In this document: positions 1-64,000 of the stretch, in pieces
How positions within the stretch are numbered: the stretch's first letter is position 1
Layout of the letters: each line of letters begins with the position of its first letter
Assembly: GCF_000813745.1 (NCBI RefSeq)
Contig: NZ_JWLC01000024.1
Span: 1 to 64,000 of the forward strand
Direction: 5' to 3'
Length of the DNA stretch: 64,000 nt
From: Leisingera sp. ANG-M1
GTDB taxonomy: Bacteria > Pseudomonadota > Alphaproteobacteria > Rhodobacterales > Rhodobacteraceae
The notes under the pieces: model-generated
The model's input: only the letters and a program-made list of their open reading frames with translations
Databases searched by the model: none
Told to the model about the DNA's origin: nothing
Program-made: the position numbers and the translations under genes

Positions 1-2
1 TG

Positions 3-1370
3 TCAGCCCTGTACGGCGTTGCCGACGACGGTCTGACCGGATTTCAGGCCGATCGGCAGGCTGTCGATATAGGCGTTTGGCGTTTTGCCATCGAAGGGGA
101 TGCCGTCGATGATATCCTCGGCCGGGGTCGGGGCCTTGTAGCCGTCGCTGTCCCAAGGGAAGTCATCGGGATTTGCCAGGCCCTCATCGACCAGCATTTT
201 TGCGGCTTCGAGGTAGATTTCGGGCTTGTAGACCGAACGGGCCACCGCGTCGTACCAGCTGTCAGGCTTGGGTTCGGCAATCTGTCCCCAGCGGCGCATT
301 TGGGTCAGATACCAGACGGCGTCCGAATAGAACGGATAGGTGGCGTTGTAGCGGAAGAACACGTTGAAATCGGGAACCTCGCGCTTGTCGCCCTTTTCGT
401 ACTCGAAGGTGCCGGTCATCGAGTTGGCGATCACCTCATAGTCCGCGCCGACGTAATCCGGGCGGGACAGGATCTCGACCGCTTCCGGGCGGTTGGCGTT
501 GTCATTTTCATCCAGCCACATGGCGGCGCGGATCAGTGCTTTGACCACGGCACGGGTGGTGTTCGGGTTCTCCTCAGCAAACTCGGCAGAAATACCGAAC
601 ACTTTCTCCGGGTTGTTCTTCCACAGCTCGTAGTCGGTGATGACCGGAACGCCGATGCCCTTGAACACCGCTTGCTGGTTCCAAGGCTCACCCACGCAGT
701 AGCCGGAGATGGTACCGGCCTCCAGTGTCGCAGGCATCTGCGGTGGCGGGGTCACCGATAGAAACGCCTCCGCACCGATCTGGCCGGTCACATTTTCTGG
801 CGAGTAGTAGCCAGGATTGATACCGCCGGCCGCCAGCCAGTAGCGCAGCTCGTAATTGTGGGTGGAGACGGGGAACACCATGCCCATGTTGAAAGGCTTG
901 CCCTTGGCGTTGAAGTCTTCGATCACCGGCTTCAGGTGCGATGCGGAGATCGGGTGCGCGATCTTGCCATCTGCGTCCGTAGGCAAGTTCGGTTTCATCA
1001 TCTCCCACACCTCGTTGGAGAGCGTGATGCCGTTGCCATTCAGGTCCATGGAAAACGGCGTGATGATGTGGGCCTCGGTCCCATAGCCGATGGTGGCTGC
1101 CAGCGGCTGGCCCGCCAGCATATGAGCGCCGTCCAGGGTCCCGTCGATCACCCCATCCAGCAGAACTTTCCAGTTCGCCTGCGCTTCCAGTGTGACAAAC
1201 AGACCCTCGTCATCGAAAAAGCCTTGCTCGTAAGCCACGGCCAGCGGCGCCATATCCGTCAGCTTGATGAAGCCGAAGGTCAGCACATCTTTTTCCAGAT
1301 CAAGGGTTCCGGCCAGCGCCGGACCGGTCAGTGCGGTTGAGGCCGCAAGCGCCATGATGAGTTTCTTCAT
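3..1370 (-). CDS. nrtA: Periplasmic nitrate-binding protein of an ABC importer (NrtA/CmpA family)
   Basis: 455 residues. The ATG at 1370 is chosen because it follows an AAAGGAAA ribosome site at about 1378-1385 and begins a classical Sec signal peptide (MKK, hydrophobic core, cleavage after A-L-A near residue 20). There is no lipobox Cys, so the protein is probably soluble in the periplasm. The body carries features of the NrtA/CmpA family: an N-terminal '[20 protein letters not shown]' block, '[16 protein letters not shown]' and '[14 protein letters not shown]'. The family delivers nitrate (or bicarbonate in CmpA) to a permease. The upstream nasT-nasS pair and the terminator-bearing leader argue for nitrate. 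The stop lies at positions 3-5, so permease and ATPase genes would be expected just outside the window. Nitrate versus nitrite or another anion is inferred. Confidence 0.87.
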
Positions 1371-1418
1371 CGGGTTGTTTCCTTTTCCTAGCTGTGTCCG
1401 GCCCTGGGGGCGGAACAG

Positions 1419-1472
1419 AAAAAAAGCCGCTGACACGCACCGCCGGGAGGAGTGGCGGTGGGTCGAGCGGCT
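1419..1472 (-). terminator. Intrinsic terminator in the nrtA leader (probable NasT-controlled attenuator)
   Basis: Read on the minus strand, an outer stem AGCCGCT/AGCGGCT (1466-1472 with 1425-1431) encloses a perfect inner stem CACCGCC/GGCGGTG (1454-1460 with 1438-1444). It is followed directly by seven U residues (1425-1419). The terminator lies 49 nt before the nrtA start, between nasS and nrtA, so it ends transcription inside the operon unless antitermination occurs. NasT proteins with an ANTAR domain are known to prevent termination at such leaders when nitrate or nitrite releases them from NasS. Confidence 0.85.
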
Positions 1473-1510
1473 TTGCTCAGTGAAACCCGGTCTTCGGGAA
1501 AATTCTCAGT

Positions 1511-1526
1511 CAGGCTCCGTTGCCTG
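1511..1526 (-). promoter_or_regulatory. Candidate ANTAR-binding hexaloop hairpin
   Basis: On the minus strand this is CAGGC-AACGGA-GCCTG: a perfect 5-bp stem closing a six-base loop with A at loop position 1 and G at position 4. That is the established recognition signature of ANTAR-domain antiterminators. It sits 38 nt upstream of the terminator stem. A second stem, GTCTG-AAGT-CAGAC on the minus strand (1526-1539), abuts it but has a four-base loop, so I could not identify a canonical first hairpin of the usual two-hairpin motif. Confidence 0.6.
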
Positions 1527-1636
1527 TCTGACTTCAGACTGCCGGAAGTGCTGCGGGGCGCCAATGGTTTCTTTGCTGCTGCAGCAAAAAATTCTGCATT
1601 GCAGCGTAAGGTGCCGGAAAGCTGCCTGATAATTCA

Positions 1637-2815
1637 TCACGGGGCAGCAAGAGGGTCAAAAACCCGGCCATCAAAGAACCGGTTCTTCAGCAGGCTGACG
1701 GTTTCTGATTCTCCGGCGGCCAGCAGCGGAGAGCTGACCGCGCCTTCCAGCTTCGAAGAAGCAGCGGGCAAATCCGCACCGGTCCCGCGCAAGGCGTTGC
1801 GGTACAGGTCGCTGCGGAAAACGCTTCCAGCCTTCGCAAGAGCCGTCTCGCCGTCCAAACCGTTCCGCCGTGCGAGCTGCAGGGCGATCCACTGGGCCTG
1901 ACTGCGCCAAGGAAAGCCCGCGGCACCATCATGGAACCCGATGAAACCAGGCGCTCCACGCTGCAGGCCCTGCGCCGAGACCGTGAATTTCCCCGAGAGA
2001 GCCCGTTCGATGATTTCGGCTGGCAGATCGAGATACCGCCGGGAGGACAGGATTTCGGCCGCCAGCCCGCAGGAGGCCGGGTCAGCCAGCCAGCGCCCTG
2101 CGCGCCACAGCGCCCGGATCAGGCGGCCGGTCAGGCCGGGTTCGGTCTCCGCCCAGGTGCTGCGGACAGTCAGCACCTTTTCCGGCGCAAAGGACCAGAT
2201 CGCTTGGCCAGGCAGCAGCAGCGCGCCTATCCCCTGTTCAACCGCCATCGAACCCCAAGGTTCGCCGACGCAGAAGGCATCGATTTCCCCGTTGCGGATA
2301 GCCTCGGTCATCAGCGGTGGCGGGACCGTGCGGATGCCTATGCCAGCGGGTGTGTCTGTCCCCAGGCCCTTCAGCCAGTAGGTCAGCAGTTCCGCATGCA
2401 TGGAAAAGGGGAACGGGACGCCAATCCGCAGGTTCGGGCCGGCTGCAGCAGTCAGGGCTCTTCCGGCAGAAAGGGCGTCATCGAAGGAAAATCTGTAGCC
2501 GGCATCAATCAGCCTGCGTGCCAGGCTGCTGCTGACGCCAATGACGGTGCCATTTACAGAGAGCACGGACAGCACTGACAAGGGCGCGCTGGCGCCGCCG
2601 AGGCCAAGCGCCGCAGCGACCGGCACCGGCGCGAGCATATGGGCGGCGTCCACCCGGCCAAAGGCCAGCATATCCCGCAGCGATGACCAGGAGGGGGCAC
2701 GGTGCAGATCCAGCGTCAGCCGTTCTTCGGCGGCAAAGCCCATTTCCTGCGCCGCAATCAGCGGTGCAGCATCGGTCAGCGGGACATAGCCTGTGGGGAT
2801 CCGCGTCAGGCTCAT
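1637..2815 (-). CDS. nasS: Cytoplasmic nitrate/nitrite sensor NasS (NrtA-like, no signal peptide)
   Basis: 392 residues related to the adjacent NrtA ('IPTGYVPLTDAAPLIAAQEM', 'DAAHMLAPVPVAAALG', 'AFCVGEPWGSMAVEQG'). It lacks any signal peptide, as expected for NasS, a repurposed solute-binding fold that stays in the cytoplasm. In characterised NasS-NasT systems NasS binds nitrate or nitrite and sequesters NasT when the ligand is absent. The ATG overlaps the nasT stop by four bases, so the two are translationally coupled. The product would control readthrough of the leader terminator immediately downstream. The order nasT-nasS followed by nitrate uptake genes supports the assignment. Confidence 0.88.
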   Translation of the reverse strand: MSLTRIPTGYVPLTDAAPLIAAQEMGFAAEERLTLDLHRAPSWSSLRDMLAFGRVDAAHMLAPVPVAAALGLGGASAPLSVLSVLSVNGTVIGVSSSLARRLIDAGYRFSFDDALSAGRALTAAAGPNLRIGVPFPFSMHAELLTYWLKGLGTDTPAGIGIRTVPPPLMTEAIRNGEIDAFCVGEPWGSMAVEQGIGALLLPGQAIWSFAPEKVLTVRSTWAETEPGLTGRLIRALWRAGRWLADPASCGLAAEILSSRRYLDLPAEIIERALSGKFTVSAQGLQRGAPGFIGFHDGAAGFPWRSQAQWIALQLARRNGLDGETALAKAGSVFRSDLYRNALRGTGADLPAASSKLEGAVSSPLLAAGESETVSLLKNRFFDGRVFDPLAAP

Positions 2816-3396
2816 GCCAGCAGCCCCGCTGCAGAGACCAGTGCCTGTGCAATTTCGGCGACACGCTTGTTCTGATCCATTGCCGCCTTGCGCAGCAGCG
2901 CATAGGCCTCGTCCTCGCCGATGCCCCGGGCCTTCATGATCATCCCCTTGGCGCGGTCGATGACCTTGCGTTCTTCCAGGGCGCGTTTGGTCTCGGCCAG
3001 TTCTGTGCGCATGCGCTGAAACATCCGGAAGCGGGCGATAGCAGCATCCAGAACCGGCTTTAACCGTGCAGGCTGCAACCCATCCACCACATAGGCCGAA
3101 ACCCCGGCTTCCACGGCAGCCGAAGTCATGCCGTCTTCACTGCGGTCCACAAACATTGCAACAGGCCTGTCTTTGGGGCCGGATGCCAGTGCCAATTCTT
3201 CCAGAACATCGCGGGACGGGTTTTCAATGTCGATTAGGACAACATCGGGGTCCTGCAATTGGATCTGGCGCGCAAGCCGTGACGGTTCAGAGATGACGTG
3301 TATGTCGAATTCTCCAGCTTCACGCAGTCCGTCCACTATCATGAACGCGCGCTCACGGTCAGCTTCGACAACGATAATGGACAAGGTATCTGGCAT
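2812..3396 (-). CDS. nasT: ANTAR-domain response regulator/antiterminator NasT
   Basis: 194 residues. Residues 1-120 form a receiver-like domain ('LSIIVVEADRERAFMIVDGL', 'PDVVLIDIENPSRDVLEEL'). Residues 125-190 form an ANTAR RNA-binding helical domain ('ERKVIDRAKGMIMKARGIGE', then 'EDEAYALLRKAAMDQNKRVA'). The start at 3396 aligns with the beginning of the receiver fold; an in-frame ATG at 3408 is possible but adds only four residues. NasT binds paired leader hairpins and suppresses termination. The likely target is the terminator at 1419-1472. It is the first gene of the nasT-nasS-nrtA transcription unit. Confidence 0.9.
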   Translation of the reverse strand: MPDTLSIIVVEADRERAFMIVDGLREAGEFDIHVISEPSRLARQIQLQDPDVVLIDIENPSRDVLEELALASGPKDRPVAMFVDRSEDGMTSAAVEAGVSAYVVDGLQPARLKPVLDAAIARFRMFQRMRTELAETKRALEERKVIDRAKGMIMKARGIGEDEAYALLRKAAMDQNKRVAEIAQALVSAAGLLA

Positions 3397-3890
3397 GCGG
3401 CACAGCATGATGAGGCTGGAAGAAAGCTGTAAAGGCGAGTGGTGCCGCGTGGTTTTCAAACAACCTGCCTGCGCCGGAATTTTATGCGGATTGCCCGAAC
3501 ATTTGGCTTGGGGAAAACAAAATTGATGCAAGCCAGAACACAGGCCTAACCGTGGCATGCTGCTCGTGTGGCATTCCCACAATGCAAGCTGGTGCAGAGC
3601 TGCCTGGTTCCCTCATTCTGGTGGACTATTAGGCCGGAAAAACCGCCTGAGAGGAAGTGAAACGGGCGAGTGCAGTTACGTTGCTGCTCTTATTTCCCAA
3701 TGCATTCAGAAACATGGTTGCAGCGCTATAGGAGGGGAAATTTTGACCTTGTGGCACGACGGCAGGTTGCCGAAGGCTAATTTCAACCGAGCGGTCGATT
3801 GTGCGCAGGCTGCTGCAGCAGATGGCGTCCAGCTTGGCTCCTCCCAGGACATTTCGTACCGAAATGCCCTGTCGGCGACGGATCCTGGCC
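3397..3890. other. Intergenic region upstream of nasT
   Basis: About 490 bases between nasT and a HxlR gene that also reads leftwards. It must hold the nasT promoter. Several short open frames cross it, but none has a plausible ribosome site or recognisable protein. A 'TGGCAT...TGCA' stretch near 3568-3585 has the wrong spacing for a sigma-54 promoter. I see no repeat or hairpin that stands out. Confidence 0.5.
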
Positions 3891-4256
3891 CTAAGCGCCG
3901 CTTGAGCGCACCTCAAGTATCTGCCGCATGTTGCGCTCTGCCCAGTCCTTGATGGCTTGGTTCAATGGCACAAGTTCCCGCCCAAGCGCGGTCAGCTCAT
4001 ATTCCACCCGCAACGGCATCTCGTCATAGATCTGCCGGGTCACCAGCCCATCCTTTTCCAGGTTGCGCAGGGTCTGTGTCAGCATCTTCTGCGACACGCC
4101 CTCCACCTTGCGGCGCAGGGCGCCAAAGCGCATCGGCCCGTGCTGCAAGGCAATGACAATCAGAAAGGTCCATTTCTCCGCCAAACGGGCAAGGATTTCG
4201 CGCGACGGGCAGGCCGCAACAAAGGCATCTGGTGTGCCCTCGGGAATAATCTCCAT
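3891..4256 (-). CDS. HxlR-family transcriptional regulator with N-terminal redox-type Cys
   Basis: 121 residues matching the HxlR winged-helix family: 'CPSREILARLAEKW' near residue 16, 'MRFGALRRKVEGVSQKMLTQ' as recognition region, and the wing 'GLVTRQIYDEMPLRVEYELT'. HxlR proteins such as YodB, HypR and QorR sense quinones, aldehydes or hypochlorite through the Cys in this position. It is divergent from a NADP-reductase-like gene, with 81 bp between the starts containing palindromes. It probably represses the 4338-7142 genes and itself. The inducer is unknown; redox sensing is inferred from the Cys and the neighbours. Confidence 0.85.
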   Translation of the reverse strand: MEIIPEGTPDAFVAACPSREILARLAEKWTFLIVIALQHGPMRFGALRRKVEGVSQKMLTQTLRNLEKDGLVTRQIYDEMPLRVEYELTALGRELVPLNQAIKDWAERNMRQILEVRSSGA

Positions 4257-4259
4257 AGT

Positions 4260-4295
4260 TACCTCTGGGTACCTAATTGACGATGGGTACTACCC
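4260..4295. promoter_or_regulatory. Candidate HxlR operator
   Basis: Two inverted repeats lie directly between the divergent starts: TACC-TCTG-GGTA (4260-4271) and GGGTA-C-TACCC (4285-4295, a perfect 5-1-5 palindrome). Both use the same TACC/GGTA half-site. The placement between a HxlR gene and its divergent neighbour fits known HxlR operators. Confidence 0.5.
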
Positions 4296-4337
4296 TGCCC
4301 ATTTTCCGGACCAATTCAATCCCGAAAGGAGCCAAAG

Positions 4338-4928
4338 ATGAAAATCGGTATTCTCGGCACTGGCAATGTTGGCAGCAGACTGACAGCCCTCTTCACCCAA
4401 GGCGGCCATGACGTCCTGATGGGCGGCCGCAGCGGCGAGATTTCGCTGCAGGACGCCGCAGCCCATGGCGATATCGTCGTCGTCGCGGTCCACTACCATG
4501 TTGCAGCAGAAGTTTTGCGCCCGCTGGCCGTTACGCTGGCCGGCAAGATCGTGGTGGACGCCACCAACCCGCTGAACGACGAATGGTCGCCGATGTTGCT
4601 AGGCCAGGAGACCTCTGCCAGTGAAGAGATTGCAAAACTCCTGCCGCAGTCAAAGGTGGTCAAAGCCTTCAACACAATCTTTGCCGACGTTATGTACCCG
4701 GACGCCATCAGCCGCGGCGGCCAGAACATCACCGCCTTCGCGGCTGGCGATGACAGCGAAGCTGTGGCTGATGTTGCGGCGCTGGCCAGGGACGCGGGTT
4801 TTGCCCCGGTCGCCATCACCAAGCTGAGCGCCGCCCGCTACTTGGAAGCCATGGCGCATTTGAACATCGAGCTAGCGGTGGGCCAGGGCGGCGGGACCAA
4901 CGCCGCCTTCCTCTATCACCGCGCTTGA
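4338..4928 (+). CDS. NADP-binding oxidoreductase of the F420-dependent NADP reductase-like family
   Basis: 196 residues with an N-terminal Rossmann motif 'MKIGILGTGNVGSRLTALF' (GxGxxG) followed by 'GGHDVLMGGRSG', then 'DIVVVAVHYHVAAEVL' and 'VVDATNPLNDEWSP'. This architecture matches the family called NADPH-dependent F420 reductase or NAD(P)-binding domain protein. In bacteria lacking F420 the members are of uncertain function, possibly quinone or ferric reduction. The AAAGGAG ribosome site at 4325-4331 fixes the start. It is the first gene of a short set with the ADH and hydrolase, divergent from the HxlR regulator, suggesting a role in handling reactive carbonyls or quinones (inference). 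Confidence 0.75.
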   Translation: MKIGILGTGNVGSRLTALFTQGGHDVLMGGRSGEISLQDAAAHGDIVVVAVHYHVAAEVLRPLAVTLAGKIVVDATNPLNDEWSPMLLGQETSASEEIAKLLPQSKVVKAFNTIFADVMYPDAISRGGQNITAFAAGDDSEAVADVAALARDAGFAPVAITKLSAARYLEAMAHLNIELAVGQGGGTNAAFLYHRA

Positions 4929-5022
4929 ACCGCATTTGGGCAAAGGCCGGCACCCGCGGCCCGGCCCTTGCCGCTTTGACACGACGCTTCGCCACCCCGG
5001 CGGCTATCAGGAGGGCCTGCCC

Positions 5023-6204
5023 ATGTCCCACACATTCAACTTTCAATACAGCGCCCCAACCCGGATCCATTTCGGCGTCGGCAAAATCTCCGGCTTGAGC
5101 ACCGCGATCCCGCTGGATGAACGGGTACTGGTTCTTTACGGCGGCGGTTCGATCAAGAAAAATGGCACCTATGACGCTGTTATCAGCTCCTTGTCTGGGC
5201 ATGACATCCGCGAGTTCGGCGGGGTCGAGGCGAATCCGGAATACGAAACCCTGACCCGGGCAGTCAGCCTGGTGCGCGACCAGGGGATCTCCCTGATCCT
5301 GGCTGTCGGCGGCGGTTCGGTCATCGACGCCGCCAAATACATCGCGGCTGCCAGCCTCTACGGCGGCGACGGCTGGGATTTGCTGGATGGAAGCGCCCCG
5401 GTCGTCGAAGCCCTGTCCGTCGGCGTTGTTCTGACCACCGCAGCCACCGGCTCGGAGACCAATGCCTACGCGGTCATCTCAGACAAGGCTCGCGGCCTGA
5501 AACTGGCGCTGACCTCCGATCTGGTGGTGCCGAAGTTCGCTATCATGGACCCGCAGGTCCTCTCGTCGCTGCCGCGGCGCCAGCTGGCCAATGGTCTGGC
5601 CGATGCCTTTGTGCATTGCTGCGAGCAATATCTGACCTACCCAGTGGGGGCACCGATCCAGGACGGCTACGCCGAGGCAGTGATGCGCACCCTGGTCTCG
5701 CTGGCAAACGATATCGATCAGGTTGGAACACTGGAGTGGAACCAGAACATGATGTGGGCCGCGAACCAAGCGCTCAGCGGTATCCTTGGCCTTGGCGTGC
5801 CCGGGGACTTTGCCAGCCATGTGATCTGCCGCAGCCTGACCGTGTTCTGGGGCATCGACCACGCCCGAACCCTCACCATCATCCAGCCCGCCCTGTTGCG
5901 TGAGAGTCTGGCGGAAAAGGCAGGCAAACTGGCTATGCTGGGCGAGAACGTCTTTGGAATGGAGCGGCATACACCACTGCAAGTGGTCGAACGGATCGAG
6001 GACTTCTACCGGACGCTCGGCCTGCCGCTGAGCCTGCGGGACGCCGGAGTGACGGACGGGCTGGCAGTGCCCAGGATCCTGGCCAGCTTGGAGGCGGAAG
6101 GGATCACCAGCCTCGGCGAAAACGGCATTTTCACTCCCGCCCGGATCCGCCGCATCGCCGAGGCTTGTGTCGAAGGATCCCGCGAAGGCGGCATGCGGAC
6201 CTGA
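5023..6204 (+). CDS. Iron-containing, YqhD-like NADP-dependent alcohol dehydrogenase
   Basis: 393 residues from ATG 5023, preceded by CAGGAGGG at 5008-5015. It has YqhD-type features: 'VLVLYGGGSIKKNG' (residues 36-48), 'AVGGGSVIDAAKYIA' (95-109) and 'TTAATGSETN' (138-147). The four metal ligands align as D194, H198, H266 and H280, essentially the positions known for E. coli YqhD (194, 198, 267, 281). YqhD enzymes reduce aldehydes such as butanal, acrolein and glyoxal-type products using NADPH. Together with the HxlR regulator and the Cys hydrolase this supports an aldehyde-detoxification role. Confidence 0.88.
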   Translation: MSHTFNFQYSAPTRIHFGVGKISGLSTAIPLDERVLVLYGGGSIKKNGTYDAVISSLSGHDIREFGGVEANPEYETLTRAVSLVRDQGISLILAVGGGSVIDAAKYIAAASLYGGDGWDLLDGSAPVVEALSVGVVLTTAATGSETNAYAVISDKARGLKLALTSDLVVPKFAIMDPQVLSSLPRRQLANGLADAFVHCCEQYLTYPVGAPIQDGYAEAVMRTLVSLANDIDQVGTLEWNQNMMWAANQALSGILGLGVPGDFASHVICRSLTVFWGIDHARTLTIIQPALLRESLAEKAGKLAMLGENVFGMERHTPLQVVERIEDFYRTLGLPLSLRDAGVTDGLAVPRILASLEAEGITSLGENGIFTPARIRRIAEACVEGSREGGMRT

Positions 6205-6263
6205 ATCTGGGCTTTGGCCGGGTGATGCAGCGAGGGCCCGGCCCAACAGAAATGGAGGCCAAA

Positions 6264-7142
6264 ATGCCAGTTCAGAAAATCCAGTTCACCGCCGGCGGCG
6301 TGTCTCTCATCGGCGATCTGCATCTGCCCGCTGGAGACGGTCCTTTTCCCGGTCTGATCGTGGGCGGGCCGATGACCTCGGTCAAGGAGCAGGTGACCGG
6401 CACCTATGCTGCCGCGCTGGCAAACTGCGGCTTTGCTGCTCTGGCGATCGACCACCGGCACTACGGCCAAAGCGGCGGCGAACCGCGCCAGTATGAGTTC
6501 TACGAGCACAAGATCGAAGACCTGCGCGCCGCCTTGGGCGTCCTCTTGGATGCGCCGTGCGTCGACAGCAGCCGGATCGCGGCCGTCGGCGTTTGTCTCG
6601 GCTGCGGTTATGTTGCCCACGCTCTCAAAGATCGCACTGAGGTCCGGGGCTTCGCAGCAATTGCGGGCTATTACCGGGACGTGCCCGCGATGAAGGCTGC
6701 AGATCCGGAAGGTTTTGCCCGGAAGGTCGAGGAAGGCCGCGCCGCCCGGCTGCACTATGAAGCAACGGGCGAAGTGCGCAGCATCCCCGCCGTTGCGCTT
6801 GACCGTGACGCAGCGATGACACTGCAGTCGACCTACGACTATTACGCAGGCCGCGCGGCGCACCCCAATTACACCAACGCATTCGCGGTCATGTCGCGCG
6901 AGCCCTTCCTGCAATTCGATGTGCAATCCGCGGCGGCGAACATAACCATGCCTTTCCTGATGGCGCATGGTGAGAATGCTCTGAACCCCGGCTGGGCACA
7001 AAAGTTCTACGGTGCAGTGCCGGCTGCGGACAAACAGTTCCATGAGATTGGCTCAATGGGCCAAACCGACATCTACGACGACCCAGCCATCGTCCAGCCG
7101 GTGTCGCGAACGGTAGGGGACTTCTTGCTGCAGGTGCTGTAA
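6264..7142 (+). CDS. Alpha/beta hydrolase with a cysteine nucleophile (dienelactone-hydrolase-like)
   Basis: 292 residues from ATG 6264; an in-frame ATG at 6252 carries the GGAGG that more likely serves as its ribosome site. The nucleophile elbow is G-V-C-L-G (residues 109-113), with C111 where most alpha/beta hydrolases have Ser, as in dienelactone hydrolase. An oxyanion-type stretch 'LIVGGPMTSVKEQ' and a late 'MAHGENALNPGW' acid/His region complete the fold. It is probably cytoplasmic, since there is no signal. It is the last gene of the HxlR-linked set, 59 bp after the alcohol dehydrogenase. The substrate is unknown. Confidence 0.8.
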   Translation: MPVQKIQFTAGGVSLIGDLHLPAGDGPFPGLIVGGPMTSVKEQVTGTYAAALANCGFAALAIDHRHYGQSGGEPRQYEFYEHKIEDLRAALGVLLDAPCVDSSRIAAVGVCLGCGYVAHALKDRTEVRGFAAIAGYYRDVPAMKAADPEGFARKVEEGRAARLHYEATGEVRSIPAVALDRDAAMTLQSTYDYYAGRAAHPNYTNAFAVMSREPFLQFDVQSAAANITMPFLMAHGENALNPGWAQKFYGAVPAADKQFHEIGSMGQTDIYDDPAIVQPVSRTVGDFLLQVL

Positions 7143-7423
7143 CCCGGCTTTCTGGCCCCGCGGCCTGCTCTGGATCGCCGCTTTCCAAGGAAGGCGCCGG
7201 GTTGGCTGACATTGTACAGAGAGCTTAACGCAATAAACCGTGGCTGAGTGCCCCGGTTTGAATGCCTGTGCATGACTGGCCTTTGATCCGTCGGAACAAT
7301 GGTTTCCGGCGCAAGTTGTTTTCCAATGCAGGATGCGGCCGGTTGATGTTTTCGTGATTCATCCATTGGCTGGTTAGGAATTGTGCCTTGCCCAGGCTGT
7401 AGAGAAGCACCCCGTTCAGATGG

Positions 7424-7453
7424 TTTGCGAGGGACACTAAGGACCCTCGCAAA
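7424..7453. terminator. Perfect 10-bp inverted repeat between convergent genes
   Basis: TTTGCGAGGG (7424-7433) and CCCTCGCAAA (7444-7453) form a perfect 10-bp stem with a 10-base loop. It lies 24 bp past the stop of the minus-strand azoreductase gene and 281 bp past the plus-strand hydrolase. No long T-run follows on either strand, so termination is plausible but not certain. The rest of the 334-bp gap (7143-7476) shows no convincing gene. Confidence 0.55.
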
Positions 7454-7476
7454 GGCTTCAGGCTTAAGGCAGCTGA

Positions 7477-8127
7477 TCACTCACCTGACAAAGCCGCGGC
7501 CAGTTCTGCAGTGCGGCGCTGCGCTGCCGCCAAAGAGTTTTCCCAGCGCTCATCCTTGAACTCTTCATACTCGATAGAAACGGTTTCCATTTCTGCGGCA
7601 TCGGCGCCCAGGTAGTGGGCCGAGGCCGCCAAGGCCGGATCCAGACCGTTCAAATGAGCCCGCTCGCCGCCGGGAGCGAAGCCGAACTCTCCCCGGGAGG
7701 ACAGGACGATCAGCTTCTTGCCGGACAGGATCGGCTCAATCGGGGTGTCGCCGCGGGCCAGGTCGAAGCTGAATGTCACCCCGACACGCGCGATCAGGTC
7801 AAACCAGGCCTTCAGAGCGGCTGGCATCGAATAGTTGTACATGGGGGTGCCAAGGGCGATCACATCAGCGGCCTTGATTTCTTCGATCAGAGCATCGGAT
7901 TCGGCAAGAAGGGCGCGCTGCTCGTCCTGCAGCTCTTCCGGGCTGGTGAAAGCCGCAGCGATCCAGTCTTCGTTGATGATGCCCGGCGGGGTCAGGCCTA
8001 CATCGCGCTCGGTGATGGAACCGCCGCCGCTGGCTGTCCAGGTTTCGGCAAAGATGCGGGCCAGACCGCGGGTGTGCGAGCGGTTCTGCCGGGCGCTGGA
8101 GTGCACGATAAGCAAGGATTTGGGCAT
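7477..8127 (-). CDS. azoR: FMN-dependent NADH azoreductase family (AzoR/AcpD)
   Basis: 216 residues. A flavodoxin-like start 'KSLLIVHSSARQNRSHTRGL' binds the FMN phosphate, and 'IALGTPMYNYSMPAALKAWF' is the AzoR family hallmark. AzoR enzymes reduce quinones and azo compounds with NAD(P)H. The gene is 25 bp downstream of the NTF2-like gene, so it appears to be the last member of the minus-strand catabolic operon; it could equally serve as quinone reductase for the nearby HxlR regulon. The start at 8127 follows GGAGCAAAC on the minus strand. Confidence 0.85.
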   Translation of the reverse strand: MPKSLLIVHSSARQNRSHTRGLARIFAETWTASGGGSITERDVGLTPPGIINEDWIAAAFTSPEELQDEQRALLAESDALIEEIKAADVIALGTPMYNYSMPAALKAWFDLIARVGVTFSFDLARGDTPIEPILSGKKLIVLSSRGEFGFAPGGERAHLNGLDPALAASAHYLGADAAEMETVSIEYEEFKDERWENSLAAAQRRTAELAAALSGE

Positions 8128-8152
8128 GTGTTTGCTCCTGTGGAATAGATGT

Positions 8153-8620
8153 TCAGACGTCAAAAGGTTCGGCGACAAGGCCGGTTGCGGCAAAAGCCGA
8201 GGCGATTGATGGCAAGATGTCCCAGGCCTGGGCTGCGATTGCCCAGCCGCCCGGGTTCCGGATCAGCAGGAAGGCGCTGATGTCTTCAGTGACTTCAGTG
8301 CGGTTCTCGTGCATCTCGCAGCCGGCCATTGCGACGGCGACGCTTCCGGCAACCCAGATGTGCAGGCCGCAGCCTTTCTCCTCGAACACTGGGATATGGC
8401 CGCTGTCGCGCAGTCCGGCCATTCTAGCGGCGAAGTCCTGTGCGGACTGGGCCCGGGCCGGGCGGGCGGAGGCGAAGAGCTGAGCTTCCGGCAGGTAAGC
8501 TCCGGTCAGTGCGGCGGTGTTGGGCGGTGTTTCTTCGTCCCAGCACAAGGCGCGGAACTGGCGGGCAATCAGCGCCGCGATCTCCTCTCGGTCGGCTGCG
8601 GTTTGGCTGGCGGCTGTCAT
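8153..8620 (-). CDS. NTF2-like/SnoaL-like small protein
   Basis: 155 residues. The helical N-terminus 'DREEIAALIARQFRALCWDE' followed by beta-rich segments 'GCGLHIWVAGSVAVAMAGCE' and 'TEDISAFLLIRNPGGWAIAA' has the look of the NTF2-like (DUF4440/SnoaL) cone fold. The fold serves small-molecule isomerases, hydratases and binding proteins, so no reaction can be named. Its start overlaps the amidase stop by four bases, tying it to that operon. Confidence 0.65.
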   Translation of the reverse strand: MTAASQTAADREEIAALIARQFRALCWDEETPPNTAALTGAYLPEAQLFASARPARAQSAQDFAARMAGLRDSGHIPVFEEKGCGLHIWVAGSVAVAMAGCEMHENRTEVTEDISAFLLIRNPGGWAIAAQAWDILPSIASAFAATGLVAEPFDV

Positions 8621-9909
8621 GCTGGTGTCTCCGTCGTGAGCTGTGAAAGCAGCGGTGCAAGTGTTCCGGCGCAGGCCAGAATGCTGCTGTCGCTGCCGGC
8701 AGGGCCGGTAAGGGTTAACGAATGCCCGGGCCTGGCAGCGTCAGCAGGTATTGCAAGGGACGGCATGTTCAGAAAGGCAAGCGGCATCGTCAGGCTCAGG
8801 GCCCTGGTGTTTTCCTGGGCGAACCGGGCGGCGTTGGAGGAAACTGTGTCCAGACGGGGCGGGGCTGACGGAACCGTTGGCAACAGCATCAGGGCATCCT
8901 GCAGGTCCCGATTGGCGAGCGCTTGCAGGCGCTTGCGCGCCGCCATTAGCTGCCGGGCATTTGCAGGTTTAACCGGCAGCGCGGCCTGAAGCCTGCGGCG
9001 GACATTGGGATCAATCGCCGGATTGCTGAGGCGGGCAAACCGGGCCAGGGTGCCTGGCGCTTCGGCGGCGACAAGTGTTCCGAAGCGTTCAAAAAGCGCG
9101 CGGATTTCTTCCAGCGCGGCAAAAGGACGGATCTCTACAGACCAGCCGCTTTCACGCATCCGTGCGGCGGCTGCGAGCAGCAAACCCTCAATCTCAGAAG
9201 ACAGGCATCCCAGGCTGGCAATGTCAGGAATGACGATCCGCTGGGGCAGGGCTGAATAGGATGTCGGCATGTTGCCCCGCAAAGCAACATCCAGAGCTAT
9301 CAGCCCGTTCAAATCCCGCGCCAATGGCCCTGGTGTGTCGAGCGACGGGGCCAGCGGCAGGATGCTGCTGCTGTCATAACGGCCCATGGTCGGACGGAAG
9401 CCAAACAGCCCCTGGTAGGCGGCCGGGACACGGGTAGAGCCGGAGGTATCTGTGCCAATCGCAAGGTCCGCGATGCCAAGCGCCAGGGCCGAGGCGCAGC
9501 CGGAGGAGGAGCCGCCGGGCACAAGATCCGGGTCCAACCCATTGCGCGGGGTGCCGAAATGCGGGTTCAGGCCAAGCCCGGAGAAGGCAAACTCCGACAG
9601 GTTCGCGTGGCCCATCGGGATGGCCCCTTGCGCCTTTAGGCGCTGAACCAGCGGTGCGTCTGCTGCTTCAGCCTGGGCAATGAAACTCAGCGAGCCGGCA
9701 GTGGTCGGCAGGCCGGCCAGCGCGATATTGCCCTTGATCACAACAATTTTGCCGTCGAGCGGGCCAAGCAAGCCTCCCTCTGCCCGCCGCCGGTCAGACT
9801 GCCGCGCCAGCTCAAAAAGCGCAGCATCGTTGCGGCGGATGAAAATACCTGCGGCATCGGGCTGATCGGCCCGGCCCAATGCGCGGGCAAGACGGGTGAC
9901 AGCTGACAT
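8617..9909 (-). CDS. Amidase-signature hydrolase (AtzF/allophanate-hydrolase-like)
   Basis: 430 residues of the amidase signature family. The Ser-cisSer-Lys triad is visible: K59 in 'VVIKGN', S134 in 'PGGSSSGCASALALG' and S158 in 'GTDTSGSTRVPA'. It hydrolyses a C-N amide bond in an unknown substrate. The family's cyanuric-acid and allophanate branches are suggested by the neighbouring amidohydrolase, but this is only an inference. The start overlaps the polysaccharide-deacetylase stop by one base (TGATG), and the stop overlaps the next gene by four, so it is translationally embedded in the operon. Confidence 0.85.
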   Translation of the reverse strand: MSAVTRLARALGRADQPDAAGIFIRRNDAALFELARQSDRRRAEGGLLGPLDGKIVVIKGNIALAGLPTTAGSLSFIAQAEAADAPLVQRLKAQGAIPMGHANLSEFAFSGLGLNPHFGTPRNGLDPDLVPGGSSSGCASALALGIADLAIGTDTSGSTRVPAAYQGLFGFRPTMGRYDSSSILPLAPSLDTPGPLARDLNGLIALDVALRGNMPTSYSALPQRIVIPDIASLGCLSSEIEGLLLAAAARMRESGWSVEIRPFAALEEIRALFERFGTLVAAEAPGTLARFARLSNPAIDPNVRRRLQAALPVKPANARQLMAARKRLQALANRDLQDALMLLPTVPSAPPRLDTVSSNAARFAQENTRALSLTMPLAFLNMPSLAIPADAARPGHSLTLTGPAGSDSSILACAGTLAPLLSQLTTETPA

Positions 9910-10796
9910 CAGAACAGGACCGGTTTGGTGTAATAGGGCAGTTCTTCCACCCGGACGGCGTTTGGATCTTTCGCGGCCTCGGTGCGGACATGGGTTGCAA
10001 TTTCATGCAGCGGGGCGAACCAGACATCGCCGCGCTCCAGCACATCTTCCAGCCAGGTCTCCACCTGCCGCCAGCGCGCCAGACGCCCGGTCAGGAAGGG
10101 GTGCCAGATCGCCAGCCAGAACCCGCCGGCTTCATATTGCGCCTCGAATTCTTCCCAGAACCCCTCAAGTCCGCGGCTCGGCCCAGCCACCGGCATCATA
10201 TAGCCGATCTCATCATAGTGGGCGAAGGGCGGCCAATCGTCGGTGCCCCAATGGACCGGAAGCTCAACCAGCGACCCGGCGGAGGTGTTCATCAGGTAGG
10301 GCACATCATCGGCCATCAGTGAGCTTTCGTACTCGAACCCGTGTTCGATCAGCAGGTCGATCACCGTCTGCGTCACATTGTAGACAGGCGCGCGGTAGCC
10401 TTTGGGTGTGTTGCCCAGTACCCGTTTGTGGCTGTCCAAGGCCCTCTCGAACCACTCCCGCTGCTCGGCAGGCCCGTGTGCGGTGGGGTCTTCGTGCAGA
10501 TAGCCATGGTGGCCGATTTCATGGCCGTCCTTCAGGATCATCTCCATGGCGCCGGGGTATTGCTCGACGACCCATCCAGGGGCAAAGAACGACTGTTTCA
10601 AACCAAACCGGCGGTAGGTTTCCAGAATGCGCGGGATGGCAACCGTAGGGCCGTATCTGCCCATCGAGATGGGATAGAGCCGGTCGTGGCCGTCTTTGGG
10701 GCGGGAGATATGGATGAGGCTGTCAGCGTCAATGTCAAAGCTGATGGCACAGGCGCAACGCGCGCCGTTCGGCCATTTGATGGGCTTGCGGATCAT
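9909..10796 (-). CDS. Polysaccharide-deacetylase-family hydrolase (PuuE/allantoinase-like)
   Basis: 295 residues. The NodB-type fold shows D21 and D23 in 'SFDIDADS' and the zinc motif H97-x3-H101 in 'GHHGYLHE'. 'GYRAPVYNVTQTVIDLLIEH' matches the family's RxPxG-like motif. The long form with a C-terminal 'FWLAIWHPFLTGR' resembles the PuuE-like cofactor-independent allantoinase branch, which opens cyclic amides, rather than chitin-type deacetylases. The four-base overlap with the upstream amidohydrolase and one-base overlap with the amidase suggest consecutive steps in ring opening and amide cleavage. Allantoin as substrate is not shown. Confidence 0.82.
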   Translation of the reverse strand: MIRKPIKWPNGARCACAISFDIDADSLIHISRPKDGHDRLYPISMGRYGPTVAIPRILETYRRFGLKQSFFAPGWVVEQYPGAMEMILKDGHEIGHHGYLHEDPTAHGPAEQREWFERALDSHKRVLGNTPKGYRAPVYNVTQTVIDLLIEHGFEYESSLMADDVPYLMNTSAGSLVELPVHWGTDDWPPFAHYDEIGYMMPVAGPSRGLEGFWEEFEAQYEAGGFWLAIWHPFLTGRLARWRQVETWLEDVLERGDVWFAPLHEIATHVRTEAAKDPNAVRVEELPYYTKPVLF

Positions 10797-12343
10797 TGCA
10801 GGTCCTTTCCTGTCGGCGAGGGCCGGGCGCCGTAGCGCGTCACCGGCGGATGAGTGTCGGCGGCCCAGGCGTCCCACCGCGCGTACCAGCGCATCAGGTA
10901 GGGGCGCAGATCGCGTTGCAGCTGCCGGGCCGCAGGGCTGGGCGGGTTGGCGTCTGCTTCCTGCTGCACGCGGTTCATCAGGGACCGCTCATCTATCCCC
11001 GTGCAGATACGGCTGTGCAGAACCGGCCGGCCGCCCACCAGAACGTCGCGCACATCATCTGCCTTGGCGCGGCCCACGATCAGCTCCAGCGGATCTGCAG
11101 CGGTGCTGCTCCAGGGGGCCAGGAGACGCTGCAGATTCAGAACCACCGCATCTGCGCAAAACCCTGGGTGCAGCCGGCCCAGCTCATCTTCCCGGCCCAT
11201 GAGGCGCGCACCGTGTTCTGTTGCCATTGCGAAGACCTGCTGAGCTGTCAGCGACTGTGCCGTGCTATGAGGCGGCCGGTTCAGGTTGAGCGCCAGCCGC
11301 ATTTCGGCAAACATATCCTCGTCGCCGGCCAGCGAAGTGCCGTCCATGCCGATGGCAGTTGCTACCCCTGCTTCCACCATGGCAGCAGCCGACGCGATCC
11401 CTGATCTCAGTCGCAGGTTGGAGCTGGGGTTATGGCTTACTTGGGTTCCGCTGCGGGCGAGGCGGTCAATGTCTTCGCCGGTTGCCCAGACCGCATGCGC
11501 CAGAGACAAACGCCCGGTCAACAGCCCGGTGTTTTCGAAATGCCGGATGACTGAGCCGCCGCGGATGCGCGGGCTTTCGATGCTCTCATAGTGGCTTTCC
11601 AGCACGTGAGTCTGGATACGGGTATCCAGGCGTTCAGCCGCCGCCGCGATCTGCTGCAGCAGCCCATCCGGGGTCCACTGCGGGCCGGTGGGGCCGAACC
11701 AGAAATTCTGAAAGCCGTTCCCCTGCGGCACCAGAGTACCGATCAGGGCGAGATATTCTGCAGGTGCCAGTCTCTGCCTGCGGGCCTCGCTTTCCAGCAG
11801 CCGGGTGCGCAATCCTGGCGGAAGAGTTGCGAGGAAGGCGGCTTCCTCTCCGGACCCATGCACGATGCGGTTCTGCCAGCGCTCGCCAGGGGCGATGGAG
11901 GCCCTTATCCCGGCATCACGGTAGGCTGCCGCTTTTTCATGCAGCCGTGTTTCGGCAACTGCCCGCGACGGCCCGGCGGCACACATGTCCACCACAGCCG
12001 TCACCCCCGAACGCAGCAGCCGAAAAGCTGAGTAAGCCGTCGAGGCATAGTTGGACAGCCCGGTCATGGCGGGGCCGCTGAACATCCAAGGTTCCAGAAA
12101 GTCGTCGGCAACCGCGTGGTTGAGCAGTTCCGGCCCATAGCAATGGTGATGCGCGTTGATCAGCCCCGGCAGAATGGCGCAGTCAGGGCCGCCCCATTCC
12201 GGTATGCCCGGATGAGCCGCCCGCATGTCCGCTGCCGGTCCGGTTTTTGCAACGCGCCCATGGTGGACCAGGACCGCATGGTCCTGGCACACATCTGTGG
12301 CGGAAAGCACCACCCAGCGGCCAGTCAGCAGCAGATCATCCAT
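10793..12343 (-). CDS. Amidohydrolase (8-oxoguanine/cytosine deaminase, TrzN/AtzA-like subfamily)
   Basis: 516 residues. The metal site begins with 'ILPGLINAHHH' (HxH at H65 and H67), continues with 'RIQTHVLES' and includes 'VSHNPSSNLRLRSGI', the hallmark of the aminohydrolase subgroup that contains 8-oxoguanine deaminase, guanine deaminase, SsnA and the triazine hydrolases TrzN and AtzA. These enzymes remove an amino or halide group from N-heterocycles. The start follows DUF1989 by 12 bp and the end overlaps the next gene by four. It is the best clue that the operon degrades an N-heterocyclic compound. Confidence 0.85.
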   Translation of the reverse strand: MDDLLLTGRWVVLSATDVCQDHAVLVHHGRVAKTGPAADMRAAHPGIPEWGGPDCAILPGLINAHHHCYGPELLNHAVADDFLEPWMFSGPAMTGLSNYASTAYSAFRLLRSGVTAVVDMCAAGPSRAVAETRLHEKAAAYRDAGIRASIAPGERWQNRIVHGSGEEAAFLATLPPGLRTRLLESEARRQRLAPAEYLALIGTLVPQGNGFQNFWFGPTGPQWTPDGLLQQIAAAAERLDTRIQTHVLESHYESIESPRIRGGSVIRHFENTGLLTGRLSLAHAVWATGEDIDRLARSGTQVSHNPSSNLRLRSGIASAAAMVEAGVATAIGMDGTSLAGDEDMFAEMRLALNLNRPPHSTAQSLTAQQVFAMATEHGARLMGREDELGRLHPGFCADAVVLNLQRLLAPWSSTAADPLELIVGRAKADDVRDVLVGGRPVLHSRICTGIDERSLMNRVQQEADANPPSPAARQLQRDLRPYLMRWYARWDAWAADTHPPVTRYGARPSPTGKDLQ

Positions 12344-12355
12344 CCCGAAACCGCC

Positions 12356-13051
12356 TCAACCGCTGGTGACGCGGAATTCGAGCCGTTCCGGCGAGGCGCC
12401 TTCGCCATTCACCGGCGTCACATCTTGAGGGCAGGCCGACATAACCGCAATCACGTCGGTTTCGGCACGGAATGACATCTGGTCGCCGGGTTTAGACACC
12501 GGGGGCTCGAAACTGGTGCTGCCGTTTGGCTGCACCGGCACGTTCATCCAAAGATTAAAAGGAGCCGGGACCGCTGGCGCCCGCAGGCCAATCGCAATCA
12601 ACGCCTGCCGGAGATTATCGGTGCAGTTGTCGTGGTAGTCATCGACGCCAAGCTGCCGGTAGCGGTTGTGATCGCAAGCGGCAATCACGGTGTCATGCAC
12701 ACCGGGCGAGGTGTCTTCGGTGATGGTCATCAGCGGGCGGCGCAGGTTCGAGACCACGCCGTCGCCCACCTTCGGGAAGATTGAGCCAAGCGAGGTGTGC
12801 AGATGCTCCATTGAGCTGTATTCGTTCAGGTCATCCGCCGCGAAGATCCAGAAGTCGCAGACCTGGAAGCCGGCAGGATTGATGACTGTCAGGGTCTGCC
12901 CCTTGCTGACCCGCACGGCCAAGCCGCAGCGGGCGGGGATCTCATACAGCTTGCCGGGTTCAGGCGTGCCATCGGCCGAGATGGCAATCTCTATGCTGCG
13001 GTTGGTGCCGTCTGGCTGGCCGGGGTCGAATGTGGTGGCGGAGGGGATCAT
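12356..13051 (-). CDS. DUF1989 (urea-carboxylase-associated) family protein
   Basis: 231 residues with 'YEIPARCGLAVRVSKGQTLT', 'AGFQVCDFWIFAADDLNEYS', 'DTVIAACDHNRYRQLGV' and 'FNLWMNVPVQPNGSTSFEPP', all characteristic of the DUF1989 family encoded beside urea carboxylase. The family binds a metal and is linked to guanidine, urea and amine metabolism, but this branch has no assigned reaction. It is monocistronic here, where family members often occur as tandem pairs. It lies 12 bp before the amidohydrolase, in the same transcription unit. Confidence 0.85.
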   Translation of the reverse strand: MIPSATTFDPGQPDGTNRSIEIAISADGTPEPGKLYEIPARCGLAVRVSKGQTLTVINPAGFQVCDFWIFAADDLNEYSSMEHLHTSLGSIFPKVGDGVVSNLRRPLMTITEDTSPGVHDTVIAACDHNRYRQLGVDDYHDNCTDNLRQALIAIGLRAPAVPAPFNLWMNVPVQPNGSTSFEPPVSKPGDQMSFRAETDVIAVMSACPQDVTPVNGEGASPERLEFRVTSG

Positions 13052-13160
13052 GGCGGGCAGACCTTTGTCGTGGTGGTTTTCCAAAGCACACACCAAAGGC
13101 CCGCCCGCGAAAACTGAGGAATCTTCAGGCCAGAGAGAAGAAAATCTAAGCTGAGCGTGG

Positions 13161-13946
13161 TCAGCCCTGCACTGCACCGCGATCCGCGTTCAGAGTCTGA
13201 CCGGTTATGTTGGCCGCCAGCGGGGACGCGAGATAAAGATAGCTGAGCGCGACATCATCGGCAGATTGCACCCCGGGCAGGGATTGCTCCGCGCTGATTT
13301 CCTGGGCGATGACATCTTCGGCCGCACCGCGCTCCCGTGCCATTTCCTGCAGTGTGTTCCGGGCAGGGCCGGTCATGACCCAGCCCGGGCAGACTGCGTT
13401 GACCCGGATGCCGTGCGGGCCAAGCTCTTTGGCAATAGAGCGCATGAAGCCGATGTTGGCGTGTTTGGAGGCCACATAGGCGCTGAGTTCTGGCACTGCG
13501 GTACTGCCCCAAATGGATGCTGTGATGATAATCCGCCCGCCAGGCCCCATTTGCGGCAGCGCGGCGCGGGTGGTCAGATAGGTTCCGATGGTGTTGATCT
13601 CGGTCACCCGGCGGAACAGCGTCTCGGCCCTCGCGCTGCGGTCGCTGATCGGGGTGACAGCCTCCAGCCCGGCGTTGGCGACAAACACACCCAGCGGGCC
13701 TGCCTGCGCAAAAACCTCATCAACCCTGGCACTGTCGGTGATGTCGCAGGTCCAGCCGGTCACGCTTTGACCGGTTTCATCTGCGATTTGGCGGGCGGCA
13801 TCATGTATTTCCTCCCCCTGTGCGAGGATGTGCAGGTTTGCGCCATGCTGCGCAAAGGCGCGGGCCACGCCATAGCCAATCCCCCGGCTGGCACCGGTTA
13901 CCATGACGGTCTGGCCGCTGAAGCCCACTGTCGCGGGATGAGTCAT
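13161..13946 (-). CDS. Short-chain dehydrogenase/reductase
   Basis: 261 residues of the classical SDR type. The cofactor motif is 'TGASRGIG' (17-24), and the catalytic residues are S144, Y157 and K161 ('YVASK'). 'ALAANITGQTLNADRGAVQG' at the end is the usual C-terminal loop. It oxidises or reduces a hydroxyl/keto group in the pathway, probably with NAD(H). It is 65 bp after the VOC gene and 109 bp before the DUF1989 gene. Confidence 0.87.
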   Translation of the reverse strand: MTHPATVGFSGQTVMVTGASRGIGYGVARAFAQHGANLHILAQGEEIHDAARQIADETGQSVTGWTCDITDSARVDEVFAQAGPLGVFVANAGLEAVTPISDRSARAETLFRRVTEINTIGTYLTTRAALPQMGPGGRIIITASIWGSTAVPELSAYVASKHANIGFMRSIAKELGPHGIRVNAVCPGWVMTGPARNTLQEMARERGAAEDVIAQEISAEQSLPGVQSADDVALSYLYLASPLAANITGQTLNADRGAVQG

Positions 13947-14011
13947 CTTGCTGTCTCCTGAAAAAAGGCGGCGTCGGCCGGAGCGGGCACCGCGGTAATT
14001 GGGGGAGCTTG

Positions 14012-14572
14012 TTACCAGTCCGCCCCGTTAGGCGGCGGGGCAGGGAACCAGCTTTCCGGCTCGGGATAGTCCCAGCCTTCGGGGAAATGATAAGTCTCGA
14101 ATGTGGTGCCTGTGACGTCTTCGGTATCGAAGAAGGCAAAGGCGTTCTGGCCCTGCCATTTTCCGGACTGCACCATCTTGAAACCGCGTTTTTCCAGTTC
14201 GCTGATACGGGTTTCCCAAGGTATATCGTTGCAGTCATAGGCCACGTGGTGGAACCCCGGGCCGTGCTTGTCGAGGAAGTCCTGAAAAATCGAAGGCCCC
14301 CAAAGCGGCTGCATCAGCTCCCAGATCATGTTGCCGGATTGGGCAAAACAGACTTTGAGCGCAAATTTGCAGGGTTCGCCTTTATATGTCTGGTCCGATA
14401 CCGTTTCCGGCGAAAAGGTGTAAACGGCCCATGGGCCAATCCCTAGCCGGCAGAGGCCCTCCATAGTTTTCTCGTGGTCATCGGTGACAATGCACAGCTC
14501 AACCGCATTGCCGAGGAAGCTGTTTGACAGCGTCTCGCCGTCAACAACCGAGGGCAGCTTGGAAAGGTCCAT
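14012..14572 (-). CDS. VOC (glyoxalase/methylmalonyl-CoA epimerase-like) protein
   Basis: 186 residues. The N-terminal 'AVELCIVTDDHEKTMEGLCR' and the central 'GPGFHHVAYDCNDI' mark two beta-alpha-beta-beta-beta units of the vicinal oxygen chelate fold, with likely metal ligands in these strands and in 'GTTFETYHF'. Members include epimerases, glyoxalases and extradiol dioxygenases. The size and 'LGIGPWAVYTFSP' are epimerase-like, but the substrate is unknown. It starts 11 bp after the SnoaL-like gene ends. Confidence 0.75.
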   Translation of the reverse strand: MDLSKLPSVVDGETLSNSFLGNAVELCIVTDDHEKTMEGLCRLGIGPWAVYTFSPETVSDQTYKGEPCKFALKVCFAQSGNMIWELMQPLWGPSIFQDFLDKHGPGFHHVAYDCNDIPWETRISELEKRGFKMVQSGKWQGQNAFAFFDTEDVTGTTFETYHFPEGWDYPEPESWFPAPPPNGADW

Positions 14573-14583
14573 GGGCAGCGGCT

Positions 14584-15045
14584 TTACTTCTGCGAGCCGT
14601 CGACACCGGCAATGGCCAGATGCGGCAGCGGCATGACGCCCAGCTGGAAGAACAGGCCCAAGGTATCTTCGTGATAGAGGTAATCAGTGACCTTGCCGTT
14701 CTCATCGAACTTGAACCACTCGGCACCATAGATGTCGACTTTGCGCCCGGTGCCGGGAATGCCATAGAAGTCGCCCTGGTGGGTGCCGCGCAGGCGGAAG
14801 CGGGACATCACGGTGTTGCCATCGGCCACTAGGTCAATCGCGTCTTCGTGGATGTCGGGGAACGCCTCGCGCCAGAACGCCACCAGTTTTTTGAAGCCAT
14901 CACGGCCGGAAGGCCAGCCATCCAGCAGAAGGCCGTGGCGCACGTCTTCGTCAAAGATCTCGTCGACGCGCTGCATATCGTTCTTGTTCCAGCAGGTGGC
15001 GTAGATGTCAGCCACTGTGGCCTTGTTGCGTTCCTGATCGGTCAT
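14584..15045 (-). CDS. SnoaL-like polyketide-cyclase/ester-cyclase family protein
   Basis: 153 residues. 'ATVADIYATCWNKNDMQRVD', 'GFKKLVAFWREAFPDIHEDA' and 'VMSRFRLRGTHQGDFYGIPG' are typical of the SnoaL-like family, a cone-shaped NTF2 fold. The start at 15045 follows a GGAGG-type site. It is the first gene of the nine-gene minus-strand operon, facing the ABC substrate-binding protein across 283 bp that must contain both promoters. The function within the pathway is unknown; isomerase or hydratase is typical of the fold. Confidence 0.8.
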   Translation of the reverse strand: MTDQERNKATVADIYATCWNKNDMQRVDEIFDEDVRHGLLLDGWPSGRDGFKKLVAFWREAFPDIHEDAIDLVADGNTVMSRFRLRGTHQGDFYGIPGTGRKVDIYGAEWFKFDENGKVTDYLYHEDTLGLFFQLGVMPLPHLAIAGVDGSQK

Positions 15046-15328
15046 GGAAACCTCCTTTTGAATTTCCCGAATAAGTGAGGCGCACGGGCCGTTTCTGTCA
15101 CCCGACGAAACCTCAGCCCTTGGATGAGGAGATTTCAGGCGCGGATCCCGCGGGCCGCGGTTAGTGTCGGGATGCACAGCGTCCGGCATGGGCGCTCTGC
15201 GGCCTCACAGGCCTCTGTTCAGCAAGGATCTGTAAGCCTGCCCGCAGTCTGCGGTTTGCGGCAGGGCGTCTGTGCGCCCGGGGCGGAGCCTTGCCAAAAA
15301 CACAGCTGTTCCAACGGGAGGAACTTAC

Positions 15329-16543
15329 ATGGTTTTCAATTCTCTAAAGGTCCGGGCAAAGGCCGGTCTGCTTGCCGGTGCTATTGCCGCGGCAGGGAGC
15401 GCGGCCCATGCCGATACCATTTCGCTTGGCGCGCCGATTCCGCTGACCGGTTATTTCGCCGCGGATGGTGAAACGATGGAGCAGGCAATCAATCTGGCGG
15501 TTGGTGAAATCAACGCAGGCGGCGGGCTGCTCGGCAATCAGGTCGAGGTTGTGACCTTCGATATCGGCGACCTGACCCCGGATAAGCTGGCGGCGGCCGC
15601 CGCCAATCTGATCGAGCGGGAACAAGTCAGCGCTTTGATCAACGGTTACGGCGGCATGGGGCCGGATATTCCTGCCTTCTGCCCCTACGGCATTCCCTAC
15701 ATCCACAATGACGCGGTGATCGGCGTTGTCGACCTGGCCGAGCGGATGCGCTGCAACGCGATCTTCAATGCCTCCGACGTCGGCTTGAACTACGGCCGGG
15801 CTCAGTTCGACATGGTGCTGAAAACCGGCCACGCGTTTGAGACCAAACGCCTGGCAATTGTGCATGGCGATTTCGAATGGGACATCAACAACGCCAAATC
15901 CATGGCCGCTGCCGCCGAAGAAGCAGGCTGGGACGTCGTCTATGTGCAGGAAGTGCCTTATGACACCGTGGAATGGACCGGTATTCAGTCGCAGATCCGC
16001 GAGGCCGCACCGTCGCTGATCCACCTGGAGGCGCTGGAGCCTGCCGTCGCCACCACTTTCCTGTCGCAATACAAGGACAAGCCCGCAGGCAAGGCGCTGC
16101 TGAACGTCGGGTATATCGGCGCGACCACCGGCCTTGACGATGTGATCGCCCAGGGGCAGGCGGAAGGCTTGCTGGCCTTCACCCTGAATGCGCATCAGGA
16201 AAACGAGGCCGGTGCGGAATTTGTTGAAAGCTGGAAGGCTGCCTATGGAAGCGAGCCTTCGGTCAGCCTGGCCGCTGCGGTCTATGACATGGTGAATATG
16301 TGGGCTGCCGCTGTCGAACAGGTAGGCGATGCCTCAGACCATGCGGCCGTTGCCGAGGCCATCCGCACCATGAAGTACCAGGGGCTGGTCGGAACCTTTG
16401 CGTTCAACGACCGCAACTTCATTGACAACGGGCCGGACACCCAGCCTGCGCAGCTGTTCCAGGTGCAGAACAACGAGCGCGTCCGTGTTGTGGTGGGCGA
16501 TCAAAAGGTCGCCGACATCGTGACTCCTTCCTGGATCAAGTAA
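15329..16543 (+). CDS. Periplasmic substrate-binding protein of a Liv-type (HAAT) ABC importer
   Basis: 404 residues starting at ATG 15329, with GGGAGGA at 15316-15322. The N-terminal signal peptide ends near 'GSAAHA'. 'ISLGAPIPLTGYFAADGETM' and 'AINLAVGEINAGGGLLGNQV' are standard for the LivK/AmiC-type periplasmic fold (Peripla_BP_6). The ligand cannot be read from sequence. The divergent operon of amidohydrolases and the downstream amidase suggest an amide or N-heterocycle rather than a plain amino acid. It is followed by a terminator hairpin and then livG-like genes, as is common for highly expressed binding proteins. Confidence 0.9.
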   Translation: MVFNSLKVRAKAGLLAGAIAAAGSAAHADTISLGAPIPLTGYFAADGETMEQAINLAVGEINAGGGLLGNQVEVVTFDIGDLTPDKLAAAAANLIEREQVSALINGYGGMGPDIPAFCPYGIPYIHNDAVIGVVDLAERMRCNAIFNASDVGLNYGRAQFDMVLKTGHAFETKRLAIVHGDFEWDINNAKSMAAAAEEAGWDVVYVQEVPYDTVEWTGIQSQIREAAPSLIHLEALEPAVATTFLSQYKDKPAGKALLNVGYIGATTGLDDVIAQGQAEGLLAFTLNAHQENEAGAEFVESWKAAYGSEPSVSLAAAVYDMVNMWAAAVEQVGDASDHAAVAEAIRTMKYQGLVGTFAFNDRNFIDNGPDTQPAQLFQVQNNERVRVVVGDQKVADIVTPSWIK

Positions 16544-16557
16544 CGGTCCGGGCACCT

Positions 16558-16602
16558 GCCGCGCCTTCGCTCTCCCCCCTTCTCCGGAGGCGCGGCATTT
16601 TT
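16558..16602 (+). terminator. Hairpin with T-run between binding protein and ATPase genes
   Basis: GCCGCGCCT (16558-16566) pairs with AGGCGCGGC (16588-16596), followed by ATTTTT. The 9-bp GC-rich stem plus T-run is a classical intrinsic terminator 14 bp past the stop codon. It is probably leaky, giving more binding protein than membrane components. Confidence 0.8.
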
Positions 16603-16648
16603 CAGACAGCAGGCCTGATGCAGGCAAACCGTCCAGAAAGCTCTCTTC

Positions 16649-17377
16649 ATGACACAAATGTCCCTTGAAAACGTAACCATACAATTCGGGCCGTTCCGGG
16701 CGCTCACGGATCTGTCCTTTCAGATCGAGCGGGGCGAGATTCTGGGGGTGGCGGGCCCGAATGGCGCCGGTAAGTCAACCTTGATGAACGTGTGCACCGG
16801 CGGGCTGCACGCAAGCCGGGGCAGGGTGCTGTTCAATGGCAAGGACGTGACCGGGTTCAAACGCCACAGCCGCTGCGGGCTGGGAATTGCCCAGACGTTC
16901 CAGATCCCGACGCTGCTGTCGTCGGTGACGGTGGGGGAAAACCTTCTGGCCGGGCAGATGTTCGGCAGCGAGGCCCGGGGGTCAGCGCCGGATATCCCGA
17001 TCCAGGATATCCTCTACCTGACCCAGCTCGAGGACACGCTGAACCTTCCGGCGTCGCAGGCTGATCTTTTGACCCGCAAACGGATCATGCTGGGGGCGGC
17101 ACTGGCAACGGGGCCGGAAATCATCTTTATGGATGAACCGCTTGGCGGGCTGAACGCCGAGGAAATCGTCGAATTCCTGCAGGTGATCCGTCACGTCCGC
17201 GAGGAGCTGGGGATCACCATCGTGATGGTCGAGCACAAAACGCGGGCGCTGGCTGAGATCGCTGACCGCATCCTGATCATCAATTTCGGCGAGTTTGTGA
17301 TGCTGGACCGCCCCGAAGTGGTGCTGAACGACGACCATGTGGTCGAAATCTATCTTGGAAAGAAACACGATGCTTGA
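16649..17377 (+). CDS. livG: ABC importer ATPase, LivG type
   Basis: 242 residues. Walker A is 'GPNGAGKST'; 'RCGLGIAQTFQIPTLLSSVT' holds the Q-loop; Walker B is 'IIFMDEPLGGLN', followed by the H-loop 'VMVEHKT'. The signature region reads 'LTRKRIMLGAALAT', lacking the canonical LSGGQ, an unusual degeneration of the C-loop for LivG. It energises import with LivF, LivH and LivM. It overlaps livF by eight bases. Confidence 0.88.
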   Translation: MTQMSLENVTIQFGPFRALTDLSFQIERGEILGVAGPNGAGKSTLMNVCTGGLHASRGRVLFNGKDVTGFKRHSRCGLGIAQTFQIPTLLSSVTVGENLLAGQMFGSEARGSAPDIPIQDILYLTQLEDTLNLPASQADLLTRKRIMLGAALATGPEIIFMDEPLGGLNAEEIVEFLQVIRHVREELGITIVMVEHKTRALAEIADRILIINFGEFVMLDRPEVVLNDDHVVEIYLGKKHDA

Positions 17378-18044
17378 GGTGAACGGCGTCAACGCCTTCT
17401 ACAGCGATTTCCATGTGCTGCATGATGCATCGCTGCGCGTGAACAAGGGGGAGCTGGTTGCCGTGGCTGGGGCCAATGGCCATGGCAAAAGCACCCTTCT
17501 GAAGACGATTTGCGGGCTGGTGCCTGCAAAATCCGGCCAAATAACTTTTGACGGCCAGGACATTGCCGGTCGCAAGGCGCCGCATCTGGTTGGCCGGGGC
17601 CTGGTCTATGTGGCCGAAGACCGCCGCCTGTTTCCCGATATGACCGTGCTGGAGAACTTGCAGCTTGGCGCCTATCTGCCTGAAGCGCGCAGGCGGGAGA
17701 AAGATAACCTGGACCGCGTGTTCAGCCTGTATCCGCGCCTGGCGGAGCGCCGCGGCCAGCTGTGCCGCTCATTGTCCGGCGGCGAGGCGCAGATGGTGGC
17801 GCTGGGGCGGGGTCTGATGTCCAACCCGTCGCTTCTTGCCATTGACGAACCCTCTCTGGGACTGGCGCCGAACCTCACGGAAACCATGCTGCGCACCGTG
17901 TCACAGCTGAACCGCGAAGGGCTCACCGTGCTGCTGGTCGAACAAAGCCTGGCGCTGCTCGAAGGGATGATCGACCGGGTCTATTCCATTGAAGAGGGCG
18001 TGGTCACCGAAGCAGACAGCCGCAGCCTGCAGGAGGCTCTATGA
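17370..18044 (+). CDS. livF: ABC importer ATPase, LivF type
   Basis: 224 residues from ATG 17370, inside the end of livG. Walker A is 'GANGHGKST', the signature 'LSGGEAQMVALGRGL', Walker B 'LLAIDEPSLGLAP', and the H-loop sits in 'VLLVEQS' (Q replacing H is usual in LivF). It has the canonical LSGG that its partner LivG lacks. It overlaps livH by four bases. Confidence 0.9.
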   Translation: MLEVNGVNAFYSDFHVLHDASLRVNKGELVAVAGANGHGKSTLLKTICGLVPAKSGQITFDGQDIAGRKAPHLVGRGLVYVAEDRRLFPDMTVLENLQLGAYLPEARRREKDNLDRVFSLYPRLAERRGQLCRSLSGGEAQMVALGRGLMSNPSLLAIDEPSLGLAPNLTETMLRTVSQLNREGLTVLLVEQSLALLEGMIDRVYSIEEGVVTEADSRSLQEAL

Positions 18045-18913
18045 CACAGATCGTTGAAATCCTGCTGAGCGGGATCACCCAGGGGGCTGTCTATTGCGTT
18101 GTCGCAGTTGGCCTGTCGCTGGTTTACGGCGCCTCGCGCATTTTGAACTTTGCCCATGGCTCGCTCTATTCGCTGGGGGGCTTTCTGGCCTGGTTCCTGG
18201 TCGTAGGGCATTTCAACCTGCCTTTGTGGCTGGCAGTGCTGGTTGCCATCCCGATTCTGGCAGCGGCGGGCATCGGTATTGAACGGCTGATCATCCGGCC
18301 GCTGCGGGGCAGCGCAAACTGGAAGATCAACACCATTATGGTGACGCTGGGCCTCGCCTTCATCGTGGAAAACGGCCTGCAGCTGGTCTTTGGTCCCGGC
18401 ACCAAAACCATTCCGCCGTTCACCGAAGGCGTGCTGGAAATCGGCGGGATCACCCTGTCCTGGTACCGGATCTGGATCTTTGCCATATCCCTTGGGCTGG
18501 TCGCCGCGCTGGAATACTTCCTCTCTGCCACCCGCTATGGTCAGGCCGTCCGGGCGGTCAGCCAGGATATGCAGGGCGCCAATCAGGTGGGTGTGAACGT
18601 CAATCAGGTGTTTTCGCTGACCTTCGCCCTGTCGGTGGTGCTGACCGGAATCGCCGGGATCCTGCTGGCGCCGGTGTTCCTGGTTTCGCCGCTGGGTGGC
18701 TGGGCGCCGTTTCTCAAGGCCTTTGTGATCGTGGTTCTTGGCGGGCTGGGCAGTACTAAGGGTGCCTTTGTTGCCGCCTTCATCCTCGCGATCCTCGAGG
18801 CCTTTGTCATTTTCTACATCGGCCCGAGCTGGGCCATGCCGGCCTGGCTGGTGATGCTGATCGCCGTGCTGATGATCCGCCCCAAAGGCCTGTTCGGAGT
18901 CTGGGAGAACTAA
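18041..18913 (+). CDS. livH: ABC importer permease, LivH type
   Basis: 290 residues with about eight hydrophobic segments. 'LLSGITQGAVYCVVAVGLSL' at the N-terminus, 'YGASRILNFAHGSLYSLGGF' and 'VVLGGLGSTKGAFVAAFILA' are LivH family signatures. It is an inner-membrane channel subunit. ATGA overlap with livF indicates translational coupling; livM starts one base after the stop. Confidence 0.92.
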   Translation: MTQIVEILLSGITQGAVYCVVAVGLSLVYGASRILNFAHGSLYSLGGFLAWFLVVGHFNLPLWLAVLVAIPILAAAGIGIERLIIRPLRGSANWKINTIMVTLGLAFIVENGLQLVFGPGTKTIPPFTEGVLEIGGITLSWYRIWIFAISLGLVAALEYFLSATRYGQAVRAVSQDMQGANQVGVNVNQVFSLTFALSVVLTGIAGILLAPVFLVSPLGGWAPFLKAFVIVVLGGLGSTKGAFVAAFILAILEAFVIFYIGPSWAMPAWLVMLIAVLMIRPKGLFGVWEN

Positions 18914-18914
18914 G

Positions 18915-19910
18915 ATGGCTGACCGATCCGCATCAATTACGTCGCAATTCACCGGCGCCGGTCTGGGCCGCAGCAGCCTGATTTTCTGGGCGCTCGTCGG
19001 CGGGCTTGCCCTGCTGGGAGGGCTTCTGGGCGACAGCTATGTCCGGCACATTTTCATTCTGGTCTTTATCTGGTGCATCGTGATCGCCAGCTGGGATCTG
19101 ATTCTGGGCTATGCCGGGATTTTCAACTACGCGCAGCTCGTGTTCTTTGCCTTTGGCGCCTATGGCTCGGCGATGCTGTCGATCTATGCCGGGCTGACCC
19201 CGCTCTTGGCCATTGGCGCTGCCGCGCTGGTCGGTGCCGGGATCGGGGTGCTGGTGGCCGTGCCCAGCCTGCGGCTGAAAGGCGAATATGTGGCGCTCTT
19301 TACCTTTGCGGTGCATCTGGCGCTGCCGCCTCTGATCCAGCAGGGCAGAGCCATCGGCATGGGTGGCAACACCGGACTGCTGGGAATCCCCTGGCTCAAC
19401 CTTTTCGGCTTCCAAGTGTCCTCCATCGACAAGCTGACCTGGTACTGGGTGTCTCTCGCCTTCGGCGCCGTCTGTGTCTATCTGATCTATTTCGTCATTC
19501 TGCGCGGGCGCATGGGGCTGGCCTTCATCGCGATGCGGGACGCCGAAACATTCGCTCAGGCAATCGGGGTGAATGAGTATAAATACAAGCTGCTGGCCTT
19601 TGTCGTTTCGGCGGTTTTCACGGCCGTCGCCGGAGGGATCTATGCGCATTACACCTCTGTGGTGACACCCAAGGTGCTGGGGACAGAGTTCTTCCTGATG
19701 GCAATGGTCATGCTGGCGATTGGCGGCATGGGGCGCTTTCCCGGGGCCATAGCCGGGGTGTTTACCGTGGTCATAGGGAACGAGCTGCTGCGCAGCTTCG
19801 ATGACTACCGGCTGCTGCTGCTCGGGGTGGCCGTGGTGGTTACGGTGATTTTCTTCCCGGAAGGCGTGGCCGGTGCCTTCAAGCCCAAGCCGCCTGAAAA
19901 GGCTGAGTAA
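18915..19910 (+). CDS. livM: ABC importer permease, LivM type
   Basis: 331 residues with roughly ten membrane segments. 'ASWDLILGYAGIFNYAQLVF' and 'MVMLAIGGMGRFPGAIAGVF' are the LivM family motifs, and the Pro/Lys-rich tail 'KPKPPEKAE' is cytoplasmic. It pairs with LivH. A strong terminator follows 46 bp after the stop, ending the transporter unit. Confidence 0.92.
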   Translation: MADRSASITSQFTGAGLGRSSLIFWALVGGLALLGGLLGDSYVRHIFILVFIWCIVIASWDLILGYAGIFNYAQLVFFAFGAYGSAMLSIYAGLTPLLAIGAAALVGAGIGVLVAVPSLRLKGEYVALFTFAVHLALPPLIQQGRAIGMGGNTGLLGIPWLNLFGFQVSSIDKLTWYWVSLAFGAVCVYLIYFVILRGRMGLAFIAMRDAETFAQAIGVNEYKYKLLAFVVSAVFTAVAGGIYAHYTSVVTPKVLGTEFFLMAMVMLAIGGMGRFPGAIAGVFTVVIGNELLRSFDDYRLLLLGVAVVVTVIFFPEGVAGAFKPKPPEKAE

Positions 19911-19956
19911 CTGGCCTGCGTCCCTGGCATTCGGCCTTAGGACGATACAACAGACA

Positions 19957-19991
19957 CACGGTGCGGAGCGGCTGTCTCCGCACCGTGTTTT
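19957..19991 (+). terminator. Strong intrinsic terminator after livM
   Basis: A perfect 12-bp stem, CACGGTGCGGAG (19957-19968) with CTCCGCACCGTG (19976-19987), a seven-base loop, then TTTTG. It separates the Liv-type importer from the amidase. The rest of the 300-bp gap to 20211 shows no gene; the amidase promoter should lie there. Confidence 0.85.
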
Positions 19992-20211
19992 GTGCTTTTG
20001 ACAGCCAGTCTGCGCCGGTTTTCCAGCTTGCACCGGTCAGCAAATTTCACGGCAACAAGCAAACCTGTTACTCATTGTTTTTGTTGTGGAAAACCTCTTC
20101 ACCCATGGCCTGAGCTTTTCTCAGTTGTTGGAATCCCCAGCTCCGCCATCCTGTTGGCAAGCCGGGCCGGAAACTGCCGGTACCGGGCACATCAACGGGA
20201 GGAGTTGAAAC

Positions 20212-21684
20212 ATGGCAGACCTTGCCAAGCTGAGCGCAACCGAAACAGCGCTTGCCATCCGCGAGCGGCGTGTCTCCGCGTCAGAGGTCATGGAGGCCGC
20301 GATTGCGCGGATCGAAGCGGGCAACGAAAAACTGAACGCGTTTGTCTTTACCGCCTTTGACGAGGCGCGGGATGCCGCCAAGGCCGCAGACGAGGCTGTC
20401 GCCCGCGGCGATGAGCTGGGTGCGCTGCATGGTGTGCCGACTGCGATGAAAGACCTGTTTGACTTCAAACCGGGCTGGCCGAGCACTTTGGGAGGTATTC
20501 CGCAGCTCAAGAACAACATTGCCGACATGAAATGCGGCTTCGTTGAGAGCATGGAAGCAGCAGGCGCTATCTTTGTCGGCAAGACCAACAGCCCGGCAAT
20601 GGGCTATCGCGGCACCACGGACAACGCGGCCTTTGGCCCGACTGCCAACCCGTTTGACACCAACCGCAATGCCGGCGGCTCGTCGGGCGGTTCCGCCGCC
20701 GCGGTTGCCGCAGGCATGCTGCCGGTTGCCGAGGGCACCGACGGCGGCGGGTCGATCCGAATTCCAGCCGCATGGACCAACACCGTCGGCTACCGGGCCT
20801 CGGCAGGCCGCACGCCGCTGCTGGTGCGCCCGAATGCTTTTGCCAACACGCTGCCCTACATCTTTGAAGGCACCATCACCCGCAATGTCGAGGATGCGAT
20901 CCTGTCGCTGGGTATTCTGCAAGGTGCGCATCCCGGCGACCCGAACTGCCACCAGATGGTCAACGACTTCTCGGATGCAGCCCTGCGCGGCATCAAGGGG
21001 ATGAAGATCGGCTATAGCCCGGACCTGGATGTCTTCCCGATCGAAGGCGAGGTGAGCGACGTCGTCGCTGATGCTGTCAAAGTGTTCGAACAGGCTGGCG
21101 CCGAAGTGGAAGAGATCAAGATCGGCCTGACCCGAGACCAGCGCGAATACAGCGACATCTGGTGCCGCCTGTTTGTGCCGATCATGCGCCACAGCTTTGA
21201 CGCCATCAAGGCTTCAGGTCTTGACCTGCTGTCCGAAGAGCATCGCCATGGACTGGCGCCCGACCTGCTTGACTGGGTGGAGCGCGTCGGGCCGGGCTAC
21301 AGCGCGGATGATCTCTACCGCGACCTCTCTGTCCGTTCGGAAGTGTTCGATGCCTACCAGGCCACTTTTGCGAAATACGACCTGATCGTTTCACCCACGG
21401 TGAGCGCGATGCCGGTCAAGAACACCGCGGATGGCAACACCAAAGGCCCCAGCGAAATCAACGGTGTGGAAATTGATCCGCTGATCGGCTGGTGCCCGAC
21501 TTTCCTGACCAACTTCACCGGCCACCCGTCTGTGTCGGTTCCCGCGGGCCTGGGTGCTTCCGGCTTGCCGGTTGGCCTGCACATTGCCGGACGCCGCCAA
21601 GCCGACGGCGACGTGCTGGCTGCCGCTGCGGTCTTTGAACGCCTGCGCCCGTGGGCGCAGCACTACAGCCGGATTGCCCTCTAA
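20212..21684 (+). CDS. Amidase-signature family amidase
   Basis: 490 residues; an AACGGGAGGAG site precedes ATG 20212. The triad is visible as K80 ('AMKDLFDF'), S157 ('GGSSGGSAAAVAAG') and S181 ('GTDGGGSIRIPA'). There is no signal peptide, so it acts in the cytoplasm on an imported amide. It differs clearly from the amidase at 8617-9909 in length and sequence, so the island holds two distinct amidases. It lies between the Liv-type and Rbs-type importers and upstream of a small secreted protein. The substrate is unknown. Confidence 0.88.
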   Translation: MADLAKLSATETALAIRERRVSASEVMEAAIARIEAGNEKLNAFVFTAFDEARDAAKAADEAVARGDELGALHGVPTAMKDLFDFKPGWPSTLGGIPQLKNNIADMKCGFVESMEAAGAIFVGKTNSPAMGYRGTTDNAAFGPTANPFDTNRNAGGSSGGSAAAVAAGMLPVAEGTDGGGSIRIPAAWTNTVGYRASAGRTPLLVRPNAFANTLPYIFEGTITRNVEDAILSLGILQGAHPGDPNCHQMVNDFSDAALRGIKGMKIGYSPDLDVFPIEGEVSDVVADAVKVFEQAGAEVEEIKIGLTRDQREYSDIWCRLFVPIMRHSFDAIKASGLDLLSEEHRHGLAPDLLDWVERVGPGYSADDLYRDLSVRSEVFDAYQATFAKYDLIVSPTVSAMPVKNTADGNTKGPSEINGVEIDPLIGWCPTFLTNFTGHPSVSVPAGLGASGLPVGLHIAGRRQADGDVLAAAAVFERLRPWAQHYSRIAL

Positions 21685-21774
21685 CGGTCCGGACTGCCTC
21701 TAGGGCCGGATCCCACACGCTGGCGACCCCGCGGCGTGCCGGCCGCCTTTTGCCCAACCAACAGGAGAATACCA

Positions 21775-22158
21775 ATGAAAATGCTGAAATCTCTAGCGCT
21801 TGCCGCTGCCATGACTGTGACCGCCGCCGCCGGCGCCATGGCAGAGGCGCTGCCGATCAACAAGGCAGTTGTTGTCGAATATCTTGAGTTCAACCTGATC
21901 GACGGCGCCAACCCGGATGCGTTCCTGCGCGAAACCCTGGCCATGGACGAAGTGCTGGAAGGCTATGACGGGTTCGTTGCCCGCCACCTGGCCAGAAACA
22001 CCGATGGCTCCTGGGTCGAGGTTGTTTACTGGACCTCGCAGGAAGATGCCGAAGCGGCCCTGCCGCGATTTGTCGAAGACCCGCGCACCAAGGGTTTCCT
22101 GGCGCTGGTCAACGGCGACTCGCTGTCGGTGAAATACTCGAACCTCTTTGAATTCTGA
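21775..22158 (+). CDS. Small secreted protein, dimeric alpha/beta-barrel-like (paralog of 31733-32125)
   Basis: 127 residues from ATG 21775 with AGGAGA at 21763. A Sec signal peptide (MKMLKS, cleavage near 'AMA-EA') leads to a mature domain of about 100 residues. The pattern 'AVVVEYLEFNL', 'GYDGFVARHLARNTDGSWVE', 'VVYWTSQEDAEAALPRF' resembles antibiotic-biosynthesis-monooxygenase-like (ABM) ferredoxin folds, here exported to the periplasm. A clear paralog is encoded 10 kb away, also after a hydrolase gene. No Cys or metal motif is evident. The function is unknown; ligand binding or carrying for the adjacent importer is a guess. Confidence 0.75.
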   Translation: MKMLKSLALAAAMTVTAAAGAMAEALPINKAVVVEYLEFNLIDGANPDAFLRETLAMDEVLEGYDGFVARHLARNTDGSWVEVVYWTSQEDAEAALPRFVEDPRTKGFLALVNGDSLSVKYSNLFEF

Positions 22159-22251
22159 ACCGGCCGCCGGGCGGGGTCTGCTGATCCCGCCCAAATCAAG
22201 AGCTGCCGCCAAAGGCAGCCGTCCGCAGCCCGCAAACAACAGGGAAATCCA

Positions 22252-23256
22252 ATGAAGACCATCACAAAAAAACTGGCCCTTGCGATCGGCCTTGCCGCTG
22301 GCACGCTGGCTCAGGCCGATGAGGTCAAAGAAGTCACCATCAAACAGATCCGGGAAGCCGCAGCGGATGCCTGCGCCGGCGGCCAAACCTACCAGGTGGC
22401 CTACAGCCACTCGGTTTCAGAGGTTGCAATCGTCAAGCAGGTGCGCCGGTTTGCCGATGAACGCGCCGCTCAGCTGGGGTGCGTGACTGTCCTGCATGAC
22501 AACACACAGGCCAATAATCTGGAGCAGCAGATCAATGCGATCCAGGGCTGGATCACTCTTGGCGTTGACGCCATCGTTGTTCTGCCGATTGAGCCCACAG
22601 CTTTGCAGCCGCTGCAGCGCCAGGCCCAGGCGCAGGGGATCAGGTGGCTGACATACTTGGGCAAAATGGACGGGTCGGATGGCTTTGTCGGCTTTGATCA
22701 CGCCCAGTCCGGCCAGATCGTGGCTCAGGCAGCCGTTGATTGGGCCAAGGAAAACGGTGTGACCGATGCCAAGGCGCTTGTGACCACGCTGACTCCGCTG
22801 CCCTCGCTTGCCCCGCGCTGGACCGAGGTGATCCGGATCTTCTCGGAAAATGGTATTGAGGTGGTGTCGGAACAGGACGCGGCTGATCAGACCAACGGCC
22901 TGCGGGTTGCGGAAACGGTCCTGCAGCAGCATCCGGATCTGGATATCATCATCGGCATGGCAGATGACGCGGCGGTTGGCGCCATGCGGGCGATCAAACT
23001 GGCAGATGCAGATGCGGACGCGATGTTTGTCGGCGGCCAGGACGGCTCTCTGGAAGGGCTGAGTGCAGTGAACGAGGGCGGGGCTTACCGGGCCTCCGCG
23101 GCGATCCTGATCAATGAACTGGGCGCCAATATCGTTGATCTAGCACTGAATGCCGTGCGCGAGAAAGGGCCGAGCTTTGCCTACACGCCCACTGTGCTGG
23201 CCAGCAAGGCCGACCAGCCGCTGCTGAACTTCCTTCTTTCGAATTACGAAAACTGA
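22252..23256 (+). CDS. Periplasmic sugar-type (RbsB-like) substrate-binding protein
   Basis: 334 residues with a short signal peptide ending near 'LAQA-DE'. 'YQVAYSHSVSEVAIVKQVRR', 'NTQANNLEQQINAIQGWITL' and 'GVDAIVVLPIEPTALQPLQR' are the Peripla_BP_4 (ribose-type) fold. The first binding protein of a full Rbs-type cassette. The ligand may be a sugar, nucleoside or polyol, and the domain family also serves non-sugar ligands. Its stop overlaps a possible ATG of the ATPase gene. Confidence 0.88.
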   Translation: MKTITKKLALAIGLAAGTLAQADEVKEVTIKQIREAAADACAGGQTYQVAYSHSVSEVAIVKQVRRFADERAAQLGCVTVLHDNTQANNLEQQINAIQGWITLGVDAIVVLPIEPTALQPLQRQAQAQGIRWLTYLGKMDGSDGFVGFDHAQSGQIVAQAAVDWAKENGVTDAKALVTTLTPLPSLAPRWTEVIRIFSENGIEVVSEQDAADQTNGLRVAETVLQQHPDLDIIIGMADDAAVGAMRAIKLADADADAMFVGGQDGSLEGLSAVNEGGAYRASAAILINELGANIVDLALNAVREKGPSFAYTPTVLASKADQPLLNFLLSNYEN

Positions 23257-23282
23257 TGCGTGGAACCGGCAAGGAGGCGGAA

Positions 23283-24836
23283 ATGCGTCTTGAAGTGAAG
23301 GATCTTCGCAAATCCTATGGCTCTGTTGCCGTACTCAAAGGGGTGGACCTGCAGGTCGAGGCCGGAAAAGTTCTGGCATTCCTGGGAGCAAATGGCGCAG
23401 GCAAATCCACTCTGCTGAACTGCATCAGCGGAGCGCAGGACGCGGACAAGGGCGATATTCTTGCGGGTGGAGCTTCCTTGCGCGATGCCACGCCGCGGCA
23501 GGTGCAGAACCTGGGCGTGGCGATCATCTATCAGCACTTTCAGGTCTTTGAAGGGCTGACCGTTGCCGAGAACATCTTTCTTGGACATGAAATCAAGCGC
23601 GGCGGCAGGGTGGACCGCCGCGCCCAGAACGGCAAGGCGCGGGAGCTGCTTGCGCGGCTTGGGGTTTCAGGTATCAATCCGCGGGCCGAACTTGGAACGC
23701 TGGGCGTCGGCGAGCGCAAGGTGGTGGAAATCGCGCGTGCGCTGCGGCTGAAACCCAGGTTTCTCATTCTTGATGAGCCGACGGCCTCGCTCTCTGACAA
23801 GGAGGCCAAGGCGCTGCATGCGGTGATCCGGCAGGCGGTTGCCAAGGACGGGATCGGAGTCATCTACGTCACGCATTTTCTGGATGAAATCCACAAGGTC
23901 GCGGATCAGGTCACCATCCTGCGGGACGGGCGTATCCTTTGGACACGGCCGGTGGAGGAGGTGACCATCGCCGACATGACGGATGCAATTTCCCCGGATG
24001 CGCTTTTGAAGGGGATAGAAAGGCCTGGCTTCACGCCCAGTGGTCCCGCTGTCTTGAAGATGGATGGTTTGAGCACCGGATTTGTCGGGCCTGTCAGCGC
24101 CGAACTGCGGGCAGGCGAGGTTCTTGGCATCTACGGGCTGATGGGGGCGGGCAGAACCGAACTGCTGGAATGCCTGTCAGGTGCTGCGCCGAAATCCAGC
24201 GGCCGGATAGAGCTCGACGGGCAGGATGTCAGCTTTGCTGCGCCGCGCGAGGCGTTGTCGCAGGGTGTCGCCCTGGTGGCCAGCGACCGCAAGGAGCAGA
24301 GCCTGTTTGCCAGTTTTGCTGCTGTCGAAAACCTGCTTGTGCCGCACTTCGGACGCTCGCCGATGCCGCGGCTGCTGCGCGATTTCCGCCGCGAAGGCCG
24401 GGAGTTCGAACGCGCCGCCCGCCGGCTGAACATCCAGCCGCCCAACCCGCGACTGCAGGGGCAACGGTTCAGCGGCGGCAATGCGCAGAAGATCATGGTG
24501 GGCCGCTGGCTGGTCGAAGGGACAGGGCTGAAGCTGCTGCTGCTGGATGAGCCGACCCAGGGCGTCGACATTGGCGCCCGGCACGAGCTCTACGAGGCCC
24601 TGGCGGATGTGAAGCGCAAGGGCACGGCAGTCGCGGTGGCCTCGTCGGACGCGACCGAGATCTGTTTGCTGGCCGACAAGGTGCTGGTGCTGGGCCGCGG
24701 CAGGCAAGTGGCCCTGATCGACAACCCGCAGGATGAAGAAATGCTGATCGAGCTGGCTCACCGCGCAGAGCACAGCGCGCAACAGGATCCAGCGGCTGCA
24801 GAGCCTGAAGCAAAGGAAATGGAATTGACGCAATGA
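23283..24836 (+). CDS. Sugar-type ABC ATPase with two nucleotide-binding domains (RbsA/MglA-like)
   Basis: 517 residues from ATG 23283, preceded by AAGGAGGCGG; an upstream ATG at 23256 would overlap the previous stop but lacks a ribosome site. Domain 1 has Walker A 'GANGAGKST', a signature 'LGVGERKVVEIARAL' and Walker B 'FLILDEPTASL'. Domain 2 has the degenerate P-loop 'GLMGAGRTE' and the signature 'FSGGNAQKIMVGRWL', the normal asymmetry of this family. It energises the Rbs-type permease. Four-base overlap with the permease gene. Confidence 0.9.
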   Translation: MRLEVKDLRKSYGSVAVLKGVDLQVEAGKVLAFLGANGAGKSTLLNCISGAQDADKGDILAGGASLRDATPRQVQNLGVAIIYQHFQVFEGLTVAENIFLGHEIKRGGRVDRRAQNGKARELLARLGVSGINPRAELGTLGVGERKVVEIARALRLKPRFLILDEPTASLSDKEAKALHAVIRQAVAKDGIGVIYVTHFLDEIHKVADQVTILRDGRILWTRPVEEVTIADMTDAISPDALLKGIERPGFTPSGPAVLKMDGLSTGFVGPVSAELRAGEVLGIYGLMGAGRTELLECLSGAAPKSSGRIELDGQDVSFAAPREALSQGVALVASDRKEQSLFASFAAVENLLVPHFGRSPMPRLLRDFRREGREFERAARRLNIQPPNPRLQGQRFSGGNAQKIMVGRWLVEGTGLKLLLLDEPTQGVDIGARHELYEALADVKRKGTAVAVASSDATEICLLADKVLVLGRGRQVALIDNPQDEEMLIELAHRAEHSAQQDPAAAEPEAKEMELTQ

Positions 24837-25816
24837 CAGATACCGGACTGACACGGGCCGCGGCGGCGGCTGACGAAAAAGCCGAACGCGACTGGTTCGA
24901 GATCGCGGTGGCGGCCGCATTGCCGGCAGCCATCGCCCTGCTGGCGCTGTTCTTCTATGTAAAAGCGCCGGTCTTCATGACCGCCAACAACTGGATCGCG
25001 ATCTCGGTGCAAGTGTCAGCGCTGATGACGATTTCCATTCCTTTCGCCATGCTGCTGATGGCTGGCAAGATCGACCTGTCTGTCGGCTCCACCCTGGCGC
25101 TTTGCGGTGTTGTTGCCGGGCTCAGCTTTGAACCTTTGGGGATTACAGGCGCGGTGCTGCTCACCTTGGCTGTTGGAACAGGCGCGGGGCTGATCAATGG
25201 GGTGCTTGTGTCGTCAATCGGGATGTCCCCGATCATTGTGACCTTGGGCACGCTGACCCTCATCCGCGGGCTGGCCCAATGGCTGGCGCCGAACCCGATC
25301 TTCGGTTTTCCGGAGGAATTCCTGGTCATCGGCTACGAGCGGATCTTCGGCCTTCCGGTCCTGACCTGGATCATGCTTGCAGTCATCGCTCTTGGGGCGG
25401 CGGTCATGGCCCTGCTGCCTATCGGCCCGCAGATTGTGGCGCTGGGGGTGAACCGGCGGGCGGCTTTCCTGGTCGGCCTCAGGGTCAAGGCCATTGGCGT
25501 GGGTCTGTATGCAGCCACTGGCTTCTTTGTGGCGGTTGCGGCACTGATGAGCATTTCGCGGATCAACTCGGCCCCCGCCGGCACCCTGGGCATCGGGGTT
25601 GAGCTTAGTGTTCTGACGGCGGTTCTGCTGGGCGGTATCCCTTTTACCGGCGGCAAGGGCTCGGTCCTGCGGGTCGTGCTCGGTGTCTGGCTGCTGGGGA
25701 TGCTGTCGAACGGGCTGATTCTGATGAATGTGCCAACTGAATTGAGTCTCATGACAACTGGTATCGTTTTGGTTGTGGCGGCCGGTTTGGACGTATTGCG
25801 TGCGAGGCGCGGCTAA
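24833..25816 (+). CDS. Sugar-type ABC permease (RbsC-like)
   Basis: 327 residues with eight to ten membrane segments. 'MLLMAGKIDLSVGSTLALCG' and 'TLGTLTLIRGLAQWL' are the BPD_transp_2 family marks, and 'ELSVLTAVLLGGIPFTGGKG' is the C-terminal EAA-like loop. It probably works as a homodimer with the two-domain ATPase. It is the last gene of the cassette, followed by a hairpin at 25832. Confidence 0.9.
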   Translation: MTDTGLTRAAAAADEKAERDWFEIAVAAALPAAIALLALFFYVKAPVFMTANNWIAISVQVSALMTISIPFAMLLMAGKIDLSVGSTLALCGVVAGLSFEPLGITGAVLLTLAVGTGAGLINGVLVSSIGMSPIIVTLGTLTLIRGLAQWLAPNPIFGFPEEFLVIGYERIFGLPVLTWIMLAVIALGAAVMALLPIGPQIVALGVNRRAAFLVGLRVKAIGVGLYAATGFFVAVAALMSISRINSAPAGTLGIGVELSVLTAVLLGGIPFTGGKGSVLRVVLGVWLLGMLSNGLILMNVPTELSLMTTGIVLVVAAGLDVLRARRG

Positions 25817-25831
25817 CTCCAGACTGAACCT

Positions 25832-25861
25832 GCAGGCCTCTTCCGCGCGGGAGGGGCCTGC
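25832..25861 (+). terminator. Hairpin after the Rbs-type cassette
   Basis: GCAGGCC (25832-25838) pairs with GGCCTGC (25855-25861). No clear T-run follows (CCCCTTG), so it may be a weak terminator. It lies just before the ribosome site of the LysR gene. Confidence 0.5.
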
Positions 25862-25885
25862 CCCTTGAAAAGAGAGGTTCACGCC

Positions 25886-26815
25886 GTGAAACGCCTGCCG
25901 CCCCTGACCAGCCTTCAGGCCTTCGAGGCCGTCTCCCGGCATATGAGCATCAAGCTGGCGGCAGAGGAACTGTCGCTGACACCCACCGCGATCAGCCACC
26001 GGCTCAAGACCTTGGAAACACAGCTGGGTATTTCGTTGTTCCACCGGCTGACACGGTCGCTGAAGCTGACTGCTGAGGGCGAAATTCTGAGCCCCTTTGT
26101 CAGCGATGCTTTCAGCCAGCTGAACCAGGGCGTGGCGCAGCTCAGCATGGATGAAATCGAGGGCGAGCTGGTGGTGACCACCACGCGCTCTTTTGCCTGG
26201 AGCTGGCTCAGCCCCCGGCTACCGAAATTCAGCCGCCTGTATCCGCAGCTCGATGTCAAAGTCATCGCTTCGGACAGCGTTTTGGATTTTGCGCGGTACT
26301 CCGTTGATATTTCGATCAGATACACGGATACGCCCGACCCCGGCGCCCATGCGGCCTGGGTGCTGGATGACTTTGTGACCCCGGTCTGCGCCCGTAAATT
26401 GAGCAGCATGATCAGAACCCCGGAAGACCTGCTGAGCCGGGATCTGGTCGAATATGAATGGCTTGGGTTCGAAGACGGCGATCCAAACTGGCAAGCGTGG
26501 TTCGCCTCAGCCGGGGTGCCAGCCTGCCAGATCCGCCCGATCGCGCATTTCAGCGATGAAATCATGTGTATTGAGGCCGCCATAGACAACCGCGCGGTCG
26601 CCCTTGTCAGCGTGATCGCAGCATCCCGCGAGATTGAACGGGGGCGCATTGCCGCCCCCATCCCGCAGGTGCTAAAGGATCGCAGCTATTACCTGGTCTG
26701 CCCGGTGGAGCGGGCCCGCACCGCGAAGATCAAGGCGTTTCAGGACTGGCTGCTGAGCGAGGCGGACCTGTTCCGGGACAGCGCCTATGGCCAGCAATTC
26801 ATGCCCCAGGGTTGA
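25886..26815 (+). CDS. LysR-family regulator (GcvA-like)
   Basis: 309 residues from GTG 25886, preceded by AGAGAGG at 25871-25877; a TTG seven codons upstream is less likely. The winged helix-turn-helix is at residues 1-60 ('LPPLTSLQAFEAVSRHMSIK', 'AAEELSLTPTAISHRLKTLE') and a periplasmic-binding-like effector domain fills the rest. The 'LPPL..L.AFE' start is typical of the GcvA branch. It is a relative of the LysR gene at 32244. It likely governs the Rbs-type cassette upstream or the Pot-type cassette downstream, both on the same strand. Confidence 0.88.
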   Translation: MKRLPPLTSLQAFEAVSRHMSIKLAAEELSLTPTAISHRLKTLETQLGISLFHRLTRSLKLTAEGEILSPFVSDAFSQLNQGVAQLSMDEIEGELVVTTTRSFAWSWLSPRLPKFSRLYPQLDVKVIASDSVLDFARYSVDISIRYTDTPDPGAHAAWVLDDFVTPVCARKLSSMIRTPEDLLSRDLVEYEWLGFEDGDPNWQAWFASAGVPACQIRPIAHFSDEIMCIEAAIDNRAVALVSVIAASREIERGRIAAPIPQVLKDRSYYLVCPVERARTAKIKAFQDWLLSEADLFRDSAYGQQFMPQG

Positions 26816-26980
26816 GATTCGGCGGCCGGTTTGCAGCTGCCAAGGGTTGCAGCCTGTAAAATTCACGGATTGGCCGCGTCCAAAGGCTGAGAAAATCTTT
26901 GAAACGGCTGAGTTCTGCTCGATTGTTGGGCCGGCGGCCGGGCTGGATACTTCCTTCATCACGCAAGGGAGGAGCCGGAA

Positions 26981-28093
26981 ATGGCCAAGAATAATCTCAC
27001 ACGGCGGGGTCTTCTAAAGACAAGTGCCATGGCAGCCGGTGCGCTGGCGATACCAATGATCGCACGGGCGCAATCCGTTACCGAAATGACGATGCTGGCC
27101 TGGTACGGCCAGGCGGAACCGGATGCGGTTGCCGAATTCGAAGAGCTGCACAACGTCAAAATCACCCCGAAGTATTATGTCGGCGGCGAACAGATGCTGG
27201 CCCTTCTGGCGCAGTCCCCGGCGGGGACTTATGATCTGATCCACGCGGATGCCGAATATGTGCAGCAGCTGGTCCGTGCCAATTTTGTCGAGAAGCTGGA
27301 TCCGGCCGACTACCCGTTTGATGACTTCTATCCGGAGTTCCACAAGTTCCCGGGCCACTGGCATGATGACGAACTCTATGCGGTGATCAGCCGCTTCGGC
27401 TTCCTGGGGATCTCCCACAATCTGGACGCGGTTTCGGTCAAAGAGGCGATGTCCTATGACATGCTGTGGGACGCCAAGCACCACGACAAGGTCGGCCATT
27501 TCGACTGGCACCTGCCCAATCTCGGCGTGCTGAGCCTGCGCAACGGCAACGCGCAGCCCTATGACATCAGCGGCGGCGCATGGGACAAGCTGCAGGAAAC
27601 CACATTGAGTCTGAAGCCGCAGGTGCGTGGTTTCTACGACTATGGCGGCGTTCTGTCTTCGCTGAAATCCGGGGAAGTCACCGTGATGCCGGGGATCGGC
27701 GAGTGGATTACCGGCGTGCTGCGCCGCGATGGCGCCAATGTCACCACCACTATCCCGGAGCAGGGCGGCATCCAGTTCACTGAAAGCTTCTCGATCGGAC
27801 GCGGATCACGCAAGGCAGAGCTGGCGCGCAAGTTCATCCAGCACGCCTCCAGCCCTGCCGGACAGTACAACCTGGCCAATCTGAACGTGTTCCCCGCGAT
27901 TATCCCGTCGCAAGCCGGCTGGGAACGGATGATTGCCGAGAAGCCTGAAGATGCCCGCCATCTGGGAATGTTTAAGGGTGACGGCAACGCCATCGACCTG
28001 ATCCGCAAGGGCCGCATCCACATCCGCCAGCTGCCGGTGCAGCAGGATCTGGGTGACTGGAACGACTTCTGGTCCGCCTACAAGAGCGCCTGA
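26981..28093 (+). CDS. Tat-exported substrate-binding protein of a Pot-type ABC importer
   Basis: 370 residues. The N-terminus 'NLTRRGLLKTSAMAAGAL' with a twin-arginine motif and A-R-A cleavage site indicates Tat export. 'YYVGGEQMLALLAQSPAGTY' and 'ADAEYVQQLVRANFVEKLDP' fit the PotD/SBP_bac_8 family. It starts a four-gene polyamine-type cassette; such systems import polyamines, opines or other cations. The ligand is undetermined. It follows the LysR gene by 165 bp. Confidence 0.87.
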   Translation: MAKNNLTRRGLLKTSAMAAGALAIPMIARAQSVTEMTMLAWYGQAEPDAVAEFEELHNVKITPKYYVGGEQMLALLAQSPAGTYDLIHADAEYVQQLVRANFVEKLDPADYPFDDFYPEFHKFPGHWHDDELYAVISRFGFLGISHNLDAVSVKEAMSYDMLWDAKHHDKVGHFDWHLPNLGVLSLRNGNAQPYDISGGAWDKLQETTLSLKPQVRGFYDYGGVLSSLKSGEVTVMPGIGEWITGVLRRDGANVTTTIPEQGGIQFTESFSIGRGSRKAELARKFIQHASSPAGQYNLANLNVFPAIIPSQAGWERMIAEKPEDARHLGMFKGDGNAIDLIRKGRIHIRQLPVQQDLGDWNDFWSAYKSA

Positions 28094-28185
28094 TCTCCCC
28101 TCTCAGGTGCTTTTGGTCCCGCTGCCGGGCTCCGATTGGCAGCGGGACCTCTCACGACCCTTCCCAGAGCCGAAGGACACATACC

Positions 28186-29046
28186 ATGACTTCTCTCCTA
28201 CAAGCCCGGCGCCTGTCCCGGGCCGCCTATGGCGCCATGTGGAGCCTGCCGCTGCCGGTCTGGCTGGCGGGGTTCTTTCTGGGGCCGATGGTCCTGCTGA
28301 TCTGGCTCAGCTTCTGGGATGTGAAGAACTTTCTGCTGACGCCGGATTTCCAGCTGGAGAACTGGCAGAAGATCCTGACCGCCGGGTATTTCTGGTCTGC
28401 CTATGCGCGTACCGCGGCAATCGCCGCCAGCGCCGCGGCGCTGGCTACGCTGGTAGCGCTGCCCTGCGCGCTGGCCATCAGTTTCTTTTTAAGCCCGCGC
28501 GCCCGGATGGTGCTACTGGGCCTGTTTGTGGTGCCCTTCTTCACCTCCTACCTGGTGCGTATCTACTCCTGGCAGATCTATCTGACCGAAAACGGCATCG
28601 TGATGAAGCTGATGGCGGCCATCGGCATTGAGACCGGAAGCCTGCTGAACACACCGCTGGCGCTGATGATCGGGCTGGTCACCCTGACGCTGCCGCTGGT
28701 GATCGTGATCCAATCGATCTCGCTCCTGTCGCTGGACCGGACCCTGATTGATGCGGCCTACAACCTTGGCTGCGGCCCGCGCCGGGTGCTGTTTGCCACG
28801 GTGCTGCCGGCTGCCCGGCCTGGGATCGTGCTGGGCGCCCTGTTTGCCTTCATCTTCAGCTTCGGGGATTTCGTGACGGCAACCTACCTGGGCGGCGGCA
28901 AGTTCACGACCCTGTCCATCCTGATCGCTGACACCGTGAAATCCGGCCAGCAATGGCCCCGCGCCGCCGTCGTCGCCCTAATGATGATCGCGACGCTGCT
29001 GCTCACCGCGCTGGCCTCGATCGCCTATGCCTACCGGAGGACCTGA
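28186..29046 (+). CDS. Pot-type ABC permease 1 (PotB-like)
   Basis: 286 residues with six predicted membrane helices. 'FFTSYLVRIYSWQIYLTENG' and the EAA loop 'DAAYNLGCGPRRVLFATVLP' identify the PotB branch. It forms the inner-membrane channel with the next gene product. Starts 92 bp after the binding-protein gene and ends three bases before the second permease gene. Confidence 0.9.
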   Translation: MTSLLQARRLSRAAYGAMWSLPLPVWLAGFFLGPMVLLIWLSFWDVKNFLLTPDFQLENWQKILTAGYFWSAYARTAAIAASAAALATLVALPCALAISFFLSPRARMVLLGLFVVPFFTSYLVRIYSWQIYLTENGIVMKLMAAIGIETGSLLNTPLALMIGLVTLTLPLVIVIQSISLLSLDRTLIDAAYNLGCGPRRVLFATVLPAARPGIVLGALFAFIFSFGDFVTATYLGGGKFTTLSILIADTVKSGQQWPRAAVVALMMIATLLLTALASIAYAYRRT

Positions 29047-29049
29047 CCC

Positions 29050-29847
29050 ATGCGTGTCACCCGCACCACCCGCCGTCTGACCCTTGCCTTCACCGGCCTG
29101 GCCCTCGTGTTCCTCTATGCGCCGATCCTGACAAACTTTGTGTTCTCGCTGAACTCCGACCGGTTCCCGACCATTCCTCTCGGCGGCTTCACGCTGGAAT
29201 GGTACCGGCTGATCCTGGCGGATGCGCTGGTGATCGATGCCTTCAAGAACACCATCAAAATCGCGCTGATCGTGGCGCCAGTGGCCACCCTGATGGGCTT
29301 TGCTGCGGCTTATGCCGACTACCGGTTCAACTTCCTTGGCAAAAAGCTGGTGCTGGTCTTTGCGCTGATGCCGCCGCTGATCCCGCTGGTGGTGATTGGC
29401 CTGGCGATGCTGGCCTATCTGTCCCGCATCGGCCTGTCCGGCACGCTGCCCGCCATCATCGTCAGCCACATCGTGCTGACCTCTCCCTTTGCGATGGCGA
29501 TCATCCGGTTGCGGTTTTCGCAGATCGACGGCGACCTCGAATTCGCGGCGCAGAACCTGGGCGCGTCCAATTGGCGTGCGTTCCGGGCGGTGATCATCCC
29601 GTCGACCAAAACCTCGGTGCTGGCTGCCTTCCTTTTGTGCATGGCGGTGAGCTTCGATGAATACGCGGTCACCTGGTTTGTCGGCGGGCTGGAGGAAACG
29701 TCCTCGGTACGGATCCTCAGCTTCCTGCAATCCGCCGTCAGCCCACGCATCAATGCCATCGGCTCCATCACATTCGTGACCTCAATCTCCCTGATCCTGG
29801 GCGCCCAGTTCCTGGTGCTGCGCCGCCTGACGAAGGACGCAAAATGA
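29050..29847 (+). CDS. Pot-type ABC permease 2 (PotC-like)
   Basis: 265 residues with six membrane helices. The EAA loop is 'FAAQNLGASNWRAFRAVIIP', with 'SFDEYAVTWFVGG' near the end as in PotC. Pairs with the preceding permease. The stop overlaps the ATPase ATG by four bases. Confidence 0.9.
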   Translation: MRVTRTTRRLTLAFTGLALVFLYAPILTNFVFSLNSDRFPTIPLGGFTLEWYRLILADALVIDAFKNTIKIALIVAPVATLMGFAAAYADYRFNFLGKKLVLVFALMPPLIPLVVIGLAMLAYLSRIGLSGTLPAIIVSHIVLTSPFAMAIIRLRFSQIDGDLEFAAQNLGASNWRAFRAVIIPSTKTSVLAAFLLCMAVSFDEYAVTWFVGGLEETSSVRILSFLQSAVSPRINAIGSITFVTSISLILGAQFLVLRRLTKDAK

Positions 29848-30992
29848 ACTCTCTCTCCCCCCTTCAACCCGCGCGTGACGCAGCGCCGCAGCCGCAGGAG
29901 CGTGCCATGAGCCAAGCCCATATCTCGCTGAAAAACCTCCGCAAGACCTATGGTCCGGCGGTGGCGGTGGAAAACCTCAACCTGGATATCGAAGAAGGGA
30001 AATTCATCGCCATCATGGGCCCTTCGGGCTGCGGCAAATCTACCATGCTGCGGATGCTGGCCGGGCTGGAAGAGGCCAGCGGCGGTGACATCCTGCACCA
30101 GGGACGGCGGATCAACGACCTGCCGATCTGGGAGCGCGAAATGCCGATGGTCTGGCAATCCCTGGCGCTGTTCCCCTTCCTAACGGTGCGCGAAAACGTC
30201 GAATTCGGCCTGCGGATGAACGGCGTGGGCGCGGCGGAACGCAAGCACCGGGCACAGGTCTGGCTGAAGAAACTGGGCCTGGGCGAATATGCAGACCGCG
30301 GCATCGACCAGCTGTCCGGCGGCCAGCGGCAGCGGGTTGCCCTGGCGCGCTGCCTGGTTACTGAACCCTCGGTGCTGCTGCTGGATGAACCGCTGTCGGC
30401 CCTGGACGCGCATCTGTCGGTGCAAATGCAGGGCGAGCTGAAACGGCTCCAGCGCGAGCTGGGCATCACCTTCATCTATGTCACCCACAGCCATTCCGAG
30501 GCGTTCTCGATGGCGGACACCGTGGTGATCATGAACAAGGGCCGGATCGAGCAGGCCGGCAGCCCGGAAGACATCTATCTGCGCCCGGCGACGCCCTTTG
30601 TGGCGGAGTTCCTGGGTGGGTCGTCAATTTTCGGCTGCACCGTGCGGACGCGCAAAAACGGCGAGCTGGTGCTGGAGAGCGCCGATGGCACCTTCAAATG
30701 CGACGCGGCCCAAAGCTCCGGCCTTACGCCGGGGCAGAACGTCAGCCTGGTTGTCCGGGCGGATCAGATCTCCATCACCCCGGCGGCCGGCTGGGCAGAC
30801 AACGAAGTCTCCTGCCGCGTCATCGGCGAGGAGTTTGTCGGTGCGCTGGTCAATCTCCGCCTGGAAACCGGCGCGGGCACTCAGATCACGGTTCAGCTGC
30901 AGCAGCGCGACATGCAGAGCCTTGATCTTGAGACCGGGGCAGGGGTGACCGCCAGCTGGCACCCGGAAGACGGCCACATCATTGCAGAATAA
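29844..30992 (+). CDS. Pot-type ABC ATPase (PotA-like)
   Basis: 382 residues if the overlapping ATG at 29844 is used; ATG 29907 ('MSQAHISLKNLRKTYG') has a GGAG site and gives 361 residues, the more usual PotA start. Walker A 'GPSGCGKST', Q-loop 'MVWQSLALFPFLTV', signature 'LSGGQRQRVALARCL', Walker B 'VLLLDEPLSALD' and the H-loop 'YVTHSHSEA' are all intact. A TOBE domain occupies the last 100 residues. It powers the Pot-type importer and ends 17 bp before the SGNH hydrolase gene. Confidence 0.92.
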   Translation: MNSLSPLQPARDAAPQPQERAMSQAHISLKNLRKTYGPAVAVENLNLDIEEGKFIAIMGPSGCGKSTMLRMLAGLEEASGGDILHQGRRINDLPIWEREMPMVWQSLALFPFLTVRENVEFGLRMNGVGAAERKHRAQVWLKKLGLGEYADRGIDQLSGGQRQRVALARCLVTEPSVLLLDEPLSALDAHLSVQMQGELKRLQRELGITFIYVTHSHSEAFSMADTVVIMNKGRIEQAGSPEDIYLRPATPFVAEFLGGSSIFGCTVRTRKNGELVLESADGTFKCDAAQSSGLTPGQNVSLVVRADQISITPAAGWADNEVSCRVIGEEFVGALVNLRLETGAGTQITVQLQQRDMQSLDLETGAGVTASWHPEDGHIIAE

Positions 30993-31009
30993 GCGAAAGG
31001 AAGCCTGAA

Positions 31010-31681
31010 ATGGCACAGAAGAAGATCCTTGTTTACGGCGACAGCAACACCTGGGGCTGGATCGGTGTGGAAGAGGCCTTCCCCTCCACCCGCTGCGCCG
31101 ATGGCGAACGCTGGGCGGGGGTGATGGCCGCTGAGCTGGGCAGCGGTTATCAGGTCGCAGTGGACGGGCTGACCGTACGGGCAACCAACCTTGATGACTC
31201 CATGGATTGGAATGCCATCAAAGCGGATATGTTCAATGGCGCCAAAACGCTGCCCGCCGCCATCGCCCGCGAAATGCCGGTGGATTTGCTGATCATCGCT
31301 TTGGGCACCAACGATCTGAAGGCGGAAACAAACCGCTCAGCCGAAGATATTGCCGAAGCCATCATCGAGGTGGCCAGAGTCGCGCAGGGCTGCGCGGGTG
31401 GTGTTGCGTATCACTACGGCGCGCCCGAGGTGCTGGTCGTGTCGCCGGCCCCTGTCGACGACATGCCGCATCCGGATTTCGCGGCCATGTTCGAAGGCGG
31501 CAAGGCCAAATCAGAAGCGCTGGGTGCCGCACTGAAAGCCGCCGCGGACAAGGCGGGGATCGCCAGCTTTGATGCAGGCGCCGCGGTAGGCAATGCCCAG
31601 GGCGCCGATGGGCTGCACATGAGCCGGGATCAGCATGCGCAACTGGGCAAGGCCATCGCTGAGGCAGTGCGCAATCTCTGA
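31010..31681 (+). CDS. Cytoplasmic SGNH/GDSL hydrolase (arylesterase-like)
   Basis: 223 residues without signal peptide. SGNH blocks: 'VYGDSNTWGW' (nucleophile S12), 'LIIALGTNDLK' (block III Asn) and 'GADGLHMS' (block V Asp/His). It hydrolyses an ester or amide; the TesA/arylesterase branch is likely. GAAAGGAAG precedes it and it directly follows the Pot ATPase, so it should act on the imported compound. A secreted paralog is at 33255. Confidence 0.87.
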   Translation: MAQKKILVYGDSNTWGWIGVEEAFPSTRCADGERWAGVMAAELGSGYQVAVDGLTVRATNLDDSMDWNAIKADMFNGAKTLPAAIAREMPVDLLIIALGTNDLKAETNRSAEDIAEAIIEVARVAQGCAGGVAYHYGAPEVLVVSPAPVDDMPHPDFAAMFEGGKAKSEALGAALKAAADKAGIASFDAGAAVGNAQGADGLHMSRDQHAQLGKAIAEAVRNL

Positions 31682-31732
31682 CTTTCAAATGCCACCACAC
31701 TCAATCCCATCATGCAACAGGAGGAGACCGAT

Positions 31733-32125
31733 ATGATGAAATTTGCAACCGGCCTGAAGACCGCGGTGTTTGCAGCAACCATGGCCGCAGGAGCTATGAC
31801 CACCGCAATGGCCGCAGACCTGACGAAAGCCGGAACCATAGAATACGTCACCTTCAAGGCCAAGGAAGGCGTCACCGTCGAAGCTATGTCTGCCGCGGCG
31901 GCCGGGGGCACGGTGAACGCAAACCTGCACGCCAATTACGAAGGCTTCGTTGACCGCCATGTGGCGCTTCAGGCTGACGGTGTCTGGATTGAAGTCGTTT
32001 ACTGGGAAAGCGAAGAGGCTGGCCGTGCCGCTCTGGACAAATTTGTTGCGGACCCGGTGAACAAGCCGTTTCTGGATCTGGTGAACGTGGACAGCGTCAG
32101 CATCACCTATTCCGACATTCACTGA
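31733..32125 (+). CDS. Small secreted protein, paralog of 21775-22158
   Basis: 130 residues from ATG 31733, after an AGGAGG site; the next codon is also ATG. Signal peptide with cleavage near 'AMA-AD'. The mature domain aligns with the 21775 gene product without large gaps: 'EGFVDRHVALQADGVWIEVV' versus 'DGFVARHLARNTDGSWVEVV', and 'NKPFLDLVNVDSVSITYSD' versus 'TKGFLALVNGDSLSVKYSN'. The ABM-like fold is inferred. As with its paralog, it sits directly after a hydrolase gene and near an importer and a LysR gene. Function unknown. Confidence 0.75.
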   Translation: MMKFATGLKTAVFAATMAAGAMTTAMAADLTKAGTIEYVTFKAKEGVTVEAMSAAAAGGTVNANLHANYEGFVDRHVALQADGVWIEVVYWESEEAGRAALDKFVADPVNKPFLDLVNVDSVSITYSDIH

Positions 32126-32135
32126 CGCTGCGGCC

Positions 32136-32164
32136 CCGGGCCTCCTGTCTGCCAGGCGGCCCGG
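32136..32164 (+). terminator. GC-rich hairpin after the small secreted protein gene
   Basis: CCGGGCC (32136-32142) pairs with GGCCCGG (32158-32164), with an inner CCTG/CAGG stem. There is no T-run, so termination is possible but unproven. It begins 11 bp after the stop codon. Confidence 0.45.
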
Positions 32165-32182
32165 ACCCCAATCAGTTTCAAT

Positions 32183-32239
32183 CCCTTTCATGCAGATATT
32201 TCAACTTTGTCTGACACCGCCGTCCATGCCATGAAAGGG
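32183..32239 (+). promoter_or_regulatory. Inverted repeat enclosing the ribosome site of the LysR gene
   Basis: CCCTTTCATG (32183-32192) is perfectly complementary to CATGAAAGGG (32230-32239), with 37 bases between. The right arm contains the AAAGGG ribosome site, five bases before ATG 32244. Folding would hide the ribosome site; the repeat could alternatively be a protein-binding dyad. Confidence 0.5.
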
Positions 32240-32243
32240 TGAG

Positions 32244-33140
32244 ATGAAAAGACGCTTGCCACCTCTGAACGCGATCCGCGCTTTTGAAGCTGCCGCCAGG
32301 CTGCAGAGCATCTCGGACGCTGCGGATGAGCTTTCGGTGACACCGACTGCCGTCAGCCATCAGATCCGGCATCTGGAAACATTGCTGGACATCAAGCTGT
32401 TCGAGCGCTCGGGCCGCAATATCACGCTGACAGACCAGGGTGCCCGGATGCTGCCGGATATCACCCGCGGCATGGACAGCCTGGCAGCCGCGTTTGAGGA
32501 GACCTATGGCAACATCGACGCCAATTCAGTCAACATCTCAACGACCCGCGAATTCGCCCGCTACTGGCTACAGCCCAGGCTGGGCCAGTTCTACGAGACC
32601 TTTCCGCAGCTGACGCTGAATATCTATGCCAGCGAAGGGGTTGCGGATTTGAGCGGCAGCGAAATTGATGTGGCGATCCGCTATGGTGCAAAGCCTCCCG
32701 AAGGCAGCGCGGAAATCGCGCTTTATCAGGAGTACTATGTTGCTGCCGTCAGCAAATCACTGCTGAAGCCGGGCAGGGCTGCCCGGATTGAAATGCTGAC
32801 CAAGCAGCGCCTGATCGAGGTCCGCTGGGAGAATTCCGCGCTGACGGCACCGTCCTGGAAAGCCTGGTTTTCAGCCGCTGGCCGGGATGGTTTCGAGACA
32901 TTCCGCCGGATGAGCTTTGATGCCTACAACTTGGCTTTCGACGCGCTTAAACGCGGTCATGGTGCTGCTCTGCTGAGCCGGACGATTGTGAATTCCTCCG
33001 AGTTCGAAGACAGCCTTGTGCAGCTCGAAGGCCCGCAATTGCCGGGTTACCACTACCGGGTGTTGCGCTCTCCTTCAGCGATGCGGAAGCGGGCCGTGCG
33101 GCAGTTCGTGGACTGGATTTCAGACGCCGCCAAGGGCTGA
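32244..33140 (+). CDS. LysR-family regulator (GcvA-like)
   Basis: 298 residues. Helix-turn-helix at residues 1-62 ('RRLPPLNAIRAFEAAARLQS', 'AADELSVTPTAVSHQIRHLE'), then the effector-binding domain including 'FYETFPQLTLNIYASEGVAD'. It resembles the LysR at 25886 in its first 60 residues. The likely targets are the Pot-type cassette and its hydrolase or the secreted SGNH gene downstream. Its translation may be limited by the upstream inverted repeat. Confidence 0.88.
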   Translation: MKRRLPPLNAIRAFEAAARLQSISDAADELSVTPTAVSHQIRHLETLLDIKLFERSGRNITLTDQGARMLPDITRGMDSLAAAFEETYGNIDANSVNISTTREFARYWLQPRLGQFYETFPQLTLNIYASEGVADLSGSEIDVAIRYGAKPPEGSAEIALYQEYYVAAVSKSLLKPGRAARIEMLTKQRLIEVRWENSALTAPSWKAWFSAAGRDGFETFRRMSFDAYNLAFDALKRGHGAALLSRTIVNSSEFEDSLVQLEGPQLPGYHYRVLRSPSAMRKRAVRQFVDWISDAAKG

Positions 33141-33254
33141 AGCTCCCGCAAATGTGAACCGGATTGGCATAGTTACCAAAAAGTGCCTTCTGCATACAGC
33201 CGAAGGCGGGCGGTAGATTTGCCTGAAAGCGCGTCGCCGAACGGAGAGCTTCTC

Positions 33255-33953
33255 ATGCGCAAACACCTGATTGCCATCGCTATCTACCTGCTGCCGAGCT
33301 TGGCTTTGGCGGAAGCACGTATCCTGGTGCTGGGTGACAGCAATACATGGGGTTCGAATGCATCTGGTGCCCGGCATGATAGCGGCAGCCGCTGGGGCGC
33401 TGTTATGGGCGCAGAGCTGGAAGAGGCGGTTGTCATTGAGGAGGGCCGCATTGGACGCCGGACCGATTTGCAGCACGGGGCGCCTTTGGACAACATCGGT
33501 TTGGCGGTTCGCACCTCTATCCCTCAGGTGGCGGCGCAGCATATGCCGCTGGATCTCGCAGTCATCATGCTGGGCACAAATGACCTTCAGGCGGGGCTGC
33601 AGCGGGATGCTGAGACGATAGCGCGCTCAGCCTTTTCACTGGCCCGGATCCTGCGTGCAGGCGGGGTGCGGCAGGTTCTCGTCGTTGCACCGCCTCCCCT
33701 GATAGATCCGCACAAGGGGGCGCTGGGATATCTCTTTGGCGCTGCGGAGGAGCCTTCGGAGCGTCTGGCATCAGCCTTCAGCCTGATGTCGCAATGGACG
33801 GGCATACCGATGTTCGACGCAGGACAGATCATCAGTGCCGACGGGGCTGATGGCGTACACTTGTCTGCCGAGGCTCAACGCCGCTTAGGGCAGGCAATTG
33901 CTCCGGTGGTCCAGCAGCTGCTGCGTGTATCTGCCCCGGATGCACCCGAATGA
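33255..33953 (+). CDS. Secreted SGNH/GDSL hydrolase
   Basis: 232 residues from ATG 33255. A signal peptide (MRKHLIAIAIYLLPSLALA) is followed immediately by the SGNH core 'ARILVLGDSNTWGSNASG' (S29), 'LAVIMLGTNDLQ' and 'GADGVHLSAE'. It is a periplasmic relative of the cytoplasmic hydrolase at 31010. The two would allow ester cleavage on both sides of the inner membrane. It begins 114 bp after the LysR gene. Confidence 0.85.
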   Translation: MRKHLIAIAIYLLPSLALAEARILVLGDSNTWGSNASGARHDSGSRWGAVMGAELEEAVVIEEGRIGRRTDLQHGAPLDNIGLAVRTSIPQVAAQHMPLDLAVIMLGTNDLQAGLQRDAETIARSAFSLARILRAGGVRQVLVVAPPPLIDPHKGALGYLFGAAEEPSERLASAFSLMSQWTGIPMFDAGQIISADGADGVHLSAEAQRRLGQAIAPVVQQLLRVSAPDAPE

Positions 33954-33977
33954 GAATTTTCCAAAACAGGAGATAAG

Positions 33978-34382
33978 ATGATGAAGAGACGGATGTTTTG
34001 TGCCGCTGCAATGGCTGCGCTGGCCGTGGCCGCGGGCGGTCAGTCAAACGCTGCCGGGGCGGTCACGTTCCACTTTTATGGCGCCGAGGACTGCCCGCCC
34101 TGCATGGCTTTCAAAAGGGACCACCTGGCTGAGGTCAGGGCAGAAGGGAACGCGCTGGGTTTCGCGGTAGAGGACAACGTGATCCCGCGGACGCGGGATG
34201 TGCCGACCCCGGGTGTCTACGGCGAGCGTGATCCAATCCTGCGTCTCGCGGCTCCTCATCTGAAGTTTGTCTATCCGCCGATCTTCTTTGTTTCGCAGGC
34301 TGGTGGGATTGTGTCAGTCCATGGCCATGACTGGCGTGCGGCAATGGAGGCAGCGCGGCAACTGGCAGGCCAAAGCGGATGA
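33978..34382 (+). CDS. Secreted thioredoxin-like protein with CPPC motif
   Basis: 134 residues with a signal peptide of about 25 residues. The mature part starts 'VTFHFYGAEDCPPCMAFKRD', placing a C39-P-P-C42 redox motif at the usual thioredoxin position, and contains 'VYPPIFFVSQAGG' near the cis-Pro position. It is shorter than canonical thioredoxins and probably a periplasmic thiol-disulfide protein. It overlaps the next gene by four bases, suggesting the two act together. Confidence 0.7.
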   Translation: MMKRRMFCAAAMAALAVAAGGQSNAAGAVTFHFYGAEDCPPCMAFKRDHLAEVRAEGNALGFAVEDNVIPRTRDVPTPGVYGERDPILRLAAPHLKFVYPPIFFVSQAGGIVSVHGHDWRAAMEAARQLAGQSG

Positions 34383-34945
34383 GCCGGCTGCGCGGCCTGG
34401 CCGGCGGCATCGGCCTGCTGATTGCGGGTGCCGCCGGAGCGCAAGACCTGCAAGGGCGTGACACCGCGGGGAACTGGCGGGTCACGCATTATTCTTCGCA
34501 TGGCATCTGGAACACCATCTGCGATGAACGTGAGGAGCAGGGGGCCTTGAAACGGAGGTGCTACATCCGCTGGGTGGATGTCTATGCCGAAGCCCCAGCG
34601 TTTGGCGCCATGTTCACATTCGTGACGCCGCGGGGCGGAGCAGGCGGCAGGCATGATGTCATGTTCGGCCCTGAGCCGGGAACGGCCTTTGCAGCGGATG
34701 GTTTCCGGATAGACAGAGACGGCCGGACCGTTTGGCAGATGCAGGACCGCCGGTGCCTGCTGTGGGCGGACTGCAGCCTGGATGCGGAAGAATCGGCTGC
34801 GGTTCTGCAGGCGATGCAACAGGGCGGTGTTTTCCACTTTGAATTCACCGGCCGGCATGGCCGGCGTTTCAACCTAGCATGGCCGCTGGAGGGGTTCGCG
34901 GAAGCTTTTGAGACCTATGAGCAGCAATGGCGCCAGCGGCAATGA
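34379..34945 (+). CDS. Secreted protein of unknown function with four cysteines
   Basis: 188 residues with a signal peptide ending near 'GAAGA-QD'. Four Cys occur in the mature part ('NTICDE', 'RRCYIR', 'DRRCLLWADCSLD'), suggesting disulfides. 'NWRVTHYSSHGIWNTICDER' is reminiscent of invasion-associated locus B-like periplasmic proteins, but the match is weak. Translationally coupled (ATGA) to the thioredoxin-like gene, which may be its redox partner. I do not recognise it further. Confidence 0.65.
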   Translation: MSRLRGLAGGIGLLIAGAAGAQDLQGRDTAGNWRVTHYSSHGIWNTICDEREEQGALKRRCYIRWVDVYAEAPAFGAMFTFVTPRGGAGGRHDVMFGPEPGTAFAADGFRIDRDGRTVWQMQDRRCLLWADCSLDAEESAAVLQAMQQGGVFHFEFTGRHGRRFNLAWPLEGFAEAFETYEQQWRQRQ

Positions 34946-34983
34946 ACCCCGGCCCGAGCTGCCGGCTCCCCTATGCAAATAAG

Positions 34984-35001
34984 CCGCCCCTGCCGGGGCG
35001 G
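34984..35001. terminator. Hairpin between convergent genes
   Basis: CCGCCCC-TGCC-GGGGCGG is a perfect 7-bp stem with a four-base loop between the plus-strand secreted-protein gene and the minus-strand HxlR gene. It is followed by TTCTGCTT on the plus strand. Probably a weak bidirectional terminator. Confidence 0.6.
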
Positions 35002-35031
35002 TTCTGCTTGTGACAGATTGAATAGGCGGGT

Positions 35032-35385
35032 TCAAGATTTCTGCGGCTTCCGGATCATGCCGTCAAAGTTCTCAATCACCCAATTGTCGAGCGTGCTGAT
35101 CACGGCTGCCAGAGACTGCCCAAGCGGCGAAAGACGATAGTCCACACGGGGCGGCACCTCGCCGTAGTCGCGGCGGGTGATCAAATTGTAGTCTTCCAGC
35201 CGTTTCAAAGTCTGAGTCAGCATCTTTTGCGAAATCCCCTCGATCGCCCGCAGCAGCTCGGCATTCCGCTTGGGTCCGTCAAGCAGAAGCGGGATAATCA
35301 GCAGGGACCATTTGTCGCCGATCACCGCGATGATCTGGCGGGAGGGGCAGAGGGCTGCGTAGGGGTCAGGCTTAACATCAAGCAT
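35032..35385 (-). CDS. HxlR-family transcriptional regulator
   Basis: 117 residues from ATG 35385; a GTG at 35406 would add seven residues but has no ribosome site. The family pattern is clear: 'ALCPSRQIIAVIGDKWSLLI', 'AIEGISQKMLTQTLKRLEDY' and 'ITRRDYGEVPPRVDYRLSPL'. It carries the same N-terminal Cys as the HxlR at 3891. It is divergent from the metallo-hydrolase gene at 35564 and probably controls it. A GCAC-N6-GTGC repeat at 35403-35416 upstream of its start is a candidate operator. Confidence 0.85.
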   Translation of the reverse strand: MLDVKPDPYAALCPSRQIIAVIGDKWSLLIIPLLLDGPKRNAELLRAIEGISQKMLTQTLKRLEDYNLITRRDYGEVPPRVDYRLSPLGQSLAAVISTLDNWVIENFDGMIRKPQKS

Positions 35386-35563
35386 TTGTGAAAACTCTAT
35401 AGGCACTAAAAGGTGCGTACTTCTCGTTTAGTTTCCACGATTTTATCGTTCTCTTCAATCAGTGCAAGCATGGGAAGCCGGTTGGCTGGAGCGCGCATGG
35501 CGTTTGAGCATGCATACGGTTTTGCCCGGTGCTGCTTGCGATTGATTAGCAAGGAGATAGAAC

Positions 35564-36529
35564 ATGACACAAATCACACGCAGACAAGTTTTTGGCACGG
35601 CAGCCGTAGCCGCGGCAGCCACGGCCTTGCCCGGCGCCCTATCGGCCAAGGCGCCCCTGGCAGCAGGGCAGGCGCCAGGCTTTTACCGTCGCAAGGTGGG
35701 CGAGGCTCAAGTCACGGCCCTTTTGGACGGGTACCTTGATGTTGCCCACGGGTTCTGGAGCGGCATCGAGCAGGCTTCGGTCGAAGAACTGGCGGCTGCT
35801 GCCGGACTGCCAGACAACGGATCGATCCGGATCGGCGTCACCTCCTATCTGATCAATCAGGGCAGCCGCTTGGTGCTGGTTGATACCGGCTCGGCTGATT
35901 TGTTCGGTCCAACTGCCGGAAAGTTTCTGTCCGCGCTGGCCGCCGCTGGCCATACGCCGGACCAGGTGGATGACATTCTGATCACCCACATGCACCCCGA
36001 CCACATCGGCGCCCTTCTGGAAAACGGCGCCGCTGTGTTCCCGAATGCGCAGCTTCATGTTGCGGGGCTCGAGTTCAGCTACTGGACTTCAGCAAACGAG
36101 CAGTCGAGCGCACCGGACTTTGCCAAATCCTGGTTTGACGCCGCCATCGGCGTGAAAAAGGCCTATGACGGCCGCATAAACGTCTTCTCGGGCGCGCCCG
36201 AGGTAATCCCCGGCATCACGGCGGTGCCGCTCTACGGGCACACCCCCGGCCACAGCGGTTACCGCCTGTCCTCGGGTGGCGAGGATCTGCTGATCTGGGG
36301 GGATGCCTGCGGTGTCGCATCGGTTCAGTTTGCCCACCCGGAGGCGGGCCTGGCCTTTGACGTCGACGGTGCAACAGGAAAACAAACCCGCGCCAGCCTG
36401 TTGGACATGGCCGCAGGCGAAGGCGTGCTGGTTGCCTCTGCGCATCTTCCCTTCCCGACGTTCGGTCGGGTTTTGCGTTCTGGCACGGCCTACGCTTGGC
36501 AGCCGGACGAGTACCGTTTCGAAGTCTGA
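35564..36529 (+). CDS. Tat-exported metallo-beta-lactamase-fold hydrolase
   Basis: 321 residues. The N-terminus 'QITRRQVFGTAAVAAAATAL' is a twin-arginine signal. The metal site 'THMHPDHIGAL' (HxHxDH) is intact; later ligands are 'YGHTPGHSGY' and 'LLIWGDACG'. The family includes quorum-quenching lactonases, glyoxalase II and similar hydrolases; the periplasmic location and HxlR control do not decide between them. A strong terminator follows. Confidence 0.87.
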   Translation: MTQITRRQVFGTAAVAAAATALPGALSAKAPLAAGQAPGFYRRKVGEAQVTALLDGYLDVAHGFWSGIEQASVEELAAAAGLPDNGSIRIGVTSYLINQGSRLVLVDTGSADLFGPTAGKFLSALAAAGHTPDQVDDILITHMHPDHIGALLENGAAVFPNAQLHVAGLEFSYWTSANEQSSAPDFAKSWFDAAIGVKKAYDGRINVFSGAPEVIPGITAVPLYGHTPGHSGYRLSSGGEDLLIWGDACGVASVQFAHPEAGLAFDVDGATGKQTRASLLDMAAGEGVLVASAHLPFPTFGRVLRSGTAYAWQPDEYRFEV

Positions 36530-36563
36530 TCCGGAGCAGCAAGCAGATTTGCTCCGTAAAGGC

Positions 36564-36594
36564 CGGAGCAGGCAAACCGCCTGCTCCGATTTTC
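36564..36594 (+). terminator. Intrinsic terminator after the metallo-hydrolase gene
   Basis: CGGAGCAGGC (36564-36573) pairs perfectly with GCCTGCTCCG (36579-36588) around an AAACC loop, followed by ATTTTCC. The 10-bp stem is a convincing intrinsic terminator. The remaining gap to 36855 shows no gene. Confidence 0.85.
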
Positions 36595-36855
36595 CTTGAG
36601 GCTGATCAGCAGGATCTCAGCAGCCAAACGCGGCAGGCCCCGGGCCAATAGCAAGGCGGTGTTGAGTTTCTTCCCGATCACAGTGACGGTATCGCAGAAA
36701 GCTCTGCTTTTTAGACCCCAAAATGGTCTGATCAGATGGATCTAGCCCTCAAAAGAACGGCCTTATGGCCGCCAGTATTCGGTCACGTCAAAGCTGTCCC
36801 CGCAACGGGCGAACCATCGGAAACCGCCTCCGGACAGATGATTTGCAGCGCCGGA

Positions 36856-37341
36856 TCAGCTGCTATGCTCTGCATACGCGGCGAGTGCGGCCTTGATATC
36901 CGGGGGGATTGGGATGGCTTGGTGCTCGTCCAGGCAAGTGGTTACAGTAGTAAAATTTCCACGCAAAGCCTCGCGGCCGTTCTTCATTGCATGCAGCTGA
37001 AGCTGGTAGGATTTACTGCCAATTGCCGTGACAGCGACAAAGATCTCGACTTTTTCGCCCATCATGCAAGGGGTGAAAAATGTCGCTGCAGCATTCACAT
37101 AGCCCAGACCGGTGCGGCGGGGGCCGATAATTTCGTAATAGCCGATGCCCAGGCGCTTGCAGAACCAGGCTTCGATTACCTGGTTGAAGACGTCAAAAAA
37201 CTTGGGGGTATAGACGATGCCGGCCGGATCGCATTGGCCGTGCCGGAACACATGGGTCATCGACCACAGGCCCGCAGGCAAGCCGGCCGTGCTGAGCGGA
37301 CGGGGGCGTGCCTGCTGAATACTCTGTTCTGCTGTTGTCAT
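36856..37341 (-). CDS. Acyl-CoA thioesterase (4-hydroxybenzoyl-CoA thioesterase-like hotdog fold)
   Basis: 161 residues from ATG 37341. 'HVFRHGQCDPAGIVYTPKFF' contains the catalytic-Asp motif of the 4HBT branch (D-x-x-G/A-I-V-Y), followed by 'VIEAWFCKRLGIGYYE'. It hydrolyses an acyl-CoA thioester in the cytoplasm. It stands alone on the minus strand with no operon partner, so the substrate cannot be guessed from context. Confidence 0.82.
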   Translation of the reverse strand: MTTAEQSIQQARPRPLSTAGLPAGLWSMTHVFRHGQCDPAGIVYTPKFFDVFNQVIEAWFCKRLGIGYYEIIGPRRTGLGYVNAAATFFTPCMMGEKVEIFVAVTAIGSKSYQLQLHAMKNGREALRGNFTTVTTCLDEHQAIPIPPDIKAALAAYAEHSS

Positions 37342-38002
37342 GCAAAAGACTCGATTGTTTTGGTTAGGCCGTCCAGGCTTGCACCTGAGGCGTCTTTGAC
37401 CGCCGGGACGGGCGGACCCTGCACCCAATCAGCAGCGTCTTTCCGTGCGGCAGCGGATTTTAAGCTTCTATGACCCTATCAAATTTTGCCGCTGTCCGGA
37501 TACGGGTATCTGCACAACTTTTGCCCAGGCGCCGAAGCAAAGACCTGTGCCCGCAAGATCATTGCTGGGCGGCACGGCTGCGGTAGCCAAGACCGGCCTA
37601 GCTTTACAGTGGGCTGGTTGCTTTGTTGCCATTTTCTGCCGCGCACAGTCTGAGCTCCCGGGCTGGAAAGCCGCTGCAACTACGCGTCCGGTTCTGAACA
37701 CTGCAAGCGGGAAAGGCGTCTTTCGGGCCATCCCCGGACGAAGTCGGCAACGAAGGGCGCAGGTTGCGCAGTGAGTCAAAATCTCGAACGCCGGCGATAC
37801 CCGTTTTGAGGGTTTTTTGAAGATGTAATCGCGCCTTGATTGCTATTGAGTCCTGTGACACAATTAATACCACTCAGGATAGTATTAAATGTGAGCGAGC
37901 CGTAATTTCTTTTGGAAATAGGCTTGTTCAAGAGAGTGTTGCCACTTGGCCGCAGCGGTGCAGTTGCGAACGGCAAATTGAAACATGCTGAAGGGAATTA
38001 AG
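37342..38002. other. 660-bp intergenic region, partly AT-richer than the surroundings
   Basis: The first half holds the thioesterase promoter. From about 37780 the base composition shifts to AT-rich, with stretches such as CACAATTAATACCACTC and GTATTAAATGTGAGC, and stays so through the next gene. A plus-strand open frame at 37445-37774 has no ribosome site and no recognisable pattern. The shift suggests a small transferred segment. Confidence 0.45.
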
Positions 38003-38677
38003 ATGAACGGTATCGCAAATGAATCACCATTCGTTTTGGCCTTGACGATTGTAAACTCTGAACAGCCGCTGTCTGGCGAGGTTGCGGCAAACGACAGGGT
38101 GCTGGTTTGTGTTCGCAACGAGGAGATCAACAAGACACATCCAAACGTCATCAGCGTTCCCACCCAGAGAATTCCCACCTCTCTCGCCAAGCACATTATA
38201 GCCGCCGGGGCCGCCACAGGGAGTTCCGGAAGCACGACAATCTACAGCGGGCAAACTGCGTCAAGCCAGTCGTCAAACGGGCACAGTGAAATCATCTACG
38301 CCGTCGAGAGCCTTCTGGCTGGAAAGCTGGGCCTCGCTGACGCAGTCGAGGGCGGTAAATTTACTTTCACAGCGCGGATTGCGGGCAATCAAATCGGGAC
38401 TGCAAACTACCCGGAATTCCACGGCACTGGATTGAAAGATCACGAAGATCTTCAGATGCTCAACCTGCTGGTCCAAGTTGAACAGGGGGCAGATTCATTC
38501 CCTGAACGCACACTGAGCTATGATCATATTAAATGGGTGCCAATTGAGAAGTTCCTGAACATGTGGGCGAATGGAAAGCAGCCCACTGATCTTGGGTTCT
38601 CCGGCGAGCAGTCGTTTCGATTGTGCATACACGGGCTTTGCATTTCATCTTCCGCAGACGTTTTGGCTGCTATCTGA
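38003..38677 (+). CDS. Unrecognised protein, possibly a degenerate Nudix fold
   Basis: 224 residues from ATG 38003, with AAGGGA at 37992-37997. 'RVLVCVRNEEINKTHPNVIS' and 'VPTQRIP' resemble the substrate-side strands of Nudix proteins. 'AVESLLAGKLGL' sits where the Nudix box helix (REx2EExGx) should be, but the catalytic acidic residues are replaced by Gly and Lys. 'LSYDHIKWVPIEKFLNMWAN' resembles the Nudix C-terminal helix. If correct, it would be a catalytically inactive Nudix-like binding protein. Base composition is lower in GC than the neighbours. The call is tentative. Confidence 0.6.
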   Translation: MNGIANESPFVLALTIVNSEQPLSGEVAANDRVLVCVRNEEINKTHPNVISVPTQRIPTSLAKHIIAAGAATGSSGSTTIYSGQTASSQSSNGHSEIIYAVESLLAGKLGLADAVEGGKFTFTARIAGNQIGTANYPEFHGTGLKDHEDLQMLNLLVQVEQGADSFPERTLSYDHIKWVPIEKFLNMWANGKQPTDLGFSGEQSFRLCIHGLCISSSADVLAAI

Positions 38678-39047
38678 CAAACAAGAAGCCAGCTGCGCGC
38701 CGGTCTTCCTGGGGTTGCCAGAAAGCAGGCTGATGAGAAAAACTTTGCAGCCGCCCGCTGTCCAAGAGAAACCTCCGGCAGAGCGGTGAACGTGGCATTT
38801 TTGATAGGTCAGTAGCCGCGAGCGGCCATTGTGTCCCGTACCATGCCGCAAGTGATCTGTGCCGCTGGGGGGCTGTTGCCGCGCAGCAAGCCCTTGCCAG
38901 ATTGCTGCTGGCGGATTGCGCTGTATCTGATCCGTGCTGACAGGGGCAGTGGCTCCCTCCCGCCCGGCGGAGGACGGGCTGGCGTTCCAGGGTCCGCAAT
39001 CCTCCTCTAACTCCGGCGATGGCTGCTGCCGCGGCGCATCTGCGTCT
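38678..39047. other. 370-bp gap between convergent genes
   Basis: Lies between the stops of the Nudix-like gene and the GGDEF-EAL gene. Short open frames cross it on both strands, but none has a ribosome site or a family-like pattern. No strong terminator or repeat seen. Confidence 0.4.
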
Positions 39048-41189
39048 TCAAGCAACCCGGAGTTCCTGTTTTTGCGCCCAGACTATGAAATCCTCGACGC
39101 TGAGAGGACGGGCGAATGCGAACCCCTGCAGTGTATCAGCGCCGACCTCTGCAGCTGCCTCTGCCTCGCCAAAGGTCTCAACTCCTTCCACGATCGTGCT
39201 GACAGAAACATGGTTGGCCATGTCTACTATTCCGCGAAGAAGATCCCTGCGCTGGGTGTCTTTGTCGATCCCGGTTACAAACATTCTGTCGATTTTCAAG
39301 CGGTCGGGTTTCAGGGCCAGAACAGATGCAAAACTGGCGTGGCCAGTGCCAAAATCGTCGACTTCGATTTTGATGCCCAGGTCTTTGAGGGCTGCTATCG
39401 TCAATTCCAGCTCCCCTGTCACGCTGTCCAGAAATGCCGTTTCGAGAACTTCAAACGCCAGCCCGGTCTCAGGAAGGTCGGGGCGGTTGCGGAGTTCTTC
39501 AAGCAAGTTCGGCGAGGTCAGGCGGCGGGCTGAAACATTCACCGAAACCTGCGGAATATAGCCAAGCTCCGCCTCAATCGTTTTGCGGGCGTCAAGAGCC
39601 AGGTCCAGCACCCTGCGGTCCAGGTCTGCCTGCAGTTTCAGCTCTTCAGCGATCTCGACAAATACCGCAGGCGATTGACGGCCTCTTTCTGGATGGTCCC
39701 AGCGGGCCAGCACTTCAATACCCTGCAGGGCATAGCTTCTGGCGCAAACCTGGGGCTGCACTTCAATGGTGATCTCATCGCGCTCAAGCGCGGTTTTAAA
39801 GTCGTTAATGAGCCTGAGCTTGGCGTCGTGGGCCGCGCCGAGCGTGGCACTGAAGGCAACCGCCTGATTGCGGCCTCTGTGTTTTGCCTCATACAGGGCG
39901 AGATCAGCGCGTTTCAACGCATTCAGCAAAGGTTCGCCCGGCGCCAGCAAAGCCAGGCCAATCGAGGCGCCGACACTCAGGTCGATGCCTTTGTACTCCG
40001 TGGGGCAAAGCAATTCGTCCAGAAGGTGATCGCAATACCATTGAGCATGCGTTTCACTGCCATCGAAATCGAGGATCAGGACGAATTCGTCGCCGCCGAT
40101 CCGAAAGGCAAAATCACGGTCCCCCTTGATCCGGTTTCTCAGCCGCTGGCCGCAGGCTGTCAGAACCGCATCCCCGGCAGCATGGCCATAGGTGTCGTTG
40201 ACGTCCTTGAAACGGTCCAAATCGATTGCAAGCAGCAATGTCCCGCAAGGATCCGGCCGGCTGTCACCCGCTGCCTCGGTCAGTTCCAAGGACAGTTCTT
40301 CAAGCAGTGTCCGGTTGCCAAGCCCTGTCAGAGTGTCGTGGCGGGCGGCCTGGGCGGTGGCTGCTTGGGCATCGCGCACTGCGTCCAAAGCGTCTCTGGT
40401 ACGCCGCTCAGCTTCCAGTGCTTGGCTGGCAGCCTCCTGCGCCTTGCGGTTGCTCTGCTCAAGGCGCCTGGCCTTGTCGGCAACCTCGTCAAAGGCAGAA
40501 ATCAGCCGGTTCTGCATCTCGGCAAACTCGCGCCCAAGCAGGCCGAATTCATCCGCCCGCTGCCAGGCGGCGGCGCTGAGAGGACGTTCCAGGGTTGCCT
40601 CAGCCACATCCCGGGTGAGCTCTTTCAAGGGTTTCAAGGCGGCGCTGCGGAAACCCAGCCACAGCAGCGGGACGCCGAGTATCAGCAGTCCGACCGTCGT
40701 CCAGACCGAGGTTTTGAACACGCGGGCGGCTTCGACACGGTTGGCTTGCGAGTTTTCGACCAGGCGGTCGGCCAGTTCGGTCATTTGCTGAAGCTTGGCG
40801 ATCAGCCGGCCGATTTGGATTCGGCGCAGCTGCGGCGAGGCGTTCTTATTGTCAAAGCCGATTGCGCCAAAAGCCTGGGACAGCTCTGTTGTGATCATTT
40901 CCAGCTGTATCGCGTCCGCTTCCTTGTCCGCGATCGGACCGGCAAGCCTGTCCCGAACCCTTTGCGCTTCGTTGGTCCATTGCTGCTGGATCCGCTTCGA
41001 AGGGCGCTGCAAGGCCTCCATTGCCAGGGCCCCAAAGGCCGTGACATGGCTTTTGATCGCATTTGCCCGGTCATAGTTCTTATGGGCTGCTGTCTGCTTC
41101 AGGTCTCCCCACAGCAGAAGGCCGATGACGGAAGTCAGCAGCAGCCCGCTCAGGACCGCAACAAAGCCGGACTTCTCGACGAGGCGCAT
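39048..41189 (-). CDS. Membrane-bound GGDEF-EAL protein (c-di-GMP cyclase/phosphodiesterase)
   Basis: 713 residues. A transmembrane helix at about 8-27, a periplasmic helical domain at 28-158, a second helix at 161-181, a HAMP linker (182-235) and a coiled-coil (240-280) lead to GGDEF (285-445, motif GGDEF at 365-369) and EAL (455-705). The inhibitory RxxD site before GGDEF reads GDRD, so product inhibition is probably absent. The EAL motif reads EVL (492-494); NVSARR, DDFGTG (611-616), KID and VEGVET are present, so phosphodiesterase activity is likely. It begins one base after the stop of a periplasmic binding protein gene, which suggests the binding protein is its sensor partner. Confidence 0.92.
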   Translation of the reverse strand: MRLVEKSGFVAVLSGLLLTSVIGLLLWGDLKQTAAHKNYDRANAIKSHVTAFGALAMEALQRPSKRIQQQWTNEAQRVRDRLAGPIADKEADAIQLEMITTELSQAFGAIGFDNKNASPQLRRIQIGRLIAKLQQMTELADRLVENSQANRVEAARVFKTSVWTTVGLLILGVPLLWLGFRSAALKPLKELTRDVAEATLERPLSAAAWQRADEFGLLGREFAEMQNRLISAFDEVADKARRLEQSNRKAQEAASQALEAERRTRDALDAVRDAQAATAQAARHDTLTGLGNRTLLEELSLELTEAAGDSRPDPCGTLLLAIDLDRFKDVNDTYGHAAGDAVLTACGQRLRNRIKGDRDFAFRIGGDEFVLILDFDGSETHAQWYCDHLLDELLCPTEYKGIDLSVGASIGLALLAPGEPLLNALKRADLALYEAKHRGRNQAVAFSATLGAAHDAKLRLINDFKTALERDEITIEVQPQVCARSYALQGIEVLARWDHPERGRQSPAVFVEIAEELKLQADLDRRVLDLALDARKTIEAELGYIPQVSVNVSARRLTSPNLLEELRNRPDLPETGLAFEVLETAFLDSVTGELELTIAALKDLGIKIEVDDFGTGHASFASVLALKPDRLKIDRMFVTGIDKDTQRRDLLRGIVDMANHVSVSTIVEGVETFGEAEAAAEVGADTLQGFAFARPLSVEDFIVWAQKQELRVA

Positions 41190-41190
41190 G

Positions 41191-42168
41191 TCAGTTCAAG
41201 CCGATGATGCTGATCGCATCGGGATCGGCTTCCTTCAGAGCAGCAGGCGCGATCAGGTCCAGGTAGTTCGGCACTGCGCCGGACGACAGCCCCAGGTCGA
41301 TCCGGAACCAGGCCTCGTCCTCCATCAGCCGGAGCAGAGCCTGGGACAATGTCAGTTTAAGCGTGTGCTTGGGCCAAAGGTATTCCATCGTGCCGGCGTC
41401 GAGATCAAGGCGCCGTCCGACGATCTGCTTCGCAGTTTCGGGATCGGACTCGGCAAATTCTGCGGCCTCCACCAGCCGGCCGACAATGTCGCCGGCGGCG
41501 GGCTGGTTGGCGGAGATCCAGCCTCCGGCCCCGTGCAGGACGAACTCGTAATTATGCCATTCCTGGTGGGGCAGCTGAACAAATTGGTCACCCAAGGCAG
41601 CGGCCGCTTGGCGCAGGTACGGGTCCCAGACAACGCCTGCATCGATAGAACCGTCAGCGATGGCTGAAACCATTTCCAGCGGCAGCAGCGGTTGCATGGC
41701 GCCGAGTTTGACACCGCTTTCCAAAAGCACCCGGTGCAGAACGAAATGCGCAAAACTGTTCTGGACGACGCCTACCGTTTTACCCTCAAGATCAGTGTAG
41801 GCGCGGATATTCCGGTCCGCGCGGGCAAAAACGTCGATGGTGCGCGAGCGCGACAAAGAAGCCAGGATTCTTAGATCCGGACGGTCAAAGGCGACGGACA
41901 CAAAGGCGAATTCCGAGCTGGTGGCCAGGTCGAGCTTGCCACCGACCAGATCTTTCGCGGTCTTGGTGCCAGAAGTGTATTTGACGATTTCGATATCATG
42001 GGGACTGTCGCGCAGCAGCCCCATGCCATCGGCCAGCCAGACAAGCACAGCTGTCGGCGTTGCCCCCAGCCGAATGGGCTGAGCGGCGCGCAGCAGTCCC
42101 GGCGCCGACAGGGCGAGCGCGGTGCTGCCGGTGAGGGCGATTGCTTTTCTGCGGGAAAAATTCGTCAT
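41191..42168 (-). CDS. Tat-exported periplasmic binding protein (SsuA/NMT1-like), orphan
   Basis: 325 residues from ATG 42168, preceded by GGAGGTTACATC on the minus strand. The twin-arginine signal 'NFSRRKAIALTGSTALALSA' ends near 'LLRA-AQ'. 'ATPTAVLVWLADGMGLLRDS', 'GTKTAKDLVGGKLDLATSSE' and 'VGVVQNSFAHFVLHRVLLES' fit the nitrate/sulfonate/taurine binding-protein superfamily. No permease or ATPase gene is near. Instead it precedes a membrane GGDEF-EAL gene by one base, so a sensory role is more likely than transport. The ligand is unknown; sulfonate, thiamine-precursor and amine types are all possible. Confidence 0.87.
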   Translation of the reverse strand: MTNFSRRKAIALTGSTALALSAPGLLRAAQPIRLGATPTAVLVWLADGMGLLRDSPHDIEIVKYTSGTKTAKDLVGGKLDLATSSEFAFVSVAFDRPDLRILASLSRSRTIDVFARADRNIRAYTDLEGKTVGVVQNSFAHFVLHRVLLESGVKLGAMQPLLPLEMVSAIADGSIDAGVVWDPYLRQAAAALGDQFVQLPHQEWHNYEFVLHGAGGWISANQPAAGDIVGRLVEAAEFAESDPETAKQIVGRRLDLDAGTMEYLWPKHTLKLTLSQALLRLMEDEAWFRIDLGLSSGAVPNYLDLIAPAALKEADPDAISIIGLN

Positions 42169-42623
42169 GATGTAACCTCCAATCACGGGCACTGGCAGCC
42201 AAAGGCGCATAACTGCAAACAACCGGTGCGAGCATCATTAATTGGGCCCGATATAGATTCCGTAAACGCAGCTACCATCCATTAATCGAAACTGCCTGTA
42301 TGGTGTCCTGAGAGGAGTTTTTTGCGTTAATTTTTAATACTGCCCTAGGGAGTCTTTGCTGGATTAAAAGTCAGTGAAGCCAAGGCAAAATGCGCAGGCA
42401 AATTGTCCCAGTTTCCCACGCGGCCCGCACCGCTGCAGCTCGGGCCCAGGCGCGAAACATGCGGAGCAGCACAGGCCGGGCTGCCCTTCCTGTAGCCAGT
42501 CAAATATTCACTCAAACGCCCGGTATTATGTGAAAAGAGTGCTTTGCTCTCAAAAAGAGGGAATTCTTGTTTTGCGCACTCGCTGTGCGTGTGCGCGCTT
42601 CCATTTTTCAAAGGGAGAAGAAC
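42169..42623. other. Intergenic region with divergent promoters
   Basis: 455 bp between the divergent binding-protein gene and the unknown gene at 42624. The middle (about 42240-42360) is AT-rich, with TTTTTTGCGTTAATTTTTAA, and probably contains promoters. No convincing gene or clear dyad was found. Confidence 0.4.
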
Positions 42624-43292
42624 ATGGAACCCAAAAACATTCGCGCTCACATGCAGGCTATCGAGGAACGGTTCAAAGCCGAGAACCTGACACTTTATGT
42701 GTGTACAAACCCGGATGAATTGCCGGCCCTGTTGCACGAGGTGGGCAAAAAGAGCATCCACCCGATGTCGGAAGTCAGCGGCGAGGAACTGGCCGCGGGC
42801 CGCGCTTTCTGGCTGTTTCTGAAACGGGCGGACCGCTGCATCACTTGCATCTCTGCCAAGCTCGTCGACCTCGGCGGCAAGGACTTCGGGAGGTACTTCC
42901 GCGGCCTTGCGGCCTCGCGTTACGGCGGCCGCAAGGAGGTTGTGGCCAGTGTCTCGCAGCCGCTTGTCGATGAGCTGCAGGGCCGGCTGATCTATTTCGG
43001 CGGCATCGAAGTGGCGCCGGACGAACGCGGCGGGATCCGGCGGCTTGGGGATTTTGCCCAGTATGTGAAACTGCTGGCAGCGCTGCGCTGGGACTTTGAC
43101 TGGATGTACACGATCATCGCCTACAAGCATCGCCGCCTGGCTGATGATTATGGCTTCAACGGCAAGTACCGCAACGCGATACGCTGGGCGGACCCGGCGC
43201 CGGAAGGGCTGGCCAACGATCAGATGATCCTAGGCCTCAACGCGGTCCACTTCTCGCACATTGTCAGCAGTGTCGAGCCAGGTAAGCTTTGA
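42624..43292 (+). CDS. Unrecognised 222-residue protein
   Basis: Starts at ATG 42624 after AAGGGAGAAG. 'AHMQAIEERFKAENLTLYVC', 'CISAKLVDLGGKDFGRYFRG' and 'GRLIYFGGIEVAPDERGGIR' are distinctive; the last resembles the beta-bulge of GNAT acetyltransferases, but an acetyl-CoA P-loop is not clear. No signal peptide. The 3' end overlaps the convergent XRE-type gene by 63 bp, both in coding sequence. The GNAT relation is a guess. Confidence 0.7.
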   Translation: MEPKNIRAHMQAIEERFKAENLTLYVCTNPDELPALLHEVGKKSIHPMSEVSGEELAAGRAFWLFLKRADRCITCISAKLVDLGGKDFGRYFRGLAASRYGGRKEVVASVSQPLVDELQGRLIYFGGIEVAPDERGGIRRLGDFAQYVKLLAALRWDFDWMYTIIAYKHRRLADDYGFNGKYRNAIRWADPAPEGLANDQMILGLNAVHFSHIVSSVEPGKL

Positions 43293-43967
43293 GAAAACTG
43301 CAGTGACCGGCTCGCCTCTCGGGTCGGTCACCCGCATCGTCACCTTTCGGTAGCCGCCCCGCACTCTTTGCGCCTTGATGATCACATCAATCTCTTCATC
43401 CGTGACCAGATAGGGGACTTCATCAAGCATCCTGTGCGACTGCATCGCGCGCGCGATGATTTTCTCCTCAAAGGAGCCGACGATACGGTAGAAATCGCGG
43501 TTGCCGGCCAGCATCAGCCGTTCTGCAGTTGAGCTGCGCTTGCCAATCTGAATCGGATGCATGATCCGGTCAGTGGGTTTGATCGGCTCGTAAAGGTCGA
43601 TCTGGTCTTCGAACCACTCCCAGTTTTTCAGCACTCCGCCTTCCTGATGGAACCAGTCCAGGATGTGGTCGGTTGTCACGTTGAAGCCTGCGCGCGAGCA
43701 GGCGGCATGTTCGGTATTGGCGAGCTCTGCCGCCCGCCACCGGTTCAGGCTGGTTGCAGCGGCTTGTTCTTCAACGGGAAATTCAAAGAAAAACTGAATA
43801 GGGATGCGCAGGCCGGCCGACAGGCGGGCCAGCGAAGAGGCCGGTATCTCCCGGTTGTTCCGCATCTGGCTGCGCAGCGTGCCGTAGTTGAGTCCGGAAA
43901 TCGTGCAGGCAGTTTTCAACTTCACCCCTGCGATCTTGCAAGCAGCGTCAATCCGGTCAGCGATCAT
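43230..43967 (-). CDS. XRE-type regulator with PAS-like C-terminal domain
   Basis: 245 residues from ATG 43967. Residues 1-60 form a helix-turn-helix ('IDAACKIAGVKLKTACTISG', 'LNYGTLRSQMRNNREIPASS', 'LARLSAGLRIPIQFFFEFP'). Residues about 130-235 ('LMLAGNRDFYRIVGSFEEKI', 'YRKVTMRVTDPRGEPVTAVF') read like a PAS fold. A near-perfect 20-bp palindrome lies 12 bp upstream of its start, a likely autoregulatory operator. It is convergent with and overlaps the unknown gene at 42624. The ligand is unknown. Confidence 0.75.
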   Translation of the reverse strand: MIADRIDAACKIAGVKLKTACTISGLNYGTLRSQMRNNREIPASSLARLSAGLRIPIQFFFEFPVEEQAAATSLNRWRAAELANTEHAACSRAGFNVTTDHILDWFHQEGGVLKNWEWFEDQIDLYEPIKPTDRIMHPIQIGKRSSTAERLMLAGNRDFYRIVGSFEEKIIARAMQSHRMLDEVPYLVTDEEIDVIIKAQRVRGGYRKVTMRVTDPRGEPVTAVFSKLTWLDTADNVREVDRVEA

Positions 43968-43979
43968 TGGAGGCCTCGA

Positions 43980-43999
43980 AAGTTTACATATGTGAACTT
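43980..43999. promoter_or_regulatory. Palindromic operator upstream of the XRE-type gene
   Basis: AAGTTTACAT-ATGTGAACTT is an inverted repeat in which 9 of 10 pairs match. A further half-site TGTGAAG occurs at 44020-44026. It lies between the divergent XRE gene and the small gene at 44043 and is the best candidate for autoregulation. Confidence 0.6.
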
Positions 44000-44042
44000 C
44001 TAGCCAAAAGATTGACAGCTGTGAAGTAAAAGCTGACAATCA

Positions 44043-44420
44043 ATGCTTGTGCAGGGGATGCAAAAGTTAGGACGGCCATTGAAGCAGACAGACGCAAAAC
44101 TGCATTGCGCTGACGGGGATCAAAACGACCCGGGCAGCAGCGGCGGCGAGTTGGCGCTGCTTGAGAAGGCGTGCAGAATGTCTGGGCGGAGTCTCGGCTT
44201 TTGGACCAGTTTCACAGACGGTCTTGATGAGAAATCTCTGGCTTTGCTGGCCGCTAGGGCGCACATGATTTCTCCCGATATTACAGCATCTTGCGATGCA
44301 CTGCAGCGCGATCAGAGCGAAGCTGTATCGCTGTTTTCGCAAGTAGGGGACCGGGACCGCGAAGCGCTGCTGGTGGCCCTGCGGAGCCTGGTGGAGCTTC
44401 GCAAGGGGCGGCTGAATTGA
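44043..44420 (+). CDS. Small protein of unknown function
   Basis: 125 residues if ATG 44043 is used; ATG 44058 is an alternative, and neither has a strong ribosome site. The second half is helical ('DREALLVALRSLVELRKGRL') and resembles the C-terminal tails of small phage-type regulators, but no domain is recognised. Divergent from the XRE gene, with the palindrome in the shared promoter region. May not be a real gene. Confidence 0.42.
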   Translation: MLVQGMQKLGRPLKQTDAKLHCADGDQNDPGSSGGELALLEKACRMSGRSLGFWTSFTDGLDEKSLALLAARAHMISPDITASCDALQRDQSEAVSLFSQVGDRDREALLVALRSLVELRKGRLN

Positions 44421-44638
44421 GCAAAGTCAAGGAGGGGCGATTCTCGGCCCTTGCCTGAGCGCGGGGCGCATCCAGGACCTATCTGCCTCAAAGAACATTT
44501 GAACAACCCATCGTAGGGTCCACTGCATCAGGTCACGGAGTAAGCCGCCGTCCAGTTTGATGCGTGCGTCCTGCCAGGCTGCGAAGCCCAAGGGCCCGTT
44601 GCCAAGCGGACCGCAAGCAGTAGCGCAGGCAGTTATGT

Positions 44639-45679
44639 TCAGGACGGCAGCCGCCTGTAGGAACTTGGCGTGGCGCCGGTCCAGCGCCGGAAGGCCCGGT
44701 GGAAATTCGCCGAGGAAGAAAACCCGACGTCCTGAGAGATTTCCTCGATGCTCTTTATCCCTGCCTGCAAATCGCCGATAGCAATGTCGCGCCGCAGCCC
44801 ATCCTTGATGGCTTGAAAAGAGGTGTCCTCTGCCTCCAGCCGGCGGATCAGCGTTCTTGGCGTCAGCTTCAATGCCTTCGCGGCCCCGGCCAGATGGCAA
44901 TGCGCCCAGTCCGTCCGGTAAAGGAACTCCCGGATCCTCAGCGACTGGCTGTGTTCATGGAAGCTGGTAAAGATCCAGTCGCGCGGCGCCCGGTCGAGAA
45001 ACGCCTTCATTTCTGCGCTGCTGCGGGCTCCCGGCGGACCCAGTTCCGCGGTGTTGAAGGCAATTGCAGAACAGGGGGCCTGGAAACCGGCTTTGGCAGG
45101 GAATATGACCGAGTAGTCCGCTGCAAATTCCGGGCGAACAAAGGAAAATTGAATCGAGCGGACCGGCACCTCGTATCCTGCCAGCCACGACAAAAGCCCA
45201 TGCGCCAGTTTCAGGATCAGCATATGCCCAAAGCGCTGTGGCAGCTGATCTGCATAAGGGGTTAGCTGCAGTTCAATGCTGCCGTCATGGTGGACGAGGC
45301 TGAGCCTGTAATCGTCGAGCAGCAAGTTCCAAAAGGTAGAAAACCTGTGCAGGGCCGAGGGCAGCGAGCTGGCTTCTCGGACCGTGGTCAGCAAGTGCTG
45401 CAAGGCCCTGGAGCGGACCGGACGGCTCCACAGCCCCATCATCTCGTCGCCGGTCTCGACGGCGGCGATCTGATAAAGGCGCACGATCTGATCCAGGGTG
45501 ACCCGGTGGGCGGGCTGTCCGTGGACGGCGTCCATTCCCGATCGCTGCAAAAAGGAAGACAGCTGGCTGCTGCTGCTGCAGCTCCGCAAGGCTGTCAGCC
45601 AATCACCTGCGAATTGCGAGGAAACCGTGGCAAGGCTGGAGGAACCTGAAAGGGGCATCGGGCGGTGTTCCTGCTCCAT
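44639..45679 (-). CDS. AraC-family regulator (OruR/ArgR-like, long N-terminal domain)
   Basis: 346 residues. An N-terminal ligand-binding domain of the arabinose-binding-like type covers 1-220 ('YQIAAVETGDEMMGLWSRPV', 'LHRFSTFWNLLLDDYRLSLV'). Two helix-turn-helix units fill the last 100 residues ('CHLAGAAKALKLTPRTLIRR', 'SIEEISQDVGFSSSANFHRA'). It is divergent from dmdC, with 99 bp between starts, so it is a likely regulator of DMSP catabolism. The effector is unknown. Confidence 0.87.
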   Translation of the reverse strand: MEQEHRPMPLSGSSSLATVSSQFAGDWLTALRSCSSSSQLSSFLQRSGMDAVHGQPAHRVTLDQIVRLYQIAAVETGDEMMGLWSRPVRSRALQHLLTTVREASSLPSALHRFSTFWNLLLDDYRLSLVHHDGSIELQLTPYADQLPQRFGHMLILKLAHGLLSWLAGYEVPVRSIQFSFVRPEFAADYSVIFPAKAGFQAPCSAIAFNTAELGPPGARSSAEMKAFLDRAPRDWIFTSFHEHSQSLRIREFLYRTDWAHCHLAGAAKALKLTPRTLIRRLEAEDTSFQAIKDGLRRDIAIGDLQAGIKSIEEISQDVGFSSSANFHRAFRRWTGATPSSYRRLPS

Positions 45680-45778
45680 TTGTCACTTTTGGATAGGATC
45701 TTGTCCTGTATGGAGGTGGAACTGCTGATCGGCAACATGTATTTGGCACAAGGAAACAATTCTATGGGAGCAGCCGAA

Positions 45779-47545
45779 ATGCCCTACCAGGCGCCGGTAC
45801 GCGATATCATGTTCAATATCGAGCAGCTGTCAGCCTGGCAGGAGGTGGCCGCTTTGCCCGCCTACAGCGGGGTGGATCAGCAGGATGTGCAGGCGGCGCT
45901 GGAGGGGTTCGGCCGTTTTTGCGCCGAGGTCATCGCACCGCTTTCGGCTGTTGGGGACGGGACAGGGGCGGAATTTGACGGCTCGGCCGTGACCCTGCCT
46001 GCGCCTTATGAGCAGGCGCACCGCCAGTTTCAGGAGATGGGCTGGCAATCGCTGTCCCACCCGGTGGAATTTGGCGGCATGGGGCTGCCGCGCGCAGCCG
46101 GTGCCGCGGCCACAGAGATTCTCAATGCGGCCGACACCAGTTTCGGGCTGTGTCCGCTGCTGACCGATGGTGCCGTTGAGGCGCTGCTGCTGACCGGGTC
46201 GGAGGATCAGAAAGAGCGCTACCTGGCGCCGCTGATCTCCGGTCTGTGGTCCGGCACCATGAACTTGACTGAACCGCAGGCCGGCAGCGATCTGGGCCGG
46301 GTGCGCAGCAAGGCTGAGCTGCGTGCCGACGGCTCTTATGCGGTCAGCGGCACCAAAATCTTTATCACCTATGGCGAACACGGCTTGACCGGGAACATCA
46401 TTCACCTGGTGCTGGCGCGCACGCCGGGCGCCCCGGCAGGGCCCAAGGGGCTCAGCCTGTTCATCGTGCCCAAATTCCTGGTAGAAGACGATGGCAGCCT
46501 CGGTGCCCGCAATGCTGTGAAATGCGTCAGCATTGAGCACAAACTGGGCGTCCGCGCCAGTCCGACTGCCGTTCTGGAGTATGACGGCGCCACCGGTTTC
46601 CTGGTCGGCGACGAGAACCGCGGCCTTGAATATATGTTTGTGATGATGCGGGCGGCCCGGTTTGCGGTTGGCATTCAGGGTGTTGCGGTGGGGGAGCGGG
46701 CCTGCCAGCACGCTGTGGCCTATGCCCGGGAGCGGGTGCAGAGCCGCCCGGTGGACGGCAGTTCCAAGGAGGCGGCTGCAATCATTGAACACCCGGACGT
46801 GCGCCGCATGCTGATGCGGATGCGGGCGCTGACCGAAGGCGGCCGCGCCCTGGCCATGGCCACCGCAGGCTGGCTGGACCTGGCCCATCACGGCAGCGGC
46901 GGCCGAGAAACCGCAGCGATGGCCGATTTCCTGGTGCCGCTGGTCAAAAGTTTCTGCACCGAGCGGGCTGTGGAAACGGCCTCGCTCGGCGTACAGGTTC
47001 ACGGCGGCATGGGCTTTATCGAGGAAACCGGGGTGGCGCAGTTCTACCGCGATGCCCGGATTCTGCCGATCTATGAGGGCACCACGGCGATCCAGGCCAA
47101 CGACCTGCTGGGCCGCCAGGTGCTGCGCGACGGCGGTGAAACCGCCCGCCGGTTTGCAGGTATGATTGCAGAGACTGAAACGGCCCTGCGCGCCGGCAGC
47201 GCCAAGGCGCAGGCCATCGCAGGATGCCTGGCAGAGGCGCGCGGCCATTTCGAGGCCAGCCTTGCCTGGCTGCTGGACACTACGCCAAAGGATCCCAACG
47301 CAGGTTTTGCCGGCAGTGTCCCCTTTCTGATGCTGACCGGGACATTGGCGGCCGGCTGGCAGCTGGGCCGCGCTGCGCTGGCAGCCGAAGCCAAGCTGGC
47401 GCAGGGCGAAGAGGATGCCTTTATGTCGCGCAAGATCGCAACCAGCCTGTTTTTCGCGCAGCACATCCTGGCGGAGTGCGGCACCGAACGCTCCCGGATC
47501 ACCAATGGCAGCGCCAGTGCGCTGGACGCTGATTTCGAGATCTGA
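45779..47545 (+). CDS. dmdC: Acyl-CoA dehydrogenase, probable MMPA-CoA dehydrogenase DmdC
   Basis: 588 residues from ATG 45779 (an upstream ATG at 45764 would add five). The family landmarks are 'MNLTEPQAGSDLGRVRSKAE', 'FAVGIQGVAVGERACQHAVA', 'VHGGMGFIEETGVAQFYRDA' and 'LPIYEGTTAIQANDLLGR', with catalytic Glu at about 433. This large C-terminally extended acyl-CoA dehydrogenase type contains DmdC, which oxidises 3-methylmercaptopropionyl-CoA to methylthioacryloyl-CoA. The assignment rests on family type plus the adjacent dmdD, dmdB and dmdA. Divergent from the AraC regulator. Confidence 0.82.
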   Translation: MPYQAPVRDIMFNIEQLSAWQEVAALPAYSGVDQQDVQAALEGFGRFCAEVIAPLSAVGDGTGAEFDGSAVTLPAPYEQAHRQFQEMGWQSLSHPVEFGGMGLPRAAGAAATEILNAADTSFGLCPLLTDGAVEALLLTGSEDQKERYLAPLISGLWSGTMNLTEPQAGSDLGRVRSKAELRADGSYAVSGTKIFITYGEHGLTGNIIHLVLARTPGAPAGPKGLSLFIVPKFLVEDDGSLGARNAVKCVSIEHKLGVRASPTAVLEYDGATGFLVGDENRGLEYMFVMMRAARFAVGIQGVAVGERACQHAVAYARERVQSRPVDGSSKEAAAIIEHPDVRRMLMRMRALTEGGRALAMATAGWLDLAHHGSGGRETAAMADFLVPLVKSFCTERAVETASLGVQVHGGMGFIEETGVAQFYRDARILPIYEGTTAIQANDLLGRQVLRDGGETARRFAGMIAETETALRAGSAKAQAIAGCLAEARGHFEASLAWLLDTTPKDPNAGFAGSVPFLMLTGTLAAGWQLGRAALAAEAKLAQGEEDAFMSRKIATSLFFAQHILAECGTERSRITNGSASALDADFEI

Positions 47546-47601
47546 CCCACACAAGACACAGGCACGCCCAGTGCCTTCCAAACATTGCAAAGGCCTGACC
47601 C

Positions 47602-48408
47602 ATGTCCCACGCAACCGACCCTACGACTTATGAAAACCTTGCTATCGAGGTGCGCGAAAACGGCGTCTATGTCGTCACGCTGAACCGCCCGTCCAAACGC
47701 AATGCGCTGGATGTGGCCACGATCGAGGAACTGGTCCGCTTTTTCAGCAACGCCCATCAGGGCGGCGTCAAGGCGGTGGTGCTGGCAGGCGAGGGCGACC
47801 ACTTCTGTGCCGGCCTTGACCTGGTGGAGCACTGGAAGGAAGACCGCAGCCCCGACGATTTCATGCATGTCTGCCTGCGCTGGCATGAGGCGTTCAACAA
47901 GATGGAATACGGCGGGGTTCCGGTCATCGCAGCGCTCAAAGGTGCAGTCGTCGGCGGCGGGCTTGAGCTGGCCAGTGCGGCGCATGTCCGGGTGATGGAG
48001 CAGACCACTTATTTTGCCCTGCCCGAGGGCCAGCGCGGCATCTTCACCGGCGGCGGCGCCACCATCCGGGTGTCGGACATGATCGGCAAATACCGGATGA
48101 TCGACATGATCCTGACCGGCCGGGTCTACCAGGGGCAAGAGGCCGTCGACCTGGGCCTGGCGCAGTACATCACCGAAGGCTCCAGTTTCGACAAGGCGCT
48201 GGAGCTGGCGGACAAGGTGGCGCAGAACCTGCCGCTGACCAACTACGCGATCTGCTCGGCGATCAGCCATCTTAACAACATGTCCGGAATGGATGCAGCC
48301 TATGCCGAGGCAGTGGTGGCCGGGGTGGTGAACACCCAGCCTGCCGCACGCGAACGGCTGGAGGCTTTTGCCAATAAAACCGCGGCGCGGGTGCGGCCCA
48401 ACAGCTAG
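47602..48408 (+). CDS. dmdD: Crotonase-family methylthioacryloyl-CoA hydratase DmdD
   Basis: 268 residues. Crotonase fold: '[12 protein letters not shown]' (oxyanion side), '[20 protein letters not shown]' and '[20 protein letters not shown]'. The Glu pair falls at E122 and E142, one residue from the E121/E141 described for Ruegeria pomeroyi DmdD. DmdD hydrates methylthioacryloyl-CoA and hydrolyses the thioester, releasing methanethiol and acetaldehyde. It lies 56 bp after dmdC. Its stop codon overlaps the stop of the convergent LysR gene. Confidence 0.85.
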
Positions 48409-49310
48409 GTCCGGCCGCTGCCGGGCTGCGGCCCGGTCAGAACCTTCAGGATCGTCCGTCCTCTTCGCGTTTCAAAGAAACCAGGGCGGGCGATCAGCCA
48501 ATAGCCTGCTTCAGAGACAGCGGTGTCTTCCGACAGCCGCACGAGGCTTCCGCCGGCCAGCAGATCCTCGACCACGCCAAGCCAGGCCAGCGCAATACCG
48601 GCGCCGGACAGGGCCATGTGCAAAGCCAGCCCGTGGTCGTTGACAGCAGTGCGCCCGGCCGGCAGGGCAAGGCCGGATTTGGTCTGGCGCAGCCAGTCGT
48701 CCCAGCCGATCCAGCGGTGTTCCGGGTCTTCCTGTTCAATCACCGGCAGATCTGCCGGGAATTCCCCCTGCGGTGCGCGCCGGACCCTTTCAGCCTGCGC
48801 AGGCGCAGCCACCGCGCAGACCTGTTCGCGAAACAGCAGCCGGGCGTCATGGCCGGGCCAATCGCCCTTGCCGAAAATGATCCGGCAATCAGCCTCCTCA
48901 CGCAGCAAATCGGCATCTTTGACCAGCGTCACCACCCTCGCCGGAACCCCCAGGGCGGCAGACAGCTCCGGCAGCCGGGAGGACAGCCAGTAGGCGCCGA
49001 TGCCCGGGTAGGTCGCGATGGTCACCGGAGATGCCGAAGCCGTTTGCCGCAGCCTGTCGGATGTTCGGCGGATGGCATCGAAGGACTGCGACAGGGTATC
49101 AAACAATTCATTGGCTGCTGCCGTTGGCTCCAGGCGGCCGCGCTCCTTGGTGAACAGCGCTGTACCCAGATCCTCTTCCAGACGCTTGATCTGATAGCTG
49201 ACGGCTGGCTGCTGCACATTCAGCGCCTTGGCGGCGGCGGTGTAGCTCCGGCGCGCAAATGCCTCTTCGAATGCGCGAAGGGCTTTCAGGGGCGGCAGGG
49301 TTTCTGTCAT
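48405..49310 (-). CDS. LysR-family regulator of the dmd cluster
   Basis: 301 residues from ATG 49310. The helix-turn-helix '[20 protein letters not shown]' and '[20 protein letters not shown]' is followed by a full effector domain. It is divergent from dmdB and convergent with dmdD, placing it inside the dmd cluster. A perfect 15-bp palindrome overlaps its own start codon and a related one lies before dmdB, so it probably controls both genes. The inducer may be DMSP or MMPA (inference). Confidence 0.87.
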
Positions 49311-49381
49311 TGAAAATTTCAATCCTAGCAGTGATTTTTTCCTTATACTCCAAAGCATAAAGGCGAACTATTGAATTTCAA
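49309..49381. promoter_or_regulatory. Pair of palindromic LysR-type sites between lysR and dmdB
   Basis: ATTGAAA-A-TTTCAAT (49309-49323) is a perfect palindrome that includes part of the lysR start codon. TTGAA-T-TTCAA (49371-49381) is a shorter related palindrome 31 bp before dmdB. A TATACT at 49353-49358 could serve as a -10 element. Two copies of the same sequence in a divergent promoter are typical of LysR recognition and activation sites. Confidence 0.6.
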
Positions 49382-49411
49382 AAGCCGCGCATTCATCGAA
49401 TGGGGAAGACC

Positions 49412-51031
49412 ATGCAAGAGCTCTATGCCCGCCTTGAAAAGACAGCCGCCAACTATGTGCCCTTGTCACCTGTGTCGTTCCTGAACCGGGCGGAAAGCCT
49501 GCACGGAAGCCGGACTGCGGTGATCTATGGCGGGCTGCGGCGCAGCTGGGCGGACGTCGCGGCCCGGGTGCGTCGCATAGCCAATGGCTTGGCGGCGCAG
49601 GGGATCGGCAAGGGCGACACGGTTTCGGTGCTGTGCCCGAACATCCCGGAATTGTTTGAGCTTCATTTTGCACTGCCGCTGACCGGGGCTGTGATCAACA
49701 CGCTGAACACCCGTCTGGAAACAGAGACAATTGCCTACATTCTGGATCATGCCGAAAGCAGGCTTGTGATCGCCGACCAGGAGCTGATCCCGCTGCTGGC
49801 CAATGCTTTTAAGCTGCTGGGGCGTTCGATCCCGGTCATCGAAATTGCCGACCCTGAGGCCGGATGCACGGAAACGCTTGGCGGCATGTCTTACGAAGAC
49901 TTGCTGGAACAGGGCGCGGAGACGGCTGCGCATGGCCTGCCGGAAGATGAATGGGATGCCATTGCGCTGAACTACACATCGGGCACCTCCGGACGGCCCA
50001 AGGGCGTGGTCTATCACCACCGCGGTGCTTATCTGATGGCGCTGGGGACGGTGGCGGCCTGGCAGCTGCCGCATTACCCGGTCTACTTCTCCGTCGTGCC
50101 GATGTTTCACTGCAACGGCTGGGGGCACCCCTGGGTGATGGCGATGCTGGGAGGCACCATGGTCTTCACCAGAACCCCGGCCGCGGACCGCATTCTGGAC
50201 GCCATCCGCAGCAACGGCGTGACCCATTTCGGGGCGGCTCCGATTGTGCTGCAAATGCTGGCCGAGGCCGAAGCGGATGCGGCCTTCGATCCGGCAGTCA
50301 GGGTGCTGATGGCAGGCGCACCGCCGCCGCCGTCAGTTCTGGAAAAGACCCGCGCGATGGGGTTCGAGGTGACCCAGGTCTACGGGCTGACTGAGACCTA
50401 CGGCCACATTTCTCAGTGCCTGTGGCAGGACAGCTGGGACGGGCTGAGCGCCGTTGAGCAGGCTGAACAGCAGGCGCAGCAGGGGATTGCCATGCCGATG
50501 GTCGAGGCAGTTGCGGTGATTGATGCCGGAACCGGCCAGCCGGTTGCCCGCGACGGTGCGGCCCAGGGCGAAATTGCGGTGCGCGGCAACACTGTGATGA
50601 AGGGCTACTACAAGGACCCCGCCGCGACGGAGAAGGCCTTTGCCTACGGTTGGTTCTGGTCCGGCGACGGCGCAATTGTGAACCCGGATGGCTACATCCG
50701 GATCCGCGACCGGCTGAAGGATGTGATCATCTCGGGCGGCGAAAACATCTCCTCGGTCGAGGTGGAGGCGGTGCTCTACCGCCACCCGGCTGTTCAGGCT
50801 GCAGCCGTGGTTGCCATGCCCGATGCGAAATGGGGCGAAAGCCCTTGCGCCTTTGTCGAGCTCCGCCCCGGTTCCGACGTCTCAGCTCAGGATATCATCC
50901 AGTTCTGCCGCGAACATCTGGCCGGCTTCAAACGGCCCAAAGCCGTTGTTTTCACAGAACTTCCCAAAACCTCAACCGGCAAGATCCAGAAGTTTCAGCT
51001 TCGCGAAACCGCCAAAACCATGAGCACCTGA
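49412..51031 (+). CDS. dmdB: AMP-dependent acyl-CoA ligase, probable MMPA-CoA ligase DmdB
   Basis: 539 residues from ATG 49412, preceded by GGGGAAG; an ATG at 49400 lacks a ribosome site. ANL family motifs: 'LNYTSGTSGRPKGVVYHHRG' (P-loop), 'GWFWSGDGAIVNPDGYIRIR', 'DVIISGGENISSVEVE' and the catalytic Lys in 'KTSTGKIQKFQLR'. DmdB activates methylmercaptopropionate to its CoA ester; general medium-chain ligases look similar, so the call depends on the neighbours. Its stop directly abuts the dmdA start. Confidence 0.83.
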   Translation: MQELYARLEKTAANYVPLSPVSFLNRAESLHGSRTAVIYGGLRRSWADVAARVRRIANGLAAQGIGKGDTVSVLCPNIPELFELHFALPLTGAVINTLNTRLETETIAYILDHAESRLVIADQELIPLLANAFKLLGRSIPVIEIADPEAGCTETLGGMSYEDLLEQGAETAAHGLPEDEWDAIALNYTSGTSGRPKGVVYHHRGAYLMALGTVAAWQLPHYPVYFSVVPMFHCNGWGHPWVMAMLGGTMVFTRTPAADRILDAIRSNGVTHFGAAPIVLQMLAEAEADAAFDPAVRVLMAGAPPPPSVLEKTRAMGFEVTQVYGLTETYGHISQCLWQDSWDGLSAVEQAEQQAQQGIAMPMVEAVAVIDAGTGQPVARDGAAQGEIAVRGNTVMKGYYKDPAATEKAFAYGWFWSGDGAIVNPDGYIRIRDRLKDVIISGGENISSVEVEAVLYRHPAVQAAAVVAMPDAKWGESPCAFVELRPGSDVSAQDIIQFCREHLAGFKRPKAVVFTELPKTSTGKIQKFQLRETAKTMST

Positions 51032-52138
51032 ATGAGCCACATGATCTCCCATTCCCGCCGCTTGCGCGACACGCCCTTCACCCCCGGTGTCGAGGCCGCC
51101 GGCGTGAAAGGCTACACTGTCTATAATCGTATGCTGCTGCCAACGGTGTTTGAGAGTGTCGAAGCCGACTACCACCATCTGAAGACCCATGTGCAGGTCT
51201 GGGATGTCGCTGTGGAACGGCAGATTGAGCTGAACGGCCCTGATGCGTCGCGGCTGATGCAGATGCTGACCCCGCGCGACCTGTCGCGGATGCAGGATGA
51301 CCAGTGCTACTATGTGCCGGTCACCGATCAGCGGGGCGGTATGCTCAACGATCCGGTGGCGGTCAAGCACAGCGATACGCGGTGGTGGATCTCTATCGCC
51401 GACAGCGATCTGCTGCTGTGGGTCAAGGGGCTGGCCATCGGTGCGGGGCTGAATGTCGAGGTGTTCGAGCCCGACGTGTCGCCGCTCGCGGTGCAAGGCC
51501 CCAAGGCAGAAGCGCTGATGGAGCGGATGTTTGGCAGCGCGGTGCATGACATCCGCTTTTTCCGCCAGAAGCGGCTGCCGTTCGCAAGCACGTCCTTTGT
51601 GGTCGCGCGTTCGGGTTATTCCAAGCAGGGCGGTTTCGAGATCTACGTCGAGGGAACCCGGCACGGCATGGCGCTGTGGGAGGCGCTGTTCAAAGCCGGG
51701 GAAGACCTAAACGTCCGCGCGGGCTGCCCGAATCTGATTGAGCGGATCGAGGGCGGGCTGCTGAGCTACGGCAATGATATGACGGCCGAGAACACCCCGC
51801 TGGAATGCGGGCTGGGCAAATTCTGCTGCCCTGCGGAAGGTATTGATTTTATTGGCCGTGATGCTTTGGCGGCTGAGCTGGCCAGCGGGCCGGCCCGGCA
51901 GATCCGGGCCATCTCGATCCCAGGTGAACCGGTCATCCCACCACGCACTGCCTGGCTGCTGTTCAAAGACGGTCTGCGCGCAGGGCAGGTCACATCCGCC
52001 GCTTGGTCTCCGGATTTCGCAACCAATGTGGCCATCGGCATGGTGGAGGCGGGCCATTGGCAGGACGGCACCGAACTGACCGTGGAAACACCGCAGGGAG
52101 CGCGCCTGGCCCGGGTGCAGGAACGGTTCTGGGCGTAG
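51032..52138 (+). CDS. dmdA: DMSP demethylase DmdA (GcvT-like, tetrahydrofolate-dependent)
   Basis: 368 residues. The N-terminal stretch 'MSHMISHSRRLRDTPFTPGV' and 'ADYHHLKTHVQVWDVAVERQ' closely match the roseobacter DmdA as I remember it; 'LAVQGPKAEALMERMFGSAV', 'SKQGGFEIYVEG' and 'GLLSYGNDMTAENTPLECGL' also agree. DmdA transfers a methyl group from DMSP to tetrahydrofolate, giving methylmercaptopropionate. It immediately follows dmdB, forming the entry step of the pathway. A DmdA lookalike of the GcvT/sarcosine-dehydrogenase family is possible but less likely. Confidence 0.9.
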   Translation: MSHMISHSRRLRDTPFTPGVEAAGVKGYTVYNRMLLPTVFESVEADYHHLKTHVQVWDVAVERQIELNGPDASRLMQMLTPRDLSRMQDDQCYYVPVTDQRGGMLNDPVAVKHSDTRWWISIADSDLLLWVKGLAIGAGLNVEVFEPDVSPLAVQGPKAEALMERMFGSAVHDIRFFRQKRLPFASTSFVVARSGYSKQGGFEIYVEGTRHGMALWEALFKAGEDLNVRAGCPNLIERIEGGLLSYGNDMTAENTPLECGLGKFCCPAEGIDFIGRDALAAELASGPARQIRAISIPGEPVIPPRTAWLLFKDGLRAGQVTSAAWSPDFATNVAIGMVEAGHWQDGTELTVETPQGARLARVQERFWA

Positions 52139-52367
52139 GCCGGCACAACGACGGCCAGGCGGGGGAGGGAAGCCACTTAGACTGCGGTGTTCTGGCATGC
52201 GGGCGGAGAAGACGCGAGCGCAGCCGTGGCCTCTCCTGGCCGCAGCCGACCTACGGCCGGTTTGAATACTGCGCCCCGACGCCACTGCCGGCGACCGGGT
52301 GCATACTGAGGCCCGCTGCATTGCCATGTTCTGCCCTGGTGCCTGTTTCAACAGTTGATTTTTTCCC

Positions 52368-52398
52368 TTGACCTCAACCAACGTTGAGGCCCTAGCAA
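52368..52398 (+). promoter_or_regulatory. MerR-family (SoxR-like) promoter with 19-bp spacer and dyad
   Basis: A -35 TTGACC (52368-52373) and -10 TAGCAA (52393-52398) are separated by 19 bp, the over-long spacer that defines MerR-activated promoters. Within it lies CCTCAAC-CAAC-GTTGAGG (52372-52389), a perfect 7-bp inverted repeat with the size and CCTCAA sequence of a SoxR box. It lies 28 bp before the MFS gene start. Confidence 0.8.
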
Positions 52399-52425
52399 TA
52401 CTGCTGTCCGAACGAGGAAAGCAAA

Positions 52426-53880
52426 ATGACAGCAGCAGGCACCAATCCAGATGCAGACAGCTTTGTGCCGTGGAAAGAGTTTCTGACAAGCGCCCATGCG
52501 CCGCCACTTGCCCTGGTTTGTCTCGCGGTTTGGCTGCACGCAGCCGACTCGCTGATCGTTGCGACAATGCTCCCCTCCATCGTTTCCGAGGTTGGCGGGG
52601 CCGGTGTGGTGAGCTGGTCGGTGTCTCTCTACGAGATCGCTTCGGTTGTTGCTGGCGCTGCCAGCGCGTTGTTAACAGTGCGGCACGGGCTTCGGGCGCC
52701 GATGAGCCTTGCCGCGGCATTGTTCGGGTTTGGCTGCTTGCTAAGCGCGGCCAGCCCGAACATGGCTCTGATACTGGCAGGCCGGTGTTTGCAGGGGCTT
52801 GGCGGCGGCGGGCTGGTCTCCATGTCTTTTGTTGCCGTGGGGGTCATGTTTCCCCGGCGCTATACGGCGCGGGCTTTGGCGATGGTCTCGGCCTTTTGGG
52901 GCATTTCGGCATTTCTGGGCCCTCTGATCGGCGGTTTCTTTGTCGAATATGCGACATGGCGCTGGGGGTTCGGCTTCTTTGCGCTTCAAGCCTTCGGGCT
53001 TGCGGCCTGGATTGCGCTGCGGCCGGATTTGCCCGCTCCGCAGGGGCAGGGTGCGGGCAGCTTTCCTGTCAGGCGCTTGGCGCTGCTGTTTCTGGCGGTG
53101 CTGCTGGTTTCCACCGGCGGAATTGAAGTCGGAGCGCTGCAAACCCCGGTTCTTGTTGCGGCGGGGTTGCTTTGCCTGGCCGTTTTCCTGCAGCTGGATG
53201 GCCGTGCCGCAGCAGACCGGCTGCTTCCAAACCGCCCGTTCAGCCTGCGCAATACCACCGGCGCCGCCTTTGTGATGATCCTGTCCTTGTCCATGGCCAC
53301 TATTGCGCTGACTGCCTTCGGACCGCTTCTGGTCACCGCAATTCATGGTGTTTCTGCTCTGACCGCCGGCTTTCTTGCGGCCTGTTCTTCCATTGGGTGG
53401 ACCATTGCGGCTGTTCTGGTCAGCGGGTCGCCCGAACGGCTGGACCGGCGGATGATCGGGGCCGGGATCACGCTGGTTGTCTTGAGCATTGCCGGATTTG
53501 TCTATGCAATTCCAAACGGCCCGGTCTGGCTGATCGCGGTGTTCGCTGCAATGGATGGGGCTGGTTTCGGCATGGCGTGGACGTTCATCCTGCGGCGGAC
53601 AACATCCCTTGCCGATCCGGCGGAGGTGCAGCGGATCTCAGCGGCGATGCCCACTGTTCAAAGGCTGGGCTACGCCCTGGGTGCCGCCTATACCGGTATT
53701 GCCGCAAACGCAGCCGGGTTTGTGTCCGCAGCTACGCCCGCCGCGGCCGCGGATGCCGGCAGGTGGATCTTCCTTTCCTGCCTGCCTTTCGGCCTGTTGG
53801 CCTTGGCGGCGATGATCGCTGTTGTGCGCAGCGGGCCGGATAGTCAGGGCATGCCTGCCGCAAGGGAGCCTTCCCGTTGA
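52426..53880 (+). CDS. MFS transporter (DHA2-like drug/metabolite efflux)
   Basis: 484 residues with about 14 hydrophobic segments. 'CLQGLGGGGLVSMSFVAVGV' is the family's motif C-like/antiporter region and 'PRRYTARALAMVSAFWGISA' the loop 2-3 motif. The length fits the 14-helix DHA2 family. The upstream MerR-type promoter with a SoxR-like dyad suggests induction by a redox-active or toxic compound and an export role. The regulator is not encoded nearby. GAGGAAAGC is the ribosome site. Confidence 0.87.
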   Translation: MTAAGTNPDADSFVPWKEFLTSAHAPPLALVCLAVWLHAADSLIVATMLPSIVSEVGGAGVVSWSVSLYEIASVVAGAASALLTVRHGLRAPMSLAAALFGFGCLLSAASPNMALILAGRCLQGLGGGGLVSMSFVAVGVMFPRRYTARALAMVSAFWGISAFLGPLIGGFFVEYATWRWGFGFFALQAFGLAAWIALRPDLPAPQGQGAGSFPVRRLALLFLAVLLVSTGGIEVGALQTPVLVAAGLLCLAVFLQLDGRAAADRLLPNRPFSLRNTTGAAFVMILSLSMATIALTAFGPLLVTAIHGVSALTAGFLAACSSIGWTIAAVLVSGSPERLDRRMIGAGITLVVLSIAGFVYAIPNGPVWLIAVFAAMDGAGFGMAWTFILRRTTSLADPAEVQRISAAMPTVQRLGYALGAAYTGIAANAAGFVSAATPAAAADAGRWIFLSCLPFGLLALAAMIAVVRSGPDSQGMPAAREPSR

Positions 53881-53949
53881 CAGGATGCTGGCTGCGCCCC
53901 ATCCAAGAGCACAGCCTGTTTCGGTACTTCCCGGCTGGGTTGAAAGGTG

Positions 53950-55203
53950 TCAGCTCGTCAGCTCTTTCATGACTCCAAGAAACTTGGCGACCTCTCCGAC
54001 GCTGTTGTAGTGGCACATGGAGACACGCACGCAAGAATCCATGCCCAGCGGTGCCAGGATGTTGCCGGAGTAGTGATCCGCCTTGCGCAGATGGGTGCGG
54101 ATCCCTTGTTCGTTCAACCGCTTTACCACATCCACCGATGGAACCCCCTCCACGGTCAGCGAAACCAGCCCTTCTCTGGCCGGGTTATCGGCACCGCCCA
54201 GAATGGTGACGCCCTCCATTTCCGCCAAGCCGGGCAGGTTGCCTGTACCGCGGATCATTGCATCGGTCAGGGCCTTTTCATGGGCATGGATGGCCTCGCC
54301 CGCAGCTACGAATTTCGCACGCCGGTCGGTGGCATCGCTGACTTCTCCGCCAAGCCATTCCAGGTAATCGGCCACATCCGAAAGCGTCGCATAGCTGCCG
54401 GTGTCGCGGGTGCCCATTTCCCAGTTGTCCTCAGGCCCGTCGATCAGCGCGTTATGCGGCACATGGGTCAGCCGGTCGGAAATCCAGGCCAGGCCATAGC
54501 CATGGCGCGAGAACATCTTGTAGGGCGAGATCACATAGCCGTCGACGCCATAGGCCTCCAGGTCGATGCGCCCGTGGGCGGCATGCTGGATGCCGTCAAC
54601 GATGATCAGGCAGCCCGGTGCCACCTCGCGGATGGCAGCGGCGCAGGCGGCAAGGTCCACGCCCATGCCAGTGACAGGCGAGGTATGGACGATGGTTGCC
54701 ACCACGGTTTCCGGCGTAACGGCCTTGGCATAGGCATCGGCGGTGATAGTACCGCTGGCGTCGTCATGGTCGATCAGCACATGCTTTTGCCGCGCCACCC
54801 CAGCCCAGCGGGCACAGGCGGAGCGGGTTGACGGGTGCTCCAGCGTCGAACCCAGCACGGTGCCGCCCTCAGCCGAGCCGAGGCAGGCGTTCATGATCAG
54901 GCGGAACAACAGCTCGGTGCCGCTTTCGCCGGCAAAGAACTGGCCGCCCGGCGCGTTCATGAAGACGCGCATGTCGTCCTTGGCCTTGTTGATCACCCGC
55001 ACCAGCTCGTGGCTGCCGGGGTTGTCGCGGCCTTGGTTGTCGGCGATGGCAGCGTATTGGGCCGAGGTCTCCACCACCGATTTCAGCGTCAGCGCGCCGC
55101 CGGCGTTTTCAAAGAAGATGCGGCTGCCCTGCTGCGGGCAGCTGTCGACCTGGGCAAAGCGGTCTCTGATTTGCTCAAGGATTGTGTCGGTGATCTGGCT
55201 CAT
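53950..55203 (-). CDS. Class V aminotransferase/cysteine-desulfurase-family PLP enzyme
   Basis: 417 residues. The PLP site shows K229 in 'VISPYKMFSRHGYG', with D203 and H207 in 'IIVDGIQHAAHG', and the N-terminal 'IFFENAGGALTLKSVVETSA'. This is the CsdA/selenocysteine-lyase-like branch, which includes desulfurases, transaminases and C-S or C-N lyases. No obvious catalytic-loop Cys is seen, so desulfurase activity is doubtful. It is 234 bp downstream of the racemase-family gene, on the same strand, with a GC-rich repeat between. Confidence 0.82.
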   Translation of the reverse strand: MSQITDTILEQIRDRFAQVDSCPQQGSRIFFENAGGALTLKSVVETSAQYAAIADNQGRDNPGSHELVRVINKAKDDMRVFMNAPGGQFFAGESGTELLFRLIMNACLGSAEGGTVLGSTLEHPSTRSACARWAGVARQKHVLIDHDDASGTITADAYAKAVTPETVVATIVHTSPVTGMGVDLAACAAAIREVAPGCLIIVDGIQHAAHGRIDLEAYGVDGYVISPYKMFSRHGYGLAWISDRLTHVPHNALIDGPEDNWEMGTRDTGSYATLSDVADYLEWLGGEVSDATDRRAKFVAAGEAIHAHEKALTDAMIRGTGNLPGLAEMEGVTILGGADNPAREGLVSLTVEGVPSVDVVKRLNEQGIRTHLRKADHYSGNILAPLGMDSCVRVSMCHYNSVGEVAKFLGVMKELTS

Positions 55204-55346
55204 GATGGTCCTATCGGGTGGAATTTGGTTTCCGCGCCAGATTAATGGCCAGCACCTCGCGCTACATGCAAAAGATTTGGGGGCTCAGAGCCGGAAATCT
55301 CTGTGGCAGCTGGCACTGCCCGGCAAGGCTTCTATAACGAGACGAA

Positions 55347-55440
55347 CCGCCCGGCCGCAGGCCGGGCAGCGCCCGACCCTCCCCACGGGAGGGCGCTTAC
55401 GCACCCACCCAGGGTCGGACGCTGCCCTCAGCGTTTTTTA
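55347..55440. repeat. GC-rich REP-like hairpin element, copy 1
   Basis: Begins ACCGCCCGGC, then GCAGGCCGGGCAGCGCCCG, followed by a GGAGGGCGCT arm, a GACGCTGCCC arm and GCGTTTTTTA. The sequence folds into successive GC hairpins and closely matches a second copy at 63879-63975. It lies between the aminotransferase and racemase-family genes and ends at the racemase stop. It may serve as a transcription terminator or mRNA-stabilising element. Confidence 0.65.
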
Positions 55441-56166
55441 GGTTATGAAGCCAGAAAACGGCACACGCAGCGCAGCCCTATGCACCATCTCAGACAGGGT
55501 GATGATATCAAACACTGGCCGGTTCAGCTCCGCCTGCAGCGCATGCGCATAAGGCGGCAGGTCGGTGCACTCCAGCACGATCGGGCCGATCTCCGGATTG
55601 CGTTCAATCATGCCCTTGGCCGCGGCCAGCAGTTCCGCCTCAACCTTGGCCAGGTCCATCGCGGTGCGCTCATTGCGCAGGATCACGGTGGAGAATTCCT
55701 CCGCATCGTCCAATCCCTGCACCGCAATCGGCGTATGTTCCGCCCCGACACCCTTCAAGTGCGCTTCGGTCAGGCTGCCGGATGAGGCGGTGATCACCCC
55801 AACCGTGCGCCCGGTCATCTGATGCGCCAGCGGCACCTGGATCAGCGAGGAGACAAACACCGGCACATTCACCGCCGCCGCGATCTCTTTCTGGAAAATC
55901 GCCAGGAACCCGCAAGAGCCGGTGATCGCCCGCACGCCCTTGGCCTCCAGCCGCTTGGCGGCATCGATCAGCCGGTCCTTCATCTCGCCTGTCGGATTGG
56001 CCAGCAGCTTTGGCACGGTGATCCCGTCCAGCATTTCATACAGCGTGGTAAACTGCAGGCTGGAGGGGTTCTTGATATGGCCGGGCGGCTTGGGGAAATA
56101 GCTCTCCAGCGCCAGCACGCCGATGGAGACGCCGCAGATGTTCTGCCCGCCGGGGTGGATGGTCAT
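55438..56166 (-). CDS. Aspartate/glutamate/hydantoin racemase-family protein
   Basis: 242 residues. Two catalytic Cys occur at C85 ('ITGSCGFLAIF') and C200 ('VLECTDLPPYAHAL'), the pair that defines this family of cofactor-independent racemases and decarboxylases. The start overlaps the DadA-like stop by four bases. It probably interconverts enantiomers so that the FAD oxidoreductase can act. The substrate is unknown; maleate isomerase-type activity is another possibility. Confidence 0.8.
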   Translation of the reverse strand: MTIHPGGQNICGVSIGVLALESYFPKPPGHIKNPSSLQFTTLYEMLDGITVPKLLANPTGEMKDRLIDAAKRLEAKGVRAITGSCGFLAIFQKEIAAAVNVPVFVSSLIQVPLAHQMTGRTVGVITASSGSLTEAHLKGVGAEHTPIAVQGLDDAEEFSTVILRNERTAMDLAKVEAELLAAAKGMIERNPEIGPIVLECTDLPPYAHALQAELNRPVFDIITLSEMVHRAALRVPFSGFIT

Positions 56167-57428
56167 GTCTTGATCCTTTCATACCGCCGCGCGCGGAACG
56201 GCGCGAGGTCTTCGTTCATCGGGGTTTGGCTGACGATATCAGCCACCAGCCGCCCGGTTTTCGGCGCCATCATCAGGCCATAATGGCTGTGGCCAAAGGC
56301 GGCGATCAGGTCCGGGAAGCCCTCGACCTCGCCAATGCAGGGCAGGCTGTCGGGCAGGCTGGGGCGCTGGCCGGACCAGGTGTCTATGTCGGCTGCATTC
56401 AGATCAGGCAGCAGCGCCCTGGCCAGTTCGACCAGCCCGTCGAGGCGTTTCTGATTGAGCGGCTGGTCGAGGCCTGCAAACTCGGCGGTGCCCGCCACCC
56501 GCAAGCCTTCCTCCATTGAGGAGGCCACGAATTTCATGTCCATATCCATGATCGAGTTGTTGAGCGTAACACCCGGGTTCTTGAACGACACGTGATAGCC
56601 GCGCTCCGATTCCATCGGGATCCTGATGCCCAGCGGTTTCAGCAGTTCTCCGGACCAGACACCCATCGCCAGCACCAGCTTCGGCGTCCATTCCTGGCCC
56701 GCATCGGTGGTATAGGCCCAGCCGCCGCGCTCGGCGGGCAGGATGCCCCGCACAGTTTGGGCCAGGATCTCGCCGCCCATGGATTGGAACTTCTCTGCCA
56801 GAACCGTGCAGATGCGGCCCGGAGAGGTCGCCCGCGCCTGGCCTTTGATCAGGATCGCTGCCTGGAACTCCGGCGTCAGAGCGGGTTCCAGATCGCGCAA
56901 TTCGCTGGCGCCAATCCGCTCCAACTCCGCCCCGCGCTCACGGCGCATCCGGTAGTCGGTGGAACTCAGATCCGCAGCCTCCGCATTGCGGAAGGCGTGG
57001 ACGTAATAGCTGTCCTGCACCAAGTCCTCATGCCCAGTGCCGGCCAGATGCAGCCGGTACATCTCCACGCAGTTCCGGTTCAGCGTGTCCATTGCATCGG
57101 AGATCTGCTGGATCCGCCCTTCGCGCCCTTCGGACAGAAACCGCAGCCCCCAGGGTGCGACCTTGGGCAGATAGCCGGGCTTTACCGACACCGGCCCCAG
57201 CGGGTCCAGCAGCCAGCCCGGCACCTTCTTCCACAGTCCGGGCATCGATTGCGGCACCACCGACCACGGCGAGATAATGCCGGCATTGCCGTAGGATGTC
57301 GCCTGGCCCGGCGCATCGCGGTCAATCAGCCGGACACGCAGCCCCCGCTCGGCCAGGGAAAGGGCCGAGCAGATGCCGACGATCCCGGCCCCCAGGACCG
57401 TTACGTCTGGGGTGGCCAGGCCGCTCAT
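56163..57428 (-). CDS. FAD-dependent D-amino-acid dehydrogenase (DadA-like)
   Basis: 421 residues. The FAD motif 'VTVLGAGIVGICSALSLAER' (GxGxxG) starts at residue 10, and 'ESERGYHVSFKNPGVTLNNS' and 'TWSGQRPSLPDSLPCIGEVE' are DadA family hallmarks. It oxidises a D-amino acid or similar amine, passing electrons to the respiratory chain. It overlaps both the TRAP permease gene and the racemase gene by four bases, so it is embedded in one unit. Confidence 0.85.
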   Translation of the reverse strand: MSGLATPDVTVLGAGIVGICSALSLAERGLRVRLIDRDAPGQATSYGNAGIISPWSVVPQSMPGLWKKVPGWLLDPLGPVSVKPGYLPKVAPWGLRFLSEGREGRIQQISDAMDTLNRNCVEMYRLHLAGTGHEDLVQDSYYVHAFRNAEAADLSSTDYRMRRERGAELERIGASELRDLEPALTPEFQAAILIKGQARATSPGRICTVLAEKFQSMGGEILAQTVRGILPAERGGWAYTTDAGQEWTPKLVLAMGVWSGELLKPLGIRIPMESERGYHVSFKNPGVTLNNSIMDMDMKFVASSMEEGLRVAGTAEFAGLDQPLNQKRLDGLVELARALLPDLNAADIDTWSGQRPSLPDSLPCIGEVEGFPDLIAAFGHSHYGLMMAPKTGRLVADIVSQTPMNEDLAPFRARRYERIKT

Positions 57429-59650
57429 TGAGCGGCCTCGGCCTGCAGTTTGCGCTGCTGGCCCAGCTGCTGCACCAGGGCCGGAGCCATGATCACCAGA
57501 GCCGCGATGTCCGAGCCGCCGGACGGCGCCACCAAGAGCAGGCCCCCGATGGCCATCAGCAGCCGCCAGATGCCGCTAAGCGGTGCCAGGAAATAAGCCG
57601 ACACAGCCGTGGCGATAGCAAACACGCCCAGTGCGCAAGTGCCGGTCACCTGGATGAAGCCAAGCCACGTGAAATATTCGGGCAGCACGATCAGCATCAC
57701 CGGCGCATAGACAAACACCATCGGCACCATCAGCTTGCCCAGTCCCAGGGTGAAGGCATTGAGGCCGGTGCGGAACGGGTTGGAGCCCGCAATCCCCGCC
57801 GCCGCATAAGCCGAGGCGCAGACCGGCGGGGTGATCTCGGAAATCACACCGTAGTAGAGCACGAACATATGGGTGGCGAGCGGCGGCACGCCCAGCTGGC
57901 TCAGCGCCGGCGTCGCAACCGCAACCAGCATGATGTAAAGCGCCGTGGTCGGCAGGCCGGCACCCATCAGGATACAGGCCATGGCAATCAGCACCAGCGA
58001 CAGGAACTGCTGAATCGACGGCTGGCTGAAGGCCTCGATGGTGGTCCAGTCCAGAAGCGGGGCCAGAGCCGCCGCCATATCTGCAGCACCTCCAGTGACC
58101 ATGAAGCCCAGGCGGAAACCAACGCCGGTGGTGTTGATCACACCCACCACGATACCCACGGCCGCCGAGGCTGCACCCACCGCCAGCGCATACTGCACGC
58201 CGACATGGAAGCTGTCGAACAGATCCCGGAACTTCTGCCGCTCGTTTCGGTGAAGGCAGGCCAGGATGGTCAGCGCTGCCAGCATTCCCGCCATCACGGG
58301 GCTGTAGCCTTCGCCGGAATAGGGCGAGGCCTTCCACAATATGAATCCGAGCAAGACAAAGGGGATCAGCATGGTTGCAGGCTTGTTGAAGGCGCAGAAA
58401 CCGGTGACCACACACAGGCTGAGGCCGATAAACGCCGCCATGTTCGGCGAATAGCCCGAGAACAAGACAAGCAGCAGGGCAATCAGCGGAATGATCGTGT
58501 ACCAGCCGTCTTTCCAGACTTGCAGGAACTTCGGCAGCTGATCCTTGGGATAAGCGGTCAGGCCCAGTTTCTTGGCGGTGAAATGCACGATCGAGATCAC
58601 CCCGATGTAATGCATCATCGCCGGCACAATCGCCGCAATCACGATGGTGGTGTAGGGCACCTCCAGGTATTCGGCCATCAGGAAAGACGCCGCGCCCATG
58701 ATCGGCGGCGTGATCTGCCCGCCAGCCGACGCCGCTGCCTCAACCCCGCCTGCGAAATAGCCAGGGTAGCCAAGCTTCTTCATGTTGGGGATGGTCAGCG
58801 AGCCGGTGGAAACGGTGTTGGCGATGGAAGACCCGGAAATGGTGCCGAAAAAGGCCGAGGAGACCACCGACACCTTGGCCGGGCCGCCGGTGTAACGGCC
58901 TGCCAGCAGCATGGCATTGTCGACAAAGAACTGCCCCAGCCCCATCCGCTGCGCCACCACGCCGAACAGCACAAAGTGGAACACCACGGTGGAGACCACC
59001 CACAGCGTCACGCCGAAAATGCCTTCGGACGGGAAATACATGTTGTTGACGAACTGCTGCCAGTTCACGCCCGGATGCTTGAGGATCTGCGCCGGCATAT
59101 AGGGGCCGAACAGCGCGTAGACCATGAACACCAGAATGATCAGCGGCAGCACAAAGCCTATGGTGCGCCGGGCGATCTCAAGCACCGTCAGGATCAGCAC
59201 CGAGCCGAAGAACACATCGAGGCCGGACGGGTTGCCCTGCCGCAGCGCCTGCTCGGCGATGTCGAACCCGAACATGTCAAAGCCGCGCCAGCTTACCCAG
59301 AGGAACAGCGCTGCCGCCATGCTGAGGCCGGTGAGTGCCCAGTCATAAAGGGGCACATTGCCGGGGCGCAGCGGGTTCGGCCCGCGCCATTCCAGGCTGC
59401 GCGCCGATTTGATCAGCGGGAAGCCCACAAAGATGAACAGGAACAGCCCTGCCAGGTGAATGCCCATATGCACATGGTCCACCGGTGTGCCGAACCCGGC
59501 CGTCCACAGGTGGTAAAGGGCAAAGGCGATGGAGGCCCAATAGATGACGCCGGTCAGCTTGGGTCCGTTGTCGCGCGTGTTCAGAGCGGAGTCGTACTGC
59601 TTCTCCAGCTCCTCAAGCGCTTTGTTGTCGAGATGGGTGTCCAGGGACAT
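57425..59650 (-). CDS. Fused TRAP-TAXI transporter membrane protein (DctQM)
   Basis: 741 residues from ATG 59650. The N-terminal 200 residues form the small Q-like part (four helices); the rest is the large M subunit with 'FFGTISGSSIANTVSTGSLT' and 'GGQITPPIMGAASFLMAEYL', the TRAP substrate-site motifs. The single fused polypeptide is usual for the TAXI type. It imports an organic acid using the sodium gradient. It lies 139 bp downstream of the TAXI binding-protein gene. Confidence 0.92.
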   Translation of the reverse strand: MSLDTHLDNKALEELEKQYDSALNTRDNGPKLTGVIYWASIAFALYHLWTAGFGTPVDHVHMGIHLAGLFLFIFVGFPLIKSARSLEWRGPNPLRPGNVPLYDWALTGLSMAAALFLWVSWRGFDMFGFDIAEQALRQGNPSGLDVFFGSVLILTVLEIARRTIGFVLPLIILVFMVYALFGPYMPAQILKHPGVNWQQFVNNMYFPSEGIFGVTLWVVSTVVFHFVLFGVVAQRMGLGQFFVDNAMLLAGRYTGGPAKVSVVSSAFFGTISGSSIANTVSTGSLTIPNMKKLGYPGYFAGGVEAAASAGGQITPPIMGAASFLMAEYLEVPYTTIVIAAIVPAMMHYIGVISIVHFTAKKLGLTAYPKDQLPKFLQVWKDGWYTIIPLIALLLVLFSGYSPNMAAFIGLSLCVVTGFCAFNKPATMLIPFVLLGFILWKASPYSGEGYSPVMAGMLAALTILACLHRNERQKFRDLFDSFHVGVQYALAVGAASAAVGIVVGVINTTGVGFRLGFMVTGGAADMAAALAPLLDWTTIEAFSQPSIQQFLSLVLIAMACILMGAGLPTTALYIMLVAVATPALSQLGVPPLATHMFVLYYGVISEITPPVCASAYAAAGIAGSNPFRTGLNAFTLGLGKLMVPMVFVYAPVMLIVLPEYFTWLGFIQVTGTCALGVFAIATAVSAYFLAPLSGIWRLLMAIGGLLLVAPSGGSDIAALVIMAPALVQQLGQQRKLQAEAAQ

Positions 59651-59789
59651 CGGGGTCTCCAATTCCAGGAGTTTCACCGGTGCAAACGCCGTGCATCCGC
59701 CGCAGCAGTCAGGGGGCAGCAGACAGGGGCACCGGGAGATAAAAAACGGCAGCAAGGCGCACCCTGCTGCCGCAGTTCAGGGGGAGAGA

Positions 59790-60800
59790 TTACTTCAGCA
59801 GGCCGACTTCGCGGTAGAAACGCTCAGCACCCGGGTGCAGCGGCACACCGATGCCTTCGATACCGTCCAGCGCGGTCTCCAGGGTGATTGCCTTGCCTTT
59901 CGGATGGCCGTTATCCAGCAGCTTGCGCGCGGTATCGGACCACATCGCCTTGGTGATGCCGTAGATCAGCTCTTCGGACATGTTGGCGTTGGTGACCAGC
60001 ATGCCGGAGACCGCAACGGTGTTCACGTCATAATCCACACCCGGATAGGTGCCGGCCGGAATGGTCGAGGGGATGTAGTAGGGCACGGTGGTATTGGCCA
60101 TCTTGATCTCTTCCGCCGACCAGTTGTGCAGCTCCATGCCCTTGGTGTTGTCGAGCTGGATCATTGCTGCCACCGGAGTGCCTGCCGCATAGAAATAGGC
60201 ATCCAGCTGGCCGTCGGCGATGCGTTCGGCGGACTGGGCGTTGTTCAGCTCGGCTTCATCCATGTTGTCACGGTTCACGCCGTGGTCGTCCAGGATCAGC
60301 TCAACCGCGATCTGAGTGCCGGAGCCCGCCTGGGCGATGCCAACGCGCTTGCCTTTGAGGCTGGCCAAGCTGTCCAGCTTGTGGCCTTCGGGCAGCACCA
60401 GGTGCAGATCTTCCGGATAGAGGTTGGCAATCACCCGCAGGTCGGGTTTGGCGTTGCCTTCGAACTTGCCCTTGCCGTGATAGGCAAAGTGCAGGGTGGC
60501 CGCACCCGACAGGCCCGCTTCCATCTGGCCATTCTGAATCGCGTTCACGTTATGGGCTGATGCATTGGTCGATTGCGCCATCGCCACCAGGCCGGGCACG
60601 CCGCAGTTGCCGCCCTCACCGCACTCGCGCGAGCCGGGCGGGTTGGAAATCGCGTTGGCAATGATGCCGCCGATCGGGAAATAGGTGCCGCCTGCACCGC
60701 CGGTGCCGATGCGGAAAAAGGTCATGTCCTGCGCCACTGCGGCGCCGGTCAGCATGGTGCAGGCCAGTGCCGCACCGGTCAGTTTCTTGAAAAGTCCCAT
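59790..60800 (-). CDS. TAXI-family TRAP periplasmic binding protein
   Basis: 336 residues from ATG 60800 with a signal peptide ending at 'AAVA-QD'. 'FRIGTGGAGGTYFPIGGIIA' is the TAXI hallmark, and 'KRVGIAQAGSGTQIAVELIL' follows. The ligand class is not readable; TAXI proteins bind glutamate and other carboxylates in known cases. It is the first gene of the minus-strand TRAP operon, divergent from the LysR gene with 157 bp between. Confidence 0.92.
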   Translation of the reverse strand: MGLFKKLTGAALACTMLTGAAVAQDMTFFRIGTGGAGGTYFPIGGIIANAISNPPGSRECGEGGNCGVPGLVAMAQSTNASAHNVNAIQNGQMEAGLSGAATLHFAYHGKGKFEGNAKPDLRVIANLYPEDLHLVLPEGHKLDSLASLKGKRVGIAQAGSGTQIAVELILDDHGVNRDNMDEAELNNAQSAERIADGQLDAYFYAAGTPVAAMIQLDNTKGMELHNWSAEEIKMANTTVPYYIPSTIPAGTYPGVDYDVNTVAVSGMLVTNANMSEELIYGITKAMWSDTARKLLDNGHPKGKAITLETALDGIEGIGVPLHPGAERFYREVGLLK

Positions 60801-60902
60801 TGTCTCTTCCCTTGGTTTTCGGGCCGCAGCTTGCCTGCCGCAGCTCACTCCTCCGATCCTTGCATCATGGGAAAGGAAAAGCATAAGTACAAATTTAAAA
60901 TT

Positions 60903-60917
60903 ATACTGTATGTATAG
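60903..60917. promoter_or_regulatory. Inverted repeat between TAXI gene and LysR gene
   Basis: TATAC-TGTAT-GTATA is a perfect 5-5-5 inverted repeat containing two T-N11-A patterns, the usual LysR recognition form. It sits in the AT-rich divergent promoter, 41 bp before lysR. It shares ACTGTAT with a motif before the ThDP enzyme gene at 62090. Confidence 0.55.
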
Positions 60918-60957
60918 ATTGAATTTATGTTGGATTTACGCTGGAGGGAGCGGATTC

Positions 60958-61881
60958 ATGAACTCACATCAGCTTGCGGTGTTTCATGAAGTGATGAAAA
61001 CCGGCTCGGTCAGCCAGGCCGCCCGCAACCTTCACCGCACCCAGCCCGCGATCAGCGCTGCCATCAAGACGCTGGAGGAGGAACTGGGCCTGACCCTGTT
61101 CCTGCGCGAGGGCCGCCGCCTGGTGCCGGTGCCCGAGGCGCAGTATCTGATGGAGGAAGCCACCGAGATCCTGTCGCGGATGGAGACCGCGCAGCAAAAT
61201 CTGGCCAATATGCGCGACCGGCTGCAGGGCTCGATCCGCATCGTGGCGATGCCGGGGCCCTCGACCTATCTGCTGCCGGAATTCATTAGCCGATTTGTGG
61301 CAGGCAAGTCCGAGGTGAGGGTGACGCTCGCCACCCGCTCCTCGCCGCAAGTACGCAGCCTGGTGGCGGCCAGCAGTTTCGACATCGGCTTCTGCGACAT
61401 GACTCGCTTCCGCGGTGACCGGAAGCTCTATGCGGCCGAGGAGCTGCCCAGCAATTGCCTGTGCGCGGTACCCGCCAGCCATCCGCTGGCTGGCCGGGAC
61501 GTCATCACCGCCGCCGACCTGAACGGCCAGCCGATGGGTGCGCTGCAGCCGGATCACAACACCTATCAAGCCACCTCGCAGGCCTTCCTAGCCGCGGGCG
61601 CCGAGTTCAACCTGCGCTATGACGCGCAGTATTTCCTGCCGCTGTTCCACTTCATTGCAGCGGGGCAGGCCTGCGCCGTGGTCGATGTGCTCAGCGCCGA
61701 AAGCTACCGGCGCAGCAATGCGGGCGACGAGCGAATCCGTTTTCTGCCGTTCGATCCGCAGATCCCCTTTGGCTATTCCATCCTGACCCCCAGCGAGCGG
61801 CCGCTGTCGCAGCTGGCGGCCAGTTTTGCCGGGGCCTGGCGGGAGTACGTGCAGGACATCCTGATGGATGCTGCCGGGTAG
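60958..61881 (+). CDS. LysR-family regulator of the TRAP cluster
   Basis: 307 residues, with ribosome site GGAGGGA a few bases before ATG 60958. The helix-turn-helix 'LAVFHEVMKTGSVSQAARNL', 'HRTQPAISAAIKTLEEELGL' is followed by the effector-binding domain. It is divergent from the TRAP operon and precedes the ThDP enzyme gene, so it likely controls both. Confidence 0.88.
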   Translation: MNSHQLAVFHEVMKTGSVSQAARNLHRTQPAISAAIKTLEEELGLTLFLREGRRLVPVPEAQYLMEEATEILSRMETAQQNLANMRDRLQGSIRIVAMPGPSTYLLPEFISRFVAGKSEVRVTLATRSSPQVRSLVAASSFDIGFCDMTRFRGDRKLYAAEELPSNCLCAVPASHPLAGRDVITAADLNGQPMGALQPDHNTYQATSQAFLAAGAEFNLRYDAQYFLPLFHFIAAGQACAVVDVLSAESYRRSNAGDERIRFLPFDPQIPFGYSILTPSERPLSQLAASFAGAWREYVQDILMDAAG

Positions 61882-62082
61882 CCGGAATTTTGGGAAAATC
61901 CGGAGGCCCGCGTCACTTGTGCCCGCGGTACTTGGGGCCGGCCCGCGCCCGCCCGCTCCATCCTTTAATGACTTGTCCCGGGGAAACGCCGGTCAGGCCT
62001 TTCCTCTGACGGGGCGGGCGCCTGGCGCTTTGATCCAGCCGTTTTCCTGTATCCTTAAATTTGGTCTTCACATCTATCTACA

Positions 62083-62096
62083 GAATTGTATACAGT
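62083..62096. promoter_or_regulatory. Palindromic motif upstream of the ThDP enzyme gene
   Basis: TGTATACA (62087-62094) is a perfect palindrome in the 277-bp gap between the LysR gene and the ThDP gene. ATACAGT here is the reverse of ACTGTAT in the 60903 repeat, so both may be bound by the same LysR protein. A GntR-type operator is an alternative reading. Confidence 0.45.
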
Positions 62097-62158
62097 TTGG
62101 AGCACGAATCCCGGGCATCTCCCCGGGGCAGGTTTCATACAGGTTTGAGGGGGCACCC

Positions 62159-63862
62159 ATGAAGAACACGATGACCAATTCGCTGAACGGCGCAGAGGCG
62201 ATGGTGCGCTCTCTGGAGGCGCATGGCGTCACACATATCTTTGGCCTCTGCGGCGACACCACGCTGCCGTTTTATGATGCGATGAACCGGCTCGAGCACG
62301 GCATTACCCATGTGCTGACCCGCGACGAGCGCAGTGCCGCCTATATGGCCGACGGCTTCTCCCGCGTGACCGGCCGGGTTGGCGTGTGCGAGGGCCCCTC
62401 GGGCGGCGGCGCCACCTACATCCTTCCGGGGCTGATCGAGGCCAACGAAAGCTCTTATGCGGTGCTGTCGATCACCACTGACATCTCGGTCGGCTCCTAC
62501 GGCAAGTACCCGCTGACCGAGGTCGACCAGGAAACCCTGATGGGGCCGCTGACCAAGTTCAACACGGTGATCAAGCGCGCCGATCACATCCCGCGCATGG
62601 TGCGCCAGGCGTTTCGGGCGATGACCACCGGCCGCTCCGGCTCGGCGCACTTGGGGCTGCCGTATGATATCCAGTATGACGCCGTGCAGAGCGATGACAT
62701 CTGGGGCGATCCCAAGCATCAGAGCTACCCCTCCTACCGCGCGGCCCCCGAGCCGGGCGCAGCCGAGGCCGCAGTGGAAGCCATCCTCACCGCCAAATCG
62801 CCGCTGATCGTCTGCGGCGGCGGCGTCGTGATCTCCGGCGCGATGGAGGAGCTGGGCACGCTTGCCTCCCGCCTCGACATTGCCGTCGGCACCTCGATCT
62901 CCGGCAAGGGCTCGCTGGCCGACACCCACCCGCAGTCGCTGGGCGTGGTCGGCTCCAACGGCGGCACCAATGAGACCTGGGAGATGATGGAGGCGGCGGA
63001 TCTGGTGGTCTTCATGGGCTGCCGCGCGGGCTCCACCACCACCTCGCGCTGGGAGGCGCCCAAGCCCGGCCAGCGTATCGTGCATTTTGACAACGACCCG
63101 ATGACCATCGGCGCCAACTACCCGACCGAAGTCGGCGTGGTCGCCGACCTGAAACTGGCCCTGCAGGCGGTGAACGCCTATCTGGACGGCCGCGCAGGCG
63201 ACGTGCCCTCCTTTGGCGGGGCTGCCAAGGTGGCCGACATCAAGCAGCGCAAGTTTGCCAAGTTCGAGGAACTGGCAAACAGCAATACCGGGCAGGTGCT
63301 TCCGGAGCAAATCATCCACGCGCTGAACCAGAACCTGCCCGATGATGCCATTGTGGTTTCCGACCCCGGCACCAGCTGTCCCTATTACAACGCCTATTCG
63401 CAGCAGAAACACCCGGGCCGCCAGTACATCACCAACCGTGCGCACGGCGCGCTGGGGTATTCTCTGTCGGCGTCGCTCGGCGCTTGGTTCGGGCGGCCCT
63501 CCAGCAAGGTTGTGGGGATGATGGGCGATGGGTCCTTCAACTTCACCTGCGGCGAGCTGGAGACCGTGGTGCGCTGCAACGCGCCGATCACCTATGTGGT
63601 ATTCTCCAACGCCAACTTCGGCTGGATCAAGGCAAGCCAGCGCGACGATTGCGAGAAGCGTTACTACAATGTCGACTTCAACCGCACCAATCACGCGGCG
63701 GTGGCCGAGGCATTCGGTGTCAAGACCTGGCGGGTGGAGAAGCCGGAAGATCTGGATCAAGCGATCAAGGAAGCCTTTGCCCATGACGGCCCGACTCTGA
63801 TTGATGTGGTCTGCCAGGCGCTGGAAGAAGCCGCCGCTCCGGTCCGCCGCTGGATGGGGTGA
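62159..63862 (+). CDS. ThDP-dependent enzyme of the acetolactate synthase family
   Basis: 567 residues from ATG 62159. The activating Glu is E57 ('LTRDERSAAYMADG'). The ThDP/metal motif is 'MMGDGSFNFTCGELETVV', ending with the Asn of 'VVFSNANFGW'. The family contains acetolactate synthase, sulfoacetaldehyde acetyltransferase, sulfopyruvate decarboxylase and oxalyl-CoA decarboxylase; no branch can be picked by eye. Near the TRAP importer, DadA-like oxidase and aminotransferase, it probably acts on the 2-oxo acid or aldehyde produced by deamination. 'GPSGGGATYILPGLIEANES' is unusually Gly-rich for the family. Confidence 0.85.
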   Translation: MKNTMTNSLNGAEAMVRSLEAHGVTHIFGLCGDTTLPFYDAMNRLEHGITHVLTRDERSAAYMADGFSRVTGRVGVCEGPSGGGATYILPGLIEANESSYAVLSITTDISVGSYGKYPLTEVDQETLMGPLTKFNTVIKRADHIPRMVRQAFRAMTTGRSGSAHLGLPYDIQYDAVQSDDIWGDPKHQSYPSYRAAPEPGAAEAAVEAILTAKSPLIVCGGGVVISGAMEELGTLASRLDIAVGTSISGKGSLADTHPQSLGVVGSNGGTNETWEMMEAADLVVFMGCRAGSTTTSRWEAPKPGQRIVHFDNDPMTIGANYPTEVGVVADLKLALQAVNAYLDGRAGDVPSFGGAAKVADIKQRKFAKFEELANSNTGQVLPEQIIHALNQNLPDDAIVVSDPGTSCPYYNAYSQQKHPGRQYITNRAHGALGYSLSASLGAWFGRPSSKVVGMMGDGSFNFTCGELETVVRCNAPITYVVFSNANFGWIKASQRDDCEKRYYNVDFNRTNHAAVAEAFGVKTWRVEKPEDLDQAIKEAFAHDGPTLIDVVCQALEEAAAPVRRWMG

Positions 63863-63878
63863 ACTGTTTCGGAATTGC

Positions 63879-63975
63879 ACCGCCCGGCTGCAGGCCGGGC
63901 AGCGCCCGTCCGCCCCCAGGGGCGGGCGCTACGCTTCCGCTCGCGGCCGGGCACTGCCCTTAGCACTTTGTTCCA
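63879..63975. repeat. GC-rich REP-like hairpin element, copy 2
   Basis: Starts ACCGCCCGGC, then TGCAGGCCGGGCAGCGCCCG, as in the copy at 55347, and then GGGGCGGGCGCT and GGGCACTGCCC. It contains two perfect GC hairpins. It begins 17 bp after the ThDP enzyme stop and probably ends that transcript. Confidence 0.65.
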
Positions 63976-64000
63976 AAACCCTGCTGGCTTGCAGCAACCG

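Follow-up and report, generated by a model that had tools for sequence, protein, structure and literature searches.

An NMT1-type binding protein gene paired with a membrane GGDEF-EAL receptor gene in Leisingera sp. ANG-M1, and similar pairs across the Pseudomonadota

Described binding-protein systems and the Leisingera locus

For most c-di-GMP enzymes we know of no input. A census of GGDEF, EAL and HD-GYP proteins counted 27 families of the Pfam periplasmic-binding clan within them, of which the part cited here names only SBP_bac_3 as having been studied in c-di-GMP networks; that census concerns domains fused to the enzymes, and MbaA goes unmentioned in the same part (PMC8846402). In the NspS-MbaA system of Vibrio cholerae and Sinorhizobium meliloti, the passages cited place the gene of a separate solute-binding protein (SBP) beside a GGDEF-EAL gene (PMC8967002, PMC9993111), with the criterion in one of them that SBP and receptor genes lie no more than 20 bp apart (PMC9993111). 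Similarly, the periplasmic SBP ScrB is described in the passage cited as switching the dual GGDEF-EAL enzyme ScrC, both encoded by scrABC of Vibrio parahaemolyticus (PMC10269520).

The window analysed here is the whole stretch of 64,000 nucleotides at positions 1-64,000 of contig NZ_JWLC01000024.1 (GCF_000813745.1) from Leisingera sp. ANG-M1. On its minus strand, an SBP gene (41191-42168) is followed after a 1-bp gap by the gene of a membrane GGDEF-EAL receptor (39048-41189). A preliminary description of the locus had reported this adjacency and spacing, and both open reading frames were found to lie in that way; its claim that no ABC permease or ATPase is nearby was likewise borne out, as a scan of 10 flanking genes (34.4-47.5 kb) recognised none.

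The pair resembles NspS-MbaA, as portrayed in the passages cited above, in gene adjacency (1 bp here), a two-helix receptor with a periplasmic domain, the combination of GGDEF with EAL, and the EVL motif. It differs in that NspS is PotD-like and polyamine-binding whereas the window SBP has the NMT1/SsuA fold, and in that MbaA carries SGDEF and the window receptor GGDEF; because the SBP family is not that of PotD, the window pair is not a member of the NspS-MbaA group. The nearest relatives found for the window sensor are histidine kinases, in a comparison that the MbaA sequence lay outside. The parallel with NspS-MbaA drawn in the preliminary description is sound for the layout, but the nearest evolutionary parallels are SBP/histidine-kinase pairs.

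ScrABC, whose ScrB is likened to the window SBP by description and not by sequence, differs in having the signal-making ScrA in the same operon. We take ScrA to be of the aminotransferase-like kind; no aminotransferase-like gene stands beside the window pair, and no such Pfam match occurred in the 10 flanking genes (34.4-47.5 kb), several of which have no Pfam match at all. XylFII-LytS and TorT-TorS differ in their kinase output and in their SBP families, and a fold match alone is no proof of descent. NasS-NasT shares with the window pair an NMT1-fold protein that serves as a sensor and not as a transporter; it differs in being a cytoplasmic nitrate/nitrite system whose target is an antiterminator that binds RNA instead of an enzyme in the membrane. 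SsuA and TauA are alike in fold and subfamily, and differ in that the window SBP scores below the curated cut-off, adjoins no ABC gene and does not conserve the sulfonate contacts.

At the left end of the window, also on the minus strand, an NMT1_2 protein gene (1637-2815) overlaps that of an ANTAR-domain regulator (2812-3582) in a NasS-NasT-like arrangement, and positions 3-1436 encode one more NMT1_2 protein; this pair is likely a second case, within the window, of an NMT1-fold protein employed for sensing.

No publication that links an NMT1/SsuA-type SBP to either a kinase or a GGDEF/EAL enzyme was present among the literature matches listed, which covered titles and abstract openings and few subscription papers. 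The view that no SsuA-type example had been described agrees with this search, but pairs of NMT1-type SBPs with GGDEF proteins exist in other lineages, for instance in Vibrio sp. THAF191d, so control of c-di-GMP by the NMT1 fold would not be unique to this genome. According to a passage of a repertoire paper, SBPs of at least 13 families act on receptors, and as that passage leaves them unnamed, an NMT1-kinase case may already be in print.

The binding protein and the membrane receptor

The 325-aa SBP (P0002; 41191-42168, minus strand) is conserved in a same-genus relative (L006) and an other-genus relative (L005), and matched the Pfam models NMT1 (1e-11) and NMT1_2 (4e-8). Its matches up to E 0.1, comprising 6 Pfam and 9 NCBIfam families, were NMT1, NMT1_2, Phosphonate-bd, SsuA_fam and other non-PotD models, and included no PotD, SBP_bac_8 or spermidine model. 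The score against TIGR01728 was 90.1 bits, with a curated cut-off of 163.5, and that against TIGR01729 was 33.8 of 304; structural kin of the same fold and subfamily are PDB entries 2x26, 3e4r and 6ssy. The first 28 or so residues form a Tat-like signal region (SRRKAIA..., 42085-42168, minus strand) with putative Tat export and cleavage. The N-termini of the three nearest SBPs read SRRKAIA, TRRKAIA and TRRTAFS, and RR is missing from four distant SBPs compared, though a few others do have it (L052, L081). Of the Tat-exported protein proposed earlier, the twin-arginine N-terminus can be seen in all three nearest homologues, and export itself is a prediction.

In the passages cited, Xanthomonas citri SsuA and Escherichia coli TauA grip the sulfonate with a Gln side chain, backbone NH groups and Ser/Thr (PMC3839906, PMC6906117). 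In columns read by eye from the A4 profile and the A2 alignments, at low identity to SsuA and TauA and with a profile gap close to T37 that could place single positions 1-2 residues off, SsuA Gln36/Ser141 and TauA Gln30/Thr132 align with T37 and F139 of the window SBP, the TauA amine contacts Glu106 and Asp205 correspond to I111 and F209, and the pocket glycine and tryptophan are retained as G67 and W181. The predicted SBP structure (pLDDT 34.5) was too poor for pocket analysis. We read the aligned residues as pointing to a pocket that is altered and more hydrophobic than that of SsuA/TauA, which counts against taurine and, with less force, against sulfonates of any kind. Sulfonate or taurine was rejected as the obvious ligand, the contacts not being conserved, though adjacent residues could substitute. 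The earlier suggestion of a sulfonate or taurine is weakened by the lost contact residues.

The receptor (P0001, 713 aa; 39048-41189) matched Pfam GGDEF (5e-35) and EAL (1e-55), and all of its features lie on the minus strand. Hydropathy placed transmembrane helix 1 at residues 8-26 (41112-41168) and transmembrane helix 2 at residues 162-180 (40650-40706), leaving a periplasmic sensor of 135 residues (40707-41111), in agreement with the span of about 130 first proposed; this sensor is a predicted four-helix bundle without a Pfam family at E 0.1. An RxxxQW signature (RIQQQW, residues 66-71; 40977-40994), shared by 27 of the 49 receptors considered below, is located at the start of helix 2 of the bundle in the predicted model, near what would be its membrane-distal end, with the orientation taken from helix order. 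When the window sensor was aligned with the RxxxQW kinase members, hhalign returned 92% (E 8e-7), with controls below 1%, which marks the window sensor as homologous to theirs.

Transmembrane helix 2 is followed by a HAMP-like segment (residues 185-229; 40503-40637), as the preliminary description had it, but its Pfam HAMP score of 15.6 bits is below the cut-off of 25; HAMP exceeded the cut-off in L014, L015, L016, L059, L088, L139 and L140, and was not listed for L005, L013 and L075. The GGDEF domain (39864-40346) has an intact signature and, by eye, no arginine of the inhibitory-site RxxD, and the EAL domain (39105-39806) carries EVL, NVS, DDFGTG, KID, EGVE and QG motifs.

A Foldseek search with the sensor fold gave no match at E 0.001 or better, and the VIA list was crowded with unrelated bundles. 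Four-helix sensors solved with ligands, such as NarQ and PcaY, match the sensor fold, and together with the loss of the sulfonate-contacting Gln and Ser/Thr from the SBP they would suit a receptor that binds its ligand directly, or an SBP that is a ligand-free, constitutive regulatory subunit with a dead pocket. With G67 and W181 kept, and the closest SBP homologues strongly conserved throughout as for a working SBP, we consider this extremely unlikely.

Relatives across the Pseudomonadota and exchange of output

The pair was found in 2 of 21 genus genomes, including its own. In the same-genus relative the SBP is 86% identical, the neighbours of the pair differ (by eye, their translations look cobalamin-type and aminomethyltransferase-like), and the core block found around the window pair sits on a separate contig from the relative's pair, from which we take the pair to be an accessory unit. 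Among 295 family genomes, 2 matched at E 1e-40, again with its own included. The other-genus relative has an SBP 69% identical and a receptor 57% identical over residues 1-260, yet its output is a histidine kinase with a receiver domain (hybrid). This identity covers the sensor with its membrane helices, then the HAMP-like segment and the linker, and is lost gradually past approximately residue 260, so input module and output have been swapped as blocks. A contig scan for further relatives returned only these two, and a plasmid search gave 4 weak matches, 3 of them in Vibrio.

When 385 class genomes were searched at E 1e-30 with a profile of the three SBPs, 5 matched, its own genome among them; in each of the 4 others, the SBP gene precedes that of a two-helix receptor whose output is a kinase. 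A broader profile had matches in 42 of the 398 phylum genomes, 47 places in all; the 46 places other than the window comprised 38 that were receptor-linked, 5 ABC-linked, 2 beside SnoaL-like genes and 1 orphan. The conservation of the gene pair thus extends from its nearest relatives to 38 of 46 phylum neighbourhoods, and the SBP-receptor pairing is far beyond chance. A third profile at E 1e-40 matched 6 of the 292 genomes of the order and 16 of the 385 of the class (own included), and the 14 new neighbourhoods were receptor-linked (3), contained an ABC-ATPase motif nearby (9) or were unclear (2); on these order and class counts, association with receptors gives way to association with transporters at weaker matches.

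The resulting Pseudomonadota set holds 49 pairs, including one Vibrio record, with 37 kinase, 10 GGDEF-only and 2 GGDEF-EAL outputs, classed by phmmer searches in which domains from the window, L013 and L014 were the queries, and checked against Pfam for 11 of the 49 receptors; L088 had no phmmer match and was classed as a kinase by Pfam, and L071 was excluded from the receptors as a permease. All 49 receptors have a common topology, with 132-165 residues between two membrane helices in a search that admitted spans of 100-170, and the window's 135 fits this range.

Some SBPs were found in other settings. In two genera of one family, an NMT1-type SBP gene has a 4-base overlap with a gene that contains three stretches resembling SnoaL (L090, 4055-7308; L091, 4098-7195), and no transporter or receptor was seen there. 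Reading of the open reading frames around a receptor-type SBP (L049, 4458-5465) revealed no adjoining receptor or ABC gene, and at L142 (3517-7437) at least 3 NMT1-type SBP genes in tandem lie upstream of a gene with ABC-ATPase motifs.

An SBP serving an ABC importer encoded elsewhere, next to a receptor that senses alone and is its neighbour by chance or co-expression, would be in keeping with the transport SBP fold, with ABC genes in 5 of the 46 phylum neighbourhoods and with two complete ABC operons on the plus strand of the window (22252-25816 and 26981-30992), 8-17 kb off, the nearer of which stops approximately 8 kb from the pair. This explanation is very unlikely, since the partnership with a two-helix receptor recurs at 49 loci with outputs exchanged, and both window operons own SBPs of other families, Peripla_BP_4 in the first and SBP_bac_8 (PotD-like class) in the second. 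The 9 other NMT1 matches in the genome also speak against it: an ABC-ATPase motif adjoins 4 of them, a TRAP-like gene is next to or near another 4 (identified by Pfam in one case and from the number of membrane helices in three), and the last has a different receptor as its neighbour. Elsewhere in the window, an MFS gene lies about 10 kb away on the opposite side of the pair from the ABC operons, and an NMT1_3 (TAXI-type) SBP adjoins a DctM-family TRAP permease (57425-60884, minus strand) about 15 kb from the pair.

In a tree of 64 SBPs, the window SBP and its same-genus counterpart were nested in kinase-linked SBPs, with the kinase-linked sister next (support 100) and another kinase-linked SBP beyond (99). 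A more careful tree of 46 SBPs, drawn from 46 of the 49 pairs after L075, L088 and L139 were dropped, agreed (100/99 and 99/98), and in it the GGDEF-only members formed one separate clade (99/97). A single origin of c-di-GMP output was rejected when the 12 c-di-GMP members were forced together (p-AU 5e-80). The outputs in c-di-GMP therefore appear in two separate places of the tree and would have arisen at least twice. On the most economical reading, GGDEF-EAL took the place of a kinase output in the window lineage, a direction that, the tree being unrooted, depends on parsimony with two kinase-linked neighbours. Relatives and trees together suggest that the window pair is a kinase-type SBP/receptor cassette in which c-di-GMP turnover has replaced the earlier output.

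The ABC-linked SBPs formed no single separate block in the 64-row tree (2 changes), so SBPs may have been recruited from transport repeatedly, or may have returned to it. For that tree L145 was grouped with ABC from its membrane-helix count alone; L090 and L091 (SnoaL neighbours) were left out, as were L142, L144, L146, L147 and L149, which are ABC-linked or unclear, and the SBPs of L107-L111 from the window's own genome. Maltose- and ribose-binding proteins serve both transport and chemoreceptors. A dual role, in which the window SBP would signal via the receptor and also feed an importer encoded elsewhere, draws on the transport-linked SBPs close to it in the tree and on the service of SBPs in general to transporters and receptors, as stated in the passage cited (PMC9602780). 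We give it very little credence, the somewhat weak counter-evidence being that the ABC operons near own-genome NMT1 matches have their own SBP.

The genome also harbours a second SBP-receptor pair (L111, 3620-6477), in which the gene of a Phosphonate-binding-type SBP overlaps that of a two-helix HAMP-PAS histidine kinase. At L107 (4910-8390), an SBP_bac_3 protein is followed by a HAMP hybrid histidine kinase, with a GGDEF-EAL gene about 1 kb further (9532-11523).

Proposed mechanism and reach of the family

We hold it probable, with some confidence, that the two genes form one sensory unit, in which the SBP docks on the receptor and shifts the balance of c-di-GMP synthesis and breakdown; the pair very probably senses a small molecule instead of importing it. 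By analogy, it would work like NspS-MbaA or ScrB-ScrC. The SBP, exported probably by Tat, would bind a small molecule in the periplasm and dock on the four-helix sensor bundle, and the change would travel via transmembrane helix 2, the HAMP-like segment and a coiled linker, moving the balance between GGDEF synthesis and EAL breakdown in one direction or the other; a biofilm or motility phenotype may follow. The original idea of an orphan SBP partnered with a GGDEF-EAL receptor gains from the conserved pairing, shared sensor and swapped outputs, but its parallel was too narrow and its ligand too hopeful.

Beyond the window, we lean towards a Pseudomonadota-wide sensor family that joins NMT1-fold SBPs drawn out of transport to a four-helix RxxxQW receptor domain, with a probably non-sulfonate ligand and several outputs, which on the same reading would be histidine kinases, diguanylate cyclases and dual GGDEF-EAL enzymes, c-di-GMP having been wired in at least twice. 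On balance, this broader, unnamed family behind the window pair seems not to have been described before. A separate NMT1-type SBP would thereby be tied to c-di-GMP turnover, with the same input module on kinases in relatives, and once a ligand is found for any one of these proteins, dozens of others could be tested with it. The window receptor and its kinase sister, matched in SBP and sensor, amount to a natural domain swap, and chimaeras between kinase and c-di-GMP forms could offer a route to how the SBP switches the enzyme.

Elsewhere in the window, a block at 42549-44416 contains two convergent open reading frames with overlapping tails (42567-43292, plus strand; 43230-44039, minus strand), both without a Pfam family. 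Whole or in part, this block recurs in six other genus genomes separately from the 44.65-48.4 kb block, and is perhaps a mobile module.
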